This document shows positions 1 through 64,000 of a DNA stretch of 64,000 bases, piece by piece. A program made the translations under genes and the position numbers. The stretch is from Opitutaceae bacterium (lineage in GTDB: Bacteria > Verrucomicrobiota > Verrucomicrobiia > Opitutales > Opitutaceae). The stretch is from NCBI GenBank assembly GCA_027485815.1, contig JAIXQE010000072.1, forward strand, positions 1 through 64,000, in the 5' to 3' direction. The notes beneath the pieces are model-generated. The model was given only the letters and a program-made list of their open reading frames with translations, searched no databases and had not been told where the DNA came from. The stretch's first letter is position 1, and each line of letters opens with the position of its first letter.

Positions 1-648
1 AGTTCCGATGCCGGAGGCGTGCTCCGAGGCCTCGACCTCGACCTCGCGCGGGATCTCGCGGGCGCGCTCGGCCTGCGCCCGGGCTTCGTGCCCACCTCGT
101 GGCCCGGGCTGATGGCGGCCCTGCGCGCGCACCGGTTCGATCTCGCGCTCTCCGGCATCACCGTGACCGCGGAGCGCGCCCGCGAGGCGGCGTTTTCCCT
201 CGCCTACCTTGAGGATGGGAAGACGGCCATCGCGCGGCGGGCGGATGCACTGCGGTTCGTCACCTTCGCCGCCATCGACCAGCCGGGCGTGCGGGTGATC
301 GTCAATCCGGGCGGGACCAACGAGCGGTTCGTCCGCGAGCGTCTGCGCCAGGCGGAGATCGTGCTCCATCCGGACAACAGGACCATCTTCACCGCCCTGG
401 CCGAGGGGCGGGCCGACGTGATGTTCACCGATGGGATCGAGGTCCGGTTGCAGGCGCGGCGGGATCCCCGCCTCGCCGGCACGCTGGACGGGCCGCTGAC
501 GCGGGCGGGCAAGGCGGTGTTGCTGCCGCGGGACGCGGACCTGCGCTCTGCGGTCGATGCGTGGCTGGGGCCGCTGGTCACGGGGGGCGTGGTCACGGAA
601 CGGCTCGAGCGCGCCCTGGCGGAGGCTGCGGGCGAGAAGCGGCTTTGA
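1..648 (+). CDS. Solute-binding protein family 3 / cyclohexadienyl dehydratase-like protein (5'-truncated)
   Basis: The reading frame is open at the left edge of the window, so the start and any signal peptide lie outside. The visible 215 residues form most of a type 2 periplasmic-binding fold (SBP_bac_3). The block NPGGTNERF, followed by HPDNRTIF and by ADVMFTDGIEVRLQ, closely resembles PheC-type cyclohexadienyl (prephenate/arogenate) dehydratases, which are enzymes derived from amino-acid-binding proteins. The protein may therefore be a periplasmic dehydratase of phenylalanine synthesis or an ordinary binding protein of an amino-acid ABC transporter; the sequence favours the PheC-like group but does not prove catalysis. 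It ends 34 bp before recN on the same strand. No transporter permease gene is visible in the window. Confidence 0.75.
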   Translation, partial: SSDAGGVLRGLDLDLARDLAGALGLRPGFVPTSWPGLMAALRAHRFDLALSGITVTAERAREAAFSLAYLEDGKTAIARRADALRFVTFAAIDQPGVRVIVNPGGTNERFVRERLRQAEIVLHPDNRTIFTALAEGRADVMFTDGIEVRLQARRDPRLAGTLDGPLTRAGKAVLLPRDADLRSAVDAWLGPLVTGGVVTERLERALAEAAGEKRL

Positions 649-682
649 CACCCGGGGCCGCGGCCTCATCCGTTCCCGCACC

Positions 683-2344
683 ATGCTGCAGTCGCTCCGC
701 ATCCGGAATCTGGCCCTCCTCGAGGCGGTGGAACTGGAGTTCACCCCGGGGTTCACCGCCGTCACGGGCGAGACCGGCGCCGGCAAGAGCATTTTGCTGG
801 GTGCGCTCAGCCTCCTGGCGGGCGAACGGGCGGACAAGACCGTGATCCGCCAGGGCGCGCCCGCGGCGGAGGTGGAGGCGGTCCTGCACTTCGCGGCCCC
901 GGAGCGCCTCAACGCGGTGCTCGAGGAACTCCAGCTGCCCCCGTGCGAGGACGGCGCGCTGCTGCTGCGGCGCACGCTCCCCCGCGACAAGGCACCCCGC
1001 ATCACCGTGAATGGCAGCCTCGCCACCCTGGCGGCGCTGCAGCGGCTGGGCGAGGTGTGGATCGACTTTCACGGTCCCAGCGAACCGCGGCGACTGCTGC
1101 GGGATGATTGCCAGCGGGAGCTGCTGGACCTCTTTGGCCGGCACGGCGAGGACCTCGCGGCCTATCGCGAAGCCTTCACGCGGTGGCGGGAGCGGGCGGC
1201 CGAGCAGCGGCGCGTGGCCACGGAGGCCCGGCTCGCGCCGGACCAGATTGAATTCCTCCGCGCCCAGCTCGGGCGGATGGACCAGCTGGAGCTCAACGCG
1301 GAGGCAGTCGAACAGTTGGAACGCGACCACCAGCGGCTGAGCCGCGCGCAGGAGTTGACCGGATTGACGGAGGCGTTGGGACAGGGATTGGCGGGGGAGG
1401 ACGGCATCCAAGGACGGCTCGCGCCCCTGCTGCGGATGGCGCGGCAGTTGGAGGAACTGGATCCGGCGAGCGCCCCGCTCGCCGGCCGGCTGGCTTCCTC
1501 AGCCGTGGAGCTGGCGGACCTGGCGGAGGAGTTCGCCGCGCTGGGGCAGGCCTTGAACCTCGATCCCGAGCAGGCGCAGGAGATCGAGCAGCGGATGGCA
1601 ACGTGGCTGGAGGTGCGGCGGCGGTACGGCGGCGACTTGGCCGCGGTGCTGGCCGCGCGGGAGGAGATGCGGCGGCGCCTGGAGGTGCAGGGCGATGTCG
1701 AGGGCGTGCTGGCCCGGCTGGAGCGCGAGGCGGCGGAGGCCCTGCGCGAGGCCCGGCGGTGCGCGCAGGCGCTGCGGGCCCGCCGGGAAAAGGCGGCCCG
1801 GGAACTGGCCCGGACGGCGGGCCGCGCGATCGCCCGGCTGGGGTTCGCCAAGGCGGATTTCCAGGTGCGGGTGACTTCCTTGCCGGAGCTCGGCCCGGGG
1901 GGGGACTCCGGGGCCGAATTTCTTTTCTCCCCGAATGTCGGGGAGGCCCCGCTGCCCCTCAGCCGCATCGCCTCCAGCGGCGAGCTGGCCCGGGTGATGC
2001 TCGCCCTGAAGACGGTGCTGGCGGAGCTGGACGGGGTGCCGCTGCTGGTCTTCGACGAGGTGGACGCCAACGTCGGCGGCGAGATCGGCAAGGTCGTGGG
2101 CGAGAATATGGCGGGCATCGCTCGCGCGCATCAGGTGCTGTGCGTGACCCATCTGCCGCAGGTGGCGGCGCAGGCCGCGGCGCATCTCGTGGTGACCAAG
2201 GACCAGAGCGGGGAGCGCGCGGTCGTCCGCATCGAGGCGATCCACGAGAGCCGGAAGGCGCGGGTGACGGAACTCGCGCGGATGCTAGGCGACCGGCAGG
2301 CCCGGAGCGCCCAGCGGCACGCCGAGGAATTGCTCGGTGGTTGA
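683..2344 (+). CDS. recN: DNA repair protein RecN
   Basis: RecN is an SMC-like ATPase that acts at DNA double-strand breaks during recombinational repair. The 553-residue product has the expected family length. It opens with MLQSLRIRNLALLE and a Walker A GETGAGKS near residue 30. A long charged, Glu/Arg/Ala-rich coiled-coil region follows. The C-terminal half carries the ABC signature SSGELARVMLALK and the Walker B LLVFDEVDANVGG, with a His-switch region VTHLPQVAAQ. The ATG at 683 was chosen because family homology begins exactly there; the frame is open further upstream but that part does not resemble RecN. The gene is convergent with the MMPL permease gene, 23 bp away, and no clear hairpin lies between them. 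Confidence 0.96.
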   Translation: MLQSLRIRNLALLEAVELEFTPGFTAVTGETGAGKSILLGALSLLAGERADKTVIRQGAPAAEVEAVLHFAAPERLNAVLEELQLPPCEDGALLLRRTLPRDKAPRITVNGSLATLAALQRLGEVWIDFHGPSEPRRLLRDDCQRELLDLFGRHGEDLAAYREAFTRWRERAAEQRRVATEARLAPDQIEFLRAQLGRMDQLELNAEAVEQLERDHQRLSRAQELTGLTEALGQGLAGEDGIQGRLAPLLRMARQLEELDPASAPLAGRLASSAVELADLAEEFAALGQALNLDPEQAQEIEQRMATWLEVRRRYGGDLAAVLAAREEMRRRLEVQGDVEGVLARLEREAAEALREARRCAQALRARREKAARELARTAGRAIARLGFAKADFQVRVTSLPELGPGGDSGAEFLFSPNVGEAPLPLSRIASSGELARVMLALKTVLAELDGVPLLVFDEVDANVGGEIGKVVGENMAGIARAHQVLCVTHLPQVAAQAAAHLVVTKDQSGERAVVRIEAIHESRKARVTELARMLGDRQARSAQRHAEELLGG

Positions 2345-2367
2345 ATCCGCCGGACGCTGACCCGCAC

Positions 2368-4722
2368 TCAGCGGGAAGGGGACGGGGGAGCAGAGTCCCG
2401 CTTGGAGCGCCAGAGCCACCGCGCCATCGCGGGCATCACCAAGATGGCCCCGGCCATGTTGACCGTGAACATGAAGGTCAGCAGGAGGCCCATGTCCGCT
2501 TGGAACTTGAGGTCGGAAAAAACCCAGGTGCTGACCCCGATCGCGAGCGTCAACCCGGTGAACACCACGGCCGCGCCGGCGTCCTTGAATCCGCAGAAGA
2601 GGGCCTCCTCGAAGGTGGCCCCCGCCTTCAGTTCCGCGTGCAGGCGCGCGAAGATGTAGATGCCGTAGTCGACGCCGATCCCGGCCCCGAGGGCCACGAC
2701 CGGGAGCGTGGACGGCTTCAGGCCGATATCGAGGGCGACCATCACCACGTAGCCGAGGTAGCTGACGATCGCGAGCGGGGTCACGATGCAGAGGGCGGCG
2801 CGGACCGACCGGAAGGCGATGAGGCAGAGCGCGATGACCGAACCGAAAACCCAGTAGAGGATGGGCTTCTCCGCGGCGGCGACGACTTCGTTGGTGGCGG
2901 CCATCACCCCGGCGTTGCCGCTGGCGAGGCGGAACACCGCCTGCGGCGAATCGTGACGCGCGGCGAACTCCCGCACCGCCGTGGTCACCTCCGTGAGTGT
3001 CTCCGCGCGGTGGTCGCGCAGGAAGATCAGGACCGGCAACACCGAGGAATTCGCGTTCAGCAGCCCGGTCGAGGTCTCGACGGGAGCGACGGCCTGCGCG
3101 AGGGCGTCGCGGTTGCGGGGCAAGATCCGCCACTTGAGCGAACCCTCGCAAAACCCCGCATTCACGCCCTTGGCGACCCCGGCGAGCGACACGACGGACT
3201 GCACGCCCGGCAGTTCCCGCATCCGCCCCTCGAACTCATCGAGCAGCGTCATCACCCCGTGGTCGACCCCGGCATCCGGCACGGTCTCGACGATCACGCT
3301 GAGCAGGTCCACCCCGATGGAGAACTTGCTCGCGATCAGCTGGCTGTCGCGGTTGTAGCGCGAATCCGGCCGGAGCTCGGGCACGCCGGCCTGGGTGTCG
3401 CCGATGCGCACCTCCTTGGAGAAGTGGAAGGCCCAGGCGCCGATCGCGAGGCTGACGAGCGTGATGGCGGCCGCCGGAGCGGGGGTCAGGGCGCGCGCGA
3501 CCCGGCCCCAGGTCGCCTCGCCGCGCAGGCGCCGCGTGGCGACCCAGTCGGCGTAGGAGGGGGGCAGGCGCAGGTAGGACAGCAGCAGGGGCAGGAGGAA
3601 AAAGTTCGTCAGCGTGATCACGCTCACCCCAAGGCTCGCGATCAGCGCGAGTTCCTGGATGGTCGGGATCGGGATCACCATGATGGTGAAGAAACCGACG
3701 GTATCCGTCAGCAGGGCGACGATGCCCGGTCCGATCAGCTGGCTGAACGCCGCGCGCGCGGCCGTGGGGCCGTCCTGGCCTTTGAACACCTCGTTGCGGA
3801 AGGTGCAGATCTTCTGCACGCCGTGACTCACCCCGATCGCGAACACCAGGAACGGCACGAGGATCGAGAACAGGTCCACCCCCAGGCCGAGGGCGGCGAC
3901 GATCCCCAGTTGCCAGATGACCGCCACCAGGGAGCACACGATGGGGGCCGCGGCCAGTTTCCAGCGGCCGGCGTAGTTCCAGACCAGCAGCATCGTGACG
4001 ATCAGGGCGGCGGCGAACATCAGGCGGATGTTGTCCGCCGCGGCGGTCACATCCCCGACGATCTGGGCGAACCCGATGATGTGCACGGTGACGCGCCCGG
4101 CGGTGGCGGCGGCCACGCCCTCGCGGATGCGCTCCAGCCCGGCGGCCACCGCGGCGTAATCGACGCGTTCCCCATTCGCCGGGTTGGTCTCGAGGAGTTG
4201 GGCACTGACGACCGCGGCGGTGAAGTCGTGGGCCACCAGTTGCCCGTGGCGGCCTGACTTCAGGATATTCTCGCGCACGCGGGCGAAGGCGGCCGGCGTG
4301 GGCTGGAAATCCGCCGGAATCACGTTCCCGCCCGCGAAGCCGTCCTCGATCACCTCGATGAAACGGACATTCGGGGTGAAGAGGGACTGCACCTGCGGAC
4401 GGTCGACCGCGGGGAGGAAGGTCACCTCGTCCGTGACCTTGCGCAGCTGGGCGAAGAACTCGGGGTTGAAGATGTCCCCCTCGCGGGCGACGAGGGCGAC
4501 CAGAATCCGGTTGGCGCCCCCGAAGGCTGCCTGGTGCTTGACGAACGTCTGGATGTACGGGTGCCCACGGGGCAGCGACTTGTCGAAGCTGGCATCGACG
4601 CGGACGCCGAGCGCCAGCCAGAGCATCCCGGCGGTCAACGCCGAGAAGAGGAGCATCAGCGGAGTCCGATGACGGAACATCCAAACCGTGAAACGATCGA
4701 GGCGCGAGGGGCCCGGGGTCAT
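2368..4722 (-). CDS. MMPL/RND-superfamily inner-membrane transporter
   Basis: The 784-residue protein is an RND-superfamily permease of the MMPL/HpnN-like type. It has an N-terminal membrane anchor after about 20 residues, a large periplasmic loop, a cluster of membrane segments, a second periplasmic loop, and a second cluster. The second cluster contains GAGIGVDYGIYIF, where the intramembrane Asp is typical of proton-driven RND proteins. The equivalent first-half motif reads AIGVSHGVQK and lacks that Asp. Start and stop overlap the upstream propeller gene by 4 bp (ATGA), so translation is probably coupled. It is the last gene of a four-gene operon with a YCF48-like propeller, a DUF1329 protein and a DUF1302 barrel. 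I infer it energises movement of a hydrophobic substrate across the envelope; the substrate is unknown. Confidence 0.9.
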   Translation of the reverse strand: MTPGPSRLDRFTVWMFRHRTPLMLLFSALTAGMLWLALGVRVDASFDKSLPRGHPYIQTFVKHQAAFGGANRILVALVAREGDIFNPEFFAQLRKVTDEVTFLPAVDRPQVQSLFTPNVRFIEVIEDGFAGGNVIPADFQPTPAAFARVRENILKSGRHGQLVAHDFTAAVVSAQLLETNPANGERVDYAAVAAGLERIREGVAAATAGRVTVHIIGFAQIVGDVTAAADNIRLMFAAALIVTMLLVWNYAGRWKLAAAPIVCSLVAVIWQLGIVAALGLGVDLFSILVPFLVFAIGVSHGVQKICTFRNEVFKGQDGPTAARAAFSQLIGPGIVALLTDTVGFFTIMVIPIPTIQELALIASLGVSVITLTNFFLLPLLLSYLRLPPSYADWVATRRLRGEATWGRVARALTPAPAAAITLVSLAIGAWAFHFSKEVRIGDTQAGVPELRPDSRYNRDSQLIASKFSIGVDLLSVIVETVPDAGVDHGVMTLLDEFEGRMRELPGVQSVVSLAGVAKGVNAGFCEGSLKWRILPRNRDALAQAVAPVETSTGLLNANSSVLPVLIFLRDHRAETLTEVTTAVREFAARHDSPQAVFRLASGNAGVMAATNEVVAAAEKPILYWVFGSVIALCLIAFRSVRAALCIVTPLAIVSYLGYVVMVALDIGLKPSTLPVVALGAGIGVDYGIYIFARLHAELKAGATFEEALFCGFKDAGAAVVFTGLTLAIGVSTWVFSDLKFQADMGLLLTFMFTVNMAGAILVMPAMARWLWRSKRDSAPPSPSR

Positions 4723-5654
4723 GGCAGGGTCACGGGGGTCGCGCCCGCCTCGCCGAGGGCGAGGACGCTGCCGTCGGGCAACTCGAGGAGCTCTGCCACC
4801 GCGGTCGTCGGGGCGCGGGGCAGCAGGCTGAAGGTGCGCCCGTAGTCACGGCTGACGGCCAGCGCCCGGGGCGGTCCGCCGATCAGGATGAGATTCGAGC
4901 GCAGCCGGAGGGCGGTCGCGAGCAGGCCGACGACGGGAGGGGGCATTTCCTGCCACGTGTCCCCCTCGTCGGCGGAACGGTACAAGTGCCCCCGCAGGCC
5001 GTGGGCGATCAGGGTTCGCCCGTCGAGCGGAAGAACCCCGTGAAAGGATCCCTGATAGGGAGCCTGGAGCGGGGTCCAGTTTAACCCGGCGTCCCGGGAG
5101 CGGAGGAGCGTGCCCGCCTCGCCGGCCAAAAACAGTGTACCGCCGGCGCTGCGGCTGATCCGATTCAGGTGGGCGTCCCCGTCCCGCACCTGCCGGCGTT
5201 CCCACGTGGCGCCGCCGTCCCGCGTGGAAAGGTAAAGCCCGTAGGCTCCGACCGCGATGGCGTGGCGGGCATCGAGCGCGAGTACGTCAAGGAACGAATC
5301 CTGCAGGTTCTCCCCCTGGTGCTGCCGCGTCCACGTGGCGCCGCCATCCCGTGTCCCCAGCACCACGGCATCGTGACCGACGGCCCAGCCAATACCTGAG
5401 GCGCCTTCGGTCGCAGGGGGGGCGAGGGCAACCCCGGTGAGGGTTGCCCGGGTGGGGGAGTCGGCTCGCCGCCACCCGGCGGTGGGGGCGCGCGAAACCC
5501 AGATGCTGCCCCGCTCCCCGACCACGACGGCCAGGGACCCGCTGACCGCTCCGTCGAGGAGCAGGCCCCGGGGAAGAGACGGCTCCCCGGCGGCCAGGGC
5601 CGCGGGGAGCAGACAGGCGGCGACCCGGGCCGCGAGAGAACCGTGCGAAGCCAT
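4719..5654 (-). CDS. YCF48-like/BNR-repeat beta-propeller protein, exported
   Basis: The 311-residue product begins with a signal-peptide-like segment (about residues 1-22, ending near ALAAG). It then shows repeated Asp-box motifs of the form S/T-x-D-x-G-x-T-W: GTRDGGATW, STRDGGATW, RSRDAGLNW, RSADEGDTW and SRDYGRTF. This is the pattern of YCF48/BNR-type beta-propellers, which usually act as assembly or scaffold factors. The ATG at 5654 was chosen because it lies 7 bp after the DUF1329 stop and gives a signal peptide; the frame stays open upstream but there runs antisense through DUF1329. Its stop overlaps the MMPL permease start. I infer a periplasmic scaffold that links the permease to the DUF1329 and DUF1302 proteins. 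Confidence 0.85.
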   Translation of the reverse strand: MASHGSLAARVAACLLPAALAAGEPSLPRGLLLDGAVSGSLAVVVGERGSIWVSRAPTAGWRRADSPTRATLTGVALAPPATEGASGIGWAVGHDAVVLGTRDGGATWTRQHQGENLQDSFLDVLALDARHAIAVGAYGLYLSTRDGGATWERRQVRDGDAHLNRISRSAGGTLFLAGEAGTLLRSRDAGLNWTPLQAPYQGSFHGVLPLDGRTLIAHGLRGHLYRSADEGDTWQEMPPPVVGLLATALRLRSNLILIGGPPRALAVSRDYGRTFSLLPRAPTTAVAELLELPDGSVLALGEAGATPVTLP

Positions 5655-5661
5655 CCCGGCG

Positions 5662-7014
5662 TCAGCGGACGCCGTCGCGCCGCAGGGCCTCGGGGTTGAA
5701 ATCGGCCGGCGTGCGTTTGATGCCGAAATCGTACATCCGGTTCTCGTTATCGAGGCCGATCGCCAGATAACGACCGTTCTGCAGGTCGTGGTGCACCTCG
5801 AGGGTGCTCCAGAAGGCCTGGACGTCGTAGTAGTTGATGCAGTGGGCCTCGGAGACGCGCCAGAGCTGGCCGCGGCCGTCGTACTGGTCGGCCGCGAGGA
5901 TCTGCCATGAATCCTCATCGATGTACAAGGTGCGGCGGCTGTACAGGTGGGAGGTGCCGGGCTTCAGCTTGGCGTCGACGACCCAGACCCGGTGCAGCTC
6001 GTGGCGGGTCAGGTCGGCGTTGACGTGGAGCGGTTTCAGGATCTCTCCCGCCTTCACGCCCTTGGCGTGCAGCTTGTAGGAGTTGTAGGGGACGATCATC
6101 TCCTTCTTGCCGACGAGGGTCCACTCGTAGCGGTCGGGCGCGCCGTTGAACATGTCGAACTGGTCGGCGGTCCGCTGGCCGTCGGCGGCGGTGCCGGGGT
6201 TGTCGTAGGCCACGTTGGGCGCGCGGGTGACGCGGCGGCGGCCGGCGTTGTAGACCCAGGCGCGGCGGGGCTCCTTGACCTGATCCATCGTTTCCTGCGC
6301 CAGCAGGATGGTGCCGGCGAGGCGGGCCGGGGCGGTGACGGCCTGCTTGAAATAGATCAGGGTGTTGGAGGACTCGAGTTCCTTGGTGGTGATGTCGGGG
6401 CGCGTGTAATTAAAGAGGAACTCATCCTCGAACTTCACGAGCTGGAAGCCGCCGCCGCGCTCGACCGCGGCCTGGTCGATGTAACGGGTCGCGGCGACGC
6501 CGCGGAAGCGGGTGAGGGAGTTCCACAGCACCTCGAGCCCGTTCTGCGGGAGGGGGAAGGGGACGCCGACCGTCGCCCCGGCGATGCCGTTGCCGCCGGC
6601 GACGAGGGTGGCGGCGGTGGCGTTCTGCCGGGTGGCGTCATAGACCCGCTGCGGGTTGGACGCGCTGCGGCGGGTGGGGTAGACGGTCAGCTTGTACGTC
6701 GGGTAGGCCTGCAGCAGGGCCAGCTGGCCGGGGGTGAGCTGGGCCTGGTACTGGGCCGCGTTGGCCGCGGTCACGGTGAAGCGCGGCTGATCCCCCGCGA
6801 ACGGGTCCGGGTGGTGCATCCCGGGCTGGTAGCCGGCGGGGGGCGTGGTGATGCCGCCGGTCCAAGCCGGGATCGTGCCGTCGGCGTTGGCCTTGGCTTC
6901 GGCGCCAAGGGGGGTGAGTTCCCGGCCGAGGCGCGCGGCGTCGGCGGCGGAGACGGCCGCGCCGGCGGCACCAGCGGTGGCCGCCAGGAGGAGGACGGAG
7001 GAGAGGACGTTCAT
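5662..7014 (-). CDS. DUF1329 family protein (LolA/LppX-like fold), exported
   Basis: The 450-residue protein has a short signal peptide (MNVLSSVLLLAATAGAAGA) followed by features of DUF1329: the early segment ELTPLGAEAKANADGTIPAW, the central block KEPRRAWVYNAGRRRVTRAP, and a C-terminal region on converting a precursor (SRRTLYIDEDSWQILAADQY). DUF1329 proteins are predicted periplasmic or outer-membrane carriers with a fold like the lipoprotein carrier LolA. The gene sits 18 bp downstream of the DUF1302 barrel gene and 7 bp upstream of the propeller gene. I infer that it shuttles a hydrophobic ligand between the inner-membrane RND permease and the outer-membrane barrel. No catalytic motif is visible. 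Confidence 0.9.
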   Translation of the reverse strand: MNVLSSVLLLAATAGAAGAAVSAADAARLGRELTPLGAEAKANADGTIPAWTGGITTPPAGYQPGMHHPDPFAGDQPRFTVTAANAAQYQAQLTPGQLALLQAYPTYKLTVYPTRRSASNPQRVYDATRQNATAATLVAGGNGIAGATVGVPFPLPQNGLEVLWNSLTRFRGVAATRYIDQAAVERGGGFQLVKFEDEFLFNYTRPDITTKELESSNTLIYFKQAVTAPARLAGTILLAQETMDQVKEPRRAWVYNAGRRRVTRAPNVAYDNPGTAADGQRTADQFDMFNGAPDRYEWTLVGKKEMIVPYNSYKLHAKGVKAGEILKPLHVNADLTRHELHRVWVVDAKLKPGTSHLYSRRTLYIDEDSWQILAADQYDGRGQLWRVSEAHCINYYDVQAFWSTLEVHHDLQNGRYLAIGLDNENRMYDFGIKRTPADFNPEALRRDGVR

Positions 7015-7032
7015 GGGACGGGGGCCTTGGGG

Positions 7033-8982
7033 TTAGAAGGAGTACTTGAGGGTGGTCGCGACGTAGTCGCGGTCCGAGAAGAGGTTGAACTTGCCGGCGC
7101 CGGTGAAGTTCACGTAGCGCGCCTCGAAGGACCAGGCGTTGCGGTAAGTGAACTCGACCGCGACGTTCACGCTCTTGCGCCCGGCGATGAGATTCCCGAG
7201 CGGGAGCGGGGTGACGCCCCGGACGTCGTGCGTGAAGGCCACCGTGGGCTGGAGGTTCACGTTCGGCAGCACGTTGTTGTAGTCGAGCCGCGCGAGGACC
7301 TGGTAGCCCCAGGAGAAGCGGTCGGCGAAGCCGTCCGCCGCGGTGGCGGGCACCTGCGGGAAGCCGGCCGTGTTCATGAAGGACTGGGAGCCGCCGGTGA
7401 AGGTCGCGGGACCATCGTAGCGGAGGACGTCCTTGGACGGCAGGTTGGCCCAGACGCCGCCGGCCTCGCCGAGGACGGTGAGCTGCTGGGCGCCGAGGGT
7501 GGGCCCGAAGACCTTGGTCAGCGTCGACTGGGCGGTCCAGACCCGGTGGCGGCGGTAGCCGCTGATCTCGCGGCCGTACTGGCCGAGGTAGTTGCCGAGC
7601 TGGTTGGCGGCGGCGAACTGCGGCGCGAGGGAGGAGAGGGTAGCGAAGAGCACCTCGACGTCGTCAACCTGCAGCGGGACGTCGTTCTTCAGCGAGACCT
7701 CGCCCTGCCAGGAGACGCCGGAACCGCCGAGCGACGTATTGAAGCTCAGGCCGAAGAGGCTCAGGTCCTCGGCGTACTCCGTGAAGTACCGGCCGGAGGC
7801 CGCCGCGGTCAGGAGGGCGATCTGGCGGGCGCCGGCGATGGCGGCCTGAACCTGGGCGCTCTGCAGGGTGGCGATTTCGACGGGCGTCAGGGTGGTCGGC
7901 GCGAGGGAGGACTTCACGATCATCTGGAAGATCGCGGCGGCCTGGGCGGAGGCCTGCGCGGCCGGCAAGCCCCCGCGAAGGAAGGCGGCGGTCAGCGGAC
8001 CGGTCAGGTTGGTGTCGATCGGCGTGGTCGGGGTCCGCGCGCTGATGACGGGCGAGCGGCTGTTGTAGCGGGCGTAGTACAGGCCAAACTCGGTGTTGTT
8101 GATCCCCGGGGCGAGGATTCGGGTGGAGACGCCGAACTGGTTGAAGTTGCCGGCGTCCCGGTCCTCGGCGCGCGAGATGCCGCCGATGGTGCTGCCTTGG
8201 TCGGCGATGCTGCCGAAGCCGAGCCAGACCGTGCGGCCGCCGCGGGTCGCGAAGTCGTTGGTCGAGAAGTAGGTGCCGGCGGGCTCGAGCTCGTTCCGGC
8301 GGAATTCCAGCAGCCAGAAGGGCTCCACCGTGATCTCCGGCGTGAGGCCGATGGAGGCCTTCACCATGTTCACCGGGAGCAGCGCTTCCTTCAGCTCGGA
8401 ACCGGGCACCCGCAGCTTGGAGAGGTCGGCCGCGTTGACCACGTTGATCCCGTTGGGGATGAAGGTGCTCTCGCCGAGGCTGAGGACCTGCCGTCCGATC
8501 CGCAGGTCGAAGGGCAGGCCGCCGGCGACGTCCGCCTTCACGCGACCGTAGAGGTCGAGCAGCTGCGCACCCTTCACGGTGCGATCCTTCGCCTGGTCCG
8601 ACAGCGGCGTGCGCGCCGTCTCGTCGGCCTTCAGGTCGTTGTACCAGTAGCCGCGGGCCAGCGCGCCGAAGTTCCCGTAGCGGACCTCGAGGTCGTGGTT
8701 GCCCTTGAGCAACTGGGAGACCCAGCCCTTGGCGTAGTTGAGGTTGCCGTCATCGCTGTTGACGGAGTTCTGGGTGCCGGTGACCCCCTGGAAGGTGCTC
8801 GTGATGCCGTATTGGCTGCGGTCCGGGTTCTGCAGCCGGTAGAGACCGCCGAAGGAGAGCGTCGAGTCGAAGCTCACCTTGAGTTCGCCTTCGGAGAGCT
8901 GAAGGGCGGAGGCGGACGGCAGCGCGGCGGCGAGGCCGAGGACGAGACCGGAGAGGATCCGGCGGGACGGGGGCAGGTTCAT
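7033..8982 (-). CDS. DUF1302 family outer-membrane beta-barrel protein
   Basis: The 649-residue product starts with a clear signal peptide (MNLPPSRRILSGLVLGLAA, cleavage near ASA). It contains many short amphipathic, aromatic-rich strands such as FDSTLSFGGLYRLQNPDRSQ and EFGLYYARYNSRSP. It ends in Phe (TLKYSF), the usual C-terminal signature of outer-membrane barrels inserted by BamA. The family is DUF1302. The ATG at 8982 was chosen for the signal peptide; the frame remains open far upstream, but that portion is low-complexity and antisense to the dimethylformamidase-like gene. It is the first gene of the four-gene envelope operon and is divergent from that gene across 204 bp, so the operon promoter should lie there. 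Confidence 0.9.
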   Translation of the reverse strand: MNLPPSRRILSGLVLGLAAALPSASALQLSEGELKVSFDSTLSFGGLYRLQNPDRSQYGITSTFQGVTGTQNSVNSDDGNLNYAKGWVSQLLKGNHDLEVRYGNFGALARGYWYNDLKADETARTPLSDQAKDRTVKGAQLLDLYGRVKADVAGGLPFDLRIGRQVLSLGESTFIPNGINVVNAADLSKLRVPGSELKEALLPVNMVKASIGLTPEITVEPFWLLEFRRNELEPAGTYFSTNDFATRGGRTVWLGFGSIADQGSTIGGISRAEDRDAGNFNQFGVSTRILAPGINNTEFGLYYARYNSRSPVISARTPTTPIDTNLTGPLTAAFLRGGLPAAQASAQAAAIFQMIVKSSLAPTTLTPVEIATLQSAQVQAAIAGARQIALLTAAASGRYFTEYAEDLSLFGLSFNTSLGGSGVSWQGEVSLKNDVPLQVDDVEVLFATLSSLAPQFAAANQLGNYLGQYGREISGYRRHRVWTAQSTLTKVFGPTLGAQQLTVLGEAGGVWANLPSKDVLRYDGPATFTGGSQSFMNTAGFPQVPATAADGFADRFSWGYQVLARLDYNNVLPNVNLQPTVAFTHDVRGVTPLPLGNLIAGRKSVNVAVEFTYRNAWSFEARYVNFTGAGKFNLFSDRDYVATTLKYSF

Positions 8983-9186
8983 AGTTGGATCAGGGTCGCA
9001 GCCGGTCCGGCGCGAGGGTTTGCCGGCGACCGCGGAGGGTGAAGGGCCGAGACAAAGCCCCGAACGCACCTTCCCGCAAGGGCGAAAGCGATCCCTCCGG
9101 AAGGGCTGGGTGATTCCCCCCGCAGGGGGACGCGAGCCCGGAAACCGCTTTACGCCCCCCGCCCAAACCTGCCTCGCTGGGTTGCG

Positions 9187-10734
9187 ATGCCCCGCCCCAC
9201 CGCCACCCCGCTTTCCCGCCTCGAGTTCCTGCAGACCGGGGCCGCCGCCCTGCTCGCGGGCGCCCCCGCCGCCGCCGCCGCAGCAGCAGCAACCTCCCGG
9301 CGCGCGGGCATCATCGCCGCGGAAAATGCGCGGGAGGGGGCCCGCGACTGGCAGCTCACCCGGGTACGCGTCGACCAGGACGGCTTCCGTTCGCCGGCCG
9401 TCGAGGGCTACTGTTCCCGCCAGAGCGTGCAGGCGGGCGACCGCATCGAGGTGATGATCTCCACCAATCCGCCGCGACCGGTGCGGCTGGAACTCTTCCG
9501 GACGGGATACTACGGCGGCCGCGGGGCCCGCAAGGTGGCCGAGTTGGGGCCGCTCGAGACCCGTACGCAGCCGACGCCGGCGCCGGGCGAGAAGAACCTC
9601 CACGAGTGCAAGTGGGAACCCTCCGCCGCGCTCACGATCCCCGCCGACTGGGTCAGCGGGGTCTACCTCGGCCGCCTCACCACGATCCCGGCTGCGCCGG
9701 ACGAGCCCTACTGGCAGAGTCACGTGGTCTTCATCGTGCGGGATGAGCGGCCCGCAGACATCCTTTTCCAATGCTCGGACAACACCTGGCAGGCGTACAA
9801 CCGGTGGCCGAACCGCTTCTCCGTTTACACGCATCCGAAGGGCAACCAGGGACCGTGGGCCGACGTGAGCTTCGACCGCCCCTACGGCCGCGAGGCGCAG
9901 TGGAGCGGGGTCGTCAACGATCCGCGCACCGTCGGCTCCGGCGAATGGCTCTGCTTCGAGTTTCCGCTGGCCTTCTGGTTGGAACAGCACGGCTACGACG
10001 TCACCTACTGCTCCAACAGCGACCTGCTCACCCCCGACCGGGCGCTCCGCTGCCGCACCTTCCTCAGCGTGGGGCACGACGAGTATTGGGATATCCGCCA
10101 ATACCGCAGCGTCGAGCGGCTGCGCGACTCCGGCGTGAGCCTGCTGTTCCTGTGCGGCAACTCCGTCTGCTGGGTCTCGCCCTTCCGTCCAGCCCACGAC
10201 GGCCGGCCGAACCGCATCCTCTTCCGCGGGGGACCGTATGGAGGGGAGCAACCCTACGCCCGCGAGCGGCACGAACGCCACGGGCCCTTTCCCCACCGCG
10301 GTCCCGATGAGGGCCTGCTGATGGGGGGCCGCAACGTGGAGCCGATCAACGGCGGGGGCGACTGGACCTGCCGTCTGCCGGCCCACTGGCTCTTCGCCGG
10401 GACCGGGATGCAGGCCGGGGAGAGCATTCCCGGCCTCATCGGCTGGGAATACCACGGGCAGCCGGCGACCGAGATCCCGGGTCTGGAGGTGGTGGCGGGC
10501 GGCACCGCGTGGGTGAGCGGCGTGCGACCCCAGCAATGGGCGGCCACCCTCTACCCGGGACCGAAGGGAAACTTCGTCTTCAACGCCGCCACCATCTGGT
10601 GGGCGCAGGCCCTGGCTTCGCCGCCGGGACACGTCCTGCCCTGGTCGCATTGGAGCCGGCCCCACGGCCCGGACGAACGGGTGCAGCAAATGACGCGGAA
10701 CCTGCTCGCGCGGGCCCTGGGTCGCGCGGATTGA
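9187..10734 (+). CDS. N,N-dimethylformamidase beta subunit-like protein, exported
   Basis: The 515-residue protein matches the large-subunit C-terminal domain family of N,N-dimethylformamidase, an iron-dependent amidohydrolase; homologues are widespread and mostly uncharacterised. Family-like blocks include DNTWQAYNRWP, DLLTPDRALRCRTFLSVGHDEYW (cited here only as its GHDEYW core near residue 300) and a C-terminal NFVFNAATIWWAQAL. The N-terminus (TPLSRLEFLQTGAAALLAG) looks like a Tat signal, but the second arginine of the twin pair is replaced by Leu, so export may be by Tat with a weak signal or by Sec. A polyalanine stretch follows. No alpha (small) subunit gene is adjacent. The substrate is unknown, and dimethylformamide should not be assumed. 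The gene is followed 54 bp later by superoxide dismutase. Confidence 0.8.
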   Translation: MPRPTATPLSRLEFLQTGAAALLAGAPAAAAAAAATSRRAGIIAAENAREGARDWQLTRVRVDQDGFRSPAVEGYCSRQSVQAGDRIEVMISTNPPRPVRLELFRTGYYGGRGARKVAELGPLETRTQPTPAPGEKNLHECKWEPSAALTIPADWVSGVYLGRLTTIPAAPDEPYWQSHVVFIVRDERPADILFQCSDNTWQAYNRWPNRFSVYTHPKGNQGPWADVSFDRPYGREAQWSGVVNDPRTVGSGEWLCFEFPLAFWLEQHGYDVTYCSNSDLLTPDRALRCRTFLSVGHDEYWDIRQYRSVERLRDSGVSLLFLCGNSVCWVSPFRPAHDGRPNRILFRGGPYGGEQPYARERHERHGPFPHRGPDEGLLMGGRNVEPINGGGDWTCRLPAHWLFAGTGMQAGESIPGLIGWEYHGQPATEIPGLEVVAGGTAWVSGVRPQQWAATLYPGPKGNFVFNAATIWWAQALASPPGHVLPWSHWSRPHGPDERVQQMTRNLLARALGRAD

Positions 10735-10754
10735 CCGTTCCGCGCCGCGGGCGC

Positions 10755-10782
10755 TTGCGCCGGACTGGGGTTCCCCTACGGT
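10755..10782 (+). promoter_or_regulatory. Weak candidate promoter for sodA
   Basis: A TTGCGC hexamer at 10755-10760 and a TACGGT hexamer at 10777-10782 are separated by 16 bp and precede the superoxide dismutase ATG at 10789. Each hexamer matches sigma-70 consensus at only three positions. If used, the transcript would start almost at the initiation codon. Confidence 0.25.
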
Positions 10783-10788
10783 CGCGTC

Positions 10789-11511
10789 ATGGAACCCCCT
10801 GTCACCCTCTCCCGTCGTACCGTGGTCAAGACGCTCGGGGCCGGCCTCGCGGTCCTCCCCGCCGCCTCGAGGCTGGGCGCGGCGGCCGCCGCCGGCACCG
10901 CCCAGCCCTTCACGCTGCCGCCCCTGGCCTACGCCTACGCCGCGCTCGAACCGCACTTCGATGCCCGGACGATGGAGATCCACCATTCCAAGCATCACCA
11001 GGCGTACATCACGAGTGCCAACGCGGCGCTGGCGTCTCATCCGGCCCTGCGCCCCAAGAGCGCCGAGGATCTGGTGAAGGACCTGGCGGCGGTGCCGGAG
11101 GCCATCCGCACCGCAGTGCGCAACCACGTGGGCGGTCACCTCAATCACGCGCTCTTCTGGGACGTGATCGCGCCGCGGGCCGGGGGGGCTCCCTCGGGCG
11201 CGTTGGCCGCCGCGCTGCAGGAGCGTTTCGGCTCCCTCGACGCCTTCCGCGCCCAGTTCACCGACGCCGCGATGAAGCGCTTCGGGAGTGGTTGGGCCTG
11301 GCTGACGCTGAAAGGCGGCCGGCTCGAGGTTTCGTCCACCGCCAACCAGGATTCACCCCTGATGGAGGGCGCGGTTCCGCTCCTCGGGCTGGATGTCTGG
11401 GAGCACGCCTATTACCTGCAGTACCAGAACCGCCGGGCGGATTTTGTCGCCGCCTTCTGGAATGTGGTGGCGTGGGACCGGGTGGCCGCCCGCTACGCCG
11501 CGGCCCGCTGA
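10789..11511 (+). CDS. sodA: Superoxide dismutase (Mn type) with Tat signal peptide
   Basis: This is an Fe/Mn superoxide dismutase that converts superoxide to hydrogen peroxide and oxygen. Ligand motifs are all present: MEIHHSKHH (His65), [10 protein letters not shown], and [10 protein letters not shown] with its Asp and His. The GGHxNH block and [11 protein letters not shown] are characteristic of manganese enzymes. The first 36 residues are an addition to the usual cytosolic enzyme and form a twin-arginine signal, [18 protein letters not shown], with Arg9-Arg10. The folded, metal-loaded enzyme is therefore probably exported to the periplasm or beyond. Mature length (about 200) is normal. 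The gene is convergent with the Fur-family regulator, 25 bp away. Proximity to an exported oxidation-sensitive or iron enzyme may be coincidental. Confidence 0.95.
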
Positions 11512-11536
11512 CTTTCGGTCGGGCGGCCGGCCGTGG

Positions 11537-12043
11537 TCACCGCGGGGCCGGAGGCGGGGCCACGCCGGAGAATTCCAGCATGTGGGCGACCTCCCGGTAG
11601 CCCTTTTCCCGGAGTTCCTCGCGTGCCTTGGCGACCGCCCGCTGGAGTTCCCGGGAGACCTCCGCGGAGAGGGGCGCGAGGCTGCCGGTCGAGCGGCAGA
11701 CCACGTGGTAGGTCTCGGCTGGCCCGAAGGCGATCTGGTACAGGGAGGTGCCCTGGTGAATCACCGCGCGGCGGACGAGGCCCCCGCGTTCGAAGGCCGC
11801 GATGCAGCGGTAAACCGTCACCAGGTCGCAGGCGCCGGCCGCCAGCCCGGCGTGGAGGTTCTCGATCGAGACCGGGCCGGTCTGCCGGCAAAGGGCCTCG
11901 AGGATGGCCATCCGGGGTTGCGTGACCCGCAATCCAGCTGCCTTGAGCCGCGCCGTGGCGAGGATCAGGAGGGGATCGCTTCCCGCGGCGGGCGGGGCGG
12001 TTTCGGGCCGCGGGTTCTCGGCGGAGGGAAGGGGAGTTGCCAT
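11537..12043 (-). CDS. Fur-family transcriptional regulator with degenerate zinc site
   Basis: The 168-residue product has the Fur-family winged helix (RVTQPRMAILEALCRQTGPV, ending in the recognition-helix region DLVTVYRCIAAFERGGLV), followed by a short dimerisation domain. Unlike typical Fur, Zur or PerR, the structural-zinc CxxCG motif reads CRSTG, and no second Cys pair follows the GVA segment at the C-terminus. The His-rich regulatory-metal region is reduced to YHVVC and AHMLEF. It may therefore bind a different ligand or work without structural zinc. The ATG at 12043 was preferred to the upstream frame extension because the latter lacks similarity. It is divergent from the Minf_1886-family gene, with a perfect 18-bp inverted repeat between them. 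Confidence 0.85.
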   Translation of the reverse strand: MATPLPSAENPRPETAPPAAGSDPLLILATARLKAAGLRVTQPRMAILEALCRQTGPVSIENLHAGLAAGACDLVTVYRCIAAFERGGLVRRAVIHQGTSLYQIAFGPAETYHVVCRSTGSLAPLSAEVSRELQRAVAKAREELREKGYREVAHMLEFSGVAPPPAPR

Positions 12044-12103
12044 GGGCGATCGCGCAGGGCCAGACGGTTCAAAACGGCCGGGGTTTCGCGCGGGAAATTC
12101 GCG

Positions 12104-12121
12104 CGGTGCAGGATTGCACCG
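12104..12121. promoter_or_regulatory. Perfect inverted repeat, candidate operator between divergent genes
   Basis: CGGTGCA and TGCACCG form 7-bp perfect arms around a GGAT centre. The repeat lies in the 110-bp gap between the Fur-family regulator and the Minf_1886-family gene, 33 bp upstream of the latter's ATG. Position and symmetry suit a dimer-binding operator, possibly for the adjacent regulator, but the sequence is unlike the AT-rich boxes of classical Fur or Zur. It could also be an RNA hairpin in the leader. Confidence 0.4.
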
Positions 12122-12153
12122 TACCCGCCCGTGTGCCAATTCGGGCAGGAAGC

Positions 12154-12591
12154 ATGGAAACTCCGGACTTCAGCGAGGTGGTGGCGCTCATCTGCAAGGA
12201 GGATGCGCGCTTCGACCGCAAGGCGTACGAATTCGTGCGGCTCGGCCTGGATCACACGGTCAAGGAGCTCCAGAAGCGCGACGCCACGCGGGTCGGCCGC
12301 TCCCGGCACGTCTCCGGTCCCGAGTTGTTGCACGGCCTCCGCGTCTACGCCCTCGACCAGTTCGGGCCGCTGACCAAGACCGTCCTTAACGCGTGGGGTA
12401 TCCACCGGTGCGCGGACTTCGGTGAGATCGTGTTCAACCTCATCGAATACAACATGTTCTCGAAGACGGACCAGGATCGCCGCGAGGACTTCGAGGAGGT
12501 CTTCGAGTTCGAGGAAGCCTTCGTGAAACCGTTCCTGCCCTCCCGCCGCCCCCGCGGGGCCTCCGGTCCCCGGGCCCGGGGAGCGCTATGA
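12154..12591 (+). CDS. Minf_1886 family protein
   Basis: The 145-residue product matches the small conserved family named after Minf_1886, found mainly in Verrucomicrobia and Planctomycetes; its function is not known. Recognisable blocks are DRKAYEFVRLGLDHTV near the start, RHVSGPELLHGLRVYALDQF in the middle, and WGIHRCADFGEIVFNLIEY followed by a strongly acidic stretch EDFEEVFEFEEAF. A CAGGA sequence 7 bp upstream supports the ATG at 12154. The C-terminal 15 or so residues are low-complexity Pro/Arg/Gly. The stop overlaps the start of the M16 peptidase gene (ATGA), so the two are likely co-translated. No signal peptide or membrane segment is visible. Confidence 0.85.
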   Translation: METPDFSEVVALICKEDARFDRKAYEFVRLGLDHTVKELQKRDATRVGRSRHVSGPELLHGLRVYALDQFGPLTKTVLNAWGIHRCADFGEIVFNLIEYNMFSKTDQDRREDFEEVFEFEEAFVKPFLPSRRPRGASGPRARGAL

Positions 12592-15179
12592 AGCCGCGTC
12601 GGCCGTCGTCGGCCAAATCCGGCCGGAGCCTCGCCGACACCGCCTTGCTCGAGGCCTTCTGGCGGGAGCCGGTGCAGCGGATCGTGCTGCCGAACGGGGT
12701 GGTCGTCATCCTCAAACCCGATGCCTCCGCGGCGCTGGCCTCCGTGCAGGTCTGGGTGCGCTCCGGCAGCGTCCACGAGGGCGGTCAGCTCGGCGCAGGC
12801 CTGTCGCACTTTCTGGAACACATGCTCTTCAAGGGCACGGCGCGGCGCGCCGGACGCGAGATCAGTGCCACGATCCAGGCCCACGGCGGCTACCTCAACG
12901 CCTACACCACCTACGACCGGACCGTCTACTACGTCGACCTGCCCAGCGAGCACGCGGGCGTGGCGGTCGACGTGCTCGCCGACGCGGTCCTCCATTCGAC
13001 CCTGCCCGAGGACGAAGTGGCGAAGGAGCGGGACGTGATCCTGCGGGAAATCGCGATGACGCGCGACGATCCGGACAACCGGCTGTGGGACGCGTTGTTC
13101 GCGACCGCCTTCCGCGAACACCCTTACCGGCATCCGATCATCGGGCATCGTGACGTGTTCGCCGCGGTCTCGCGGCAGGAGCTGATGGGCTACTACCGCG
13201 AGCGCTACACCCCGGAGAATCTGGTGGTCGTGGTGGTCGGGGACGTGGATGCCGCCGCCACGCTCGCGGAGATCAGCCGCCACTTTGGCGCGGTCCCGCG
13301 GCGCCGATCGATCCCGGTGCTGGTGCCGGCCGAACCGCGGCAACTCGCCCCGCGCCGCGAGCATCGCGTCGAGGACGTCGAACTCTGCCGGGCGGTGCTC
13401 GCCTGGCCCATCCCCGGCCTTGCTCATGCTGACGCCCCGACCCTGGACCTGCTGGCCGCCGTGCTCGGTCAGGGGGAAAGCTCCCTGCTGTGGCGGGAGG
13501 TGCGGGACGGGGCCGGTCTGGTCCACCAGATTGACGCGGGCGCCTGGAACCCCGGTTCGAGCGGCCTGTTTTGCGTCTCCTACACCTGCGATCCGGAAAA
13601 GCGGGCCGCAGCCGAGGCGGCCATCCACCGGGCGCTTCGTCGTTATCTGGATCGCCCGGTCCCGGCGGCTGAGCTCCGCAAGGCGCGGCGCCAGCTCGTG
13701 GTGGGCGAGATCAATTCCCGCAAGACGATGAGCGGCCAGGCCTCGCGGTTGGGCGCGGCTGAGGTCGTGGTGGGTGACCTCGACCACGGCCGCACCTATT
13801 TCGGGGAGCTGGCACGGGTGACCGGCAAGTCGCTGCAGGCGGTGGCGGTGCGCCACCTCGCGGCATCCAGCCTGATCGCGGTTTCCACCGGGCCGGCCGC
13901 GGCCGGCCCGGGATCCGGGGTTGCCGTGCGCCGCGCCGCGCCTCCCGACTTCACCGAGACCCGGTTGGCAAACGGCGCCCGGCTCCTGCTGCAACCGGAT
14001 CCCCGCCTGCCGAACCTTCACCTGCGTCTGTTGCTGCCGGGCGGCCCCCTCGCCGAGGCGGCGGACCGCCGCGGGGCGAGCGCGCTGCTCTCCACGCTGC
14101 TCACCAAGGATACCCGGCGCCGCAGCGCCGCGGAGGTGGCCCGGGCGATCGAGTCCGTCGGCGGGGCCCTCTATCCCTTCTGTGGCAACAACAGCCTCGG
14201 CATCGCCGTCGAGGTGCTGCCCAACGAGGCGGCGCTGGCGATGGAACTGCTGGCGGAGGCGGTGCTGGCCCCGGCCTTTCGCGAAGGGACCTTCCAGCTG
14301 GAACGCGACGCCCAGGTGGCGGCGCTCCGGCAGGATGACGACGACGTGGTGACCTGGGCCCGCAAGCGCCTGCGCCGGCGTTTCTTCGGCTCCGACCCGC
14401 TCGCTCTGGACGCCTCCGGGGATATCCCTGGGGTTCAGGCGCTCACCCCCGCGGACCTGGCGGCGCTGCACCGCCGGCTGGCCGTGGCGGGGAACACGGT
14501 GCTGGCGGTCGCGGGTGACTTCGATCCCGCCGCGCTGCGGCGCCCCTTGGAGCGCCTGTTGTCCCGGCTGCCCCCCGGCGGCGGAGCGGGTCCGATGGTG
14601 CCGCCGGGGTCTCTGCCGGCGGAGCGGGGGGCGTTCGTGGAGTTTCAGCCCCGCGAGCAGGCGGTCGTCCTCCGGGCGTATCCGGGTCCGGCGCTGCACG
14701 CGGCGGATTTCCACGTTGGCGAGGTGTTGGACGAGTGCCTCAGCGGCATGGCCTCGCGCCTATTCGAGCGGGTGAGGGAGGACAAGGGGCTCGCCTATTT
14801 TGTGCGTTCCGCGCGCGTGACCGGGCTGCGGTCGGGAATGTTCTCCTTCCTCGCGGGCACGCAGCCGGGGAAGGAGGCGGAGGTCCTGGCGGAAATTGAC
14901 GCCGAGATCGCTCGGATCGCCGCGGGCGGGGTCGAGCCCGCCGAGCTGGCCCGCTGTCAGACGCGCCTGAAGGCCGCCCGGCGCCAGAGCCTGCAGACTC
15001 CCTCGGCGCGGGCCCTTCAGGCCGGGCTCAATGCCCTGCAGGGCTTCGACCTCAATGATTGGCGCCAGTATGACGCCAAGGTGGATGGGGTGAGCATCGC
15101 GCTGCTGGCCGCCTTCGCGCGGGAACGGCTCCGGCCGGAACTCTCCCTGCAGCTGGTAGTGCGGCCGGAGTCGGCCTGA
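12588..15179 (+). CDS. M16 family zinc metallopeptidase, two fused modules
   Basis: The 863-residue protein contains two consecutive M16 (pitrilysin/insulinase-type) halves. The first half holds the inverted zinc motif HFLEH (His74, Glu77, His78) in LSHFLEHMLFKGTA, with the distal Glu in the EVAKERDVILREI helix. The second half begins near residue 445 (PDFTETRLANGARLLLQ), lacks HxxEH, and carries the usual R/Y-type substrate-binding end (RLFERVREDKGLAYFV). This resembles bacterial M16 proteins that fold as an active plus inactive pair in one chain. No clear signal peptide is present at the chosen start, so it may act in the cytoplasm on peptides, although homologues are often periplasmic. It is translationally coupled to the Minf_1886-family gene. 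Confidence 0.93.
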   Translation: MKPRRPSSAKSGRSLADTALLEAFWREPVQRIVLPNGVVVILKPDASAALASVQVWVRSGSVHEGGQLGAGLSHFLEHMLFKGTARRAGREISATIQAHGGYLNAYTTYDRTVYYVDLPSEHAGVAVDVLADAVLHSTLPEDEVAKERDVILREIAMTRDDPDNRLWDALFATAFREHPYRHPIIGHRDVFAAVSRQELMGYYRERYTPENLVVVVVGDVDAAATLAEISRHFGAVPRRRSIPVLVPAEPRQLAPRREHRVEDVELCRAVLAWPIPGLAHADAPTLDLLAAVLGQGESSLLWREVRDGAGLVHQIDAGAWNPGSSGLFCVSYTCDPEKRAAAEAAIHRALRRYLDRPVPAAELRKARRQLVVGEINSRKTMSGQASRLGAAEVVVGDLDHGRTYFGELARVTGKSLQAVAVRHLAASSLIAVSTGPAAAGPGSGVAVRRAAPPDFTETRLANGARLLLQPDPRLPNLHLRLLLPGGPLAEAADRRGASALLSTLLTKDTRRRSAAEVARAIESVGGALYPFCGNNSLGIAVEVLPNEAALAMELLAEAVLAPAFREGTFQLERDAQVAALRQDDDDVVTWARKRLRRRFFGSDPLALDASGDIPGVQALTPADLAALHRRLAVAGNTVLAVAGDFDPAALRRPLERLLSRLPPGGGAGPMVPPGSLPAERGAFVEFQPREQAVVLRAYPGPALHAADFHVGEVLDECLSGMASRLFERVREDKGLAYFVRSARVTGLRSGMFSFLAGTQPGKEAEVLAEIDAEIARIAAGGVEPAELARCQTRLKAARRQSLQTPSARALQAGLNALQGFDLNDWRQYDAKVDGVSIALLAAFARERLRPELSLQLVVRPESA

Positions 15180-15231
15180 ACCGTCGACGCCCCGGGCGCG
15201 GGCACACCGGTTTGCCGTCCGGGCAAAAAAA

Positions 15232-15255
15232 GAGGCGACCCTCGCGGGTCGCCTC
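15232..15255. terminator. Bidirectional rho-independent terminator
   Basis: A perfect 10-bp stem (GAGGCGACCC / GGGTCGCCTC) with a TCGC loop lies between the convergent M16 peptidase and EF-hand genes. A run of seven A precedes it, giving a U tract for minus-strand transcripts, and AAATTTT follows it for plus-strand transcripts. Confidence 0.9.
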
Positions 15256-15275
15256 AAATTTTCCGAAGGAAAGGC

Positions 15276-15542
15276 TTACTTGTCCTTCTTCTTCTGGCCC
15301 GCGGCCATTTCGGCCTGGGTCAGGAAGCCATCCTTGTCGGCGTCCAGCTGGGCGAAGCGGGACTCGGCCTTGGAGGCGTCCTTCTGGGCGGCGGCGAACT
15401 CCTTCTTGGAGACCTTGCCGTCCTTGTCGGTATCCATGGCGGCGAAACCGCCACCCTTCTTCTTTTCCTCGGCGCCGATGAGGGCGACGGGGAGGCTGAG
15501 CACGGCGGCGAGGACCGCGACGGTGAGATTACGATGGTTCAT
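15276..15542 (-). CDS. Small exported EF-hand protein
   Basis: The 88-residue product has a signal peptide (MNHRNLTVAVLAAVLSLPVA, cleavage near LIGA) and two EF-hand calcium loops, DTDKDGKVSKKEF and DADKDGFLTQAEM. Each has Asp at loop positions 1, 3 and 5 and Glu at position 12. The mature protein is very Lys-rich and would be periplasmic or extracellular. It probably binds Ca2+, but its partner is unknown. The ATG at 15542 was chosen because it gives a standard signal peptide; the frame extends 19 codons further upstream, through the putative promoter. It ends at the bidirectional terminator. Confidence 0.82.
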   Translation of the reverse strand: MNHRNLTVAVLAAVLSLPVALIGAEEKKKGGGFAAMDTDKDGKVSKKEFAAAQKDASKAESRFAQLDADKDGFLTQAEMAAGQKKKDK

Positions 15543-15593
15543 GGTAGGTTTTGGAGTAATTCCAATGTTCAGCAGCGAAAGACGTGTGGAATT

Positions 15594-15599
15594 TGTCAA
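15594..15599 (-). promoter_or_regulatory. Candidate -35 element for the EF-hand gene
   Basis: On the minus strand these bases read TTGACA, a perfect sigma-70 -35 hexamer, about 50 bp upstream of the EF-hand ATG. I cannot identify a good -10 hexamer at the expected 16-18 bp spacing, so only the -35 box is proposed. Confidence 0.4.
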
Positions 15600-15627
15600 G
15601 GTTACTCTCGTTTTTGCGGCTGCCGGG

Positions 15628-16467
15628 TCAGCGCTTGGCGGAGAAGCCGCCGCTCCACTGGAGCTTCTGCCGGACGACGTTGAAATGAGAGTAATCGGCG
15701 GCCTGCGCGAGCGGCAGGCGCTTGCGGGCCAGCGCGATCGTCACGGGGGACTGCCCGCCCACCCGGAGCTTGCGCTGGCCGTCCAACGCCACGAGCAGCC
15801 GGGAACCCGGCGAGCGGTTGTAGACGCGGAGGCGGACGTCGTCGCGGAAGATGATGGCGCGGTTGCTCAGCGTGTGCGGGCAGATCGGCGTCATCACGAT
15901 CACCCCGGAGCGGGGATGCAGGATCGGTCCGCCGGCCGAAAGGTTGTAGGCGGTCGAGCCGGTCGGGGTGGAGAAGATGAGGCCGTCGCAGAGGTAATCC
16001 GTGACCAATTCGTCGTTCGCGAAGACCTCGAGGCGCACGAGGCGGGAGTTCACCTCTTCCTTGATGAGGACGTCATTGAGGGCCAGGTCGCTGCTGCCCG
16101 GTCCGGTGGCGCAGTCGAGCATCGTGCGCTGGTCGACCTGGAAGCGGCCGGCGAGGAGGTCGGGGAAGCGTCCGCGGGCCTCCTCGGCGGAGAGAGTGGT
16201 GAGGAAGCCGAGGCTGCCGCGGTTGACGCCGATGAGGGGGACCTGGTGGCGCGCCGACTCCCGGGCCGCGCCGAGCAGCGTGCCATCGCCGCCGATAACG
16301 CAGCAGGCGTCCATTCCCTTGAGGTAACCGGAGGGCAGGGGAAAGCGGCTGGTCTGCTTCAGTTGCACCCCGGCGGCGCGCGCGACGGCGGCGAGTTCGC
16401 GGGTCAGGCCCGGCGCGCCGGCCTTGTTGCGGTTCACCACGAACGCGAGATGGCGGATGGGTTTCAT
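15628..16467 (-). CDS. nadK: NAD kinase
   Basis: NAD kinase phosphorylates NAD to NADP and is essential for NADPH supply. The 279-residue protein has the family motifs GGDGTLL near residue 60, the NDVLIKE segment, and TPTGSTAYNLSAGGPI, which bind ATP and NAD. Length and order match bacterial NadK. It is the last gene of the compact minus-strand operon and follows the TlyA-type methyltransferase gene by 9 bp. NadK and TlyA genes are neighbours in many bacteria, which supports both calls. Confidence 0.96.
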   Translation of the reverse strand: MKPIRHLAFVVNRNKAGAPGLTRELAAVARAAGVQLKQTSRFPLPSGYLKGMDACCVIGGDGTLLGAARESARHQVPLIGVNRGSLGFLTTLSAEEARGRFPDLLAGRFQVDQRTMLDCATGPGSSDLALNDVLIKEEVNSRLVRLEVFANDELVTDYLCDGLIFSTPTGSTAYNLSAGGPILHPRSGVIVMTPICPHTLSNRAIIFRDDVRLRVYNRSPGSRLLVALDGQRKLRVGGQSPVTIALARKRLPLAQAADYSHFNVVRQKLQWSGGFSAKR

Positions 16468-16476
16468 CGGGCGGCC

Positions 16477-17223
16477 TCAGGATGCCCGGCGGCGCAGGCA
16501 CAGCAAGAACTCGCGGTTGCCGTCCGCGCCCCGCAGCGGGGAATCGATGGCCCCCCGGTCCTCAACCCCGGGCAACCGGGCGGCGGCGGTGCGGACCCGG
16601 TCCAGGGCCGCGTCCTGCACCGCGGGATCCCGGATGACGCCGCGGCCGCGGTCCACCTCCGCCTTGCCGGCCTCGAACTGCGGCTTCACCAGCGCGACGA
16701 GGGTGCCACCCGGCCGCAGGAGCGGCCAGACCGCGGGAAGCACGGCGGTCAGGGAAATGAACGAGAGGTCCATCACGATCGCGTCGTAATCGGGCCGCGG
16801 CAGGTCGGACGCCTGGAGGTGGCGGGCGTTCACCTGCTCGAGGTTGGTCACGCGGGGATCCGCGCGGAGCCGCGCGTGCAGCTGCGCCCGGCCGACATCC
16901 ACGCAGGTCACCGTGGCCGCGCCGGCCTGCAGGACGCAATCCGTGAAGCCCCCGGTGGAGGCCCCGACGTCGAGCACCTGTGCGCCCCGCAGGTCGAGGG
17001 CGAAGTGGGCGAGGGCGGCCACGAGCTTCTCGCCGCCCCGGCTCACGAAGCGCGGGGGCTGGGCGACGCTCACCGCGAGGTCCTCCGGCACGGCCTTGCC
17101 CGGCTTCTCGAGGCGCGTGGTGCCGTGGCTGACGCGGCCGGCGAGGATCAGCGCCTGGGCCTGGGCGCGGGACTCCGCCAGGCCCCGGAGCAGCAGCAGC
17201 TCGTCGAGCCGAAGCCGTTTCAT
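16477..17223 (-). CDS. tlyA: TlyA family RNA methyltransferase (S4 and FtsJ-like domains)
   Basis: The 248-residue product has an N-terminal S4 RNA-binding domain ([20 protein letters not shown]) and a Rossmann FtsJ-like methyltransferase domain. The latter begins [10 protein letters not shown], with the SAM-binding loop [14 protein letters not shown] and the catalytic-region blocks MDLSFISL and LVKPQFE. TlyA enzymes 2'-O-methylate rRNA (in Mycobacterium, 16S and 23S cytidines); some homologues have been called haemolysins. The ATG at 17223 overlaps the Fpg stop by 4 bp (ATGA), indicating coupling, and starts precisely where the S4 domain begins. Confidence 0.93.
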
Positions 17224-18047
17224 GTTCTTCCCTGCCGGGCCGGGCTCCAGCAGGTGGTCCGACCGCCGATGGTGGCGCGCGCGAGCGGCTTTCCCGTGCG
17301 CGGGCAGCGGCCGCCGTCGCGCCAGCGGTGAAGAAAAAGCCAGGTCCCCGGGATGCCGACATTGAGGTCGGCGGGCAGGTGGTTCCCCTGGCCGGCGATC
17401 ACCGCGAGCGCCTGACGGCACACCTGCCGGCACTCGCGCCAGAGGCGGCGCACCTCGGCCGGGGTGAGCGCGCCCGCGGGGCGCGCGGGGGGGAGCGCGG
17501 CGCGCCAGAGGATCTCGTCCGCCATCCAGTTGCCGACCCCGGGGAAGCGCTCCTGCTGCAGCAGCACCGCCTTGATCGGGGAACGTCGCCGGCGCTGCAG
17601 GAAGGAGGTCACCGCGGTGACCGTGAACGCCGGGGACAGGATCGGCGGCGCAATGCGGCGCCACCAGTCCGGAGCCGTCGGACCCTCGTGGAAGAGGATC
17701 CGGCCGAACATCCGCGGATCGCGGAAGACCAGGGCGCGTTCGGCCTGGAAGAGCACGAGGTGATCGTGCCGCCCGGGCTCAAAGGCCGCGGGTGCGGCGA
17801 AGAGTTCCCCGGTCATGCCGAGGTGGACGCCGAGCCATCCGGAATCCCCGGCATGGAAGAGCATCTGCTTGGCGGCGGCCGCCGAGGGGCCGAGCGGCCG
17901 ACCGGTCAGCGCCCGCTGCAGCGCGCGGGCGTCCGTCCCGCGGAACACCTTCCGGTCCGCGTGCACGTGGACGCGCTGGATCACGGCGCCGGTGCCGGGC
18001 AGCGCCCAGCGTTTCCGGTAGAATTCGACCTCGGCCAGCTCAGGCAT
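17220..18047 (-). CDS. Fpg/Nei family DNA glycosylase with zincless finger
   Basis: The 275-residue protein belongs to the formamidopyrimidine-DNA glycosylase family, which excises oxidised bases and cleaves abasic sites. It begins MPELAEVE, keeping catalytic Pro2 and Glu3, and has the H2TH region ending [12 protein letters not shown], with the DNA-binding Asn. The C-terminal hairpin keeps its conserved Arg (IGGRTT) but the four zinc cysteines are not preserved: the usual CxxC pairs read CPRT and, at the second site, have no equivalent pair (CWSPARQ). This suggests a zincless finger like those described for NEIL1. It overlaps the GmhB-like gene by 8 bp upstream and tlyA by 4 bp downstream. 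Confidence 0.9.
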
Positions 18048-18636
18048 CGTTCAGCGGGCCGCCGGCCGCGAGGGCCGCGACCAGTTCCGTCAGGCTCGGC
18101 CAGACCGGCGTCCCGGCCGGGAGCAGTTGGCGCCAAGCCGCCGCGTCGTGCTTGCCGGTGCAGACCGCCGCGGTGCCGATGCCGGCGAGGCGGCCGGCCT
18201 CGAGGTCGCTCTCGCGGTCGCCCACCATCCAGCACCGCGACGGCTCCAGGCGATGCCGCGCGACGCATTCCCGGATGAAGCGCGGTGAGGGTTTGCGGTA
18301 GACCTGGGGGTCATCCGGCCCCTCCGGGGCGACGCAGATCGCGTCGAACACCGGCCGGGGCAGCCCCAGCAGTTCCTCGAGGCGCGCGTTGCAGCGGTCC
18401 ACGTCCGCGAGCTGGAACAGGCCGCGGGCGATGCCCGACTGGTTGGTGTGGAGGAAGAGGCGCAGGCCCAGCGTGCGGGCCGCGCGCAGGGCGCCGGCCA
18501 CGCCGGGGATCAGCTCGATGCCCGCCGGATCCGAAACGTAGTGCCGGTCGAAGTTCAGCGTCCCATCGCGATCGAGGAACAGGGCTCCGCCCGCGAGTGG
18601 GCCTGGGGGCGGGGGCAGGTCGTGGAGGGTGATCAT
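18040..18636 (-). CDS. gmhB: HAD-IIIA phosphatase, probable heptose 1,7-bisphosphate 7-phosphatase
   Basis: The 198-residue HAD hydrolase has all four motifs: FLDRDGTLN (nucleophile Asp), HTNQSGIARG, YRKPSP (Lys) and VGDRESD. This pattern fits GmhB, which removes the 7-phosphate from D-glycero-D-manno-heptose 1,7-bisphosphate in ADP-heptose synthesis for lipopolysaccharide. The zinc-binding Cys/His loop usual in E. coli GmhB is missing (CVAPEGPDDPQVYRKP has one Cys only), so this may be a zinc-free form or a relative with a different sugar phosphate. The adjacent heptose-7-phosphate kinase supports the heptose role. It overlaps that gene by 4 bp. Confidence 0.85.
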   Translation of the reverse strand: MITLHDLPPPPGPLAGGALFLDRDGTLNFDRHYVSDPAGIELIPGVAGALRAARTLGLRLFLHTNQSGIARGLFQLADVDRCNARLEELLGLPRPVFDAICVAPEGPDDPQVYRKPSPRFIRECVARHRLEPSRCWMVGDRESDLEAGRLAGIGTAAVCTGKHDAAAWRQLLPAGTPVWPSLTELVAALAAGGPLNDA

Positions 18637-19607
18637 CGCCGGCCCACGTAGGCGGTGAGCTCGGCCGGGGTGACGGTCGCCGTGCCGAGCTTCCCCACCA
18701 CCACGCCAGCCGCGGCGTTGGCGAAATGGGCGGCCCGCTCGAGCGAGGTCCCCGCGGCGAGGGCGAGCACCAGGCCGGCGAGGGCCGTGTCGCCGGCCCC
18801 GGAAACGTCGAAGACCTCGCGGGCGGCGGTCGGGATGATCTTCCGGACCTTCCCCTCGGTGCTGAGCAGCATCCCCTCCTCGCCAAGCGTGACCACGAGG
18901 TGGCGCGTCGCGTGCCGCTCGTGCAGGCGGGCGCAGACTTCGGCGGCGGGGAACGGCGCGTGCGGCGCCGGCTCGAGGCCCGCGAGCTGCAGGGCCTCCC
19001 GCTTGTTCGGCGTGATGAGGTCCAGCCCGTGGAAGGCGAGGCCGCGCCGCGGCTTCGGGTCGAGGGCGATCAGTTTTCCCGCGGCCCGCGCGCGCCGCGT
19101 GAGGTCCGCCAGCACGGCGTTGTTGAGGATCCCCTTGGCGTAATCGGACAGGATCACGGCGTCGCAGGCGTCGAGGGCCGGGGCGACCAAGGCCGCCAGC
19201 CGGTCAATCGGGACCTCATAGGCGGCCGGAGCGGCCTCCCGGTCGAGACGGCAGAGCTGCTGCTGGCGCACGAGCACGCGGGTCTTCACGATCGTGGGCG
19301 CTTCGCCGGGCGTGGAGATGGACTCGATGCCGCGCTCCCGGAGCAGGCCCTCGAGGCGCCGGCCGCTCTCGTCGGCCCCGAAGTGGCCGACCACGGTGCA
19401 CCGGGCGCCCAGCGAGGCCAGGTTCAGAGCGACGTTCGCCGCACCCCCCGCGGTCCAGGAGTCGCGCGCGATGTCGATCACGGGGACGGGGGCCTCGGGG
19501 GAGATGCGGGTCGCGTCGCCCCAGATGTAGTGGTCGAGCATCACGTCGCCCACGACGAGGATGCGCAGGCGCCTTAGGCGCCGCAGGAGTGCGGGGAGGT
19601 CGCGCAT
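18633..19607 (-). CDS. rfaE1: D-glycero-beta-D-manno-heptose-7-phosphate kinase (PfkB type)
   Basis: The 324-residue protein is the kinase half of the RfaE/HldE system. It phosphorylates heptose 7-phosphate at C1 on the way to ADP-heptose for LPS core. It shows the typical N-terminal block VVGDVMLDHYIWG, then RISPEAPVPV, the GGAANVALNLASLG substrate region, LSDYAKG, and the catalytic GAGDT segment (DVSGAGDTALAG). The C-terminal nucleotidyltransferase domain of fused HldE is absent, so the RfaE2 activity must be encoded elsewhere. It starts 4 bp after the M24 peptidase stop and overlaps gmhB by 4 bp. Confidence 0.94.
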   Translation of the reverse strand: MRDLPALLRRLRRLRILVVGDVMLDHYIWGDATRISPEAPVPVIDIARDSWTAGGAANVALNLASLGARCTVVGHFGADESGRRLEGLLRERGIESISTPGEAPTIVKTRVLVRQQQLCRLDREAAPAAYEVPIDRLAALVAPALDACDAVILSDYAKGILNNAVLADLTRRARAAGKLIALDPKPRRGLAFHGLDLITPNKREALQLAGLEPAPHAPFPAAEVCARLHERHATRHLVVTLGEEGMLLSTEGKVRKIIPTAAREVFDVSGAGDTALAGLVLALAAGTSLERAAHFANAAAGVVVGKLGTATVTPAELTAYVGRR

Positions 19608-19611
19608 CGGA

Positions 19612-20754
19612 TCAGAATTGCCAGTCGTACGAATAGCGGGAGAGCAGGCGCGGGGCGCCGCGGGTGACGAGCGCGACGTCCTCGATGCGGCAGGCGCCGA
19701 GGCCGGGATAATAGAGCCCGGGCTCGACGGTCACCACCGAGCCCTCCGGGACCGTGTAATCCACGCTGCCGCTCAGGCGGGGCAACTCGTGCACGGCGAG
19801 CCCCAGGCCGTGGCCGGTCCCGTGGAAGAATCCGACCGATCCGGACTTGAGATGGCGCGTGGCGAAGCCCGCCCGCGCGAAGACGTTCACGCACTCCTGA
19901 TGGACGTCACGCCCGTTGACCCCGCCGCGGAGGCGCCGCAGGGCGGCCCGCTGGGCCTCGCGTACGGCGTGCACCAGCGCCTGCTGGCGCTCGCTCGCGC
20001 GGCCGCGGAGGAAGGTCCGGGTCATGTCCCCGTGGTAACCGTGCCGGGTCACCCGCGGGAAGATGTCCACGATGATCAGCTCGTTCGGGCGCAGCGGCCC
20101 GTGTCCCCGCTCGTGCGGATCACACGCTTGGTCGCCGCCCGCGACGATGGTGTGGGCCGAGACGGCGCCGGCCTCCAGCACCGCGACCTCGATCGCCAGC
20201 TTCACCGACTCGCTGGTGACCACCCGGCTCCGGTGGTAGAGGCGCCGGCCGCGGACTTTGCTCGCGCGCAGGATGCGTTCCGCCGCCGCGAGGCCGAGGG
20301 CGCTGCAGCGGTTGCCCTCGCGCAGTGCCTCGATCTCGTCGGCGGTCTTGATTTCGCGCTCGGGAAAGAGTGCCCCCCGCGCGATTTCCAGCTCGAGGCC
20401 GAGCGCCGTGAGCTGCGTGTAAAGCCCCGCCGGGAAGATGTCCGGAATCCGGAACCGGCGCTGCCCCAGATCCCGGGCGGCGAGGCTGATCACCTCCGCG
20501 GCGCCGGGGCGGCGCTCCGGCCATTCCCGCCGCGCCCGCTCCAGGTACCCGTCAAGCGGCTGGACGACGTCGAAACGGGACGTGCGGCGCACGCGGCCGA
20601 ACTCGAGGGCGCTCACGATGGCGTGGCGGCGGCGGCCGTGGCCGAAGCAGATGAATGGATCGCTCATCTCGACCCCGCCGAAATAAAGGGCGTCGGGGCA
20701 GCTGTGGGTGTCCGCGTAAAGGAGCGGGGGGATTTCGGCGGTGGGTCCGGGCAC
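19612..20754 (-). CDS. M24 family metallopeptidase (Xaa-Pro aminopeptidase-like)
   Basis: The 380-residue protein has a C-terminal pita-bread fold of the M24 family. The five metal ligands are visible: Asp in IIVDIFPR, Asp in YHGDMTRTF, His in FFHGTGHGLGL, Glu in TVEPGLYY, and Glu in CRIEDVALV. The N-terminal creatinase-like domain is short. Family members remove N-terminal residues before proline or cleave dipeptides; the exact specificity cannot be read from sequence. It is cytoplasmic by appearance and is the first gene of the six-gene operon leading to nadK. Its promoter should lie between 20755 and 20803, next to the divergent DUF192 gene. Confidence 0.9.
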   Translation of the reverse strand: MPGPTAEIPPLLYADTHSCPDALYFGGVEMSDPFICFGHGRRRHAIVSALEFGRVRRTSRFDVVQPLDGYLERARREWPERRPGAAEVISLAARDLGQRRFRIPDIFPAGLYTQLTALGLELEIARGALFPEREIKTADEIEALREGNRCSALGLAAAERILRASKVRGRRLYHRSRVVTSESVKLAIEVAVLEAGAVSAHTIVAGGDQACDPHERGHGPLRPNELIIVDIFPRVTRHGYHGDMTRTFLRGRASERQQALVHAVREAQRAALRRLRGGVNGRDVHQECVNVFARAGFATRHLKSGSVGFFHGTGHGLGLAVHELPRLSGSVDYTVPEGSVVTVEPGLYYPGLGACRIEDVALVTRGAPRLLSRYSYDWQF

Positions 20755-20767
20755 GGCGAGGCGGGGA

Positions 20768-20795
20768 TTGAGTTGCGGCGGCGGGGGGATTAGCC
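20768..20795 (+). promoter_or_regulatory. Candidate promoter for the DUF192 gene
   Basis: TTGAGT at 20768-20773 and TTAGCC at 20790-20795 are spaced by 16 bp, just upstream of the GTG at 20804. Both hexamers are only moderate matches to sigma-70 consensus. If used, the leader would be very short. Confidence 0.3.
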
Positions 20796-20803
20796 CTCCG
20801 CGC

Positions 20804-21328
20804 GTGAAAAACGCAAATCCGGTTTTGGCGCTGGCGCTGCTGGCGGTGTGGGCCGCGCTCGCGGGCTGCGGGCGGGGGAACTCGGGGGAGGCTGCCCCGC
20901 CCGCGCCGAAGGGCCCCGCCGAGTACTTCCCGGTGGGGTTGGGCGGGCGGACGGTGCGCCTCCAACTCGCGGTGCGCCTGCCCGAGATGCAGCGTGGCCT
21001 GATGGAACGCCGCGACCTGGGCCCGGACGACGGGATGATCTTCGTCTACGAGCGTCCCCAGCGACTCAGCTTCTGGATGCGGAACACGCCCACCCCGCTC
21101 GACATCGGGTTCTTCCGCGCGGACGGGACCCTGGCGGAAGTCTACCCGCTGCACCCCTTTGACGAGACGCCGGTGGCCTCCCGCGCCGAGGATCTGCAGT
21201 TCGCGGTCGAACTCCACCAGGGCTGGTTCCGCGCGCACGGGGTGAAGCCCGGCGCGCGCCTCGACCTCGACGCCCTGCGCGCGGCGTTGCGGGCCCGGGG
21301 CTTCGACCCCCGGCGCCACGGCCTCTAA
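20804..21328 (+). CDS. DUF192 family lipoprotein
   Basis: The 174-residue product starts with a lipoprotein signal: NPVLALALLAVWAALAGCG, with a lipobox LAGC. The rest is a DUF192 domain with the diagnostic blocks MQRGLMERRDL, DGMIFVYERPQRLSFWMRNT and PLDIGFF. The family is widespread, small and of unknown biochemical function. The GTG at 20804 was chosen because it places the basic residue and hydrophobic stretch correctly; earlier in-frame codons would put Pro/Gly-rich sequence ahead of the signal. Its stop overlaps the end of the convergent unknown gene by 4 bp. Confidence 0.85.
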   Translation: MKNANPVLALALLAVWAALAGCGRGNSGEAAPPAPKGPAEYFPVGLGGRTVRLQLAVRLPEMQRGLMERRDLGPDDGMIFVYERPQRLSFWMRNTPTPLDIGFFRADGTLAEVYPLHPFDETPVASRAEDLQFAVELHQGWFRAHGVKPGARLDLDALRAALRARGFDPRRHGL

Positions 21329-21768
21329 CCCTGCTCCTTCGGGATCTCGTTGTCGGTGCGGATCACCAGCACCGGGGTCTTCGTCTTCACCCAGACGTCG
21401 GTCTCCTTGAGGAACTTCGCGGGCACGTGCTCGATCGCCTCCCCGACGGTCTTCACCGGCAGCAGGCGGCCCTTCTTGGTGGTGTTGAAGTCATAGACGG
21501 CGCGGAAGAGGCGGTCCTGGGTCGTCGCCACACTCTCGTTCTCCGGGATCTGCAGCACCCAGCCCACGAAGTCGTGCTGCGGCAGCCGCTCGTCCGGATC
21601 GCTCACCAAGATCACGAACTGCTTCTTGAGCGGAGGCGGCTTCTCCTCCTCCCCCGGGTCGGGTTGGACGGCGAGGTTCATCTCCTCGACGATGCGGCGG
21701 AGGGTCGCCGGCGAGATTTCGTTCTTCTTCAGGATCTCGGCGACCTTGTTGACTTCGATCTTCGGCAT
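21325..21768 (-). CDS. Conserved-looking protein of unknown function
   Basis: I do not recognise this 147-residue protein. The N-terminus (MPKIEVNKVAEILKKNEISP) looks like a small helical module that could be a degenerate helix-turn-helix. An acidic Pro-rich linker (GEEEKPPPLKK) follows. The C-terminal part is an alpha/beta domain starting QFVILVSDPDE, which mentions no catalytic motif I know. There is no signal peptide or membrane segment, and the protein is charged and probably cytosolic. The ATG at 21768 was preferred to an upstream extension (MAWSAPRRG) that looks non-coding. Low rare-residue bias and good third-position GC support that it is a real gene. Confidence 0.7.
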   Translation of the reverse strand: MPKIEVNKVAEILKKNEISPATLRRIVEEMNLAVQPDPGEEEKPPPLKKQFVILVSDPDERLPQHDFVGWVLQIPENESVATTQDRLFRAVYDFNTTKKGRLLPVKTVGEAIEHVPAKFLKETDVWVKTKTPVLVIRTDNEIPKEQG

Positions 21769-21904
21769 GGGCGTGTCCGTCAGCAAACACCCGCGGCGGG
21801 GGGCCGACCAAGCCAAATCGCGTCCCCGCGGGGACGGCGGCCCGGCGGCCCCGGCGGTTGACGCGGGCTTTACAGCACGGTCCGTCCCGGCCTAGGTGGC
21901 GCGG

Positions 21905-22429
21905 ATGACCGCTCCGGAGGAATGCTTTGACGTGGTGGACGCGTGCGACGTCGTGATCGGCCGGGCCTCCCGCCGCGAGGTGCACGCCCGCGGGCTCTGG
22001 CACCGAGCCGTGCACGTGATGGTCTTCGACGCGGCCGGGCGTGTGCTGCTCCAGCGGCGTTCGGCCCTCAAGGATGTCGCGCCGCGCCTCTGGGCCTCGT
22101 CCTGCTCCGGGCACGTGGATGCGGGGGAGGAGTACGACCCCGCCGCGCTCCGCGAACTCGGGGAGGAGATCGGCGTGTATCCGCCCGCGGGAGCGGCGCC
22201 GGCGCGCTGGTTCCGGGTGGAGGCGTGCGAGGCGACCGGCTGGGAATTCGTCTGGGTGTACCGGCTCCGGCATGACGGCCCGCTGCGCCTCGAACCGCGG
22301 GAGATCGAGGAGGCGGCCTGGCATCCGCCCGGCGCGGTCGACGCGTGGCTGCGCCGGGCGCCGGACGACTTCTGCCCGTCCTTCGGCCTGATCTGGCCGC
22401 TCGTCTCGGCGCGGTTGGCGGCGGGCTGA
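21905..22429 (+). CDS. Nudix hydrolase (YfcD/Idi-like)
   Basis: The 174-residue protein contains a complete Nudix box: G-H-V-D-A-G-E, seven residues, then RELGEEIG, which fits GX5EX7REUXEEXGU. The preceding LLQRRSALKDVAPRLWASSC is like that of YfcD and isopentenyl-diphosphate isomerase relatives. A substrate cannot be assigned: Nudix enzymes of this group hydrolyse nucleoside-diphosphate-linked compounds, and key isomerase residues are not obvious. The ATG at 21905 was chosen over a GTG nine bases upstream. It is convergent with uvrA (10 bp apart) and divergent from the unknown gene at 21325-21768. Confidence 0.85.
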   Translation: MTAPEECFDVVDACDVVIGRASRREVHARGLWHRAVHVMVFDAAGRVLLQRRSALKDVAPRLWASSCSGHVDAGEEYDPAALRELGEEIGVYPPAGAAPARWFRVEACEATGWEFVWVYRLRHDGPLRLEPREIEEAAWHPPGAVDAWLRRAPDDFCPSFGLIWPLVSARLAAG

Positions 22430-22439
22430 GGTCCGCGGG

Positions 22440-25400
22440 TCAACCGCGCGCCCGGCGCAACCGCCGGAGGTGGGGGGCCGTTGGGCTGCCCTTGCAGCGG
22501 AGCAGGCCCTCCGGGTCGCCGGCGTAGACGATCTCGCCCCCCGCGGGTCCGCCGCCGGGCCCCAGTTCGACGACGTGGTCCGCCTCGAGGATCACATCGA
22601 GGTGGTGTTCGATGACGACCACGGTGTGTCCCTGGTCCACCAGCGCATGGAGCACGCGGATCAGTTTTTCGCAGTCGCTGAGGTGGAGGCCGATGGTCGG
22701 CTCCTCCAGCAGGTAGAGGTTCCGCGCCGGCACCCCGCGGGCGCGTTCGCGGCGGCCGGCGCTGCCCTGCGCCAGTTCGGTCACCAGCTTGAGGCGCTGC
22801 GCCTCGCCGCCCGAGAGCGTGTTGGAGCTCTGGCCGAGGGCGAGGTAACCGAGCCCGCAATCGACCATCAAGCGGCAGACCTCGGCCAGTTCCGCGTGGA
22901 AGGCGAACTCGCGGGCGGCCTCCTCGAACGTGAGGTTGAGCACCGCTCCGATGTCGCGCCCTTGCCAGGTGACGTCCTTCAGTTCCGGGCCGTAGCGGGA
23001 GCCCTGGCACGTGTCGCAGGGGAGGAAGGCGTCCGGCAGGAACGCCATCTCGAGCCGGATTCGGCCGGCGCCCTCGCAGGCCGGGCAGCGGCCGCCCGCG
23101 GTGTTGAAGGAGAAGCGCGAGGCGGTGTAGCCGCGGAGCCGCGCCTCGGGCAACTGGGCGAAGAACGCGCGGATCAGGTCGAGGATCCCGAGGTAGGTGG
23201 CCGGCGTGGAGCGCGGGGTCTGCCCGATCGGGGCCTGGTCGACCTCCACCACCCGGCGGAATCCCGCGGCGCCGGTGAGCGAGGCAAAGGGCGGGCGCCC
23301 CAGCTCCCCGGGGGATCCGCCGTCCTGCACGAACTCCCGGCCCGAGAGGCGATCGCGGCGGCCGGCGATGGCCTGGGAGGCCGCGGGGTGCAGGAGATCG
23401 CGGATGAGGCTGGATTTCCCGGCCCCGCTCGGCCCGGCGACCACGGTCAGGCGGCCGATCGGCAGCCGCAGGCGCACGTCGCGCAGGTTGCGGAAGCGGA
23501 CGCCATCGAGGGTCATCCACGCGCCCCGCGCGTTCGGCGCCGGCAGGGGGCGCCGGCTCCCGCGCAGCGGATGGGCGATGCCCGTGGCGAGGTAACGACC
23601 GGTGAGGGAGCGCGGGTTCGCGCAGACCTCCGCGGGCGTGCCGCAGGCGAGGAGTTCGCCGCCGTGGATGCCCGCGCCCGGCCCGAGGTCGATGATCCGG
23701 TCCGCCCGCTGCATCAGCTCGTCGTCGTGCTCGACGACCAGCACCGTGTTGCCCTTGTCCCGCAGGCCCTCGAGGGTGGCGATCAGGCGCTGGTTGTCCC
23801 CCGCGTGCAGCCCGATGCTGGGTTCGTCGAGGACGTAAAGCACGCCCGTGAGGTTGGAACCGAGCTGCGCTGCGAGGCGGATCCGCTGCTGCTCGCCGCC
23901 GGAGAGCGTCGCGGTGGGGCGGTCGAGGGTGAGGTAGCCGAGGCCCACGCGTTCGAGGAACCGAAGCCGTTCCGAGATCTCCGGGCGGACTTCGGCGAGG
24001 ACGGCGCGCCCGCGGGCGTCGAGATCGAGCGCGGCCAGCAGCCGCAGGAGTTCGGCCGGCGTGCGCCGGAGCAGTTCGGGCAGCGAGAGGGCGGGCCGGC
24101 CACCGCGGAACGGCAGGCGCACGGCCCGGCTGATCCGGTTCAGCCGCGCGCCGCCGCAGTCCGGGCACGGTTGACCCTCCGCCGCGAGGTCGCCCGCGTC
24201 CTCAAGCCCGAGTTCCCGCAGCAGGCGCGCCGGGTCCTCCTCGCCGTCCTCCGCCGGCTCCAGCATCCACGGCAGGATCCGGCCGTGCCCGCGGCACGCG
24301 GGACACCAGCCGCGCGGGGAGTTGAACGAGAAGTGCTTCGGCTCCAGTTCGGGGAAGGATTCCCCGGTGGCGGCGTCGGTGCGGGTGGTCGAGAACCAGG
24401 CAAGCACCCCGTCCCGCGGCGTCAGCAGGAAGCAGGCGCCGCGGCCCAGCGCGAGCGCCGTGTCGAGCGCGGCGGCCGGCGCCGGCGACCCGTCCGCTCG
24501 AAGGTCGGCGACGACGACTTCAATGTCGTGTTCCCGGTAGCGGTCCAGCCGGGTGAAGGCCTCCACCGGCAGCAGTTGTCCGTCGGCCCGCATCAGCGCG
24601 TAGCCTTGGTCGGCGATCCAGTCCGCGATTGGCTGATGGTGGCCCTTGCGTCCGCGGATCAGCGGCGCGCACAGGTAAAGATGCCGGGCCCGCCGGGCCG
24701 CGGGATGCGTGGTCATCACCTTGCGCAGCAGCGCGCGCAGGGCCGTCCGGGCAAGGGGGCGGACGGGGCGTCCGGACTCCGGGTGATGCTGCACTCCGGC
24801 GCGGGCGTAGAGCAGGCGCAGGTGCTGCGCGACCTCGGTGATGGTGGCGACGGTCGACTTGCGGGAACCGCGGGTCATCCGCTGCTCGATCGCCACGGTG
24901 GGCGGGATGCCGGTGAGACCCCCGATCGCCGGCCGCGGCAGCTGCTCCACGAACTGCCGCGCGTAGGGGGACATCGACTCCATGAAGCGCCGCTGCCCCT
25001 CCGCGAACAGGATGTCGAAGGCGAGGGTGGACTTGCCGGAGCCGGATACTCCGGTGACCACGGTCAGCTGCCGGTGGGGCAGCGCGAGGGTCAGGTCCTT
25101 GAGGTTGTTCTCCCTCGCTCCGGTGAGCGTCAGTTCGGCCGGGCGGAGCACCGCGGGCGGCGCCGGCTCCGCCAGCAGGTCTCCCCGGGAAACGGTCTGA
25201 CTCCCCGGCTCAAGGGCGGCGCGCAGGAAGGGGGCCGTCACGGTGTCGCGGCGCGAGACGTCCTCCGGCGTGCCCTCCGCCATGATCCGCCCGCCCGCGG
25301 CGCCCGCCTCCGGGCCCACCTCGAGGATCCAGTCGGCCGCCCGCAGGACCTCGGTGTGGTGCTCGACGACGACGACGGAGTTGCCCTGATCCACCAAGGT

Positions 25401-28070
25401 CTGGAGGACCGCGAGCAGCCGGCCGACATCGTGCCGATGCAGCCCGGTGGTGGGTTCGTCGAGCAGCAGCAGCGCCGGGGCCTGGCCCGCGTCGCCGCGG
25501 AAGGCCGCGAGGTGGCGCACGAGCTTGAGGCGCTGCGCCTCGCCGCCGCTCAGCGTGTTGAGGGGTTGCCCGAGGGGCAGGTAGCCGAGCCCGACCGCCT
25601 CCAGGCCGGACAGCCGGCGGTGGATCGCCGGTTGGGAGGCGAAGACCGCGAGGGCCTCCGCCACGGTCAGGTCGAGGAGTTCGGCGATCGAGTGTCCGGC
25701 CCAGCGCACCGCCAGCACCTCCGGCTTGAAGCGGCGGGTCCCGCAGGCCGGGCAGGGCACGAAGACGTCCGACAAAAACTGCATCTCGACGCGTTCGTGG
25801 CCAAGGCCCTGGCATTGGTCGCACCGGCCCTCGCCGCCGTTGAACGAGAACGCCGAGGCCCCGAGCCCGGCGGAGCGCGCATCCGGCGTCGCCGCGTAGA
25901 GTTCCCGCACGAGGTCCCAGGCCTCGACGTAGAGCACCGGGGTGGAACGCGGGGTGCGGCTCAGCGGGGACTGGTCCACGAGCACGATCTCCCCGACCGG
26001 CTGGTCGAGGGTCAGCTGGCGGATCACCGCGGGCTCCTCCGCCGGGAGGCCGCGGTGGCGGAGCAGGCCCTGGTGCAACGCGGCGTCGAGGAGGGTGGAC
26101 TTGCCCGAGCCCGAGACGCCGCTGAGGCACACGAGGCGGCCGAGCGGCACGCTGACGTCCAGGTCCCGCAGGTTGTGCCGCGTGATGCCCTCCAGGCGCA
26201 GGCGCGGTTGGGTGTCGGGCACGGGCCGGCGGGGCGGTGGCGCCGTTCCGCCGGCCCGGCCGGAGAGGTAGCGTCCCGTGAGGCACTCGGGGTGGACGAG
26301 CATTTCCGGCACGGAGCCCTGAAAGACGATCTGGCCGCCCCGCCGGCCGGGCTCCGGCCCGACCTCGATGACCTGGTCCGCGGCGCGGATCACGGCCTCG
26401 TCGTGTTCGACGACCACGACCGTGTTGCCCGCGTCGACCAGCCGGCGGATCACGCCGAGCAGCCGATGCACGTCGCGCGGATGCAGGCCGACGCTGGGTT
26501 CATCGAGGACGAACAGCGTGTCGACCAGCGAGGTGCCGAGGCAGGAGGTGAGGTTGACCCGTGCGACCTCGCCCCCGGACAGCGTGCGGGAGGGGCGGTC
26601 GAGCGTGAGGTGGCCTAGCCCGACCTCTTCCAGGTAGCGCAGCCGGGTCAGCATCGCCGCCCGGGCGGCGCCGGCGGCGTCCGCGGGTTCGGGTGCTGCC
26701 CCGGGGGCTTCCGCCAGCAGGGCCCGGAGCTCCGTGACGGACATCCGGTAGAGCTCGGGCAGGGTGCGGCCGCGCCAGCGCCAGCAGAGGGCCTCGGGCT
26801 GGAGCCGCCCGCCGCCGCAGTCGGGGCAGGGCAGCGCCGCGCGGTAGCGGGACAGGAACACCCGCACGTGCATCTTGTAGGTGTTGCGTTCCAGCCAGCG
26901 GAAGAAGCCGCGCAGGCCGTACCACGCGTCGGCCCCGCCCGCCTCGTCGGCCCCCGGCTCGCCCTCGAGCACCCATTGCCGCTGGACGTCGCTGAGCCGG
27001 GAGAAGGGCACGTCAGTCGGCACGCCCCGGCGGCGGGCGCAGCGCAGCAGATCGCGTTTCGAGCCGCCGTAGACCTCGCTCTCCCAGCAGCGGATCGCGC
27101 CCTGGGCGAGGGAGAGGGACGGGTCGGGGATGGCGAGCGCGGGGTCGAGCTCGAGGATGCGGCCGAACCCGCGGCACCGCGGGCAGGCGCCCAGCGGCGA
27201 GTTGAAGGAGAACAGGGCCGGCGTGGCGGGCCGGAAGACCTGGCCCGTGGCGGGGGAACGCAACCCGCGGCAATAGCGCCCCGCGGAGACCAGGCGTCCC
27301 TCCTCCTCGGCGAACAACTCCAGTTCCCCGCGTCCGAAGTGGTACGCCTTTTCCACCGCCTCGAGGAACCGGGCGCGCTGATCGTCGGTCAGCGTCAGCC
27401 GGTCCTGCGCGACCACCAGCTGGTCGCCGTCGCCGAGCAAGGCGGGATCCGCCGCGAGGTCGGCCAGGCGCCGGGCCTCGTTTCCGCCCCCGGCGAGGGG
27501 CCGGAGCGCGCGCACATACCCCTGCGCCTGCAGGCCGCCGAGGATCTCCGCCCAGGTCAGGGCCGCCGGGCGGAGCACCCGGAAGGAGACCACGACGGGG
27601 CGTCGCGCCAGGCGGGCGCACGCCTGCTCCCAGACCGCGGGCGGATGGTCGTCGCGCACCGGTTCCCCCGTCGCGGGATCGATGCAGCCGGCGACCTGGC
27701 TGAACCAGACCTTCGCGTAGTCGGTCAGCTCGGTCATCGTCCCGACGGTGGAGCGGGAGGTGCGCACGGTGTTGGTCTGCTCGATCGCGATCGAGGGCCG
27801 GATGTTCTCCACCCGGTCCACCCGCGGCGCGGGCAGCAGCTCGAGGAACTGGCGCGTGTACGCGCTGAAGGTCTCCACGTAGCGGCGCTGGCCCTCCGCG
27901 TGCAGGGTGTCGAACACGAGGGAGGACTTGCCCGCGCCGCTCAGGCCGGTGACCACGACGAAGCGGCCGAGCGGCAGGTCGAGGTCGAAGCCCTGCAGGT
28001 TGTGCTGGCGGACGCCGCGCAGCCGGATGCATTCCGGGGCGGGACGGGAGGTGGGCGCGGAGGCGGGCAC
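22440..28070 (-). CDS. uvrA: Excinuclease ABC subunit A, tandemly duplicated (four ABC domains)
   Basis: UvrA finds DNA lesions and loads UvrB in nucleotide excision repair. A normal UvrA has about 940 residues and two ABC modules; this one has 1876 and four. Walker A motifs are GLSGAGKSS (residues 42-50), then GVSGSGKST near 653, GVSGSGKST near 1008 and GPSGAGKSS near 1548. Signatures LSGGE lie near 493, 840, 1388 and 1752, each followed by an LDEP- or LEEP-type Walker B. Zinc-finger pairs occur in both copies, including the C-terminal CDQCQGLG...CPAC and CPACEGAG...CDTC types. Each copy therefore looks complete. Similar double-length UvrA proteins are known, for example in Chlamydiae. No uvrB or uvrC is nearby. 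Confidence 0.97.
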   Translation of the reverse strand: MPASAPTSRPAPECIRLRGVRQHNLQGFDLDLPLGRFVVVTGLSGAGKSSLVFDTLHAEGQRRYVETFSAYTRQFLELLPAPRVDRVENIRPSIAIEQTNTVRTSRSTVGTMTELTDYAKVWFSQVAGCIDPATGEPVRDDHPPAVWEQACARLARRPVVVSFRVLRPAALTWAEILGGLQAQGYVRALRPLAGGGNEARRLADLAADPALLGDGDQLVVAQDRLTLTDDQRARFLEAVEKAYHFGRGELELFAEEEGRLVSAGRYCRGLRSPATGQVFRPATPALFSFNSPLGACPRCRGFGRILELDPALAIPDPSLSLAQGAIRCWESEVYGGSKRDLLRCARRRGVPTDVPFSRLSDVQRQWVLEGEPGADEAGGADAWYGLRGFFRWLERNTYKMHVRVFLSRYRAALPCPDCGGGRLQPEALCWRWRGRTLPELYRMSVTELRALLAEAPGAAPEPADAAGAARAAMLTRLRYLEEVGLGHLTLDRPSRTLSGGEVARVNLTSCLGTSLVDTLFVLDEPSVGLHPRDVHRLLGVIRRLVDAGNTVVVVEHDEAVIRAADQVIEVGPEPGRRGGQIVFQGSVPEMLVHPECLTGRYLSGRAGGTAPPPRRPVPDTQPRLRLEGITRHNLRDLDVSVPLGRLVCLSGVSGSGKSTLLDAALHQGLLRHRGLPAEEPAVIRQLTLDQPVGEIVLVDQSPLSRTPRSTPVLYVEAWDLVRELYAATPDARSAGLGASAFSFNGGEGRCDQCQGLGHERVEMQFLSDVFVPCPACGTRRFKPEVLAVRWAGHSIAELLDLTVAEALAVFASQPAIHRRLSGLEAVGLGYLPLGQPLNTLSGGEAQRLKLVRHLAAFRGDAGQAPALLLLDEPTTGLHRHDVGRLLAVLQTLVDQGNSVVVVEHHTEVLRAADWILEVGPEAGAAGGRIMAEGTPEDVSRRDTVTAPFLRAALEPGSQTVSRGDLLAEPAPPAVLRPAELTLTGARENNLKDLTLALPHRQLTVVTGVSGSGKSTLAFDILFAEGQRRFMESMSPYARQFVEQLPRPAIGGLTGIPPTVAIEQRMTRGSRKSTVATITEVAQHLRLLYARAGVQHHPESGRPVRPLARTALRALLRKVMTTHPAARRARHLYLCAPLIRGRKGHHQPIADWIADQGYALMRADGQLLPVEAFTRLDRYREHDIEVVVADLRADGSPAPAAALDTALALGRGACFLLTPRDGVLAWFSTTRTDAATGESFPELEPKHFSFNSPRGWCPACRGHGRILPWMLEPAEDGEEDPARLLRELGLEDAGDLAAEGQPCPDCGGARLNRISRAVRLPFRGGRPALSLPELLRRTPAELLRLLAALDLDARGRAVLAEVRPEISERLRFLERVGLGYLTLDRPTATLSGGEQQRIRLAAQLGSNLTGVLYVLDEPSIGLHAGDNQRLIATLEGLRDKGNTVLVVEHDDELMQRADRIIDLGPGAGIHGGELLACGTPAEVCANPRSLTGRYLATGIAHPLRGSRRPLPAPNARGAWMTLDGVRFRNLRDVRLRLPIGRLTVVAGPSGAGKSSLIRDLLHPAASQAIAGRRDRLSGREFVQDGGSPGELGRPPFASLTGAAGFRRVVEVDQAPIGQTPRSTPATYLGILDLIRAFFAQLPEARLRGYTASRFSFNTAGGRCPACEGAGRIRLEMAFLPDAFLPCDTCQGSRYGPELKDVTWQGRDIGAVLNLTFEEAAREFAFHAELAEVCRLMVDCGLGYLALGQSSNTLSGGEAQRLKLVTELAQGSAGRRERARGVPARNLYLLEEPTIGLHLSDCEKLIRVLHALVDQGHTVVVIEHHLDVILEADHVVELGPGGGPAGGEIVYAGDPEGLLRCKGSPTAPHLRRLRRARG

Positions 28071-28127
28071 GCGCGGAGCAAGCGGGCCGGGCCGCCAAAG
28101 GCAACCGCGCCGGCGGATTCGGCGGGC

Positions 28128-28895
28128 TCAGGCGCCCGCGAGCGTGAGGCGTGCGCCCGCGGCCGTGATCGCGGCGGCGACCGGGGGGGCGGGCGGGGTG
28201 TCGGTGACGATGTTGATGCGGGGCCCGAACGGCGTGGTCAGGCTCAGGGCCTTCCGGCCGAACTTCGAGGCATCCAGGGCGAACACGGTCCGCTCGGCCG
28301 CCGCGATCATCCGCCGCTGGGTGCTGATCAGGAGCGCGTTGTGATTCCAGACGCCCCGCTCGGTGACGCCGGTGCCGCCAAGGATGGCGAGGTCCGCGTG
28401 CACCTGCTCGAGCGCCGCCTCGCAGGCCGGGCCGACCAGCATCCCCTGCCGGGCGAGGATGCTGCCGCCCGTGACGATCGTCTCGCCGGCGCCGAACTCG
28501 CCGAACAGGGCGGCGACGGGCAGGGAGTTGGTGATCACCTGCACCTGCTTCTCGACCAGCAGGCGGGCGACCGCGAAGGTCGTCGACCCGCCGTCGAGGA
28601 TGACCGTCGTGCCGGGCGCGACCTGCTCCGCGATGACGCTGGCGATGCGGAACTTGCGGTCCGCCTGCCGCTGGATGCGGGTGAGGAAGTCATTCTCGCG
28701 CGCGAGCGCGTCGCCCTCGACGAGGGAGGCGCCCCCGTGGTGACGCCGCACCACGCCGCGTTCTTCCAGGACGTCGAGGATGCGCCGCACGGTCGAGAGG
28801 GAGCCGCCGAAGCGCTGGGCGAGCGAGTGCAGGTCGGCGTACTTGTGCTCGCGCAGGTGGCGCTCGATCAGGTCGGTGCGCTGCTTGTTGGTCAT
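28128..28895 (-). CDS. DeoR family transcriptional regulator
   Basis: The 255-residue protein has an N-terminal DeoR-type helix-turn-helix (TDLIERHLREHKYADLHSLA, with recognition helix STVRRILDVLEERG, then VVRRHHGGASL). A C-terminal sugar-phosphate-sensing domain (DeoRC) follows, with DGGSTTFAVARLL, VITNSLPV and GVTERGVWNHN. Members of this family usually repress sugar or nucleoside catabolic operons and respond to a phosphorylated sugar. The ATG at 28895 was chosen because the HTH starts there and overlaps the glycosyltransferase stop by 4 bp; the long upstream open frame is antisense-like. Its target is not apparent, since no sugar operon is adjacent. Confidence 0.9.
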   Translation of the reverse strand: MTNKQRTDLIERHLREHKYADLHSLAQRFGGSLSTVRRILDVLEERGVVRRHHGGASLVEGDALARENDFLTRIQRQADRKFRIASVIAEQVAPGTTVILDGGSTTFAVARLLVEKQVQVITNSLPVAALFGEFGAGETIVTGGSILARQGMLVGPACEAALEQVHADLAILGGTGVTERGVWNHNALLISTQRRMIAAAERTVFALDASKFGRKALSLTTPFGPRINIVTDTPPAPPVAAAITAAGARLTLAGA

Positions 28896-29989
28896 GGTCC
28901 GGGGGAGGGGAGCAACCGGGTGAAGAGCTCGAGGTAGGCCGCGACCTGGCGGGCGGGGGAGAAGTTTTCCCGCGCGAACGCCCGCGCCGCCCGGGCGCGT
29001 CCGGCGCGGAGCTCCGGGCCGGCGACGAGGCAGTCGCGGAGCCGTTCCCGGAACGCCGCATGATCCCCCCGCGGGATCACCCAGCCGGTCTCGCCCGGCA
29101 GGAAGCATTCCGCGATCCCCTGCGCCGCAGCGGCGACGACGGGCAGGCCGTGGGCCTGCGCCTCGATGAGGAAGTTGGACAGGGCTTCGCTCCGCGAGGC
29201 GTGGACCGCGACGTCGGCGGCGGCGTAAAGCGGGGTGGGGTCGGCGAGGAAGCCGGGAAACCGCACCCGGTCGCCGAGCCCCGCGGCCTCCGCGTGGCGC
29301 CGGCAACCGGCCAGCGCGGGACCGTCTCCGGCAAGCCACAGTTCCCACGGGGGCGAGGCCGGCAGACCGCGTACGATCTCGATCAGCTCCCGCTGGTTCT
29401 TTTCCGGACGGAACATCGCCACGCAGACCAGCACCCGGGCCTCGGGTGGCGTGCCGAGGCGCGCCCGCCACTCCGCGCGCCGGGCCGCCGCCTCCGCCGC
29501 GGCCGCTTCCGGCGGGAACACCAGCGAGTTGGGGATCACGGCAATCTTTTCCGGCGCGAGGCCGTGGGCCGCGACGAGGTGGTCGCGGGCCTCGCGGCTG
29601 TTGGCGACGATGTGGCGGCTGGCGCGCAGCGTGCGGCGGAACCAGGCGGGCAAAGGCTTGCCGGTGCGCATCGTCGCCACCACGGGCGCGAGCGGGGTGA
29701 GGCGCCAGCCGAGGCAATTCGCCATCCGGCCCATCAGCAGGATCAGATCCGGGCGCAGCGCGCGCACGCGCCGCCGCAGGCCCGGGGCGAACCAGTCGAG
29801 GCCCCAGTCCCGGGCCTGGAGACAGGCGTGCTTCACCCCCGGCGCGACCGTGCCCGCCAGCGCGCCCCCGGGGCGGAAGGTGAGCAGCGTGGCCGGGTGA
29901 CCCGCCGCGGCGAAGGCGTTGGCGAGCAGGATGGATTGGCGCTCCGTGCCGCCGCTGCGGAGGTGATCCTGGAGGACGAGCAGCCGCAT
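28892..29989 (-). CDS. Glycosyltransferase family 4 protein
   Basis: The 365-residue protein has the GT-B layout. The N-terminal domain begins MRLLVLQDHLRSGGTERQS, the GG(T/A)E-type acceptor loop common in GT4. The C-terminal nucleotide-sugar domain contains VAMFRPEKNQREL, LAGDGPA, VRFPGFLAD and SRSEALSNFLIEAQAHGLPVV, with the paired Glu residues that contact the donor. It probably transfers a sugar to a lipid or polysaccharide on the cytoplasmic face of the membrane, such as LPS or capsule, but donor and acceptor are not identifiable. It is translationally coupled to the DeoR regulator, an unusual pairing. Confidence 0.9.
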   Translation of the reverse strand: MRLLVLQDHLRSGGTERQSILLANAFAAAGHPATLLTFRPGGALAGTVAPGVKHACLQARDWGLDWFAPGLRRRVRALRPDLILLMGRMANCLGWRLTPLAPVVATMRTGKPLPAWFRRTLRASRHIVANSREARDHLVAAHGLAPEKIAVIPNSLVFPPEAAAAEAAARRAEWRARLGTPPEARVLVCVAMFRPEKNQRELIEIVRGLPASPPWELWLAGDGPALAGCRRHAEAAGLGDRVRFPGFLADPTPLYAAADVAVHASRSEALSNFLIEAQAHGLPVVAAAAQGIAECFLPGETGWVIPRGDHAAFRERLRDCLVAGPELRAGRARAARAFARENFSPARQVAAYLELFTRLLPSPGP

Positions 29990-30117
29990 CAGCAGGGCAA
30001 GGGGAGGGGGGCGGGCATTAGTCCGGCAGGTTGGATCGCGCGGCGGCGTGAGGCAACCGCGGGATCGCCGGCGGAGAATGCGTTTGACGGTTTCCGGGGC
30101 CGTCGTGACCGTGCGGG

Positions 30118-31524
30118 ATGGCTGAAAGCGTGGACTACGATCTCATCGTCATCGGCGGCGGACCGGCGGGCTACGCCGGCGCGATCCGGGCCGGGCAGCT
30201 GGGCAAGAAGGTCGCCTGCATCGAGCAGGAGCGGGCCGGCGGGACGTGCCTCAACTGGGGCTGCATCCCGACGAAGGCGCTGCTCAAGAGCGCCGAGCTG
30301 TACCGCACGCTGGGGAAGGCGGAAGCCTTCGGGCTGCGCGTGGGCGACGTCGGGTTCGACTTCGCCAAGGTGATGGAGCGTTCCCGCGGCGTGGCCGGCC
30401 AGATGGCCAAGGGCATCGAGTTCCTCTTCCGCAAGAACAAGGTCGATTACCTCGTGGGCCGGGCGCAGGTCGCTGCGCCGGGGATGGTCGAGGTCACCGA
30501 AGGGGAGCACAAGGGGCGGTTCCTGCGCGCCCGGCAGATCCTCCTCGCCACCGGATGCAAGCCGCGCCGGCTGCCTGACGTGCCCGTCGACGGCGAACGC
30601 GTGATGACCTCCCGCGAGGCCCTCGTTCCCCGCGCCCGGCCGCCCGCCTCGCTCGTCATCATCGGGGCGGGAGCGATCGGCGTGGAGTTTGCCTACTTTT
30701 ACAGCGCCTTCGGGACCAAGGTCACCCTCGTGGAACTGCTGCCGCAGCTGGTGCCGGTCGAGGACGAGGAGGTCGGCCGCGGGCTGCAGCGGGCCTTTGA
30801 AAAGTCCGGGATCACGGTGCACGTCGGCACTAAGGTGGAGGGCATCGCCGTCGGACCGGACCGGGTGACGATGAAGCTGGTGCCGGCCGCGGGCGGAGCG
30901 GCGTCGACCGTCGAGGCGGAGAGCCTGCTGATCGCCGTGGGGGTCGTGCCGAACCTCGACGGCGCCGTCTCCTCCAAGGTCCGCCTCGAGCTCGACCGGG
31001 GATACGTGAAGGTCGACGATCGCTACGAGACCAACGTGAAGGGGATTTACGCGGCGGGGGACATCATCGGCCCGCCGTGGCTGGCCCACGTGGCCACCTT
31101 CGAGGCGATCCAGGCCGTGAACGCGATGTTCGGTCACGCCCATCAGGGGCGGGTCAAGGTCTTCCCGGGCTGCACTTACTGCCAGCCGCAGATCGCGAGC
31201 ACGGGTCTCACGGAGAAGGCCTGCAAGGAGAAGGGGCTCGCCTACAAGGTGGGCAAGTTCCCCTTCGCCGCGTCCGGCAAGGCCGTGGCCGCGGGTGACG
31301 CCGAGGGCTTCGTCAAGGTCATCACCGACGCCGCCACCGGCGAGATCCTCGGGGCCCACATCCTGGGCAACGAGGCGCCCGAACTCATCGCGGAGTATGT
31401 GTTGGCGATGAACCTCGAGGGCACCGTCGAGGAGATCCACCACTCCATCCACGCCCACCCCACGTTGAGCGAGGCGCTCGCGGAGGCGGCGGCCGCGACC
31501 AGCGGCGAGGCGATCCACATCTGA
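30118..31524 (+). CDS. lpdA: Dihydrolipoyl dehydrogenase
   Basis: The E3 component oxidises dihydrolipoamide on 2-oxo-acid dehydrogenase or glycine-cleavage complexes and reduces NAD. The 468-residue product has an N-terminal FAD-binding IGGGPAGYAGAIRA, the redox disulfide GGTCLNWGCIPTK, the NAD-binding IGAGAIGVEFAYFY, a second FAD motif AAGDIIGPPWLAH, and the C-terminal active-site HAHPTLSEAL. It lacks a lipoyl domain. No E1 or E2 genes flank it, so it may be shared by several complexes. A TTGACG hexamer lies at 30084-30089; I see no good -10 and no Shine-Dalgarno. Confidence 0.96.
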   Translation: MAESVDYDLIVIGGGPAGYAGAIRAGQLGKKVACIEQERAGGTCLNWGCIPTKALLKSAELYRTLGKAEAFGLRVGDVGFDFAKVMERSRGVAGQMAKGIEFLFRKNKVDYLVGRAQVAAPGMVEVTEGEHKGRFLRARQILLATGCKPRRLPDVPVDGERVMTSREALVPRARPPASLVIIGAGAIGVEFAYFYSAFGTKVTLVELLPQLVPVEDEEVGRGLQRAFEKSGITVHVGTKVEGIAVGPDRVTMKLVPAAGGAASTVEAESLLIAVGVVPNLDGAVSSKVRLELDRGYVKVDDRYETNVKGIYAAGDIIGPPWLAHVATFEAIQAVNAMFGHAHQGRVKVFPGCTYCQPQIASTGLTEKACKEKGLAYKVGKFPFAASGKAVAAGDAEGFVKVITDAATGEILGAHILGNEAPELIAEYVLAMNLEGTVEEIHHSIHAHPTLSEALAEAAAATSGEAIHI

Positions 31525-31549
31525 TCGCCTGGCCGCCGGCGGTCCCGGT

Positions 31550-32653
<1,104 letters not shown>

Positions 32654-32684
32654 AGGGGGGCGAGGGAGGGCGCGGAAGCGGGGC

Positions 32685-32713
32685 TTGACAAGCTGATTGT
32701 GGACCGGTGATCT
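32685..32713 (+). promoter_or_regulatory. Candidate promoter of the rpsP-trmD-rplS operon
   Basis: A perfect TTGACA -35 box at 32685-32690 is followed after 17 bp by TGATCT at 32708-32713, a weak -10. It lies 43 bp upstream of the rpsP ATG in the divergent gap with ychF. Confidence 0.5.
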
Positions 32714-32756
32714 GGCCGGCTTTTCCAAGTCAGAATCGTTCCGCAATCTCCCAGAC

Positions 32757-33017
32757 ATGGCCCTTAAAATCCGTCTCACCAAGGTCGGCTCCGTCCACCA
32801 GCCGCTGTATCGTGTGGTCGTCGCCGAAGCCCGCTCCCGCCGCGATGGCGCCGCGGTCGAGAACTTGGGCACCTACACGCCGAAGGCGAAGGGTTCCCCG
32901 GTGAATATTAACCTCGAGCGCGTCGATTACTGGCTGAGCAAGGGCGCCACGCCGACGGACACCATGCACGCGATGATCAAGAAGGTCCGCCGCGCCGCCG
33001 CGGCCGCCGCGAGCTGA
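32757..33017 (+). CDS. rpsP: 30S ribosomal protein S16 (bS16)
   Basis: The 86-residue product is bS16, an early 16S rRNA-binding protein of the small subunit. It begins MALKIRLTKVGSVHQPLYRV and continues with VVAEARSRRDG and NLGTYTPKAK. The ATG was chosen from homology. A Lys/Arg/Ala-rich tail ends it. The gene heads a ribosomal operon with trmD and rplS; the usual rimM between rpsP and trmD is missing. Confidence 0.97.
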   Translation: MALKIRLTKVGSVHQPLYRVVVAEARSRRDGAAVENLGTYTPKAKGSPVNINLERVDYWLSKGATPTDTMHAMIKKVRRAAAAAAS

Positions 33018-33087
33018 TCCCGCCGTCCCGATTCCGATCCTCCGCCCGGGCCCCGTGCCCGGGCGGTTTCGTTTCCGGCCCCCGCCG

Positions 33088-33762
33088 ATGCCGCTGCTTG
33101 TCGATGTCATCACCCTGTTCCCGCGGATGCTGGACGGGTTCCTCGCCGAAAGCATCCTGGGCAAGGGGATCGCGGGAGGCAGCCTCGCGGTGCGGGTGCA
33201 CGACCTGCGGGCGTGGACCACGGACCGGCACCGGACGGCGGACGACCGGCCCTTCGGCGGCGGGGCCGGGATGGTGCTGAAGCCCGAGCCCGTCTTCTCC
33301 GCGATCGAGCAGCTGCAGACCCCGGGCTGCCGCCGCATCTACCTTACGCCCGACGGCCAGCCGTTCTCGGCGCGCATCGCGGAGGAGCTCGCGCGCGAGA
33401 GCCACCTCATCTTCCTGAGCGGCCACTATGAGGGCATCGACCAGCGGATCCGCGATCAGGTCATCGATCGGGAGATTTCCATCGGCGACTACGTGCTCAC
33501 GAACGGGACGTTGGCCGCCGCGGTGGTCATCGACGCGCTCGCGCGCTTCATCCCGGGCGTGCTCGGGCAGGAAAAGTCATTGACGCACGAATCCTTCAGC
33601 CGCAGCTTGCTCGACTTTCCTCAATACACGCGTCCCGCCGAGTTCCGGGGCATGTCCGTTCCCGAGATCCTCCTCTCCGGAAACCATGCCGAGATCGAGC
33701 GCTGGCGGCACGCGCGTCAGGTGGAAAAAACCCGCCAAGTCCGACCCGATTTGCTCAAATAA
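33088..33762 (+). CDS. trmD: tRNA (guanine-37-N1)-methyltransferase
   Basis: TrmD methylates G37 next to the anticodon of tRNAs, preventing +1 frameshifts. The 224-residue protein shows the SPOUT-class knot motifs: DDRPFGGGAGMVLKPEPVF, LSGHYEGIDQRI and EISIGDYVLTNGTLAA. It ends a little short of E. coli TrmD (255 residues), with the last helix compressed. The ATG at 33088 was chosen over an in-frame upstream start at 33055 because family proteins begin at the VDVITLFP strand. It lies 70 bp after rpsP and 9 bp before rplS. Confidence 0.97.
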   Translation: MPLLVDVITLFPRMLDGFLAESILGKGIAGGSLAVRVHDLRAWTTDRHRTADDRPFGGGAGMVLKPEPVFSAIEQLQTPGCRRIYLTPDGQPFSARIAEELARESHLIFLSGHYEGIDQRIRDQVIDREISIGDYVLTNGTLAAAVVIDALARFIPGVLGQEKSLTHESFSRSLLDFPQYTRPAEFRGMSVPEILLSGNHAEIERWRHARQVEKTRQVRPDLLK

Positions 33763-33771
33763 CCAACCGTC

Positions 33772-34197
33772 ATGAACCCGATCATCCAGGAAATCACCGC
33801 CAACCAGGTGAAGAAAGACGTCACGCCGTTCAAAGTCGGCGACGGCGTGCGCGTCCACACCAAGGTCCGTGAAGGCGACAAGGAGCGGGTCCAGATCTAC
33901 GCCGGCATCGTGATCGCGCGGAAGGGCCACGGCATCCACGAGACGTTCACGGTGCGCCGCCTCAGCTACGGCGAGGGCGTCGAGCGGGTGTTCCCGGTGA
34001 ACTCGCCGAACATCGAGAAGATCGAGGTGGAGCGGGAGTCCGAGGCGATGCGCGCGCGGCTCTATTACCTGCGGGGTCGTACCGGCAAGGCCGCGGTGGC
34101 CATCAAGGAGAAGGACCGCGCCGCCGAGATTCACGCCCAGCATGAGGCGGAGAAGGCGGCCAAGGCCGCCGCTGCCGCCCCCAAGGCGGGCGCCTGA
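33772..34197 (+). CDS. rplS: 50S ribosomal protein L19 (bL19)
   Basis: bL19 lies at the 30S-50S interface. The 141-residue product has the family core ([20 protein letters not shown], then [19 protein letters not shown], and a C-terminal [14 protein letters not shown]). It carries an extra Ala/Lys/Glu-rich tail of about 25 residues ([17 protein letters not shown]). It ends the rpsP operon and is followed 38 bp later by a strong terminator. Confidence 0.97.
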
Positions 34198-34235
34198 GTT
34201 CCTCACCTTCCGGCGGGCCGCGTCGCCCCCGGCAC

Positions 34236-34265
34236 AAACCGTCGCCCGCCGGCGACGGTTTTTTT
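34236..34265 (+). terminator. Rho-independent terminator after rplS
   Basis: An 11-bp perfect stem (AAACCGTCGCC / GGCGACGGTTT) with a CGCC loop is followed by a run of T ending at 34265, seven in all. It closes the rpsP-trmD-rplS operon, before transketolase. Confidence 0.93.
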
Positions 34266-34335
34266 GCGCCCCCGCGGCCCAACTTCAGGCTTCCCCGGGG
34301 CAGGCGCGGGCTGTAGCCCTTGCCGGTTTTTCCTT

Positions 34336-36330
34336 ATGACGCTCCAGACCATTCTTCTCGGCAAAGCCGCCAATCAGGCCCGCGGGCTCGCCATCGACGC
34401 GGTGCACGCCTGTTCCTCCGGGCACCTGGGCCTGCCGCTGGGCGCGGCCGAGATCGGGGCGGTCCTGTTCGGGCATGCGCTCGTGCACAACCCGGAGCGT
34501 CCGCGCTGGATCAACCGCGACCGCTTCGTCCTCTCGGCGGGCCACGGCTCGATGTTCCTCTACTCCTGGCTCCACCTGAGCGGGTACGACGTCCCCCTTG
34601 AGCAGGTGCGGCGCTTCCGGGTGCTGCACAGCACCACCCCGGGGCATCCGGAATTCCGCGAGACGCCCGGCGTCGAGTGCACCACCGGCCCCCTCGGGCA
34701 GGGCATCGCCAACGCGGTCGGCATGGCGCTCGCCGGGCAGATGGCGGCCGCCCGCCTCAACACCCCCGAGCACCCGATCCTCGACTACCGCGTGGTGTGC
34801 CTCGCCGGCGACGGGTGCATGCAGGAGGGCGTCGCGATGGAGGCGGTGGCCTTCGCGGGGCACCAGCGCCTCGACAACCTCATCCTCATCTACGACGCCA
34901 ACGCGGTCACGCTCGATGCGATGGCGGATAAGACCCAGAGCGAGGACACGGCGCTCCGCTTCAAGGCGATGGGGTGGGAGGTGCAGGCGGTCGACGGCCA
35001 TGCGATGCCGGACTTCCTGAAGGCGTTCAATCGGGCGAGGAAGGCCCGGAGCGGCCGTCCGCAGCTCATTATCGCGCGGACCGAGATTGGCCGGGGCATC
35101 CCGGAGGTCGCCGGCACCGCGAAGGGCCACGGCGAGGGTGGGGCGAAGTTTGCGGCCGCGGCGCGGGCCGGCCTCGGCCTGCCGGCAGAGGAGCATTTCC
35201 ACGTCAGCGAGGATGTGCGGGCGTACTTTCAGGGCCACCGCGAGCGCCTCATCCGCGCCTGCAACAAGTGGTACCGGCAGTTCAAGGCCTGGCGCGAGGC
35301 CAACCCCGACCGGGCGGCGTTGCTGGACGGCGCGGCCCCCGAAAAGTCTCCGGCCGCGGAGGAACTGCTGGCTGCCGTGCCCGCGTTTGCTCCCGACGCC
35401 AAGCTCGCCACCCGGGCCGCCGGCCGCGACGTGCTGCAGCCGCTCGCGGCGCGGCTGCCGCTCCTGATCGGCGGCAGTGCCGACCTCTACGGTTCCACGC
35501 TGAACTACATCGCGGCCTCCACCGACTGTGAGCCGGGCAACCGCGGGGGCCGCAACGTGCGCTTCGGCATCCGCGAGCACGCGATGGCCGCGATTGCCAA
35601 CGGCATCGCCTACGACGGCCTGTTCCGCCCCAGCGTCGCGACCTTCCTCGTGTTCGCCGATTACGCCCGGCCCGCGATGCGGCTGGCCGCGCTCGCGCGG
35701 TTGCCTGTGGTCTACATCTACACTCATGACTCCATCGGCGTCGGGGAGGACGGGCCCACGCACCAACCCGTCGAGACCATCGCCGGCCTCCGGGTGATCC
35801 CGGGCCTCGACCTCATCCGGCCGGCGGATCCCGAGGAGACGGCGGGGGCTTACGCCGCCGCGCTTTCCCGGGTCGACGGACCCACGGTTCTGGCCCTGAC
35901 GCGTCAGGTGCTCCCGACGCTGGCGGAGATTCCCGCCGAGACCCGCCGCCAAGGGGCGCTCCGGGGCGCCTATGTGGCCGTGCGCGAGCAGGGCCCGCTG
36001 GAATGCATCCTCCTGGCGACCGGCAGCGAGGTGCAGCTGGCCCTCGAGGCCGCGCGGATCCTCGGTCCGGGCACCCGGGTCGTTTCGATGCCGAGCACGC
36101 AGCGTTTTGACCGCCAGTCCGCCGATTACCGGGAGTCGGTGCTCCCCTCGGCCTGCCGCCGGCGAGTTGCAGTCGAGGCCGGCGTCACGGGCGGCTGGTA
36201 TCGCTACGTCGGGCTCGACGGCCGGGTGGTGGGCATCGACCGGTTCGGCCTGAGCGCGCCGGCGCCGGTGGCCTTCCGGGAGCTCGGCCTGACCGTCGAT
36301 GCCATCGTGGCCGCCGCGCGCGCAGGCTGA
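34336..36330 (+). CDS. tkt: Transketolase
   Basis: Transketolase moves two-carbon ketol units between sugar phosphates in the pentose phosphate pathway. The 664-residue product has the thiamine-diphosphate/Mg motif [13 protein letters not shown], the His-containing [10 protein letters not shown] and [10 protein letters not shown] blocks, the central PYR-domain [13 protein letters not shown], and [17 protein letters not shown]. Length is that of bacterial enzymes. The ATG at 34336 was chosen because [19 protein letters not shown] aligns to the family start; an upstream in-frame codon lies inside the preceding terminator. No Shine-Dalgarno is obvious. It stands alone as a gene, with no talB or rpe adjacent. 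Confidence 0.96.
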
Positions 36331-36399
36331 GCCCGGCGGGCCCGAGATTACAAGTTGCGCCCGGGCCAACCGCGGTCAGCCTCGGTTATTTTCTTTCCC

Positions 36400-37521
36400 A
36401 TGCTGAAGAAGTTCCTTCTCCTGCTCACGGCGTTCGTGGGCGTCACGCTCGTGCTCGGTGCGGCCAAGGCGAACCAGATCAAGAAGCTGGCTGCTGCCCC
36501 GCGCACGATGCCGCCCGCAGGCGTGGCGGCGACCGCCGCCCGGAGCGAGGAATGGCGCTCGACCCTGCACTCGATCGGCACGCTCGCCCCCGTCGCTGGG
36601 ATGACCGTGGCCGCGGATGCGGATGGCATCGTGGTGCGGATCGCCGCCGAAAACGGAGCTGCGGTAAGGGCGGGCGACCTGCTGGTCGAACTGGACAGTT
36701 CGGTCGAGGTGGCGCAACGCGAGTCGGCTCGGGCCCGGGCAGAGCTGGCGCGCGTCAACATCACGCGGCAGGAGGAGCTTTGGCAGCGCAAGGCGATCGC
36801 GAAGGTAGAATACGACACCGCGGTGGCCGCCCGCAAGCAGGCCGAGGCGGATGTCGCGGCGCTCGACGCCGTGATCGCGAAGAAGCAGGTGCGGGCGCCC
36901 TTCGCGGGGCGGGCCGGCCTTCGGTTGGTCAACCCCGGCCAGTACGTGGGCCGCGGGGCGCCGCTGCTTCCGCTGCAGCAGTTGGATCCGATGTACGTGA
37001 ACTTCAGCATCCCGCAGCGGCACCTGCCCGACCTGGCGCTTGGCCGGCGGGTCGCGCTCCGCGTGGACGCCTTTCCGGACGCCGCCTACGCGGGGGAAAT
37101 CACGGCGATCAACGCCACGGTGGACGCGGCCACGCGCAACATCACCGTGCAGGCCACGGTGGCCAACCCGGGGGAGAAGCTGCGCGCCGGGATGTTCGTG
37201 CGGGTCGACGTCGAGTTGCCCGAGGCGATGCCGGTGATCGTGGTGCCGGCCACCGCGGTGGCCTACGCACCCTACGGCAACTCGGTCTTCATCGTGGAGA
37301 AGATGAAGGGGCCGGACGGTCAGGAGTACCTCGGCGTGAGGCAGCAGTTTGTCGAGGTCACCGCTCATCGCGGAGACCTCGTGGCGGTCAAGGGTGGGGT
37401 GAAGGCGGGTGAACAGGTGGTGACCGCGGGCGTCTTCAAGCTGCGCAACGGCGCTCCGGTGCAGGTCAACAACGCGGTCCAGCCGGCGGCGAGCGCCAAC
37501 CCGCGTCCGGCCAACTCCTGA
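36400..37521 (+). CDS. RND efflux membrane-fusion (periplasmic adaptor) subunit
   Basis: The 373-residue protein is an AcrA/MexE-like adaptor. It has a signal/anchor (MLKKFLLLLTAFVGVTLVLG), a biotinyl-lipoyl hairpin (VAADADGIVVRIAAENGAAV...DLLVELDS), a helical hairpin with RQEELWQRKAIAKVEYD, a second lipoyl half (VRAPFAGRAGLRLVNPGQYV), a beta-barrel and a membrane-proximal domain. No lipobox Cys is present, so the N-terminus is likely a membrane anchor rather than a lipid. It links the following RND pump to the TolC-like channel, with 20 bp to the pump gene. Confidence 0.93.
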   Translation: MLKKFLLLLTAFVGVTLVLGAAKANQIKKLAAAPRTMPPAGVAATAARSEEWRSTLHSIGTLAPVAGMTVAADADGIVVRIAAENGAAVRAGDLLVELDSSVEVAQRESARARAELARVNITRQEELWQRKAIAKVEYDTAVAARKQAEADVAALDAVIAKKQVRAPFAGRAGLRLVNPGQYVGRGAPLLPLQQLDPMYVNFSIPQRHLPDLALGRRVALRVDAFPDAAYAGEITAINATVDAATRNITVQATVANPGEKLRAGMFVRVDVELPEAMPVIVVPATAVAYAPYGNSVFIVEKMKGPDGQEYLGVRQQFVEVTAHRGDLVAVKGGVKAGEQVVTAGVFKLRNGAPVQVNNAVQPAASANPRPANS

Positions 37522-37541
37522 GGCCCGCCCCCCGCCCTCCG

Positions 37542-40500
37542 ATGCACGAGCGAAGCTTCACGGACCTGTTCATCCGCAAGCCGGTGGTGGCCCTCGTGGT
37601 CAACATCACGCTGCTGGTGCTTGGGATAGTCTCCTTCTACCAGCTGAACACGCGGCAGTACCCGCGCAGCGACAGCGCCGTGGTGAAGATCAGCACGGTC
37701 TACTTCGGCGCCAGCGCCGAGACCGTGCGCGGCTACATCACCACCCAGCTCGAGCGGGTGGTGGCCAGCGCGGACGGCATCGATTACATCGAGTCCGAGA
37801 GCCGGGCGGGCTTCAGCCTGATCAGCGTCTACCTGCGGCTGAATTACGACACGAACGCCGCGCTCGCGCAGATCAGCGCCAAGATCGACCAGGTCCGCAA
37901 TGAGCTGCCGCCGGAGTCCGAATCGCCGACCATCAGCGTCGAGACCAGCGACAACCAGTTCGCGTCGATGTACATCAGCTTCTACGGGGACCAGCTCGCG
38001 CCGAACCAGGTGACCGACTACCTGAACCGGATGGTGCAGCCGGCCCTGTCCTCGGTGAAGGGGGTGCAGCGGGCCGACATCCTGGGCGGCCGGGTGTTTG
38101 CGATGCGGGTCTGGCTCAAGCCCGACGCCCTCGCGGCCCACGGGATCAGCCCGGCCGAGGTGCGGCAGGCGCTCGCCACCAACAACGCGCTGGCGGCCGT
38201 CGGCTCCACCAAGGGCACGATGCTCACCATGAGCCTCGTCGCGAATACGGATCTCCGGAGCGCGGCCGAGTTCCGCGAACTGGTGGTCGCGCGCCGCGGC
38301 GACACCATCGTGCGCCTGGCCGACGTGGCCGACGTGGTCCTCGGTGCCGAAAGCTACGACGACGACGTCCGGTTCGCGGGCGAGAGCGCGACGTTCATGG
38401 GCATCTGGGTGCTCCCGACCGAGAGCACCGTGGAGGTGGTCAAGCGGGTGCGGGCGCTGCTGCCGACGATCGAGCGCGATCTCCCGGGCGGACTCCGGAT
38501 GCGCGTGGGCTACGACGCCACCAAGTACATCGACGACTCGCTCCGCGAGATCCTGCGCACCCTCGCCGAGACCCTTTTGATCGTCGCCGTGGTCATCTTC
38601 CTGTTCCTCGGCTCGTTCCGCTCCGTGCTCATCCCCCTGGTGGCGATGCCGCTCTCGCTGCTCGGCGCGCTCACGATGATGCTGGCCTTCGGCTTCACCA
38701 TCAACCTGCTCACCCTGCTCGCGGTGGTGCTCGCGGTCGGCATCGTGGTCGACGACGCGATCGTCGTGGTGGAGAACGTGGAGCGCCACATCCGCGCCGG
38801 CCAGACTCCCTTTGATGCCGCGCTGCTCGGCGCCCGCGAACTGGTCGGACCCGTGATCTCGATGACGATCACGCTGGCGGCCGTCTACGCCCCGATCGCG
38901 TTCCAGGGCGGCCTGACGGGAGCGCTCTTCCGCGAGTTCGCGCTGACCCTCGCCGGCGCGGTGGCCATCTCCGGCTTCGTTGCCCTGACCCTCTCCCCGA
39001 TGATGAGCGCCCATTTGCTGCGGGGCGGCGCGCACGAGGAGCGGGGAATGGTGGGCCTGACGAACCGACTCTTCGACCGCCTCCGGAATGCCTACGAAGG
39101 CGTCGTGGGCACGATGCTCTCCCTGCGCGCCGACCGGCGTCCGGCCTGGGCGCTCGCGGGTTGGTCCCTGATCGCCTGGCTGCCGCTCTGGCCCCTTGCG
39201 GTCGGGGTCGTCTGGCTACTCTTCGGTACGGCCGGGGTGAAGGCGGCCGCGGTGCCCGCCGCGCTTGGTCTGCTCGGGGCCAGTGTGGTGGGGGCGATTC
39301 TGGTCTTCGCCTTCGACCTCGCGCTCGGCCGCCGGTACCGCGCGGTGCAGTTTGTACTGGCGGGCTCGCTGCTCCTCACGGTGCTGCTGGCCCCCTTCTT
39401 CCAGTTCGCCCAGAGCGAACTGGCGCCCAAGGAGGACCAGGGCGTCGTCTTCAGCATTCTCGTCCCTTCGCCCACGGCGACCATCGAGCAGAACTCCCTC
39501 TACGCCCGTGAGGTGCAGAAAATCTACGAGTCGGTGCCCGAGTACGACGCCTCGTTTCAGGTCACGTCCGCCAACTTCGGCATCTCCGGGATGATCCTCA
39601 AACCGTGGTCGGAGCGTCGCCGGACCTCCGTTGAGATCGGGGATCTGCTCCAGGCGCCCGCGGCGGCGGTGGCGGGGGTGAACGTGATCGTGAACACCCC
39701 GGATCCCCTTCCCGCGGGCGGGCAGTTCCCGATCGAATTCGTGCTGCGCTCGACCGCCGATCACCGGGAGATGCTGGAGGTCGCCCAGCAGTTGGTGATC
39801 CACGCCAACACGCCGGAACCCGGCGGCGGTGGCCCGCCCGTGTTCTATTTCGCGGACAAGGACCTCAAGTTCGACCTGCCGCAGGCCGAGATCGAGATCG
39901 ACCGGGAGAAGGTTGCCGCGATGGGCCTGAGCCTTGTCGATGTGGCGCGGGACCTCGGCTCGATGTTGGGCGGCGGCTACGTCAATCGCTTCGTCAATGA
40001 CGGCCGCAGTTACCGGGTTATCCCGCAGGTGGAACGCGGGCAGCGGCTCAACGCGGACCAGTTGCTGAATTACCACATCCGCGGCCCCCAGGGTCAGTTG
40101 ATTCCGCTGAGCACGATCGCGTCGATTCGTGAGACGGTGCAGCCCCGGACCCTCAACCGCTTCCAGCAGCTGAACTCGGTCAAGATCACGGGCGTGGGAC
40201 CGAGCATCGACGCGGCGCTCCGGAAGCTCGAGGCGAAGGCGGCCGAGATCCTGCCGGCCGGTTACACGATCGATTACGGCGGTCAGTCGCGTCAGCTGCG
40301 CACGGAGGGCAAGGCGCTGGGCAAGGCGGCGATGCTCGCGGTGCTGCTTATCTTCCTGGTGCTGGCGGCGCAGTTCAACAGCTTCCGCGATCCCTTCATC
40401 ATCCTCCTCGGTTCGGTGCCGCTCGCGATCGTCGCGGCGATGCTGCCCGTCTTTCTCGGGGCGAGCTCGCTCAACATCTACTCCCAGATCGGGCTCATCA

Positions 40501-40835
40501 CCCTCGTGGGGCTCATCGCCAAGAACGGGATCCTGATCGTGGAGTTCGCCAACGGACTCCAGCGCGAGGGGGTGGCCAAGCTCGACGCGATCCGCCGCGC
40601 CGCCGCCACCCGCTTGCGGCCGGTGCTGATGACCTCCGCTGCCACGGTCTTCGGCCACCTGATGCTGATCTTCGTCAGCGGCCCCGGCGCCGCCTCGCGC
40701 AACAGCATCGGCTGGGTGCTGGTGGTCGGCATGGCGGTCGGTACGATCTTCACGCTCTTCGTCGTTCCCGCCTTCTACGCGCTGATCGCCCGCGAACTCA
40801 CGCCCCGACCGGCCGCGCCCGTCCCCTCCGCATGA
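37542..40835 (+). CDS. HAE1-type RND efflux permease with an extra hydrophobic hairpin
   Basis: This 1097-residue pump belongs to the AcrB/MexF-like HAE1 class, which uses proton motive force to export hydrophobic compounds. TM1 follows FIRKPVVALVVNI. The porter-domain sequences are typical, and the proton-relay pair lies in VGIVVDDAIVVVENVERH. The usual protein has about 1030-1050 residues. Here an insertion of about 65 residues lies between TM6 and TM7 (roughly residues 528-596). It holds two extra hydrophobic segments: AWALAGWSLIAWLPLWPLAV and the stretch around LLGASVVGAILVFAFDLALG. The gene overlaps the TolC-like gene by 4 bp. Substrate is unknown. Confidence 0.95.
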   Translation: MHERSFTDLFIRKPVVALVVNITLLVLGIVSFYQLNTRQYPRSDSAVVKISTVYFGASAETVRGYITTQLERVVASADGIDYIESESRAGFSLISVYLRLNYDTNAALAQISAKIDQVRNELPPESESPTISVETSDNQFASMYISFYGDQLAPNQVTDYLNRMVQPALSSVKGVQRADILGGRVFAMRVWLKPDALAAHGISPAEVRQALATNNALAAVGSTKGTMLTMSLVANTDLRSAAEFRELVVARRGDTIVRLADVADVVLGAESYDDDVRFAGESATFMGIWVLPTESTVEVVKRVRALLPTIERDLPGGLRMRVGYDATKYIDDSLREILRTLAETLLIVAVVIFLFLGSFRSVLIPLVAMPLSLLGALTMMLAFGFTINLLTLLAVVLAVGIVVDDAIVVVENVERHIRAGQTPFDAALLGARELVGPVISMTITLAAVYAPIAFQGGLTGALFREFALTLAGAVAISGFVALTLSPMMSAHLLRGGAHEERGMVGLTNRLFDRLRNAYEGVVGTMLSLRADRRPAWALAGWSLIAWLPLWPLAVGVVWLLFGTAGVKAAAVPAALGLLGASVVGAILVFAFDLALGRRYRAVQFVLAGSLLLTVLLAPFFQFAQSELAPKEDQGVVFSILVPSPTATIEQNSLYAREVQKIYESVPEYDASFQVTSANFGISGMILKPWSERRRTSVEIGDLLQAPAAAVAGVNVIVNTPDPLPAGGQFPIEFVLRSTADHREMLEVAQQLVIHANTPEPGGGGPPVFYFADKDLKFDLPQAEIEIDREKVAAMGLSLVDVARDLGSMLGGGYVNRFVNDGRSYRVIPQVERGQRLNADQLLNYHIRGPQGQLIPLSTIASIRETVQPRTLNRFQQLNSVKITGVGPSIDAALRKLEAKAAEILPAGYTIDYGGQSRQLRTEGKALGKAAMLAVLLIFLVLAAQFNSFRDPFIILLGSVPLAIVAAMLPVFLGASSLNIYSQIGLITLVGLIAKNGILIVEFANGLQREGVAKLDAIRRAAATRLRPVLMTSAATVFGHLMLIFVSGPGAASRNSIGWVLVVGMAVGTIFTLFVVPAFYALIARELTPRPAAPVPSA

Positions 40836-42166
40836 CCTCGTTCCGTTTCCCGCTGTTCCGGGCCCTGCGCCGCGCCGCGCCGGCCCTCCTCGCCGCGTCG
40901 GTCTGGGCCGCTCCCGTCCTGCCGCCCGGCCCGCTCGACCTCGCGGGCGCCCTGCGGTTTGCCCTCGACCACAACCTCGCGATCCAGCAGGCGCGCGAAC
41001 GGATCCGCCAGCAGGACGGCGTGGTGCTGGAGGTCGCGGCCCGGGGCCTGCCCTCCGTCGGCGCGTCGGCGCTCTACCAGCGGAATGACCCCGACGTGTC
41101 GCAGGGGTTTCCCGCTTCCGGCCAGGCGTGGCAGCTGAGCCTCACGGCGACGCAGGTGGTTTACTCCGCCGGCGCCGTGCCCGCCGCGGTCGCGGCCTCG
41201 AAGCTCACGCGGGAGGCCGCCGTACTGGAGCTGCAGGCCGTCATCAACGCGGCGCTGCTGCAGGTGCGCTCCGCCTTCCTCGAGGTGCTGCTCGCGCGGG
41301 AGCAGATCCGGGTGCAGGAGTCCAACCTGGAGCTGCTCCGGGAGCAGTTGCGGACGGTATCGGACCGCTACCAGGCGGGCACGGTCTCCAGTTTCGAGAA
41401 ACTGCGCGCGGAGGTGGCCGTCGCGAACAGCCAGGTTCCCCTGATCACGGCGCGCAACAGTCTCCGGCTCGCGGGGGAGAGCCTGCGCCTCGCCCTCGGG
41501 CTGGTGGCGGCGCCCGGCGCGGCCCGGCCGGAGCTGGAGGTTTCCGGCACGCTCACGTTCACGCCGCAGACGTTCGACCGGGCGGCCGCCCTCGACGCGG
41601 CGCGGGCCCAACGCCCCGATCTGCAGCGGCTCGCCAAGCTCGCGAGCGCACGGGAGGAGGGGATCACCACGGCCCGGGCGGGCCTGTACCCGAATGTCGC
41701 CGCGTTTGGTGGCTGGACGCTGCGAAAGGGGCCGACCTCCCAGTTCGGGGACTCCAATCACGGCTGGCTCCTGGGCGTGCAGTCGCAGTGGGACATCTTT
41801 GATGGCCGCGCCACGCGGGGCCGGGAGGTGCAGGCCCGTTCCGCCCTGAACCAGACCCGGCTGCTGCTCGCGGAGGCCGAGCTCGCGGTCGACGTGGAGG
41901 TCAGCCGCGCCCACTCGGGGTGGCAGCAGGCCTCCGAGTTGGCGGACGCGTCGGCCCGCGTGGTCGAGCAGGCCACGGAGGCGGTCCGCCTGGCCAACGC
42001 GCGCTATGAGGCGGGCTCCGGCACGCAGCTCGACGTCCTCTCGGCCCAGGTCGAGTTGACGACGGCCCGCACGAATCAGATCCAGGCGTTTTATCAGTAT
42101 AACGTCGCGGTCGCCGCCCTGCGGAAGGCGATGGGACAGGCGGACGAGCTGATCGCGCGGCCCTGA
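40832..42166 (+). CDS. TolC-family outer-membrane efflux protein
   Basis: The 444-residue protein has an N-terminal signal segment (about residues 1-30, ending ASVWA). It shows two OEP repeats of coiled-coil helices and strands, for example RFALDHNLAIQQARERIRQQ, TVSSFEKLRAEVAVANSQV and SGTQLDVLSAQVELTTARTN. It would form the trimeric channel through which the upstream MFP/RND pump exports its substrates. Translation is coupled to the pump gene by an ATGA overlap. Confidence 0.93.
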   Translation: MTSFRFPLFRALRRAAPALLAASVWAAPVLPPGPLDLAGALRFALDHNLAIQQARERIRQQDGVVLEVAARGLPSVGASALYQRNDPDVSQGFPASGQAWQLSLTATQVVYSAGAVPAAVAASKLTREAAVLELQAVINAALLQVRSAFLEVLLAREQIRVQESNLELLREQLRTVSDRYQAGTVSSFEKLRAEVAVANSQVPLITARNSLRLAGESLRLALGLVAAPGAARPELEVSGTLTFTPQTFDRAAALDAARAQRPDLQRLAKLASAREEGITTARAGLYPNVAAFGGWTLRKGPTSQFGDSNHGWLLGVQSQWDIFDGRATRGREVQARSALNQTRLLLAEAELAVDVEVSRAHSGWQQASELADASARVVEQATEAVRLANARYEAGSGTQLDVLSAQVELTTARTNQIQAFYQYNVAVAALRKAMGQADELIARP

Positions 42167-42260
42167 GCCGGGCTGGACGCCGCGGCGTCGGCGGGGCAGC
42201 TTGGGCCCCCGGGGAACCTTTGCCCGTTCCTGGTTGTCCCGCCCTCCTTTCCCTCGCCTG

Positions 42261-45113
42261 ATGAGCACCGCGCGCGTTTCCATTCTGCTGGTCGCGGCCC
42301 TCGCGCTGGCGGCGGGGCTGGCGCTGACCCCCGTGGTCCAGTCCGGGATCGTCCGCACCCTGGTGCAGCGGTCGCTGGATCCGGCGGCGGAATTGAGGTC
42401 GGCCCGGATCGGCTGGGACGGGGGCCTGCGGCTGCGCGACCTGCGCTGGGGTACCGGGGAATTTCGGCTGGCGATCGCGGAAGCGCAGGTTCGGGTGCGG
42501 CCGATGAGCCTGTTGGGGCGGGGGAGGCCGGAGTTCAGGGAGGTGGTGCTGCGGGGCTGCGTGGTCGAGCCGCTGGCGGCCGCGGGAACGCTGGAAACGT
42601 GGCGGGAACAACTGCGGGCGGCCCTTGGCGGCGCCCTGGCCCCGGCACGCCTGGAGGCGGAGGGGGAGGTCCGGTGGCCCGCGGCGAGCGGGGCGATCGG
42701 CTTCCGGGCGTCCGGGGAGGGATTGGCGGCGGGGCGGGACGGGACGCTGCGGGTGGAGTTCACGTTTCGTCCGGAGGGCAAGAGCCTGCCCGTCGTGGAG
42801 GGGCGGTTCAGGGTGGCGGTGCCGGCCGGGGCGACGGCTGCCCCGCTGCGGGCGGAGGGGGTGGCGGCGGTGCGCGGGGAAGGCTGGCCCCGGGAACTCA
42901 CCGTAGCCGGGGAATGGACGGAGCCGCCGGCGGCCGGCGGTGGCGCGTGGGCGTTCCGGGTCCGCGCGGCGGACCGCGAGGTGGCGCGGTTCAGCGGCGA
43001 GATGCCGCCGGCGGGCGGCGAATGGCGGCTCCGCTGGTGGGCGGATTTCCGCGCGGACGAGGTGGCGCGGCTTTTTCCCGCGCCGGGCTGGTCCGGCGAC
43101 CGCATCGTGGGGGAGGGTGAGCTGGGTTGGGCGCCCGGATCCGGGCTGGTCGCGGTGCGGGGGAAGGCCGACGTCGAACTGGGGACCGCCGCGCGGGCGC
43201 ACCCGATCCTTGCGCGGCTCGGCCTCACCGGCGGCGATGCGGAGTTTGATTTCCGGGCCGGCACCCGGGTCTGGGCTTTCGACCGTCTCGCCGTGCGCCT
43301 CCGGGCGGGTGCCGAAACGCCGGTGCTCCGCCTTTCGGCCCGTCAACCGTGGGCGGTGGATTGGACCGCGCGCTCGTTTCAGGCGAGGGAGCCGGACGCC
43401 GACCTGATCGGACTGGAGGTGCTGGACTTCACCCTGCCGCCGCTGCGGTTCGGGGAAATCACGCTCGGCGGCGGGCCGGTGCGGGGGCGCCTGATCGGCC
43501 GGGCGAACGCCGGAGCCCTGGCGCTCCGGACGGAGGAAGGCCTGCGGGGCACGGGACTGTTCGCCGGGTCCGACGAGGGATGGCGGATCGACGATCTTGC
43601 CGCCTCGCTGCAGGGAGGCTTCCGGTTCGCTCCGGAAGGCTGGAGTGGGGAAATCGACGCCTTGCGACTCAGTGCGCGCGGACAGGAGTTTGCCGTCGTG
43701 GAGGCGAAGGGCGGGCGCCTGACGGGCGAGCGGGAATCCTGGAAGCTGGCCGGCCGGGCCCGGATCGAACTCGCATCGGCGGCAGCTGGCCTCGCCCCGG
43801 CGTTCGGCGGCGATCTGGCGGCGGGCGTGCTGGAGGTGGACGCGGGCGCGACGGGCGGGGCGGTGACGGCGATTCACGCGCACCTGCGGACCTCCGGGCT
43901 GCGGACGACCACGGCACTGCCGGACCTCCGGCTCGACGCGCGGATCGACCGGGAGGCCTCGGGACGGTTGAAGTTTCATGTCCCGCTGGAAGCCGGGGCG
44001 AGCCCGGGCCTGTCCCGCGCGCTGTTCGCGGGGACGTGGGAGCCGGTCGCCGGCGGGCGCGGCAGGCTCGAACTCGACGTGACGGGATCCCGGCTCGACC
44101 TGCCGGCGCTGGGCGGCTTCCGGCCGTGGTGGGGCGGCGGGAAGGCCGCTCCGGGTGACGCGGCGCCGTGGACCGGTTGGTGGGGGACGATCGCGGTGCG
44201 GATCGACGAACTGATCCCCGAGGTGGGGGCAGCCTGGCGCAACACGCGGGCGCGTTTCCGGCTGGAGCAGTCGGAGGTGCAGGTGGAGGAACTGGAATCC
44301 GTCCTCGCGGGCGGCGCGAGCCTGCGCGCGAGCGGCAGCCTGAGGCACGTGCCGGAGGAGGGTGGAGGCTACCGCCTCCAGTCGGCCGTGGTGCTGCGCG
44401 ATTGGAACCCCGGCGACGAGCAGGGCGATGCCGGCTGGTTTTCCGGCCGGCTCGACCTCGCGGGCTCCCTCCGGTCCCGCGGCGCGGACCTGGCGGGCCT
44501 GGGCGCGGCCGTGGAGGGGGAAGTGCACCTCGTGTCCCGTGGCGGGACCCTGCGGCTCTTCCCGGTCAACCTGCCCCCGGCGCCCGCGGGTTCCGGGCGG
44601 GTAGCCGAGATCCTGGCGGCGGCCGGCGGGGCGCTCGAGTCCCTGGGGGTGCGGCGTGAGCCACCGCTGTCCCGCGGCCGGGCAGTGGCGGAACTTTCGT
44701 CCTTCCTGCATCCGCTCGCCTTCGACCAGCTGAGCGTGGTCGCGGCCCGGGACGCCGCGGGCCACCTTAGCCTGCGCCACCTGGTGGTGCTCACGCCGGA
44801 GCTGCGGTTGACGGGCGGGGGCAATCTCCTGCGGGCGCCGGGCGCCGGTTTCCGGGAGGGTTCCCTGGCGCTGGAGCTGCAACTGCGCGCGCGCGGCCGG
44901 GCGGCCGACCTGCTGCGGGGGCTAGGGGCGCTCGATGAGGTGCCCGACGAATGGGGTTATGCCGCCGCCGGCCTCCCGTTGCGGATCCGGGGCACGCTGG
45001 CGCGGCCGGACGCCAGCGACCTGGGCGTGCGCCTGGCGGCGCTCGCGCTGGAGCGCAATCCGGTCACGGAGCGCGCCGCCGACTGGTTCAACCGGATCCG
45101 GCGGGCAAAGTGA
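42261..45113 (+). CDS. Large AsmA-like/DUF protein with N-terminal membrane anchor
   Basis: The 950-residue product starts with one hydrophobic anchor (STARVSILLVAALALAAGLA). It continues as a long, repetitive, beta-rich and Gly-rich periplasmic body with alternating hydrophobic strands, as in AsmA/TamB-type proteins. The first region, VQRSLDPAAELRSARIGWDG then LRLRDLRWG, is like an AsmA N-terminus; the last third (GRAVAELSSFLHPLAFDQLS to SLALELQLRARGRAAD) resembles AsmA-like C-terminal domains. Such proteins are believed to move lipids between membranes, or support outer-membrane assembly. The family assignment is from overall pattern, not a single motif. It lies 94 bp after the TolC-like gene and 25 bp before the ATPase gene. 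Confidence 0.65.
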   Translation: MSTARVSILLVAALALAAGLALTPVVQSGIVRTLVQRSLDPAAELRSARIGWDGGLRLRDLRWGTGEFRLAIAEAQVRVRPMSLLGRGRPEFREVVLRGCVVEPLAAAGTLETWREQLRAALGGALAPARLEAEGEVRWPAASGAIGFRASGEGLAAGRDGTLRVEFTFRPEGKSLPVVEGRFRVAVPAGATAAPLRAEGVAAVRGEGWPRELTVAGEWTEPPAAGGGAWAFRVRAADREVARFSGEMPPAGGEWRLRWWADFRADEVARLFPAPGWSGDRIVGEGELGWAPGSGLVAVRGKADVELGTAARAHPILARLGLTGGDAEFDFRAGTRVWAFDRLAVRLRAGAETPVLRLSARQPWAVDWTARSFQAREPDADLIGLEVLDFTLPPLRFGEITLGGGPVRGRLIGRANAGALALRTEEGLRGTGLFAGSDEGWRIDDLAASLQGGFRFAPEGWSGEIDALRLSARGQEFAVVEAKGGRLTGERESWKLAGRARIELASAAAGLAPAFGGDLAAGVLEVDAGATGGAVTAIHAHLRTSGLRTTTALPDLRLDARIDREASGRLKFHVPLEAGASPGLSRALFAGTWEPVAGGRGRLELDVTGSRLDLPALGGFRPWWGGGKAAPGDAAPWTGWWGTIAVRIDELIPEVGAAWRNTRARFRLEQSEVQVEELESVLAGGASLRASGSLRHVPEEGGGYRLQSAVVLRDWNPGDEQGDAGWFSGRLDLAGSLRSRGADLAGLGAAVEGEVHLVSRGGTLRLFPVNLPPAPAGSGRVAEILAAAGGALESLGVRREPPLSRGRAVAELSSFLHPLAFDQLSVVAARDAAGHLSLRHLVVLTPELRLTGGGNLLRAPGAGFREGSLALELQLRARGRAADLLRGLGALDEVPDEWGYAAAGLPLRIRGTLARPDASDLGVRLAALALERNPVTERAADWFNRIRRAK

Positions 45114-45138
45114 CCGGCGCGTTGCCAACACGGGAGCG

Positions 45139-46143
45139 ATGCCCAAGCTCCGCGGTGTGATCGCGTCCATCGCCTTCCATCGCTTCAAGGCCCTGCGGCA
45201 GACGCGCATCGAGCTGCAGCCCTTCAACCTGGTGATCGGGCCCAATGGCAGCGGCAAGACTAGCCTCATCGAGTCGATCCTGACCCTGCGGCGCCTAGCG
45301 GCGCTGCCGCTGGCCGGGGCCGAGGCGGTGCAGCGGGGCGAGGGGCCGGAGATCCGCTTCGAGTTCGCGGCCCCGCACGCGGAGGTCAGCGCCACCCTGG
45401 GCTGCGCGGGGGAGGGGCACTGCGATTTCCTGCGGGTGGAGCCGGCGGGGACGCCCGCGTGGGCTGCGCTCCGGGCCGGACTCGCGACCGTCCGGGGGTA
45501 CGCGCTTGAGCACGAGGTGATGACGCGACCATGCCCAGCGGGTGACGGGGCGGAACTGGCCGCGGACGGGGGCAACCTCGCGGCGGTGCTCGTGCAGTTG
45601 CGGGAGCACGCGCCGGCCGTGCACACGGCGCTGGAGGCGGAACTGCTCCGCCTGCTGCCGGAGTTTTCCGCGCTGGAGGCCGGGCCGGCGTCCGCCGGCG
45701 GCCTCACCTTCCGCCTGCGGTTGGCGGAGTGCGGGGAATGGCTCGGCGCGGAGGAACTCTCCCAGGGGACCCTGTATGTCGTGGCCCTGCTGGCGCTCGC
45801 CTTCGATCCGGATCCGCCGCGCATCCTGTGCCTTGAGGAGGTGGACCGCGGCGTGCATCCCCGGATGTTCCGTGAGGTGCGCGACGTGCTCTACCGGCTC
45901 AGTCATCCGCCGGCGGACGCGGGCCGTGCCGGCGTGCAGGTGATTGCGACGACCCATTCCCCGTACTTCATCGACCTGTTCCGGGACCATCCGGAGGAGG
46001 TGATCATCTCGCAGAAGACCGGCCGCGCGGCCACCTTTGAGCGGCTCGCGGACCGCCCCGACCTCCCCGAACTGCTGCGGGAGGGATCGCTCGGCGAGAT
46101 GTGGTACAGCGGGATCCTCGGCGGGGTGCCGGAGGAGCGATGA
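45139..46143 (+). CDS. AAA/ABC-type ATPase (AAA_21-like, RecF/OLD-related)
   Basis: The 334-residue protein has a RecF-like ABC ATPase head. Walker A GPNGSGKTS is at residues 34-42. The signature-like ELSQGTLYVVALLALAF lies near 210-225 and the Walker B is LCLEEVDRGVHPRM near 231-244. An H-loop block, IATTHSPYFIDLF, lies near residue 272. It has no long coiled coil and no nuclease domain. Overlapping genes link it to a Toprim-like protein, so the pair resembles a split OLD or PARIS-type module (an ATPase plus a Toprim effector). A GGGAG sequence 3 bases upstream of the ATG may be a Shine-Dalgarno. The role, defence or repair, is inferred. Confidence 0.85.
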   Translation: MPKLRGVIASIAFHRFKALRQTRIELQPFNLVIGPNGSGKTSLIESILTLRRLAALPLAGAEAVQRGEGPEIRFEFAAPHAEVSATLGCAGEGHCDFLRVEPAGTPAWAALRAGLATVRGYALEHEVMTRPCPAGDGAELAADGGNLAAVLVQLREHAPAVHTALEAELLRLLPEFSALEAGPASAGGLTFRLRLAECGEWLGAEELSQGTLYVVALLALAFDPDPPRILCLEEVDRGVHPRMFREVRDVLYRLSHPPADAGRAGVQVIATTHSPYFIDLFRDHPEEVIISQKTGRAATFERLADRPDLPELLREGSLGEMWYSGILGGVPEER

Positions 46144-46814
46144 ACGTCGCCCTGCTGAGCGAGTCCCCGGCGGACGAGGCGGCGTTGCGGGAACTGGTCA
46201 CGGGGGTGTTGCGCGAGCGGCCCCGCTTCATCGCGCCCGGGTTCCGGGCCCGCGGCTGGCCCAACGTGGCCCAGGTGCTCCCGGCGGTCATCCGCCACCT
46301 GCATTTCAACACCGACGCGGATGCGCTCGTCGTGGCGGTGGACGCGGATGACTCGGTGGTGCACGGGGCGGCGCATGAGCGTCCGGGGTACTTTCATCCC
46401 CAGTGCCGGATGTGCCAGCTGCGGGCGGTGCACCGGCAGACGACCAAGAAGTTGCCGCCGGCGCGGGGGCGCGAGCGCCTGCTGCGGGCCGTGGGCGTCG
46501 CGGTCCCGGCAATCGAGGCGTGGTACCTCTGCGGGCGAGATCCGACCGTGACCGAGGCGGCGTGGATCGACGGTAACGCGCGGGGCGCGCGCCCCTATAG
46601 CCGGGCGGAGCTGAAGCTGAGGGTCTACGCGACCGAGCGCCCGAGCCTCGCCCACGAGATCGACTGCGCCCTGCGCGAGGTGGAACGGCATCGCCTGGAT
46701 TCCCGCCGGCTGGAACACGAGTTTCCCGGCTTCGCGGCGCTGGCGGGGGATCTGCGCGCGGTCCGCGCACGCCCGCTGGAACCGGTGCCCGCCGCCGGGG
46801 GGCGCGCGCCCTGA
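46140..46814 (+). CDS. Toprim-like (DUF4276-like) protein coupled to the ATPase
   Basis: The 224-residue protein has the fingerprint of a Toprim fold: an N-terminal strand-Glu MNVALLSES (Glu8), then DALVVAVDADDS with the D-x-D pair Asp68/Asp70. A later block VAVPAIEAWYLCGRDP is like the PxxExWLLxD sequence of DUF4276/DUF4435 proteins. A CxxC pair (Cys89, Cys92) sits between them. Toprim domains cut or join nucleic acids with Mg2+. The ATG at 46140 overlaps the ATPase stop by 4 bp, so the two are made together. The C-terminus is helical and Arg-rich. I do not know a named family for the whole protein. Confidence 0.65.
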   Translation: MNVALLSESPADEAALRELVTGVLRERPRFIAPGFRARGWPNVAQVLPAVIRHLHFNTDADALVVAVDADDSVVHGAAHERPGYFHPQCRMCQLRAVHRQTTKKLPPARGRERLLRAVGVAVPAIEAWYLCGRDPTVTEAAWIDGNARGARPYSRAELKLRVYATERPSLAHEIDCALREVERHRLDSRRLEHEFPGFAALAGDLRAVRARPLEPVPAAGGRAP

Positions 46815-46883
46815 GAAAAGGCTTCCCAGCCACCGCGCTTTCGCCAACAAGCCCCGCAGCCCCTCCAGCCCCGTCGCCCGCCG

Positions 46884-49109
46884 ATGTTCCGCCGCCGATC
46901 CTTCCTGCCCCTGCACCTTGAGTGGTTCGCGCACCTGATCGCGCGCCTGCTGTACCGGGTGCGCACCTCCGGCCTCGAGGCCTTTCCCGCCCAGGGCGGG
47001 GTCCTGCTCATCGCCAACCACCTCTCCTACGTCGACGTGGTCGTGCTGCAGCTCGCCTGCCCGCGGCCGATCCGCTTCGTCGCCCATCACTGGTTGCGGC
47101 GGAACGGGTTCCTGAACTGGTGTTTCGAGCGCTCGGGGAGCATCGGGATCTCCGCCGCCCAGCCGCGGTCCGGGATGCACGGCGCCGTCGAGGCGCTGCG
47201 GCGCGGCGAGGTGGTCTGCGTTTGTCCGGAGGGACACATCTCCCGGACCGGGCAGCTGATGCGGTTGCACCGGGGCTTCGAAGTGATCGCCGCGCGGGCG
47301 GGGGCGCCCGTGGTGGCGGCGGCCGTCGACGGCCTCTGGGGCTCGATCTTCTCCTTCGCCGGCAACAAGTGCGTGTGGAAGTCGCCCCGGCTCCTGCCGA
47401 CCGCCGTGCACGTCGCGTTCGGCCGGCCGCAGCCCGCGGCGCAGGCCGGGGTGGAGTGGGCGCGGCGCGAACTCCTCGACCTGGGCGAGCGCGCCTTCCA
47501 GGAACGGCCGGTGCTCCGGCGGCACCTCGGCCGCGAGGCGGTGCGGGCGCTGGCGAAGCAACCGGGCCGGATTCTGGTCATCGACCGCACGGCCGAGCGC
47601 CGGGTCCTCTCCTGCGCCCAGATCTATGCCGCCGCGGCGCTCCTCTCGCGGCGCCTCCGGGCGAACGTCCCGGGCCGGCGCGTCGGGATCGTCCTGCCTC
47701 CGGGCGCCGGCGGCTTCATCGCCAACCTGGCGGTGGCGATGGCCGGCAAGGTGCCGGTGAACCTCAACTTCACCGCGGGCCGCGACGCGATCCTCACCAG
47801 CCTGCGCATCGCCGGCATCGAGACGGTGCTGTCCGCGAAGGCGATGCAGGAGAAGCTGCCCGCGTTTCCCTGGCCCGCCGGAACCGTTGATCTCCGCGCG
47901 GAGATCGAGGCCGCCGGCGGGCGCCGGGCGATGCTACCGTGGCTGCTGGCCGCGTGGCTGCTCCCCAATCAGGTCTGCGCCAACCTGCTCGGCCTGCCCC
48001 GCACCGGCGACCGGGAGGAGGCCGGCCTGCTCTTCACCAGCGGCAGCTCCGGCGAGCCCAAGGGCGTGGTGCTCACCCACCGCAACATCCTCGCCAATTG
48101 CCTGCAGATTTCCTCCCTCTCGATCCTTCCCGAGCGCTCCTCGGTGCTCGGCTGCCTCCCCATCTTCCACAGCTTCGGCTTCACCGTCACGCTCTGGTAT
48201 CCGATCCTGCGCGGGAGCCGCGTCGTCACCGTGCCGAGCCCGCTCGACACCCGGCGCATCATCGACGCGATCGCGGCCGAGCAGGTGCGGGTGATGGTCG
48301 GGGCGCCCACCTTCATCCGCCCGATCCTCAAGAAGGCGCAGCCGGCGGAACTGCGCTCCCTCGACCTCGTCGTCACCGGGGCGGAGCGGCTGCCCGACGA
48401 CCTGAAGGCCGATTTCCTGCGGCAGTACCACCTCGAGATCCAGCAGGGGTACGGACTGACCGAGACCGCGCCGGCCACCAACATCACGCAGCCGGACCCG
48501 CCGATCATCTTTTCCACCAACGAGCCGCAGGAGGGCAAACGCGCGGGCTCCGTGGGCCGGCTCCTGCCCGGTCTCACCGCTCGGATCGTGGATCCCGAGA
48601 CGATGGAGGAGCGTCCGGAGACCGATACGGGCCTGATTCTGCTGCGCGGCGCCAACGTGTTCGAGGGTTACCTCGACGATCCCGGCAAGACCCGGCAGGC
48701 GTTCTGCCGCGGGTGGTTCGTGACCGGCGACCTCGGTCGGTTCGACGCGGACGGCTTCCTCTACATCGAGGGCCGCCTGTCGCGCTTCTCCAAGATCGCG
48801 GGTGAGATGGTGCCGCACGGCACCGTGGAGCAACGCATCGTGGAGGCCTTCGGCTGGGACCAGTCGGAACAGCCGGTGGTGTACGTCACCGGCATCCCCG
48901 ACCAGGCCAAGGGCGAGGCGCTGGTGCTGCTCACCACCGAGGCGGTGACCTTGGAACAGCTGCGGGCCCGCCTGGCGGAGCGCGGGCTACCGAACCTTTG
49001 GGTGCCCAAGATCATCCACCGCGTGGAGCGGATCCCGATGCTCGGCACCGGCAAGACGGACCTCAAGCAGTGCCGCGAGTTGGCGCTGCACGCGGTCAAG
49101 GGCGGCTAG
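46884..49109 (+). CDS. aas: Bifunctional acyltransferase / acyl-ACP synthetase (Aas-like)
   Basis: The 741-residue protein joins a PlsC-type acyltransferase domain (about 1-230) to an AMP-forming acyl-adenylate domain (about 240-741). The first has ANHLSYVD, the HX4D catalytic motif, and the CPEGHISRTGQ block. The second has the P-loop LLFTSGSSGEPKGVVLTH, the motif QGYGLTETAPATNI, and TGDLGRFD with a C-terminal Lys in the GTGKTDLK loop. This organisation matches Aas, which reacylates lysophospholipids from free fatty acid and ACP. The MFS lysophospholipid-flippase domain found fused to some Aas proteins is missing. It begins 69 bp after the Toprim-like gene. Confidence 0.9.
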   Translation: MFRRRSFLPLHLEWFAHLIARLLYRVRTSGLEAFPAQGGVLLIANHLSYVDVVVLQLACPRPIRFVAHHWLRRNGFLNWCFERSGSIGISAAQPRSGMHGAVEALRRGEVVCVCPEGHISRTGQLMRLHRGFEVIAARAGAPVVAAAVDGLWGSIFSFAGNKCVWKSPRLLPTAVHVAFGRPQPAAQAGVEWARRELLDLGERAFQERPVLRRHLGREAVRALAKQPGRILVIDRTAERRVLSCAQIYAAAALLSRRLRANVPGRRVGIVLPPGAGGFIANLAVAMAGKVPVNLNFTAGRDAILTSLRIAGIETVLSAKAMQEKLPAFPWPAGTVDLRAEIEAAGGRRAMLPWLLAAWLLPNQVCANLLGLPRTGDREEAGLLFTSGSSGEPKGVVLTHRNILANCLQISSLSILPERSSVLGCLPIFHSFGFTVTLWYPILRGSRVVTVPSPLDTRRIIDAIAAEQVRVMVGAPTFIRPILKKAQPAELRSLDLVVTGAERLPDDLKADFLRQYHLEIQQGYGLTETAPATNITQPDPPIIFSTNEPQEGKRAGSVGRLLPGLTARIVDPETMEERPETDTGLILLRGANVFEGYLDDPGKTRQAFCRGWFVTGDLGRFDADGFLYIEGRLSRFSKIAGEMVPHGTVEQRIVEAFGWDQSEQPVVYVTGIPDQAKGEALVLLTTEAVTLEQLRARLAERGLPNLWVPKIIHRVERIPMLGTGKTDLKQCRELALHAVKGG

Positions 49110-49124
49110 GCCCGCGCCCGGTCC

Positions 49125-49868
49125 TCAGCCGGGAGGCAGGTCGAAGAGCTTGCGGCGTCGCCGGCCGCTGGTGCCCGCGAGGGGACGCCGTTCCGCGGGA
49201 GTCTTGTACGGGCGGTGACGGTATCCCTTGCGTTGCGGATCCGCGGCGCACGCCAGCTGGAACGCCTGCAGCCGGGCGAAGACGTCGGGCAGCTGCGCGG
49301 GCAGCGGGTAGTCATCGAGGCCGGTGGCGGCCAGCGCGGTGAGGACCTCGTGGGTCGCCTCGAGGGTGGAGAGGCAGGCCGGGTGCGGCTGCTGCTTGAT
49401 CACGTAACGGCTTGGCGCGGCGGGGGTGAACATCAGCCGCGGCAAGGCCTGGAGCACCGGGCTCAGCCGCAGCATCTTTCGGCCCAGCGCCCAAGTGGCA
49501 TCCAGGATGAATACGACGAGCGTGCGCGTGGCGAGCCGGGTGCGCAGGTCGGCGAGCGCCGGCGCGCCGGTTGCGGCCGCCGTGGACAGGTTGAGCGCCG
49601 TGGCGCCGGGGAACAGCAGCACCGGATGCAGCGCCGGATCCGCCAGCAGGGCGCGCAGCTCCGGGTGCTCCTCGAAGCCCACCCCCATGAGGATGCGGCT
49701 GTGCGGGAGGCACAGGTGCGTCAGCCGGCCGGTCGCCGCCTTCTCCCGCTTGTACTCCTTCGGGTGCATCAGGAACACGAAGCGGGTGCGCGTCGCCATC
49801 GGGACGAGCGACGGGCACCAGCAGAGGGGGCGCGGCCAGAAGCAGCGGTAACAAGTCTCCCGGCTCAT
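49125..49868 (-). CDS. DTW domain-containing tRNA-uridine aminocarboxypropyltransferase
   Basis: The 247-residue protein has the DTW domain, typical of TapT/YfiP enzymes that add the aminocarboxypropyl group of SAM to uridine 47 of tRNA (acp3U). Diagnostic parts are the N-terminal cysteine cluster CYRCFWPRPLCWC, FLMHPKEYKREKAATG, and the signature DATWALGRKML, with the DxTW core. The C-terminus is an Arg/Lys-rich basic tail suited to tRNA binding. It is convergent with the aas-like gene (15 bp) and, on the minus strand, follows the sugar kinase at 49885-50982 by 16 bp. Confidence 0.9.
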   Translation of the reverse strand: MSRETCYRCFWPRPLCWCPSLVPMATRTRFVFLMHPKEYKREKAATGRLTHLCLPHSRILMGVGFEEHPELRALLADPALHPVLLFPGATALNLSTAAATGAPALADLRTRLATRTLVVFILDATWALGRKMLRLSPVLQALPRLMFTPAAPSRYVIKQQPHPACLSTLEATHEVLTALAATGLDDYPLPAQLPDVFARLQAFQLACAADPQRKGYRHRPYKTPAERRPLAGTSGRRRRKLFDLPPG

Positions 49869-49884
49869 CCGGCGGGGCGGCGGT

Positions 49885-50982
49885 TCAGCGCACCACCCGC
49901 GCGCCGCCGCCGCCGATCTGCTTCTCCACCTCGCGGCGCGTGGCCATCGAGGTGTCGCCGGGCGTCGTCGAGGCGAGGGCGCCGTGGGCGGCGCCGTAAT
50001 CGACCGCCTTTTGCGCGTCGTTGAACTCGAGGAAGCCGAACTGCAGGCCCGACGCGAAGCTGTCGCCGCCGCCGACCCGGTCGAGGATCTCGAGCTCCGG
50101 GTAGGGCCGGCTCGCGTGGAACTTGCCCTCGTGCCAGAGGAGGGCGGACCAGTCGTTGCGCGTGGCGGTGATCACGCGCCGCAGGGTGGTCGCGGCCACC
50201 TTGAAGTTGGGGAATTCCCGCACGGCGGTCGCGATCATCTCCTGGAAGGCCTCGGTCTCGATCCGGGACAGCCCGTGGTCCACCCCGCGCACCTCGAACC
50301 CGAGCGAGGCGGTGAAGTCCTCCTCGTTGCCGATCATCACGTCCACGTGGCGGGCGATCTCGCGGTTGACCTCCTGGGCCTTGCGCAGGCCGCCGATGGT
50401 CTTCCAGAGCGAGGGCCGGTAGTTGAGGTCGTAGCTGACGATCACGCCGTGGCGCTTGGCCGCCTGCACCGCCTCGATCGCGAGCGCGGCAGTCGAGGCG
50501 GAGAGCGCGGCGAAGATCCCGCCGGTGTGGAACCAGCGCGTGCCGAGCTGCCCGAAGATGCGGTCCCAGTCGAAGTCGCCGGGCTTCAGCTGCGAGGCGG
50601 CGGTGTTGCCGCGGTCGGAGTTGCCGACGGCGCCGCGGATGCCGAAGCCGCGCTCGGTGAAGTTCAGGCCGTTGCGCACGGTGCGGCCGATGCCGTCGTC
50701 CTCCCGCCAGCGGATGAAGTCGGTCGCGACGCCGCCCTGCAGGATGCAGTCCTCCACGAGGTGGCCGACCTCGTTGTCGACGAACGCGGTGCAGACGGCG
50801 GTCCGGAGGCCGAAGCATTTCCGCAGCCCGCGGGAGGTGTTGTACTCGCCGCCGCCCTCCCAGACCTTGAACTCGCGGGCGGTGCGGATGCGCCCCTCGC
50901 CGGGGTCGAGGCGCAGCATCACTTCGCCGAGGGAGATTTGATCGAAGGCCGTGGAACCGGCCGGTTTGAGGGGAAGGCTCAT
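49885..50982 (-). CDS. PfkB-family sugar kinase (KDG kinase-like), copy 1
   Basis: The 365-residue protein is a ribokinase/PfkB kinase near 2-dehydro-3-deoxygluconokinase. It has an N-terminal GEVMLRLDPGEGRI, the substrate GGGEYNTSRGLR block, RWFHTGGIFAALS, SYDLNYRPSLW, and the catalytic-loop DRVGGGDSFASGL, where Asp is the base. The family consensus GAGD is changed to GGGD here, as in its paralogue at 52712. It presumably phosphorylates a sugar or sugar acid; the substrate is not certain. A pyrimidine-rich leader precedes its ATG and no Shine-Dalgarno is visible. Confidence 0.85.
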   Translation of the reverse strand: MSLPLKPAGSTAFDQISLGEVMLRLDPGEGRIRTAREFKVWEGGGEYNTSRGLRKCFGLRTAVCTAFVDNEVGHLVEDCILQGGVATDFIRWREDDGIGRTVRNGLNFTERGFGIRGAVGNSDRGNTAASQLKPGDFDWDRIFGQLGTRWFHTGGIFAALSASTAALAIEAVQAAKRHGVIVSYDLNYRPSLWKTIGGLRKAQEVNREIARHVDVMIGNEEDFTASLGFEVRGVDHGLSRIETEAFQEMIATAVREFPNFKVAATTLRRVITATRNDWSALLWHEGKFHASRPYPELEILDRVGGGDSFASGLQFGFLEFNDAQKAVDYGAAHGALASTTPGDTSMATRREVEKQIGGGGARVVR

Positions 50983-51023
50983 GACAGGAGGGGGGGGAGG
51001 CTAGGGGCCGGGGCGAGCGCCGG

Positions 51024-52307
51024 TCAACCTGCCGCGGGCAGGGAAATCAGGAACTCCGCGCCGCCGCCCGTGGCCGGCCCGAGCACGATGGTGCCGCCGT
51101 GGCCCGTCACGATCGCGAAGACCGTGGACAGCCCCAGCCCCGTCCCGCCGCGGTCCGCCTTGGTGGTGAAGAACGGCTCGAACACCCGGTCGCGCTGCCC
51201 CGCGGGGATGCCGGGACCGGTGTCGGTGACGCGCAGCCGCGCGGCGCCGCCGGGCCCGGCGGGGTCGGGCCCCACCTCGACGCGCACCCGGCCGCCCCCG
51301 GGCATCGCGTCGCGGGCGTTGATCACGAGGTTGAGCAGGACCTGCTCCAATTGCACCGGGTCGATGCGCACCCGGGGCGCGGGCGCGCGCTCAAGTTCGA
51401 CGCGGACGCGGCTGCCCGCGGCCTGACGCAGGAGGGGGACGGCGCGGGCGACCGCTTCCCCGAGGTCCAGCTCGCGCGCGTGCCCGCTCCCGGGCCGGCT
51501 GAATTCCAGCAGGCGGCGCGTCAGCCCGCGACCCTGATCGAGCGCGTGGCGGAGGATACGACCGTAGCGCTCGCCATCCGCCGGGACGGGCGCCGCGGCC
51601 TCCCCCTGGAGCGCCTCGACCGCGCCGCCGACCACCGAGAGGACGTTGTTGAAGTCGTGGGCCACGCCGCCGGCCATCCGGCCCATCGCCTCCATCCGCT
51701 GCATGTGCCGCAGCTGGGCGTCGCGCTCCTCGCGCAGGACGGCGGCACCCCAGGCCTGCGCGGCGATGCGCAACACGGAGACCTCGAACCGGCTCCAGGG
51801 GGCCCGCGGGGCGCAGGCGTCGAAGCCGATCATTCCGTGGATTCGCGCGCCGGCGAAGACGGGCTGGACCAGCAACGAGAGGATCTGCTGAGCCTCGAGG
51901 ATCGGCCGCTCGGAAGGTGGGAACTCCGCGATCTCCCCGACGATCGGCTCCCCGCGCAGCAGCACTTCCTGCCAGCGGCCGAAGCCCGCCTCGATCAGAT
52001 CCAGACCCTGGAGGTCCGGATTACCGATCTGCGCGGAGATGCCCACGGCGGTCCATTCGTGGCGCTGGCTGACGCGATAGCGGCCGTCGGCCTGGCGCTG
52101 GAAATCGAACACGTACACGCGGCTCACGCCGCCGGCCTCGCCGAGCAGCCGCAGCACCGGGCCGGCGAATTCGCGCTCCGGGAGGGAACCGGTCATCAGG
52201 CCGACGGCGGTGGCCACGGCCGCGACGACGGCTTCGCTCCGATCGCGCCCGTCGGCGGCGGAGGACTCGTCAGGGGTAGAGGCGGGCGGAGCGCCGGAGG
52301 CGGGCAT
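51024..52307 (-). CDS. Soluble GAF-domain sensor histidine kinase
   Basis: The 427-residue protein has an N-terminal GAF-like sensor region (about residues 40-210: VSRVYVFDFQRQADGRYRVS, QPVFAGARIHGMIGFDAC). The phosphoacceptor helix follows (MEAMGRMAGGVAHDFNNVLS, His in the H-box). A HATPase_c domain completes it: the N-box NLVINARDAMPGG, DTGPGIP and GGTGLGLSTVFAI. There is no transmembrane segment, so it should sense a cytoplasmic signal. No response regulator is adjacent. The ATG at 52307 was chosen over an upstream in-frame codon because the preceding 38 residues are low complexity. It is 41 bp from the kinase gene copy 1 on the same strand. Confidence 0.9.
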   Translation of the reverse strand: MPASGAPPASTPDESSAADGRDRSEAVVAAVATAVGLMTGSLPEREFAGPVLRLLGEAGGVSRVYVFDFQRQADGRYRVSQRHEWTAVGISAQIGNPDLQGLDLIEAGFGRWQEVLLRGEPIVGEIAEFPPSERPILEAQQILSLLVQPVFAGARIHGMIGFDACAPRAPWSRFEVSVLRIAAQAWGAAVLREERDAQLRHMQRMEAMGRMAGGVAHDFNNVLSVVGGAVEALQGEAAAPVPADGERYGRILRHALDQGRGLTRRLLEFSRPGSGHARELDLGEAVARAVPLLRQAAGSRVRVELERAPAPRVRIDPVQLEQVLLNLVINARDAMPGGGRVRVEVGPDPAGPGGAARLRVTDTGPGIPAGQRDRVFEPFFTTKADRGGTGLGLSTVFAIVTGHGGTIVLGPATGGGAEFLISLPAAG

Positions 52308-52711
52308 CCGGGGGTTGTGCGGCCACGCGCGCGGAAGCGCAAGGTTGGCGAGGGCTGGGCCGGCGGATGTCCCACCCGTCGGGTAGGATGGCCGGATGAT
52401 GAACCAACCCGCGCGTCGCACCGGTTTCGGCCTCTGGGATTCGCACCGCCAGGTCGCCCGGCGCCGGCAGCGCCTCCACGACGAGGCGGAGGAGGGGGGG
52501 CCCCGCCCGGAGCCGGATCCCGCGCCGCCGTGGCCGGAGCCCGACGGCTGGCCCCCCGCGACTTGGCGGCGCGAGGAGCGTCCGTTGGCCGCCTGAGGGT
52601 CCGGGTCTGCTCTTGACCAACCCGCGCCGCGGCGGCGAGCCTCGCGGTCGTTTCGGCCGGGGTGTTCGGGACCTTCCCCGATCGCATCCGCCCGCTTTCT
52701 CCACGCAGCCT
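52308..52711. other. Intergenic region between divergent genes, 404 bp
   Basis: This is the longest non-coding gap in the window, between the histidine kinase and sugar kinase copy 2, which are divergent. It contains a TTGACC hexamer at 52613-52618 that could serve the kinase gene, a weakly supported small open frame at 52396-52596, and no clear hairpin, repeat or RNA gene. Confidence 0.5.
52396..52596 (+). CDS. Possible small hypothetical protein
   Basis: A 66-residue frame begins with two consecutive ATG codons and has TAGGA 7-11 bp upstream. It encodes a Pro/Arg/Glu-rich, mostly disordered product (MNQPARRTGFGLWDSHRQVA, then Pro-rich) with no known motif. GC-rich DNA often gives such frames by chance, so it is a weak call. 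Confidence 0.25.
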   Translation: MMNQPARRTGFGLWDSHRQVARRRQRLHDEAEEGGPRPEPDPAPPWPEPDGWPPATWRREERPLAA

Positions 52712-53794
52712 ATGAACCACGGTCTCAACATCCGTCCCTCCGGCGCCCTCGACTTCGTGTCGCTGGGGGCCCTGATCCACCGCCTTGACCCGGGCATCAT
52801 CCCGTTCCGGAAGGCGAACCACTGCGACATCCACGTGAGTGGCGGTGAGTTCAACGTCGCGGCCAACCTCGCGGACTGCTTCCGGCTCAACACCGGGGTG
52901 GTCTCGGCGATGGTCGACTACCCGATCGGGGACCTGATTGCGGAGCGGGTGCGGGCGATGGGCGTCCGGCCGTTCTACAAGCGCTTCAAGCACGACGGCG
53001 TCCGCGGGCCGAACATGGCGACCGTGTACAGCGACCGCGGCCAGGGCGTGCGCGCTCCGGTCGTGTTCTACAACCGCAGCAACGAGGCGGCGGCGCAGCT
53101 GCGGCCCGGCGACTTCAAGTGGAACGAGATCTTCGGGCCCGGCGTGCGCTGGTTCCATAGCGGCGGCATCTTCGCCGCGCTTTCCGAGACCACCGGCGAG
53201 CTCATCGTCGAGGCGATGCAGGCCGCGAAGGCGGCCGGGGCCGTGACCTCCTTCGACCTCAACTACCGCGCGAAGCTCTGGGACATCTGGGGCGGCCAGT
53301 CCAAGGCCCTCGATGTGCTCGGCCGCATCGTGCGCAACGTCGACGTGCTCGTCGGCAACGAGGAGGACCTCCAGAAGGGCCTCGGCATCGAGGGGCAGGA
53401 CGTCGAGTCGAAGTCCAAGCTCGATCCGTCCGCGTTCTTCGCGCTGATCGACAAGGCCGTGCGCAAGTTCCCCAACGTCAAGGCGGTCGCGACGACCCTG
53501 CGGGAGGTGCACTCGACCAACCGCCACACCTGGGGCGCGGTCGCCTGGATGAATGGCAAGACGTACCAGTCCCCGACCTGCGAGCTCGACGTGGTCGACC
53601 GCGTGGGCGGGGGCGACGGGTATGCGGCCGGCTTCATTTACGGTCTGCTCTCCGGGGCGTCTGAACAGGAGGCGGTGAACCTCGGCTGGTCCCACGGGGC
53701 GCTGCTGACCACCTTCCCCGGCGACACCACGATGGCGACGGTCGAGCAGGTGCAGGCGTTCGCCAAGGGCGGCTCCGCCCGCATCCAACGCTGA
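52712..53794 (+). CDS. PfkB-family sugar kinase (KDG kinase-like), copy 2
   Basis: The 360-residue protein is a paralogue of the kinase at 49885-50982. It shares the layout DFVSLGALIHRLDPG, VSGGEFNVAANLADCF, FNRSN-type sugar contacts (VFYNRSNEAAAQL), RWFHSGGIFAALS, SFDLNYRAKLWD and the catalytic DRVGGGDGYAAGF. It diverges in the sugar-binding loop (RFKHDGVRGPNMATVYSDRG), so its substrate may differ. The block YNRSNEAAAQL is like the 2-keto-3-deoxygluconate kinase region that reads YYRxxSA. Following genes are a LarA-family enzyme and a GlcD-type oxidase, which suggests a sugar-acid pathway. A rho-independent terminator lies 33 bp after its stop. Confidence 0.85.
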   Translation: MNHGLNIRPSGALDFVSLGALIHRLDPGIIPFRKANHCDIHVSGGEFNVAANLADCFRLNTGVVSAMVDYPIGDLIAERVRAMGVRPFYKRFKHDGVRGPNMATVYSDRGQGVRAPVVFYNRSNEAAAQLRPGDFKWNEIFGPGVRWFHSGGIFAALSETTGELIVEAMQAAKAAGAVTSFDLNYRAKLWDIWGGQSKALDVLGRIVRNVDVLVGNEEDLQKGLGIEGQDVESKSKLDPSAFFALIDKAVRKFPNVKAVATTLREVHSTNRHTWGAVAWMNGKTYQSPTCELDVVDRVGGGDGYAAGFIYGLLSGASEQEAVNLGWSHGALLTTFPGDTTMATVEQVQAFAKGGSARIQR

Positions 53795-53827
53795 GTTGAC
53801 CGACGCCCGCCGTCGCGCAACCTCCCC

Positions 53828-53856
53828 GGGCGGCCCGTTTTGGGCCGCCCTTTTTT
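53828..53856 (+). terminator. Rho-independent terminator abutting the LarA-family start codon
   Basis: A perfect 9-bp stem (GGGCGGCCC / GGGCCGCCC) with a GTTTT loop is followed by six T at 53851-53856. The next base begins the ATG of the LarA-family gene. It should terminate transcripts from the sugar-kinase gene, so expression of the downstream gene needs readthrough or a promoter inside or after the hairpin. Confidence 0.9.
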
Positions 53857-55131
53857 ATGCTCTACTTCGCCCGCGGCTCCGCGACCGACCGACTCACCGC
53901 TGAAGATCTCCGCGCCGGCGTGCGCGCCGCGCTGGACCGCCTGGGTCCCCGCCACCGCGTGCTTGCCGTCCCGCCGGACTTCACCCGGTTCCACTCCCAG
54001 GCCGGCCCGCTGACCTGCCTGGTGCACGAATACTACGGGGACCGGCTGACCGACGTGCTGCCCGCGCTCGGGACCCACTCGCCGATGACGCCTGAGCAGC
54101 TGCACGAGATGTTCCCGACGGTGCCGGCCGACCGCTTCCGGGTGCACAATTGGCGCACCGGCATCACCACCGTGGGCACGGTGCCCGCGGAGTTCGTCCG
54201 GACGGTCTCCGAGGGTGCGGTGGAGTTCCCCTGGCCGGCGCAGGTCGCCAACCTCATCGCCGAGGGTGGCCACGACCTGATCCTCTCGATCGGGCAGGTG
54301 GTGCCGCACGAGGTGATCGGGATGGCCAACTACAACAAGAACATCTTCGTGGGCACGGGCGGGGTGGAGGGGATCAACAAGAGCCACTTCGTCGGCGCCG
54401 CCTACGGGATGGAGCGGATGATGGGCCGGGCGGACACGCCGGTCCGGCGGATCCTGAACTACGCCGGGGAGCATTTCACCCGGCACCTGCCGATCGTGTA
54501 CGTTCACACCGTGGTGGCGAGGGGCGCGAGCGGGGCGCTCGAGGTCCGCGGGCTCTTCATCGGGGATGACGCGGAGGTCTTCAACCGCGCCGCGGCCCTT
54601 TCGCTCGAAGTGAACTTCGAGATGCTCGAGGCCCCGTTGCAGAAGGTCGTGGTCCACCTCGATCCGGCGGAGTTCAAGAGCACCTGGCTCGGCAACAAGG
54701 CCGTCTACCGCACCCGCATGGCGATGGCCGACGGCGGCGAACTCGTCATCCTCGCCCCCGGCCTGCGCGAGTTCGGCGAGGACCACGAGATTGACCGCCT
54801 GATCCGCAAGTATGGTTACCGCGGCACGCCCGCGACGCTGGCGGCGACCCGGACGAACCCGGAGCTGCAGCAGAACCTGAGCGCCGCGGCCCACCTGATC
54901 CACGGTTCGAGCGAGGGTCGCTTCGGGATCACGTATTGCCCCGGCCAGCTTTCGCGCGCCGAGATCGAGGGGGTCGGGTTCAAGTGGGCGGACCTCGCGG
55001 CGACCACGCGGCGGTACGATCCCGCACGGCTGCGGGACGGCTGGAACACCCTGCCGGACGGGGAGCGCATCTTCTACATTTCCAACCCGGCGCTCGGCCT
55101 CTGGGCCTACCGGGGGCGGTTCAGCGCCTGA
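53857..55131 (+). CDS. LarA family (DUF2088) nickel-dependent racemase/epimerase-like protein
   Basis: The 424-residue protein belongs to the lactate racemase family, whose characterised members use a nickel-pincer nucleotide to racemise or epimerise alpha-hydroxy acids. Family-like blocks include VPPDFTRFHS, GTHSPMTPEQ, IGQVVPHEVIGMANYNKNIF and KSHFVGAAYG; their His and Lys correspond to the ligands that bind the pincer in LarA. Its substrate could be lactate, malate, or a sugar acid such as gluconate or mannonate. The neighbouring KDG-kinase-like gene hints at a sugar acid. The ATG follows directly after a terminator's T run, with no Shine-Dalgarno. The next gene starts 11 bp after its stop. 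No larB/C/E cofactor genes are visible. Confidence 0.85.
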   Translation: MLYFARGSATDRLTAEDLRAGVRAALDRLGPRHRVLAVPPDFTRFHSQAGPLTCLVHEYYGDRLTDVLPALGTHSPMTPEQLHEMFPTVPADRFRVHNWRTGITTVGTVPAEFVRTVSEGAVEFPWPAQVANLIAEGGHDLILSIGQVVPHEVIGMANYNKNIFVGTGGVEGINKSHFVGAAYGMERMMGRADTPVRRILNYAGEHFTRHLPIVYVHTVVARGASGALEVRGLFIGDDAEVFNRAAALSLEVNFEMLEAPLQKVVVHLDPAEFKSTWLGNKAVYRTRMAMADGGELVILAPGLREFGEDHEIDRLIRKYGYRGTPATLAATRTNPELQQNLSAAAHLIHGSSEGRFGITYCPGQLSRAEIEGVGFKWADLAATTRRYDPARLRDGWNTLPDGERIFYISNPALGLWAYRGRFSA

Positions 55132-55142
55132 GCGCGACCGCG

Positions 55143-56579
55143 ATGAAGCGCTTTCCCGCCGCCACCGCCGCGCTGCGGCGCCGTCTCGGGGCCCGCGTGG
55201 TCCGGACCGAGGCGGCCGAACTGGCCGAGGCCGGCCTCGACGGCTCGAAGCTGTCCTTCCTGCCGGAGGCGCGCATCCGCGTGCGCCGCGAGGCGGACGT
55301 GGGCGTGGTCCTCGCCCTGGCCAACCGGTACCGGGTGCCGGTGACGACCCGCGGCCGCGGCACGACCCTCACCGGGTCGGCCGTTCCGGTGCACGGGGGC
55401 TGGGTCCTCGACCTGCTGGGACTCGACGCCATCCGCATCGATGCTGAGGCGGGGATGGCGCACGTGCAGGCCGGCGCCAACGTGGCCGCGGTGCAGCGTG
55501 CGGCGGAGGAGGCCGGGTGGTTCTATCCCCCCGATCCCTCCTCGCGCGAGTACTGCACCATCGGCGGCAACATCGCCTGCAACGCCGGCGGGATGCACGG
55601 CGGGAAGCACGGTGTCACCCGCGACTTCGTCCTCTCCCTCCGCGGCTACCTGCCCACCGGCGAGGCGGTGGAGTGGGGCACGCCGACCAAGAAGTTCTCG
55701 GCCGGCTTCAACCTGCGCGACCTCTGGATCGGGGCGGAGGGGATGCTCGGGGTGGTCACGGGGGCGGTGCTCAAGCTGCTGCCGCGGCCGGCGGAACGCT
55801 GGACCCTGCTGACCGCGTTCCGCGACGAGGCGGCGGCGCTGCGGGCGGCGCTGGCCCTGTTTCGCGCGCGGGTGCAGCCGACGATCTGTGAGTTCCTCGA
55901 CCGGGACAGCGTGCGCTGCGCGGAACGGGCCACCGGCCAGGCGGTCTTTCCGGGCCAGCCCGGCCGCGCGGTGATCCTGCTGGAGTTCGCTGGCTCGCGG
56001 GGCGAACTGCGGGAGCAGCGCCCCTTGGTCCGGGCGTGGGCGGAGGCGCACGCGCAGGCGCACCGGGCGGCGCGCTCCCGCGCGGAGGCCGAGCAACTCT
56101 GGGCCGTCCGGCGCAAGTGCTCCGGCGCGATGTTCGAGCTGGGCGATGCGAAGCTGAATGAGGACGTGGTTGTGCCGATGCGGAGCTACCTCGCGCTGGC
56201 GCGGTTCTTGGTGCGGCTCCGGCGCGAGTCGGGTCTGTCGATCCCGACCTTCGGGCATCTCGCGGACGGCAACCTGCACGTGAACATCATGTACCATCAG
56301 GCCGTGGCGCGGGAACGCCGGGCGGCCGAAAGGGCGGTCCAGCGCCTGATGCGGGAGGTCGTCGCCCTCGGGGGGGCGATTTCCGGCGAACACGGGATCG
56401 GGCTGGCGAAGACGCCCTTCCTGCGGCTCCAGCATTCGCCGGCGCAGATCCGCGCGATGCAGGCCGTGAAGCGCGCCCTGGACCCGGCGGGCATCCTCAA
56501 TCCGGGCAAGCTGTTCTCCGTCTTCGAGGTCTGGAAACACCCGCGGGCGGCGGTGCGTTTCCCTTGGGACCACAAGTGA
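55143..56579 (+). CDS. FAD-binding oxidoreductase (GlcD-like)
   Basis: The 478-residue protein has an N-terminal PCMH-type FAD domain (TTRGRGTTLTGSAVPVHGG, then PPDPSSREYCTIGGNIACNA) and a C-terminal FAD-oxidase domain with FGHLADGNLHVNIMYH and GGAISGEHGIGLAK. This matches the glycolate oxidase GlcD/D-lactate dehydrogenase family, which oxidises 2-hydroxy acids to 2-oxo acids. Alone it lacks the iron-sulfur GlcF partner, which is not visible nearby. It is 11 bp downstream of the LarA-family gene, so the two probably work on the same hydroxy acid: one sets stereochemistry and the other oxidises. The ATG at 55143 was chosen as the first with family similarity. Confidence 0.9.
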   Translation: MKRFPAATAALRRRLGARVVRTEAAELAEAGLDGSKLSFLPEARIRVRREADVGVVLALANRYRVPVTTRGRGTTLTGSAVPVHGGWVLDLLGLDAIRIDAEAGMAHVQAGANVAAVQRAAEEAGWFYPPDPSSREYCTIGGNIACNAGGMHGGKHGVTRDFVLSLRGYLPTGEAVEWGTPTKKFSAGFNLRDLWIGAEGMLGVVTGAVLKLLPRPAERWTLLTAFRDEAAALRAALALFRARVQPTICEFLDRDSVRCAERATGQAVFPGQPGRAVILLEFAGSRGELREQRPLVRAWAEAHAQAHRAARSRAEAEQLWAVRRKCSGAMFELGDAKLNEDVVVPMRSYLALARFLVRLRRESGLSIPTFGHLADGNLHVNIMYHQAVARERRAAERAVQRLMREVVALGGAISGEHGIGLAKTPFLRLQHSPAQIRAMQAVKRALDPAGILNPGKLFSVFEVWKHPRAAVRFPWDHK

Positions 56580-56594
56580 GCCCCGGGGCGGGCC

Positions 56595-57134
56595 TCAGCC
56601 GCCCGCCGGACCGAGCCAGTACCAGTGCCAGGGCTCGTAGCCGATGCCCCACGGGTTCCCGCCCGGGTAGGAGAGCCGGAATCCAGCCGCCGGCGCGTGC
56701 CGCTCCAGCCAGCGGAAGGCCGGGGTCTCCGCAAAGTTTTCCTCGAGGTCCGTGTGCCCCGGGCAGCCGATGTCGATCGCCCGGCCCGAGTGATGCTCGC
56801 TGAATCCGGGCGCCGCGATGAGCCGAAGGATGTCCTCCAGGGGCCGCCCCGCAGCCCGCTTCCGCCGGATGATCTCGGTTTGCCGGGCCACCGAGCGGAA
56901 GCCGGAGACGGGGAGGAGCATGATGCCGTCCAGGGCCGCGGCCGCCTCCAGCCGGTGCCAGGCCGCGGCGGCGGCGGGCAGCAGGCGCACCGGGGGCTCC
57001 ACGTCGCCGCGGTCCACGCGCACCAGGTCCGCCTCAGGCGCCTCGGCGTGAAACGGGAGGCCGCGGCGCGCGGCGTAATCCTCCGCGATGCCCAGTTCGC
57101 GGTGGCGGGCGGCGATCGCGGGAGGCAGGCGCAC
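56595..57134 (-). CDS. M15 family D,D-carboxypeptidase-like protein (VanY/LdcB type)
   Basis: The 179-residue product has the M15 zinc site: SGFRSVARQ, then FSEHHSGRAIDIG with the first His and the Asp, and the second His in GYEPWHWYW. These enzymes trim the terminal D-alanine (or L-Lys-D-Ala) of peptidoglycan peptides. The protein has no signal peptide, which is unusual for a wall enzyme and suggests action in the cytoplasm on recycled muropeptides, or an unannotated start. It overlaps no gene but follows thioredoxin reductase by only 3 bp. It is convergent with the GlcD-like gene. Confidence 0.9.
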   Translation of the reverse strand: MRLPPAIAARHRELGIAEDYAARRGLPFHAEAPEADLVRVDRGDVEPPVRLLPAAAAAWHRLEAAAALDGIMLLPVSGFRSVARQTEIIRRKRAAGRPLEDILRLIAAPGFSEHHSGRAIDIGCPGHTDLEENFAETPAFRWLERHAPAAGFRLSYPGGNPWGIGYEPWHWYWLGPAGG

Positions 57135-57137
57135 GGC

Positions 57138-58085
57138 TCAGCCGCCGTGCCCGGCGAGCCAGCGCTCCGCCTCGATGGCCGCCGCGCACCCCATGCCGGC
57201 CGCGGTGATCGCCTGCCGGTACACGTGGTCGGCGCAGTCGCCCGCGACGTACACCCCGGGCACGTGGGTGCGTACCGCGGAACCCGCGGCGGGTTTGAAG
57301 TAACCCTGCTCGTCCACCTCCAGCGGCGGGGCGAAGGGCCCGGTGTTCGGGAGGTGGCCGATCGCGACGAAGATTCCCTTCACCGCCAGCACCTGCTCGG
57401 TCCCCTGCTTCAGGTGGCGCACGCGCAACCCGCTGACCGCGCCCTCGGCGACCCCCTCGACCGACACCGGCACGCTGTCCCAGACGCAGGTGATCTTCTC
57501 GTGGCTCGTGACCCGGTCGGCCATGATCTTGGACGCGCGCAGGGTGTCGCGGCGGTGGACGAGGTAGACGCGGGAGGCGAAGCGGGTGAGGAACAGCGCT
57601 TCCTCGGCGGCGCTGTCGCCCCCGCCGATCACGGCGACGTCCATCTTCCGATAGAAGGCGCCGTCGCAGGTCGCGCAGGTGGTCACGCCCTTGCCGCCGT
57701 AGAGTTCCTTTTCCCCGGGGATCCCGGTCATCCGCGGCGAGGCGCCGGTGGCGATGATCACGGAGCGGGCGAGGATGACGCGGTCGCCGGCGAAGAGCTT
57801 CCGCGGCTGGCAGGTGAAGTCGACGCGGTCGACCAGCGCCTGCTCGAAGCGGGTGCCGAAGCGGGTGGCCTGCTCGCGGAGGTTCTGCATCAGCTGGAAC
57901 CCATCGACGCCGTGGGGAAATCCGGGGAAATTCTCCACCTCGCTGGTGGTGGTGAGCTGCCCGCCGGGCAAGGGACCCTCGAGGACGAGCGGGGAAAGGT
58001 TCGCGCGGCCGGTGTAGATGGCGGCCGTCAGGCCGGCGCAGCCGGTGCCGATGATGACGACGTTTTCGACGGAGGGGGCGGACAT
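57138..58085 (-). CDS. trxB: Thioredoxin-disulfide reductase
   Basis: TrxB reduces thioredoxin with NADPH. The 315-residue protein has an FAD motif ([15 protein letters not shown]), the redox-active disulfide TCATCDGAF, the NADPH motif [12 protein letters not shown] with HRR in VHRRDTLR, and the second FAD motif ([15 protein letters not shown]). Length matches the family. The ATG at 58085 was chosen because [13 protein letters not shown] aligns to the usual start, over an in-frame upstream extension of 28 residues that is unrelated. It is transcribed with the downstream M15 peptidase gene. Confidence 0.96.
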
Positions 58086-58246
58086 ACGGTGCCCGAAGAG
58101 AGGGGCAGGGGAGGCGGCGGCGCAATCCCGGAGATAATCCGGCATCGGGCCTGTCGGCGGCGCTTGCAATTTCGGCGGCGGGCCGGAGCCTAGCGCGGCG
58201 TTCGGCTCTCCGCCCGGCGTCTTCCCCTTTCTCCCACCGACCCCGC

Positions 58247-59764
58247 ATGAAGCCCCCCGTCGATTCCACCCGCGCCAAGTACATGACCCTCATCGCCGCC
58301 TTCCTCGGGTGGATGTTCGACGGGTTTGAGATGGGACTGTTTCCCCTGATCGGCCAGCCGGCCCTCAAGGATCTGCTCGGGCCCAACGCCCCCGCAGGGG
58401 ACACGGCGGCGTGGTTCGGCGCGATCATCGCGGTGTTTTTGGTCGGCGCCGCCAGCGGCGGGGTGCTGTTCGGCTGGCTGGGCGACAAGATCGGCCGCGT
58501 GCGGGCGATGTCGCTCAGCATCTTCACCTACGCGATCTTTACCGGACTCTGCGGCTTCGCCACCGAGGCGTGGCACATCGCGGCGCTGCGGTTCATCGCC
58601 TCCCTCGGCATGGGCGGCGAGTGGTCCCTGGGCGTCGCCCTCGTCAACGAGGTGTGGCCCGGCAAGTCGCGGGCCCTGATCGCCGGCCTGATCGGCGCGG
58701 CGGCGAACGTGGGGTTTCTGCTGGTGGCGCTGCTCAGCATGGGCCTGGTGGGCTTCATCGGCGGCGTCGAGGTGATGCTGCGCGGGATCGGCCTCTCCGA
58801 GGCCGCCACCCAGAGCCTGCTCGCCAACTCGGCGTGGCGCTTCCTGATGATCAGCGGCGCCTTCCCCGCGCTGCTCATCTTCTTCATCCGCCTCTTCGTC
58901 GGCGAGTCCGAGAAGTGGGTCGAGGAGAACGCCAAGGGCTCGACCTCGCATTGGAGCAAGTCCGACCTCCTCGGCGTCCTTGTGGCCTGCCTGGCTGCGC
59001 TGGTCATCATTGGCGTCTGGTCTCCGGCCCTGTCCAAGCTGCATTGGACCTGGGCGACGCTGATCACGATCATCGGCCTCGCGGTGGCGCTGTGGGGTTA
59101 CCTGTTCCCGGTGAAGCAGTACCTGGCGCGTGCGGTGGCCGCGGGCGGCCTGAAGGCCGGCACCCAGTCCGAAGTCGTCCGGAGCATGCTGTTCGGGGCG
59201 GTCCTCGCGGGGGTGGCGCTGCTGGGCACCTGGGGCTCGATCCAGTGGGCGCCGCGCTGGGCGGCGGAACTGATGCCGGACACGGCCACGGTGAAGCACT
59301 TCGCGAAGGAGAAGACGCAGCTGGCGACGTCGCTCGGCGCGATCGTCGCGACGATCATCGCCGCGGTGGCCGCGGGCCGCTTCGGCCGCCGGGTCACCTA
59401 CGCCGTGCTCTGCGCCGGCTCCATCGCGTCCGCCCTGTACTTCTATCTCGGCAACGCTGCCTTCGGGACGGGGTTCCTGATCGCTGCCTTCATCGCTGGC
59501 GGCGTGACCGCCTCGTTCTACGGGTTCTTCCCGCTGTACTTCCCGGAGCTCTTCCCCACGGCGGTGCGCGCCACCGGGCAGGGCTTCGCCTTCAACTTCG
59601 GCCGCATCGTCGCCGCCATCGGTGGCCTGCAGACCGCCACCCTCATCAAGGCCTTCGACGGCAGCTTCGCCAAGACCGGCTCCACCCTCGCCGCGATCTA
59701 TCTCGTGGGGATGATCGCGATCTGGTGGGGACCCGAGACCAAGGACCGTGAACTGCCCGAATAA
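58247..59764 (+). CDS. MFS transporter, probable carboxylate or sugar:H+ symporter
   Basis: The 505-residue protein has the 12-helix MFS pattern. It starts [20 protein letters not shown], and the MFS loop 2-3 motif is [13 protein letters not shown]. Helix-4 region [12 protein letters not shown] is typical of the aromatic-acid or lactate:H+ (SHS/AAHS) and sugar-porter groups. A long hydrophilic insert around residues 300-385 ([20 protein letters not shown]) separates the second half. The second-half motif [17 protein letters not shown] also fits these groups. Substrate is unknown. It is divergent from trxB; a TTGCAA hexamer at 58164-58169 may belong to its promoter, but the -10 is unclear. Confidence 0.9.
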
Positions 59765-59788
59765 CGCGCTCCCCGCTCCCGCCCGCTG

Positions 59789-61792
59789 ATGGCTCCGGTT
59801 CAACCTGGCGCCCCCGCCCCGGCCCCCGCGGCGCCCGCCGCCCGCGATCCCGTCTGGGATCCCCGGCGGTGGCTGCCCACCACCCGTGACGAGGCGGCCG
59901 CCCGCGGCTGGGACGAACTCGACGTGGTGCTGGTCTCCGGCGACGCCTACGTCGACCACCCCGCGTTCGGCACCGCCGTCATAGCCCGGATGATCGAGCG
60001 CGAGGGGCTGCGCATCGCCATCATTTCCCAGCCGAACTGGCGCGACGACCTCCGTGACTTCCGCAAGTTCGGCGCGCCCCGGCTCTTCTTCGGCGTCACC
60101 TCGGGGTGCATGGACTCGATGGTGAACCGCTACACGGCGGCCAAGAAGCTGCGCAGCCAGGACGCCTACACGCCGGGCGGCGAACACGGCTTCCGCCCCG
60201 ACTACGCGGCCACGGTCTACTCGCGCACCCTGAAGCAGCTCTACCCCGACGTCCCCGTCCTGCTCGGCGGCATCGAGGCCAGCCTGCGGCGGGTCACGCA
60301 CTACGACTATTGGTCGGACACGCTGAAGCCGGGGATCCTGGCCGAGAGCGGCGCCGACATGCTGGTGTACGGGATGGGCGAGCTGCCGCTCCTCGAGATC
60401 CTCCGCCTGCTCAAGCAGGGGGTTCCCTTCTCGTCCCTGCGCACGATCGCCCAGACGGCGCTGCTGCTGCCGCCCGGCGCGCCCGTGCCGAAGAACCAGC
60501 ACTGGGAGGACTTCACCCTCCACAGCCATGAGGACTGCGCGCGGGACCGCGCGCTCTACGCGCGGAACTTCAAGGACATCGAGACCGAGTCGAACCGGGT
60601 GAAGGCGCGGCGGCTGATCCAGCCCACGGGCGAGCGCCTGCTGGTCGTCAACCCGCCGTTCCCGACGATGTCCGAGCGGCAGATCGACTCGAGCTTTGAC
60701 CTGCCGTACACGCGGCTGCCCCACCCGAAGTACCGTAAGCGGGGGCCGATCCCCGCCTACGAGATGATCAAGCACTCGATCAACATGCACCGCGGGTGCT
60801 TCGGCGGGTGCAGCTTCTGCACGATCTCGGCTCACCAGGGGAAGTTCGTGGCCAGCCGGAGCAAGGCCAGCATCCTGCGCGAGGTGGAGTCCATCAAGCA
60901 GATGCCGGACTTCCGCGGCACGATCTCCGACCTCGGCGGCCCCTCGGGCAACATGTACAAGATGAAGGGCCGCGAGCAGTGGATCTGCGACGAGTGCGTC
61001 CGCCCCAGCTGCATCTGGCCGGACGTCTGCCGGAACCTCGACACCGACCACACCGCGCTGCTCGACGTCTACAAGGCGGTGCGCGAGACGCCCGGGGTGA
61101 ACCACGCGTTCGTGACCAGCGGACTGCGCTACGACCTCTTCCTGCACAAGCACGCCAAGGGTCAGGAGAAGGAGAGCCACGAGCGCTACGTCGACACGTT
61201 GGTGGAGCACCACGTTTCCGGACGTCTCAAGGTGGCCCCGGAGCACACGTCGGACGCGGTGCTCCGCGTGATGCGGAAGCCCTCGTTCAAGTACTTCCGG
61301 CGGTTCAAGGAGAAGTTCGACTCCGCCAAGCAGCGCCTCGGCCGGGACAACCTGCAGATCATCCCGTATTTCATCAGCTCCCACCCGGGTTCCCGCCCCG
61401 AGGACATGGCCCAGCTCGCGGTGGAGACCAAGGAGCTGGGCTTCAAGCTCGAGCAGGTGCAGGACTTCACGCCGACCCCGATGACGGTCGCGACCGAAAT
61501 CTACGCGACGGGCGTGCATCCGTACGACCAGAAGCCGGTCTGCGTCGCCCGCTCGCCCGAGGAGAAGCAGGAACAGCGCAGCTTCTTCTTCTGGTACAAG
61601 CCCGAGATGAAATCCGCGCTCCGCTCCACGCTGCGTCGCCTGGGGATGGGCGAGACGGCGGCGCGGCTCCTCGGGGACGGCTCGGCCAAGGATCGGATGC
61701 TGGCCGAGGATGCGATGTCCTGCGGCGGTCTGCCCCCGCCCCCACCTCCGCCGGCGCGGCGGACGTGGTTCAAGCGCCGGGATCGCGGCTGA
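59789..61792 (+). CDS. YgiQ family radical SAM protein
   Basis: The 667-residue protein has the N-terminal domain of YgiQ (ELDVVLVSGDAYVDHPAFGT, then FFGVTSGCMDSMVNRYTAAK) followed by a radical-SAM core with the cluster motif CFGGCSFC (Cys-x3-Cys-x2-Cys) in MHRGCFGGCSFCTIS. A C-terminal block ends with a Pro-rich, Arg-rich tail. YgiQ proteins are conserved, but the reaction is not known to me. The ATG at 59789 is followed by an Ala/Pro-rich stretch, so the functional start could be slightly later (homology begins near WDPRRWLP). It is convergent with the helicase gene, 24 bp apart. Confidence 0.92.
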   Translation: MAPVQPGAPAPAPAAPAARDPVWDPRRWLPTTRDEAAARGWDELDVVLVSGDAYVDHPAFGTAVIARMIEREGLRIAIISQPNWRDDLRDFRKFGAPRLFFGVTSGCMDSMVNRYTAAKKLRSQDAYTPGGEHGFRPDYAATVYSRTLKQLYPDVPVLLGGIEASLRRVTHYDYWSDTLKPGILAESGADMLVYGMGELPLLEILRLLKQGVPFSSLRTIAQTALLLPPGAPVPKNQHWEDFTLHSHEDCARDRALYARNFKDIETESNRVKARRLIQPTGERLLVVNPPFPTMSERQIDSSFDLPYTRLPHPKYRKRGPIPAYEMIKHSINMHRGCFGGCSFCTISAHQGKFVASRSKASILREVESIKQMPDFRGTISDLGGPSGNMYKMKGREQWICDECVRPSCIWPDVCRNLDTDHTALLDVYKAVRETPGVNHAFVTSGLRYDLFLHKHAKGQEKESHERYVDTLVEHHVSGRLKVAPEHTSDAVLRVMRKPSFKYFRRFKEKFDSAKQRLGRDNLQIIPYFISSHPGSRPEDMAQLAVETKELGFKLEQVQDFTPTPMTVATEIYATGVHPYDQKPVCVARSPEEKQEQRSFFFWYKPEMKSALRSTLRRLGMGETAARLLGDGSAKDRMLAEDAMSCGGLPPPPPPPARRTWFKRRDRG

Positions 61793-61816
61793 GTCCGGCG
61801 TTCCGGCGCCGGCTGG

Positions 61817-63814
<1,998 letters not shown>

Positions 63815-63919
63815 GCGGAGCGGCCGCCAAGGGCGCAAAAACCCCGGGCGGGCGCAAGGGGTTTCCCGACCGGCCACTCTCCGCTCGCGCCGGCGCCGGG
63901 GCGCGCGCAGCATTGGGGA

Positions 63920-64000
63920 ATGAAGACCGCCCTGTTTTGCCTCGGGCTCGTCCCCGCCCTGAGCGCCGCTCCCGCCCTGACCCTGTACCACCAAGGTTTC
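63920..64000 (+). CDS. Secreted protein, probably DUF4139 family (3'-truncated by window end)
   Basis: The first 27 residues read as a signal peptide (MKTALFCLGLVPALSAAPA) followed by LTLYHQGF. The latter is close to the LTLYNQxFAVVR opening of DUF4139-domain proteins, which are periplasmic and of unknown role. Only the 5' end is in the window, so the family call is tentative. Confidence 0.5.
   Translation, partial: MKTALFCLGLVPALSAAPALTLYHQGF

Follow-up and report, generated by a model that had tools for sequence, protein, structure and literature searches.

An Ame-type four-gene cassette in an Opitutaceae bacterium as a probable trans-envelope transporter for apolar molecules

The closest described counterpart of the locus considered here is AmeABCD of Castellaniella defragrans, which was proposed in 2018 to be a monoterpene exporter (PMC6394551). 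According to the parts of that paper available to us, deletion of the ame genes lowered monoterpene tolerance and slightly raised Nile Red accumulation in CCCP-treated cells, efflux of Nile Red followed in real time was almost identical in the wild type and the ame mutant, and AmeD was placed in a distinct HAE3 lineage encoded inside such cassettes (PMC6394551). In Pseudomonas putida, as far as the accessible text goes, PP_0765/PP_0766 and PP_2018/PP_2019 are needed for growth on Tween 20, the DUF1302 and DUF1329 proteins acting there with a periplasmic protein and a multidrug efflux transporter, and contacts are predicted between PP_0765 and PP_0766 as well as among PP_0766, PP_2018 and PP_2019 (PMC10866462). 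A further set of this type is the highly expressed ‘nanopod’ cluster of benzene-degrading ORM2a, for which the available text lists porin-like, DUF1329, YCF48-related and MMPL genes with two extra genes between them, one for a universal stress protein and one for a hypothetical protein; its DUF1329 protein is distant (21%) from that of Delftia (PMC13101534). The hopanoid transporter HpnN (PDB 5khn), also an HAE3-type RND protein, is described in the accessible part of the Castellaniella paper as working without such partner proteins (PMC6394551).

The window, i.e. the whole stretch of 64,000 nucleotides of Opitutaceae contig JAIXQE010000072.1 that was analysed, carries four genes, here called A to D (Table 1), which an initial annotation had described as an envelope operon for an outer-membrane barrel (DUF1302), a LolA-fold exported protein (DUF1329), an exported YCF48-like propeller and an MMPL/RND permease. 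Its extent (2368-8982, minus strand) and its spacings of 18 bp (A/B), 7 bp (B/C) and -4 bp (C/D, a 4-bp overlap) were all verified, and the four family calls were borne out by Pfam matches; A and C begin with signal-like N-termini, as judged by eye.

Table 1. Genes of the cassette and residue signatures of permease D, in window positions
Feature	Positions	Strand	Details
Gene A, predicted outer-membrane beta-barrel, DUF1302, AmeA-like	7033..8982	-	649 aa; PF06980 E 6.6e-145
Gene B, LolA-fold protein, DUF1329, AmeB-like, presumably periplasmic	5662..7014	-	450 aa; PF07044 E 5e-156
Gene C, presumably exported YCF48-like (PSII_BNR) propeller, AmeC-like	4719..5654	-	311 aa; PF14870 E 1.5e-18
Gene D, HAE3/MMPL-type RND permease, AmeD-like	2368..4722	-	784 aa; PF03176 E 1.4e-25
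D, TM4 signature S299-H300-x-x-Q303	3814..3828	-	same in 94/94 family rows; HpnN has Asp-Phe there
D, TM5 Asp340	3703..3705	-	92/94 family rows
D, TM10 signature D685-Y686-x-x-Y689	2656..2670	-	same in 94/94 family rows

AmeABCD comprises the same four families in the same order (AmeD being known here from its published description), with lengths of 605, 451, 316 and 787 aa in the available text (PMC6394551) against 649, 450, 311 and 784 aa in the window. The cassette is of a kind already known since 2018 (PMC6394551), and the window copy is a further member of it. Whereas AmeABCD is described in the accessible text as lying in a monoterpene island and being induced by monoterpenes (PMC6394551), neighbours of this sort are missing around the window copy, and beta-oxidation markers were not detectable in its host. 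The pairs of P. putida differ from the single operon of the window in that they form, by their locus numbers, two separate loci; PP_2018 and PP_2019 are presumably the homologues of C and D. Pumps of the HAE1 class (AcrAB-TolC type) likewise have an RND protein that shares an operon with its partners in the periplasm and the outer membrane, but these are an HlyD adaptor and a TolC-type OEP, neither of which was matched by any of the A-D proteins in the Pfam scan. A separate HAE1 set, which does match the HlyD and OEP families, lies at 36355-42166 of the same window.

AlphaFold2 models (pLDDT 92.1 for A and 90.2 for B) predict that A is a porin-type barrel and B a protein of the LolA fold. VIA-align pairs A best with OprD/Occ-type porins (Z about 23 over 307-326 residues), a preference that comes from this program and is not exclusive; Foldseek ranks general porins and MOMP highest, with TM-scores of only 0.3-0.4 by query length. 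AmeA, by contrast, was likened to OpcA in the available text (PMC6394551). Besides DUF1329, B has a LolA_like match in Pfam (E 1.1e-8), and a fold search aligned its residues from about 157 to 448 with LolA3 (9tp6; Z 22.3, rmsd 2.4, 237 aligned) and with the DUF1329 protein 4z48 (Z 20.0, rmsd 3.1, 237 aligned), while searching the PDB by sequence gave no usable match to B (best E 0.018). The fold is common to B and the LolA lipoprotein carrier, from which B differs by its extra N-terminal part and by being encoded beside an RND pump.

How constant is this arrangement? Similarity to B (the best 80 of 581 confirmed; at least 594 matching stretches) and to D served to select the related loci, so that the counts apply to close relatives and are no measure of frequency among DUF1329 proteins as a whole. 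The co-occurrence and order that the annotation had wished to see checked were found, A-B-C-D lying in this order on one strand at 87 of 94 related loci (86 of 93 when one contig held twice, L039 = L086, is counted once), and of the seven exceptions five are truncated where their contig stops. This single order rules out chance neighbours. Complete cassettes span Verrucomicrobiota, Pseudomonadota, Thermodesulfobacteriota, Myxococcota, Nitrospirota and Acidobacteriota, and the protein distances of A to D correlate with one another across 76 loci (r 0.85-0.92). In a tree of B (62 rows; root arbitrary, long plasmid branches unreliable), which was used for taxon labels and the grouping of window B only, the latter falls with other Verrucomicrobiota. 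Its closest relative among the matches listed shares 95% identity in B (L046; source Opitutae-Tous-C8FEB); two different records, L095 and L097, have identical C-terminal 250 aa of B.

DUF1302 and DUF1329 proteins without the RND permease, named beforehand as a finding that would speak against a common machine, were not encountered among the 132 genomes of the order, where all 15 genomes with a strong B also have a close D; one genome (81% complete) has a strong A, which sits at a contig start, and neither B nor D. Among 13 plasmid regions, however, two (L138 and L142) show A-B but no C-D within the region read, in another (L140) about 5 kb separate A-B from C-D, which lies on the opposite strand, and a fourth (L144) has a partial C and D without A-B; the plasmid region L148 retains A-B-C-D with B in two pieces. 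Elsewhere, B stands alone (L120) or D is missing (L124). Because of the plasmid regions with A-B or C-D alone or apart, the cassette is to be seen as two modules, A-B and C-D, and not as indivisible. Of the four-part machine originally inferred, the recurrent unit stands, in line with the conserved order and with the published systems as far as their texts were available (PMC6394551; PMC10866462). Very probably, the four genes work as a single trans-envelope system that handles hydrophobic compounds. That the four are separate genes merely sharing an operon, as the solitary and split modules just listed might suggest, is very improbable in view of the strict order at the related loci and of P. 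putida, which according to the available text needs its pairs jointly although their locus numbers set them apart (PMC10866462).

Among the NCBIfam models, TIGR00921 (HAE3; E 5.9e-43) fits D best, though at 146.9 bits it stays below the curated cut-off of 351.9, and the relatives of D with solved structures are, by sequence, MmpL5, HpnN (E 6.5e-7), MmpL3 and MmpL4. The models for HpnN score far under their cut-offs on D (TIGR03480, 72 bits against 751.85; NF052374, 37.4 against 1100), and that for the sterol transporter BstA fails as well (NF045600, 30.5 bits against 1400). The asymmetry of D noted in the initial annotation is real: GVSHG (aa 297-301) lacks an Asp that GVDYG (aa 683-687) possesses. 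It is not a specific oddity of this protein, however, since the pattern is common to the whole sampled lineage, i.e. to all 94 near-full-length proteins compared (93 distinct), and SHxxQ and DYxxY also occur in plasmid homologues from ABCD cassettes. One protein of 721 aa (L050) falls outside this set by the length limit, and its reading frame departs before the TM10 signature; Asp340 is replaced by Gly in L032 and by Asn on a Vibrio plasmid. HpnN mirrors the charge pattern of D, having GVDF in TM4 and GVAF in TM10 where D has GVSH and GVDY. D685-Y686 in TM10 would be the probable proton-binding pair. In the literature search, no paper on the AmeD lineage besides PMC6394551 was recognised, and the TM4/TM10 pattern was not seen mentioned in the available parts of that paper; words for transporters were sought in PMC6463001 and none were found.

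Taken together, A-D are most readily explained as an Ame-type tetrapartite trans-envelope transporter for apolar, lipid-like molecules, with a cargo that in this host would most likely move outward, a reading to which we assign a probability of roughly 0.6. How the parts assemble, where protons pass, which way transport runs and what is carried are inferred as follows. The inner-membrane RND pump D would use the proton gradient through Asp685/Tyr686 (TM10) facing His300 (TM4) and Asp340 (TM5), and would move substrate between the inner membrane and the periplasm. Where other pumps have a sealed tunnel of the TolC type, B may ferry the substrate through the periplasm in a hydrophobic groove, with A as the putative outer-membrane gate and C docking B onto D, a scaffold role for C that has been suggested in print too. 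The cargo might be a lipid or hydrocarbon that the cell makes for its own envelope, or else a harmful hydrophobic compound.

The outward direction is argued from the genome, in which none of the customary pathways for breaking down fatty acids or alkanes was seen. In this draft (97% completeness, 232 contigs), on which the pathway absences rest, there was no match for acyl-CoA dehydrogenase (PF00441 at E 0.001, PF02771 at E 1e-10), 3-hydroxyacyl-CoA dehydrogenase (PF00725 at E 0.001), FadL (PF03349 at E 1e-10) or squalene-hopene cyclase (PF13243 at E 1e-10), so that fatty-acid uptake and hopanoid transport are disfavoured here; the latter is rejected for the host on the missing PF13243 match together with the low scores of the HpnN models. 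Within the order, PF13243 occurs in 2 of the 16 cassette genomes. As the annotation had remarked, there is no obvious substrate gene among the few window neighbours scanned, nor was a fat or hydrocarbon breakdown gene recognised among them, and the nearest gene upstream of the cassette encodes a DMFA2_C domain of unclear role. Conserved neighbours were likewise rejected as a substrate clue: of ten representatives scanned among 60 listed clusters (a list in which the cassette genes and short overlapping frames also appear), seven were unrelated or housekeeping (UvrA-like, AI-2E transporter, DUF3108, glutamate dehydrogenase, two peptidases and dihydroorotate dehydrogenase) and three had no match at E 1e-5.

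It is also conceivable, though rather unlikely, that the cassette works as an uptake machine: an apolar nutrient would enter through A, be carried onward by B and be drawn by D to the inner membrane, to be catabolised. The Tween 20 phenotype of the P. putida homologues (PMC10866462, in its available parts) fits such a role, as does the impaired growth on phenanthrene of a Delftia DUF1329 deletion reported in the accessible text of PMC13101534, and A resembles Occ and BenF-like porins (Z about 23), uptake porins matching it at least as well as the exporter AlgE. As for the expected neighbourhood of lipid, terpene or steroid metabolism, its terpene part holds for C. defragrans (PMC6394551, in the portions available), and several plasmid copies, likewise in keeping with uptake, lie in aromatic or acyl-CoA contexts, adjoining acyl-CoA, meta-cleavage or dearomatisation genes. 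In the order, acyl-CoA dehydrogenases are enriched with the cassette (7/16 genomes against 15/116; p 0.006, a value that ignores kinship), which runs against the outward reading. On the other hand, the host itself has none of the three uptake and beta-oxidation markers detectable at the thresholds above, PF02771 is missing at E 1e-10 in 9 of the 16 cassette genomes, and the few neighbours scanned offer no recognisable breakdown function; FadL is found in 2 of 16 cassette genomes and 31 of 116 others (p 0.36). Outward traffic or defence therefore remains the better guess for this host, weakened by the catabolic plasmid neighbours, which fit uptake as well as efflux, and by the P. putida requirement.

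Perhaps, the cargo is a specific self-made lipid on its way to the outer membrane, such as a long-chain olefin of the Ole pathway. OleC-type and OleD-like genes lie side by side in the host, oleABCD was reported for Opitutae genomes of a reservoir study listing Opitutae-Tous-C8FEB (PMC5673642, available in part), and a LolA/LolB-like pair has been proposed for flexirubin pigment in Bacteroidota (PMC11885536, likewise in part). OleC (NF006754, E 1e-100) occurs in 15 of the 16 cassette genomes, but it is near-universal in the order (105/132), cassette-free genomes included (90 of 116), so that the link has no statistical support from co-occurrence (p 0.19), and the ole genes of the window genome are on a contig other than that of the cassette. 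A cargo of this kind is improbable on this evidence. Improbable to the same degree is the wider proposal that the Opitutaceae machine is an envelope-building export line and not a catabolic accessory, delivering a self-made hydrocarbon (e.g. an Ole olefin) to the outer membrane via a LolA-type carrier under RND power, with a proton site mirroring that of HpnN (His in TM4, Asp-Tyr in TM10).

Whichever cargo the Ame-type transporter may carry in Opitutaceae, import versus export is unsettled for such systems in general, as the Castellaniella work argues for export and the P. putida work concerns growth on a surfactant (PMC6394551; PMC10866462; both as available in part). Members of the order with the whole cassette but no detected beta-oxidation markers separate both roles naturally, and the present host, seemingly without the usual fat-burning genes, is a good place to ask in which direction the pump works. 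The SHxxQ/DYxxY pattern provides a sequence tag for this pump lineage and gives the exact residues at which to probe its energy coupling.

The four genes of the cassette lie where the initial annotation had placed them on the minus strand, separated by 18 bp (A-B) and 7 bp (B-C), with C and D overlapping by 4 bp. For D, the RND permease, HAE3 is the top NCBIfam model, with a score under its curated cut-off. The earlier statement that no substrate gene is adjacent also holds for the scanned flanks, which offer no obvious candidate: a RecN/SMC-type gene borders the cassette at one end, and at the opposite end the scan gave a DMFA2_C-domain gene, a superoxide dismutase and a member of the FUR family. 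Elsewhere, the window carries a single 1876-aa reading frame (22440-28070) that by eye resembles two tandem UvrA-type proteins, and a fusion of an acyltransferase (PF01553) with an AMP-binding domain (46884-49109), which presumably resembles lysophospholipid re-acylating enzymes.

Coordinates and family assignments of the cassette genes (window positions) and of the smaller relatives (locus positions)
Feature	Coordinates	Strand	Assignment
A	8982-7033	minus	DUF1302, E 6.6e-145 (Pfam)
B	7014-5662	minus	DUF1329, E 5e-156, and a weaker LolA_like match (Pfam)
C	5654-4719	minus	PSII_BNR/YCF48, E 1.5e-18 (Pfam)
D	4722-2368	minus	MMPL, E 1.4e-25 (Pfam)
Smaller relative	L135:200-4530		LolA_like, DUF1302-like barrel (~400 aa), MMPL-type RND
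Smaller relative	L136:3618-7966		LolA_like, DUF1302-like barrel (~400 aa), MMPL-type RND
Smaller relative	L137:2851-7201		LolA_like, DUF1302-like barrel (~400 aa), MMPL-type RND

The cassette is a real and well conserved transporter of the Ame type, and as a type of system it is already known. AmeABCD of Castellaniella defragrans is built from these four families in an identical order; its deletion mutant reportedly grows more poorly on monoterpenes and tolerates them less well. Nile Red was slightly higher in mutant cells treated with CCCP, real-time efflux was almost identical, and according to the same source the AmeD lineage conserves cassettes with this composition and gene order (PMC6394551). 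Related proteins have been described elsewhere as well: Delftia nanopods contain DUF1302 and DUF1329 proteins whose genes are adjacent within a phenanthrene cluster (PMC3110197), and loss of the DUF1329 gene is cited as impairing growth on phenanthrene in PMC13101534, which itself describes a cluster of a porin-like protein, DUF1329, YCF48 and MMPL; a DUF1302-DUF1329 pair lies within the phenol-hydroxylase cluster of a toluene degrader (PMC7012976), and an MMPL protein bearing a LolA-like domain is induced on C28 alkane, as is a neighbouring porin (PMC6304351).

The expectation that the four families form a recurrent unit was borne out by a search for their order in 94 loci, namely the best 80 of 581 confirmed loci with B relatives plus 14 regions from genomes of the order Opitutales. 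A-B-C-D stands on one strand in 87 of them (45 verrucomicrobial and 42 others, assigned by record title or kinship), or in 86 of 93 (44 and 42) once it is considered that L039 and L086 are one contig sampled twice. Five of the seven exceptions (L045, L056, L071, L074 and L091) are truncated by contig ends; the remaining two, L120 with B alone and L124 without D, lie inside longer contigs. In 76 of the 87 ordered loci (the other 11 being omitted for length), the protein distances of A, B, C and D are correlated with one another, with r of 0.85-0.92. Mean identities between verrucomicrobial and other loci fall from 59% (B) through 52% (D) and 41% (A) to 35% (C).

The initial annotation had held that a common machine would be unlikely if DUF1302 and DUF1329 were found without the RND in relatives. 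Within the order the outcome does not speak against such a machine: strong DUF1329 matches (E < 1e-20) occur in 15 of 132 sampled genomes, every one of which also has a close relative of D (E < 1e-250), and close D relatives occur in no others. Strong DUF1302 (E < 1e-100) is found in 16, the additional one being G063 (81% complete), with A at a contig start and neither a strong B nor a close D. On plasmids, by contrast, two of the 13 regions compared directly with the window proteins (L138 and L142) hold A-B without C-D within the region read. Seven others keep A-B-C-D (L139, L141, L143, L146, L148, L149 and L150), L145 reads B-A-C-D, L140 has A-B apart from C-D on opposite strands, L144 retains a partial C with D, and L147 (EbN1) is C-D-A-B per annotation, although its A did not match that of the window at E 1e-4. 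Save for the B-A swap, the breaks in order fall between A-B and C-D, in agreement with Pseudomonas putida, where locus numbers set PP_0765/PP_0766 apart from PP_2018/PP_2019 and all four are reported as required on Tween 20 (PMC10866462). Several plasmid regions adjoin acyl-CoA, dearomatisation or meta-cleavage genes, or else aldehyde dehydrogenase and VOC-family genes. In the P. aeruginosa plasmid record (L148:204-7204) A and B are unannotated, and B, matching in two pieces, may be broken; a second DUF1329 gene sits close to the opposite end of that record.

Across the phylum, DUF1329 at E 1e-20 is present in 18 of 288 sampled genomes, 17 of them, the window's own included, in the window's family. 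G013, of the same genus as the host, has two full cassettes (C22:147911-154792 and C25:796024-802954). G032 has only the last part of D (C1:510464-511330; 57% identity, aa 483-771) and no DUF1302 or DUF1329 match in the genome, probably a decayed cassette. Weaker family matches in further genomes of the order mostly represent a shorter relative, whose three genes occur together in three genomes (family matches for L135 and L137 come from a scan of their proteins, those for L136 from the genome searches). No YCF48-type match was seen among the seven proteins scanned at two of these loci. Immediately upstream in both L135 and L136 is a gene of 207 aa, which in L135 is of the TetR type. The minimal core may be pump, carrier and barrel.

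Beginning near residue 157, the model of B (pLDDT 90.2) is folded like LolA; it matches LolA3 of Porphyromonas gingivalis (9tp6; Z 22.3, rmsd 2.4, 237 aligned), for which a hydrophobic groove is described (PMC13103446), and the solved DUF1329 protein 4z48 (Z 20.0, rmsd 3.1, 237 aligned). That of A (pLDDT 92.1) is closest to OprD/Occ-type porins, a BenF-like porin and MOMP (Z about 22-23), followed by AlgE (Z about 21); Foldseek puts general porins on top, with low TM-scores. Judging from these matches, the set would employ a barrel and a carrier-like protein in place of the tunnel and adaptor of AcrAB-TolC. A canonical HAE1 tripartite operon (HlyD adaptor, AcrB-type RND, OEP) is itself present at window 36355-42166, directly followed by a 970-aa protein (42201-45113) that matches nothing in Pfam at E 1e-6.

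The asymmetry of the RND noted at the outset, GVSH in TM4 against GVDY in TM10, is present in D, but it is no oddity of this protein. In an alignment of 94 rows (93 distinct; the window, 82 loci with D > 740 aa and 11 plasmid proteins, the EbN1 protein at 28% identity among them), S299, H300 and Q303 of TM4 and D685, Y686 and Y689 of TM10 are identical throughout, and D340 of TM5 in 92. The helix numbering was taken from alignments together with a rough scan of hydropathy. When the length limit was relaxed (88 rows), the single row without D685 was L050 (721 aa), whose frame departs upstream of that residue. The pattern is therefore a trait of the sampled lineage. HpnN, the hopanoid transporter (5khn), is arranged the other way round, with GVDF in TM4 and GVAF in TM10. 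MmpL pumps except MmpL7 are described as having Asp/Tyr in both helices, considered critical for proton coupling (PMC8427324). In D, the conserved residues suggest a His-Asp-Tyr proton site.

In which direction does the cassette work in this host? Neither PF00441 nor PF00725 is matched at E 0.001 in the draft genome (97% complete, 232 contigs), whereas 9 of 14 control genomes match the former and 7 the latter; PF02771, PF03349 and PF13243 are likewise unmatched at E 1e-10. This makes a role in taking up fatty acids or alkanes for catabolism, or in moving hopanoids, less likely here. The genome does carry an OleC-type AMP-binding gene, which scores 604.5 bits against a cut-off of 478, and next to it a 3Beta_HSD-type gene (C86:3289-6146), apparently OleC and OleD and likely part of an olefin cluster; oleABCD is reported from related Opitutae genomes (PMC5673642). 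OleC is, however, present in 105 of the 132 genomes of the order and does not discriminate those with the cassette. Counting against a reading other than uptake, acyl-CoA dehydrogenases are enriched with the cassette (7 of 16 cassette genomes versus 15 of 116 others), so other members may well import. Two things give this cassette its value: the invariance of its residue pattern, and a host in which uptake and export may be told apart.
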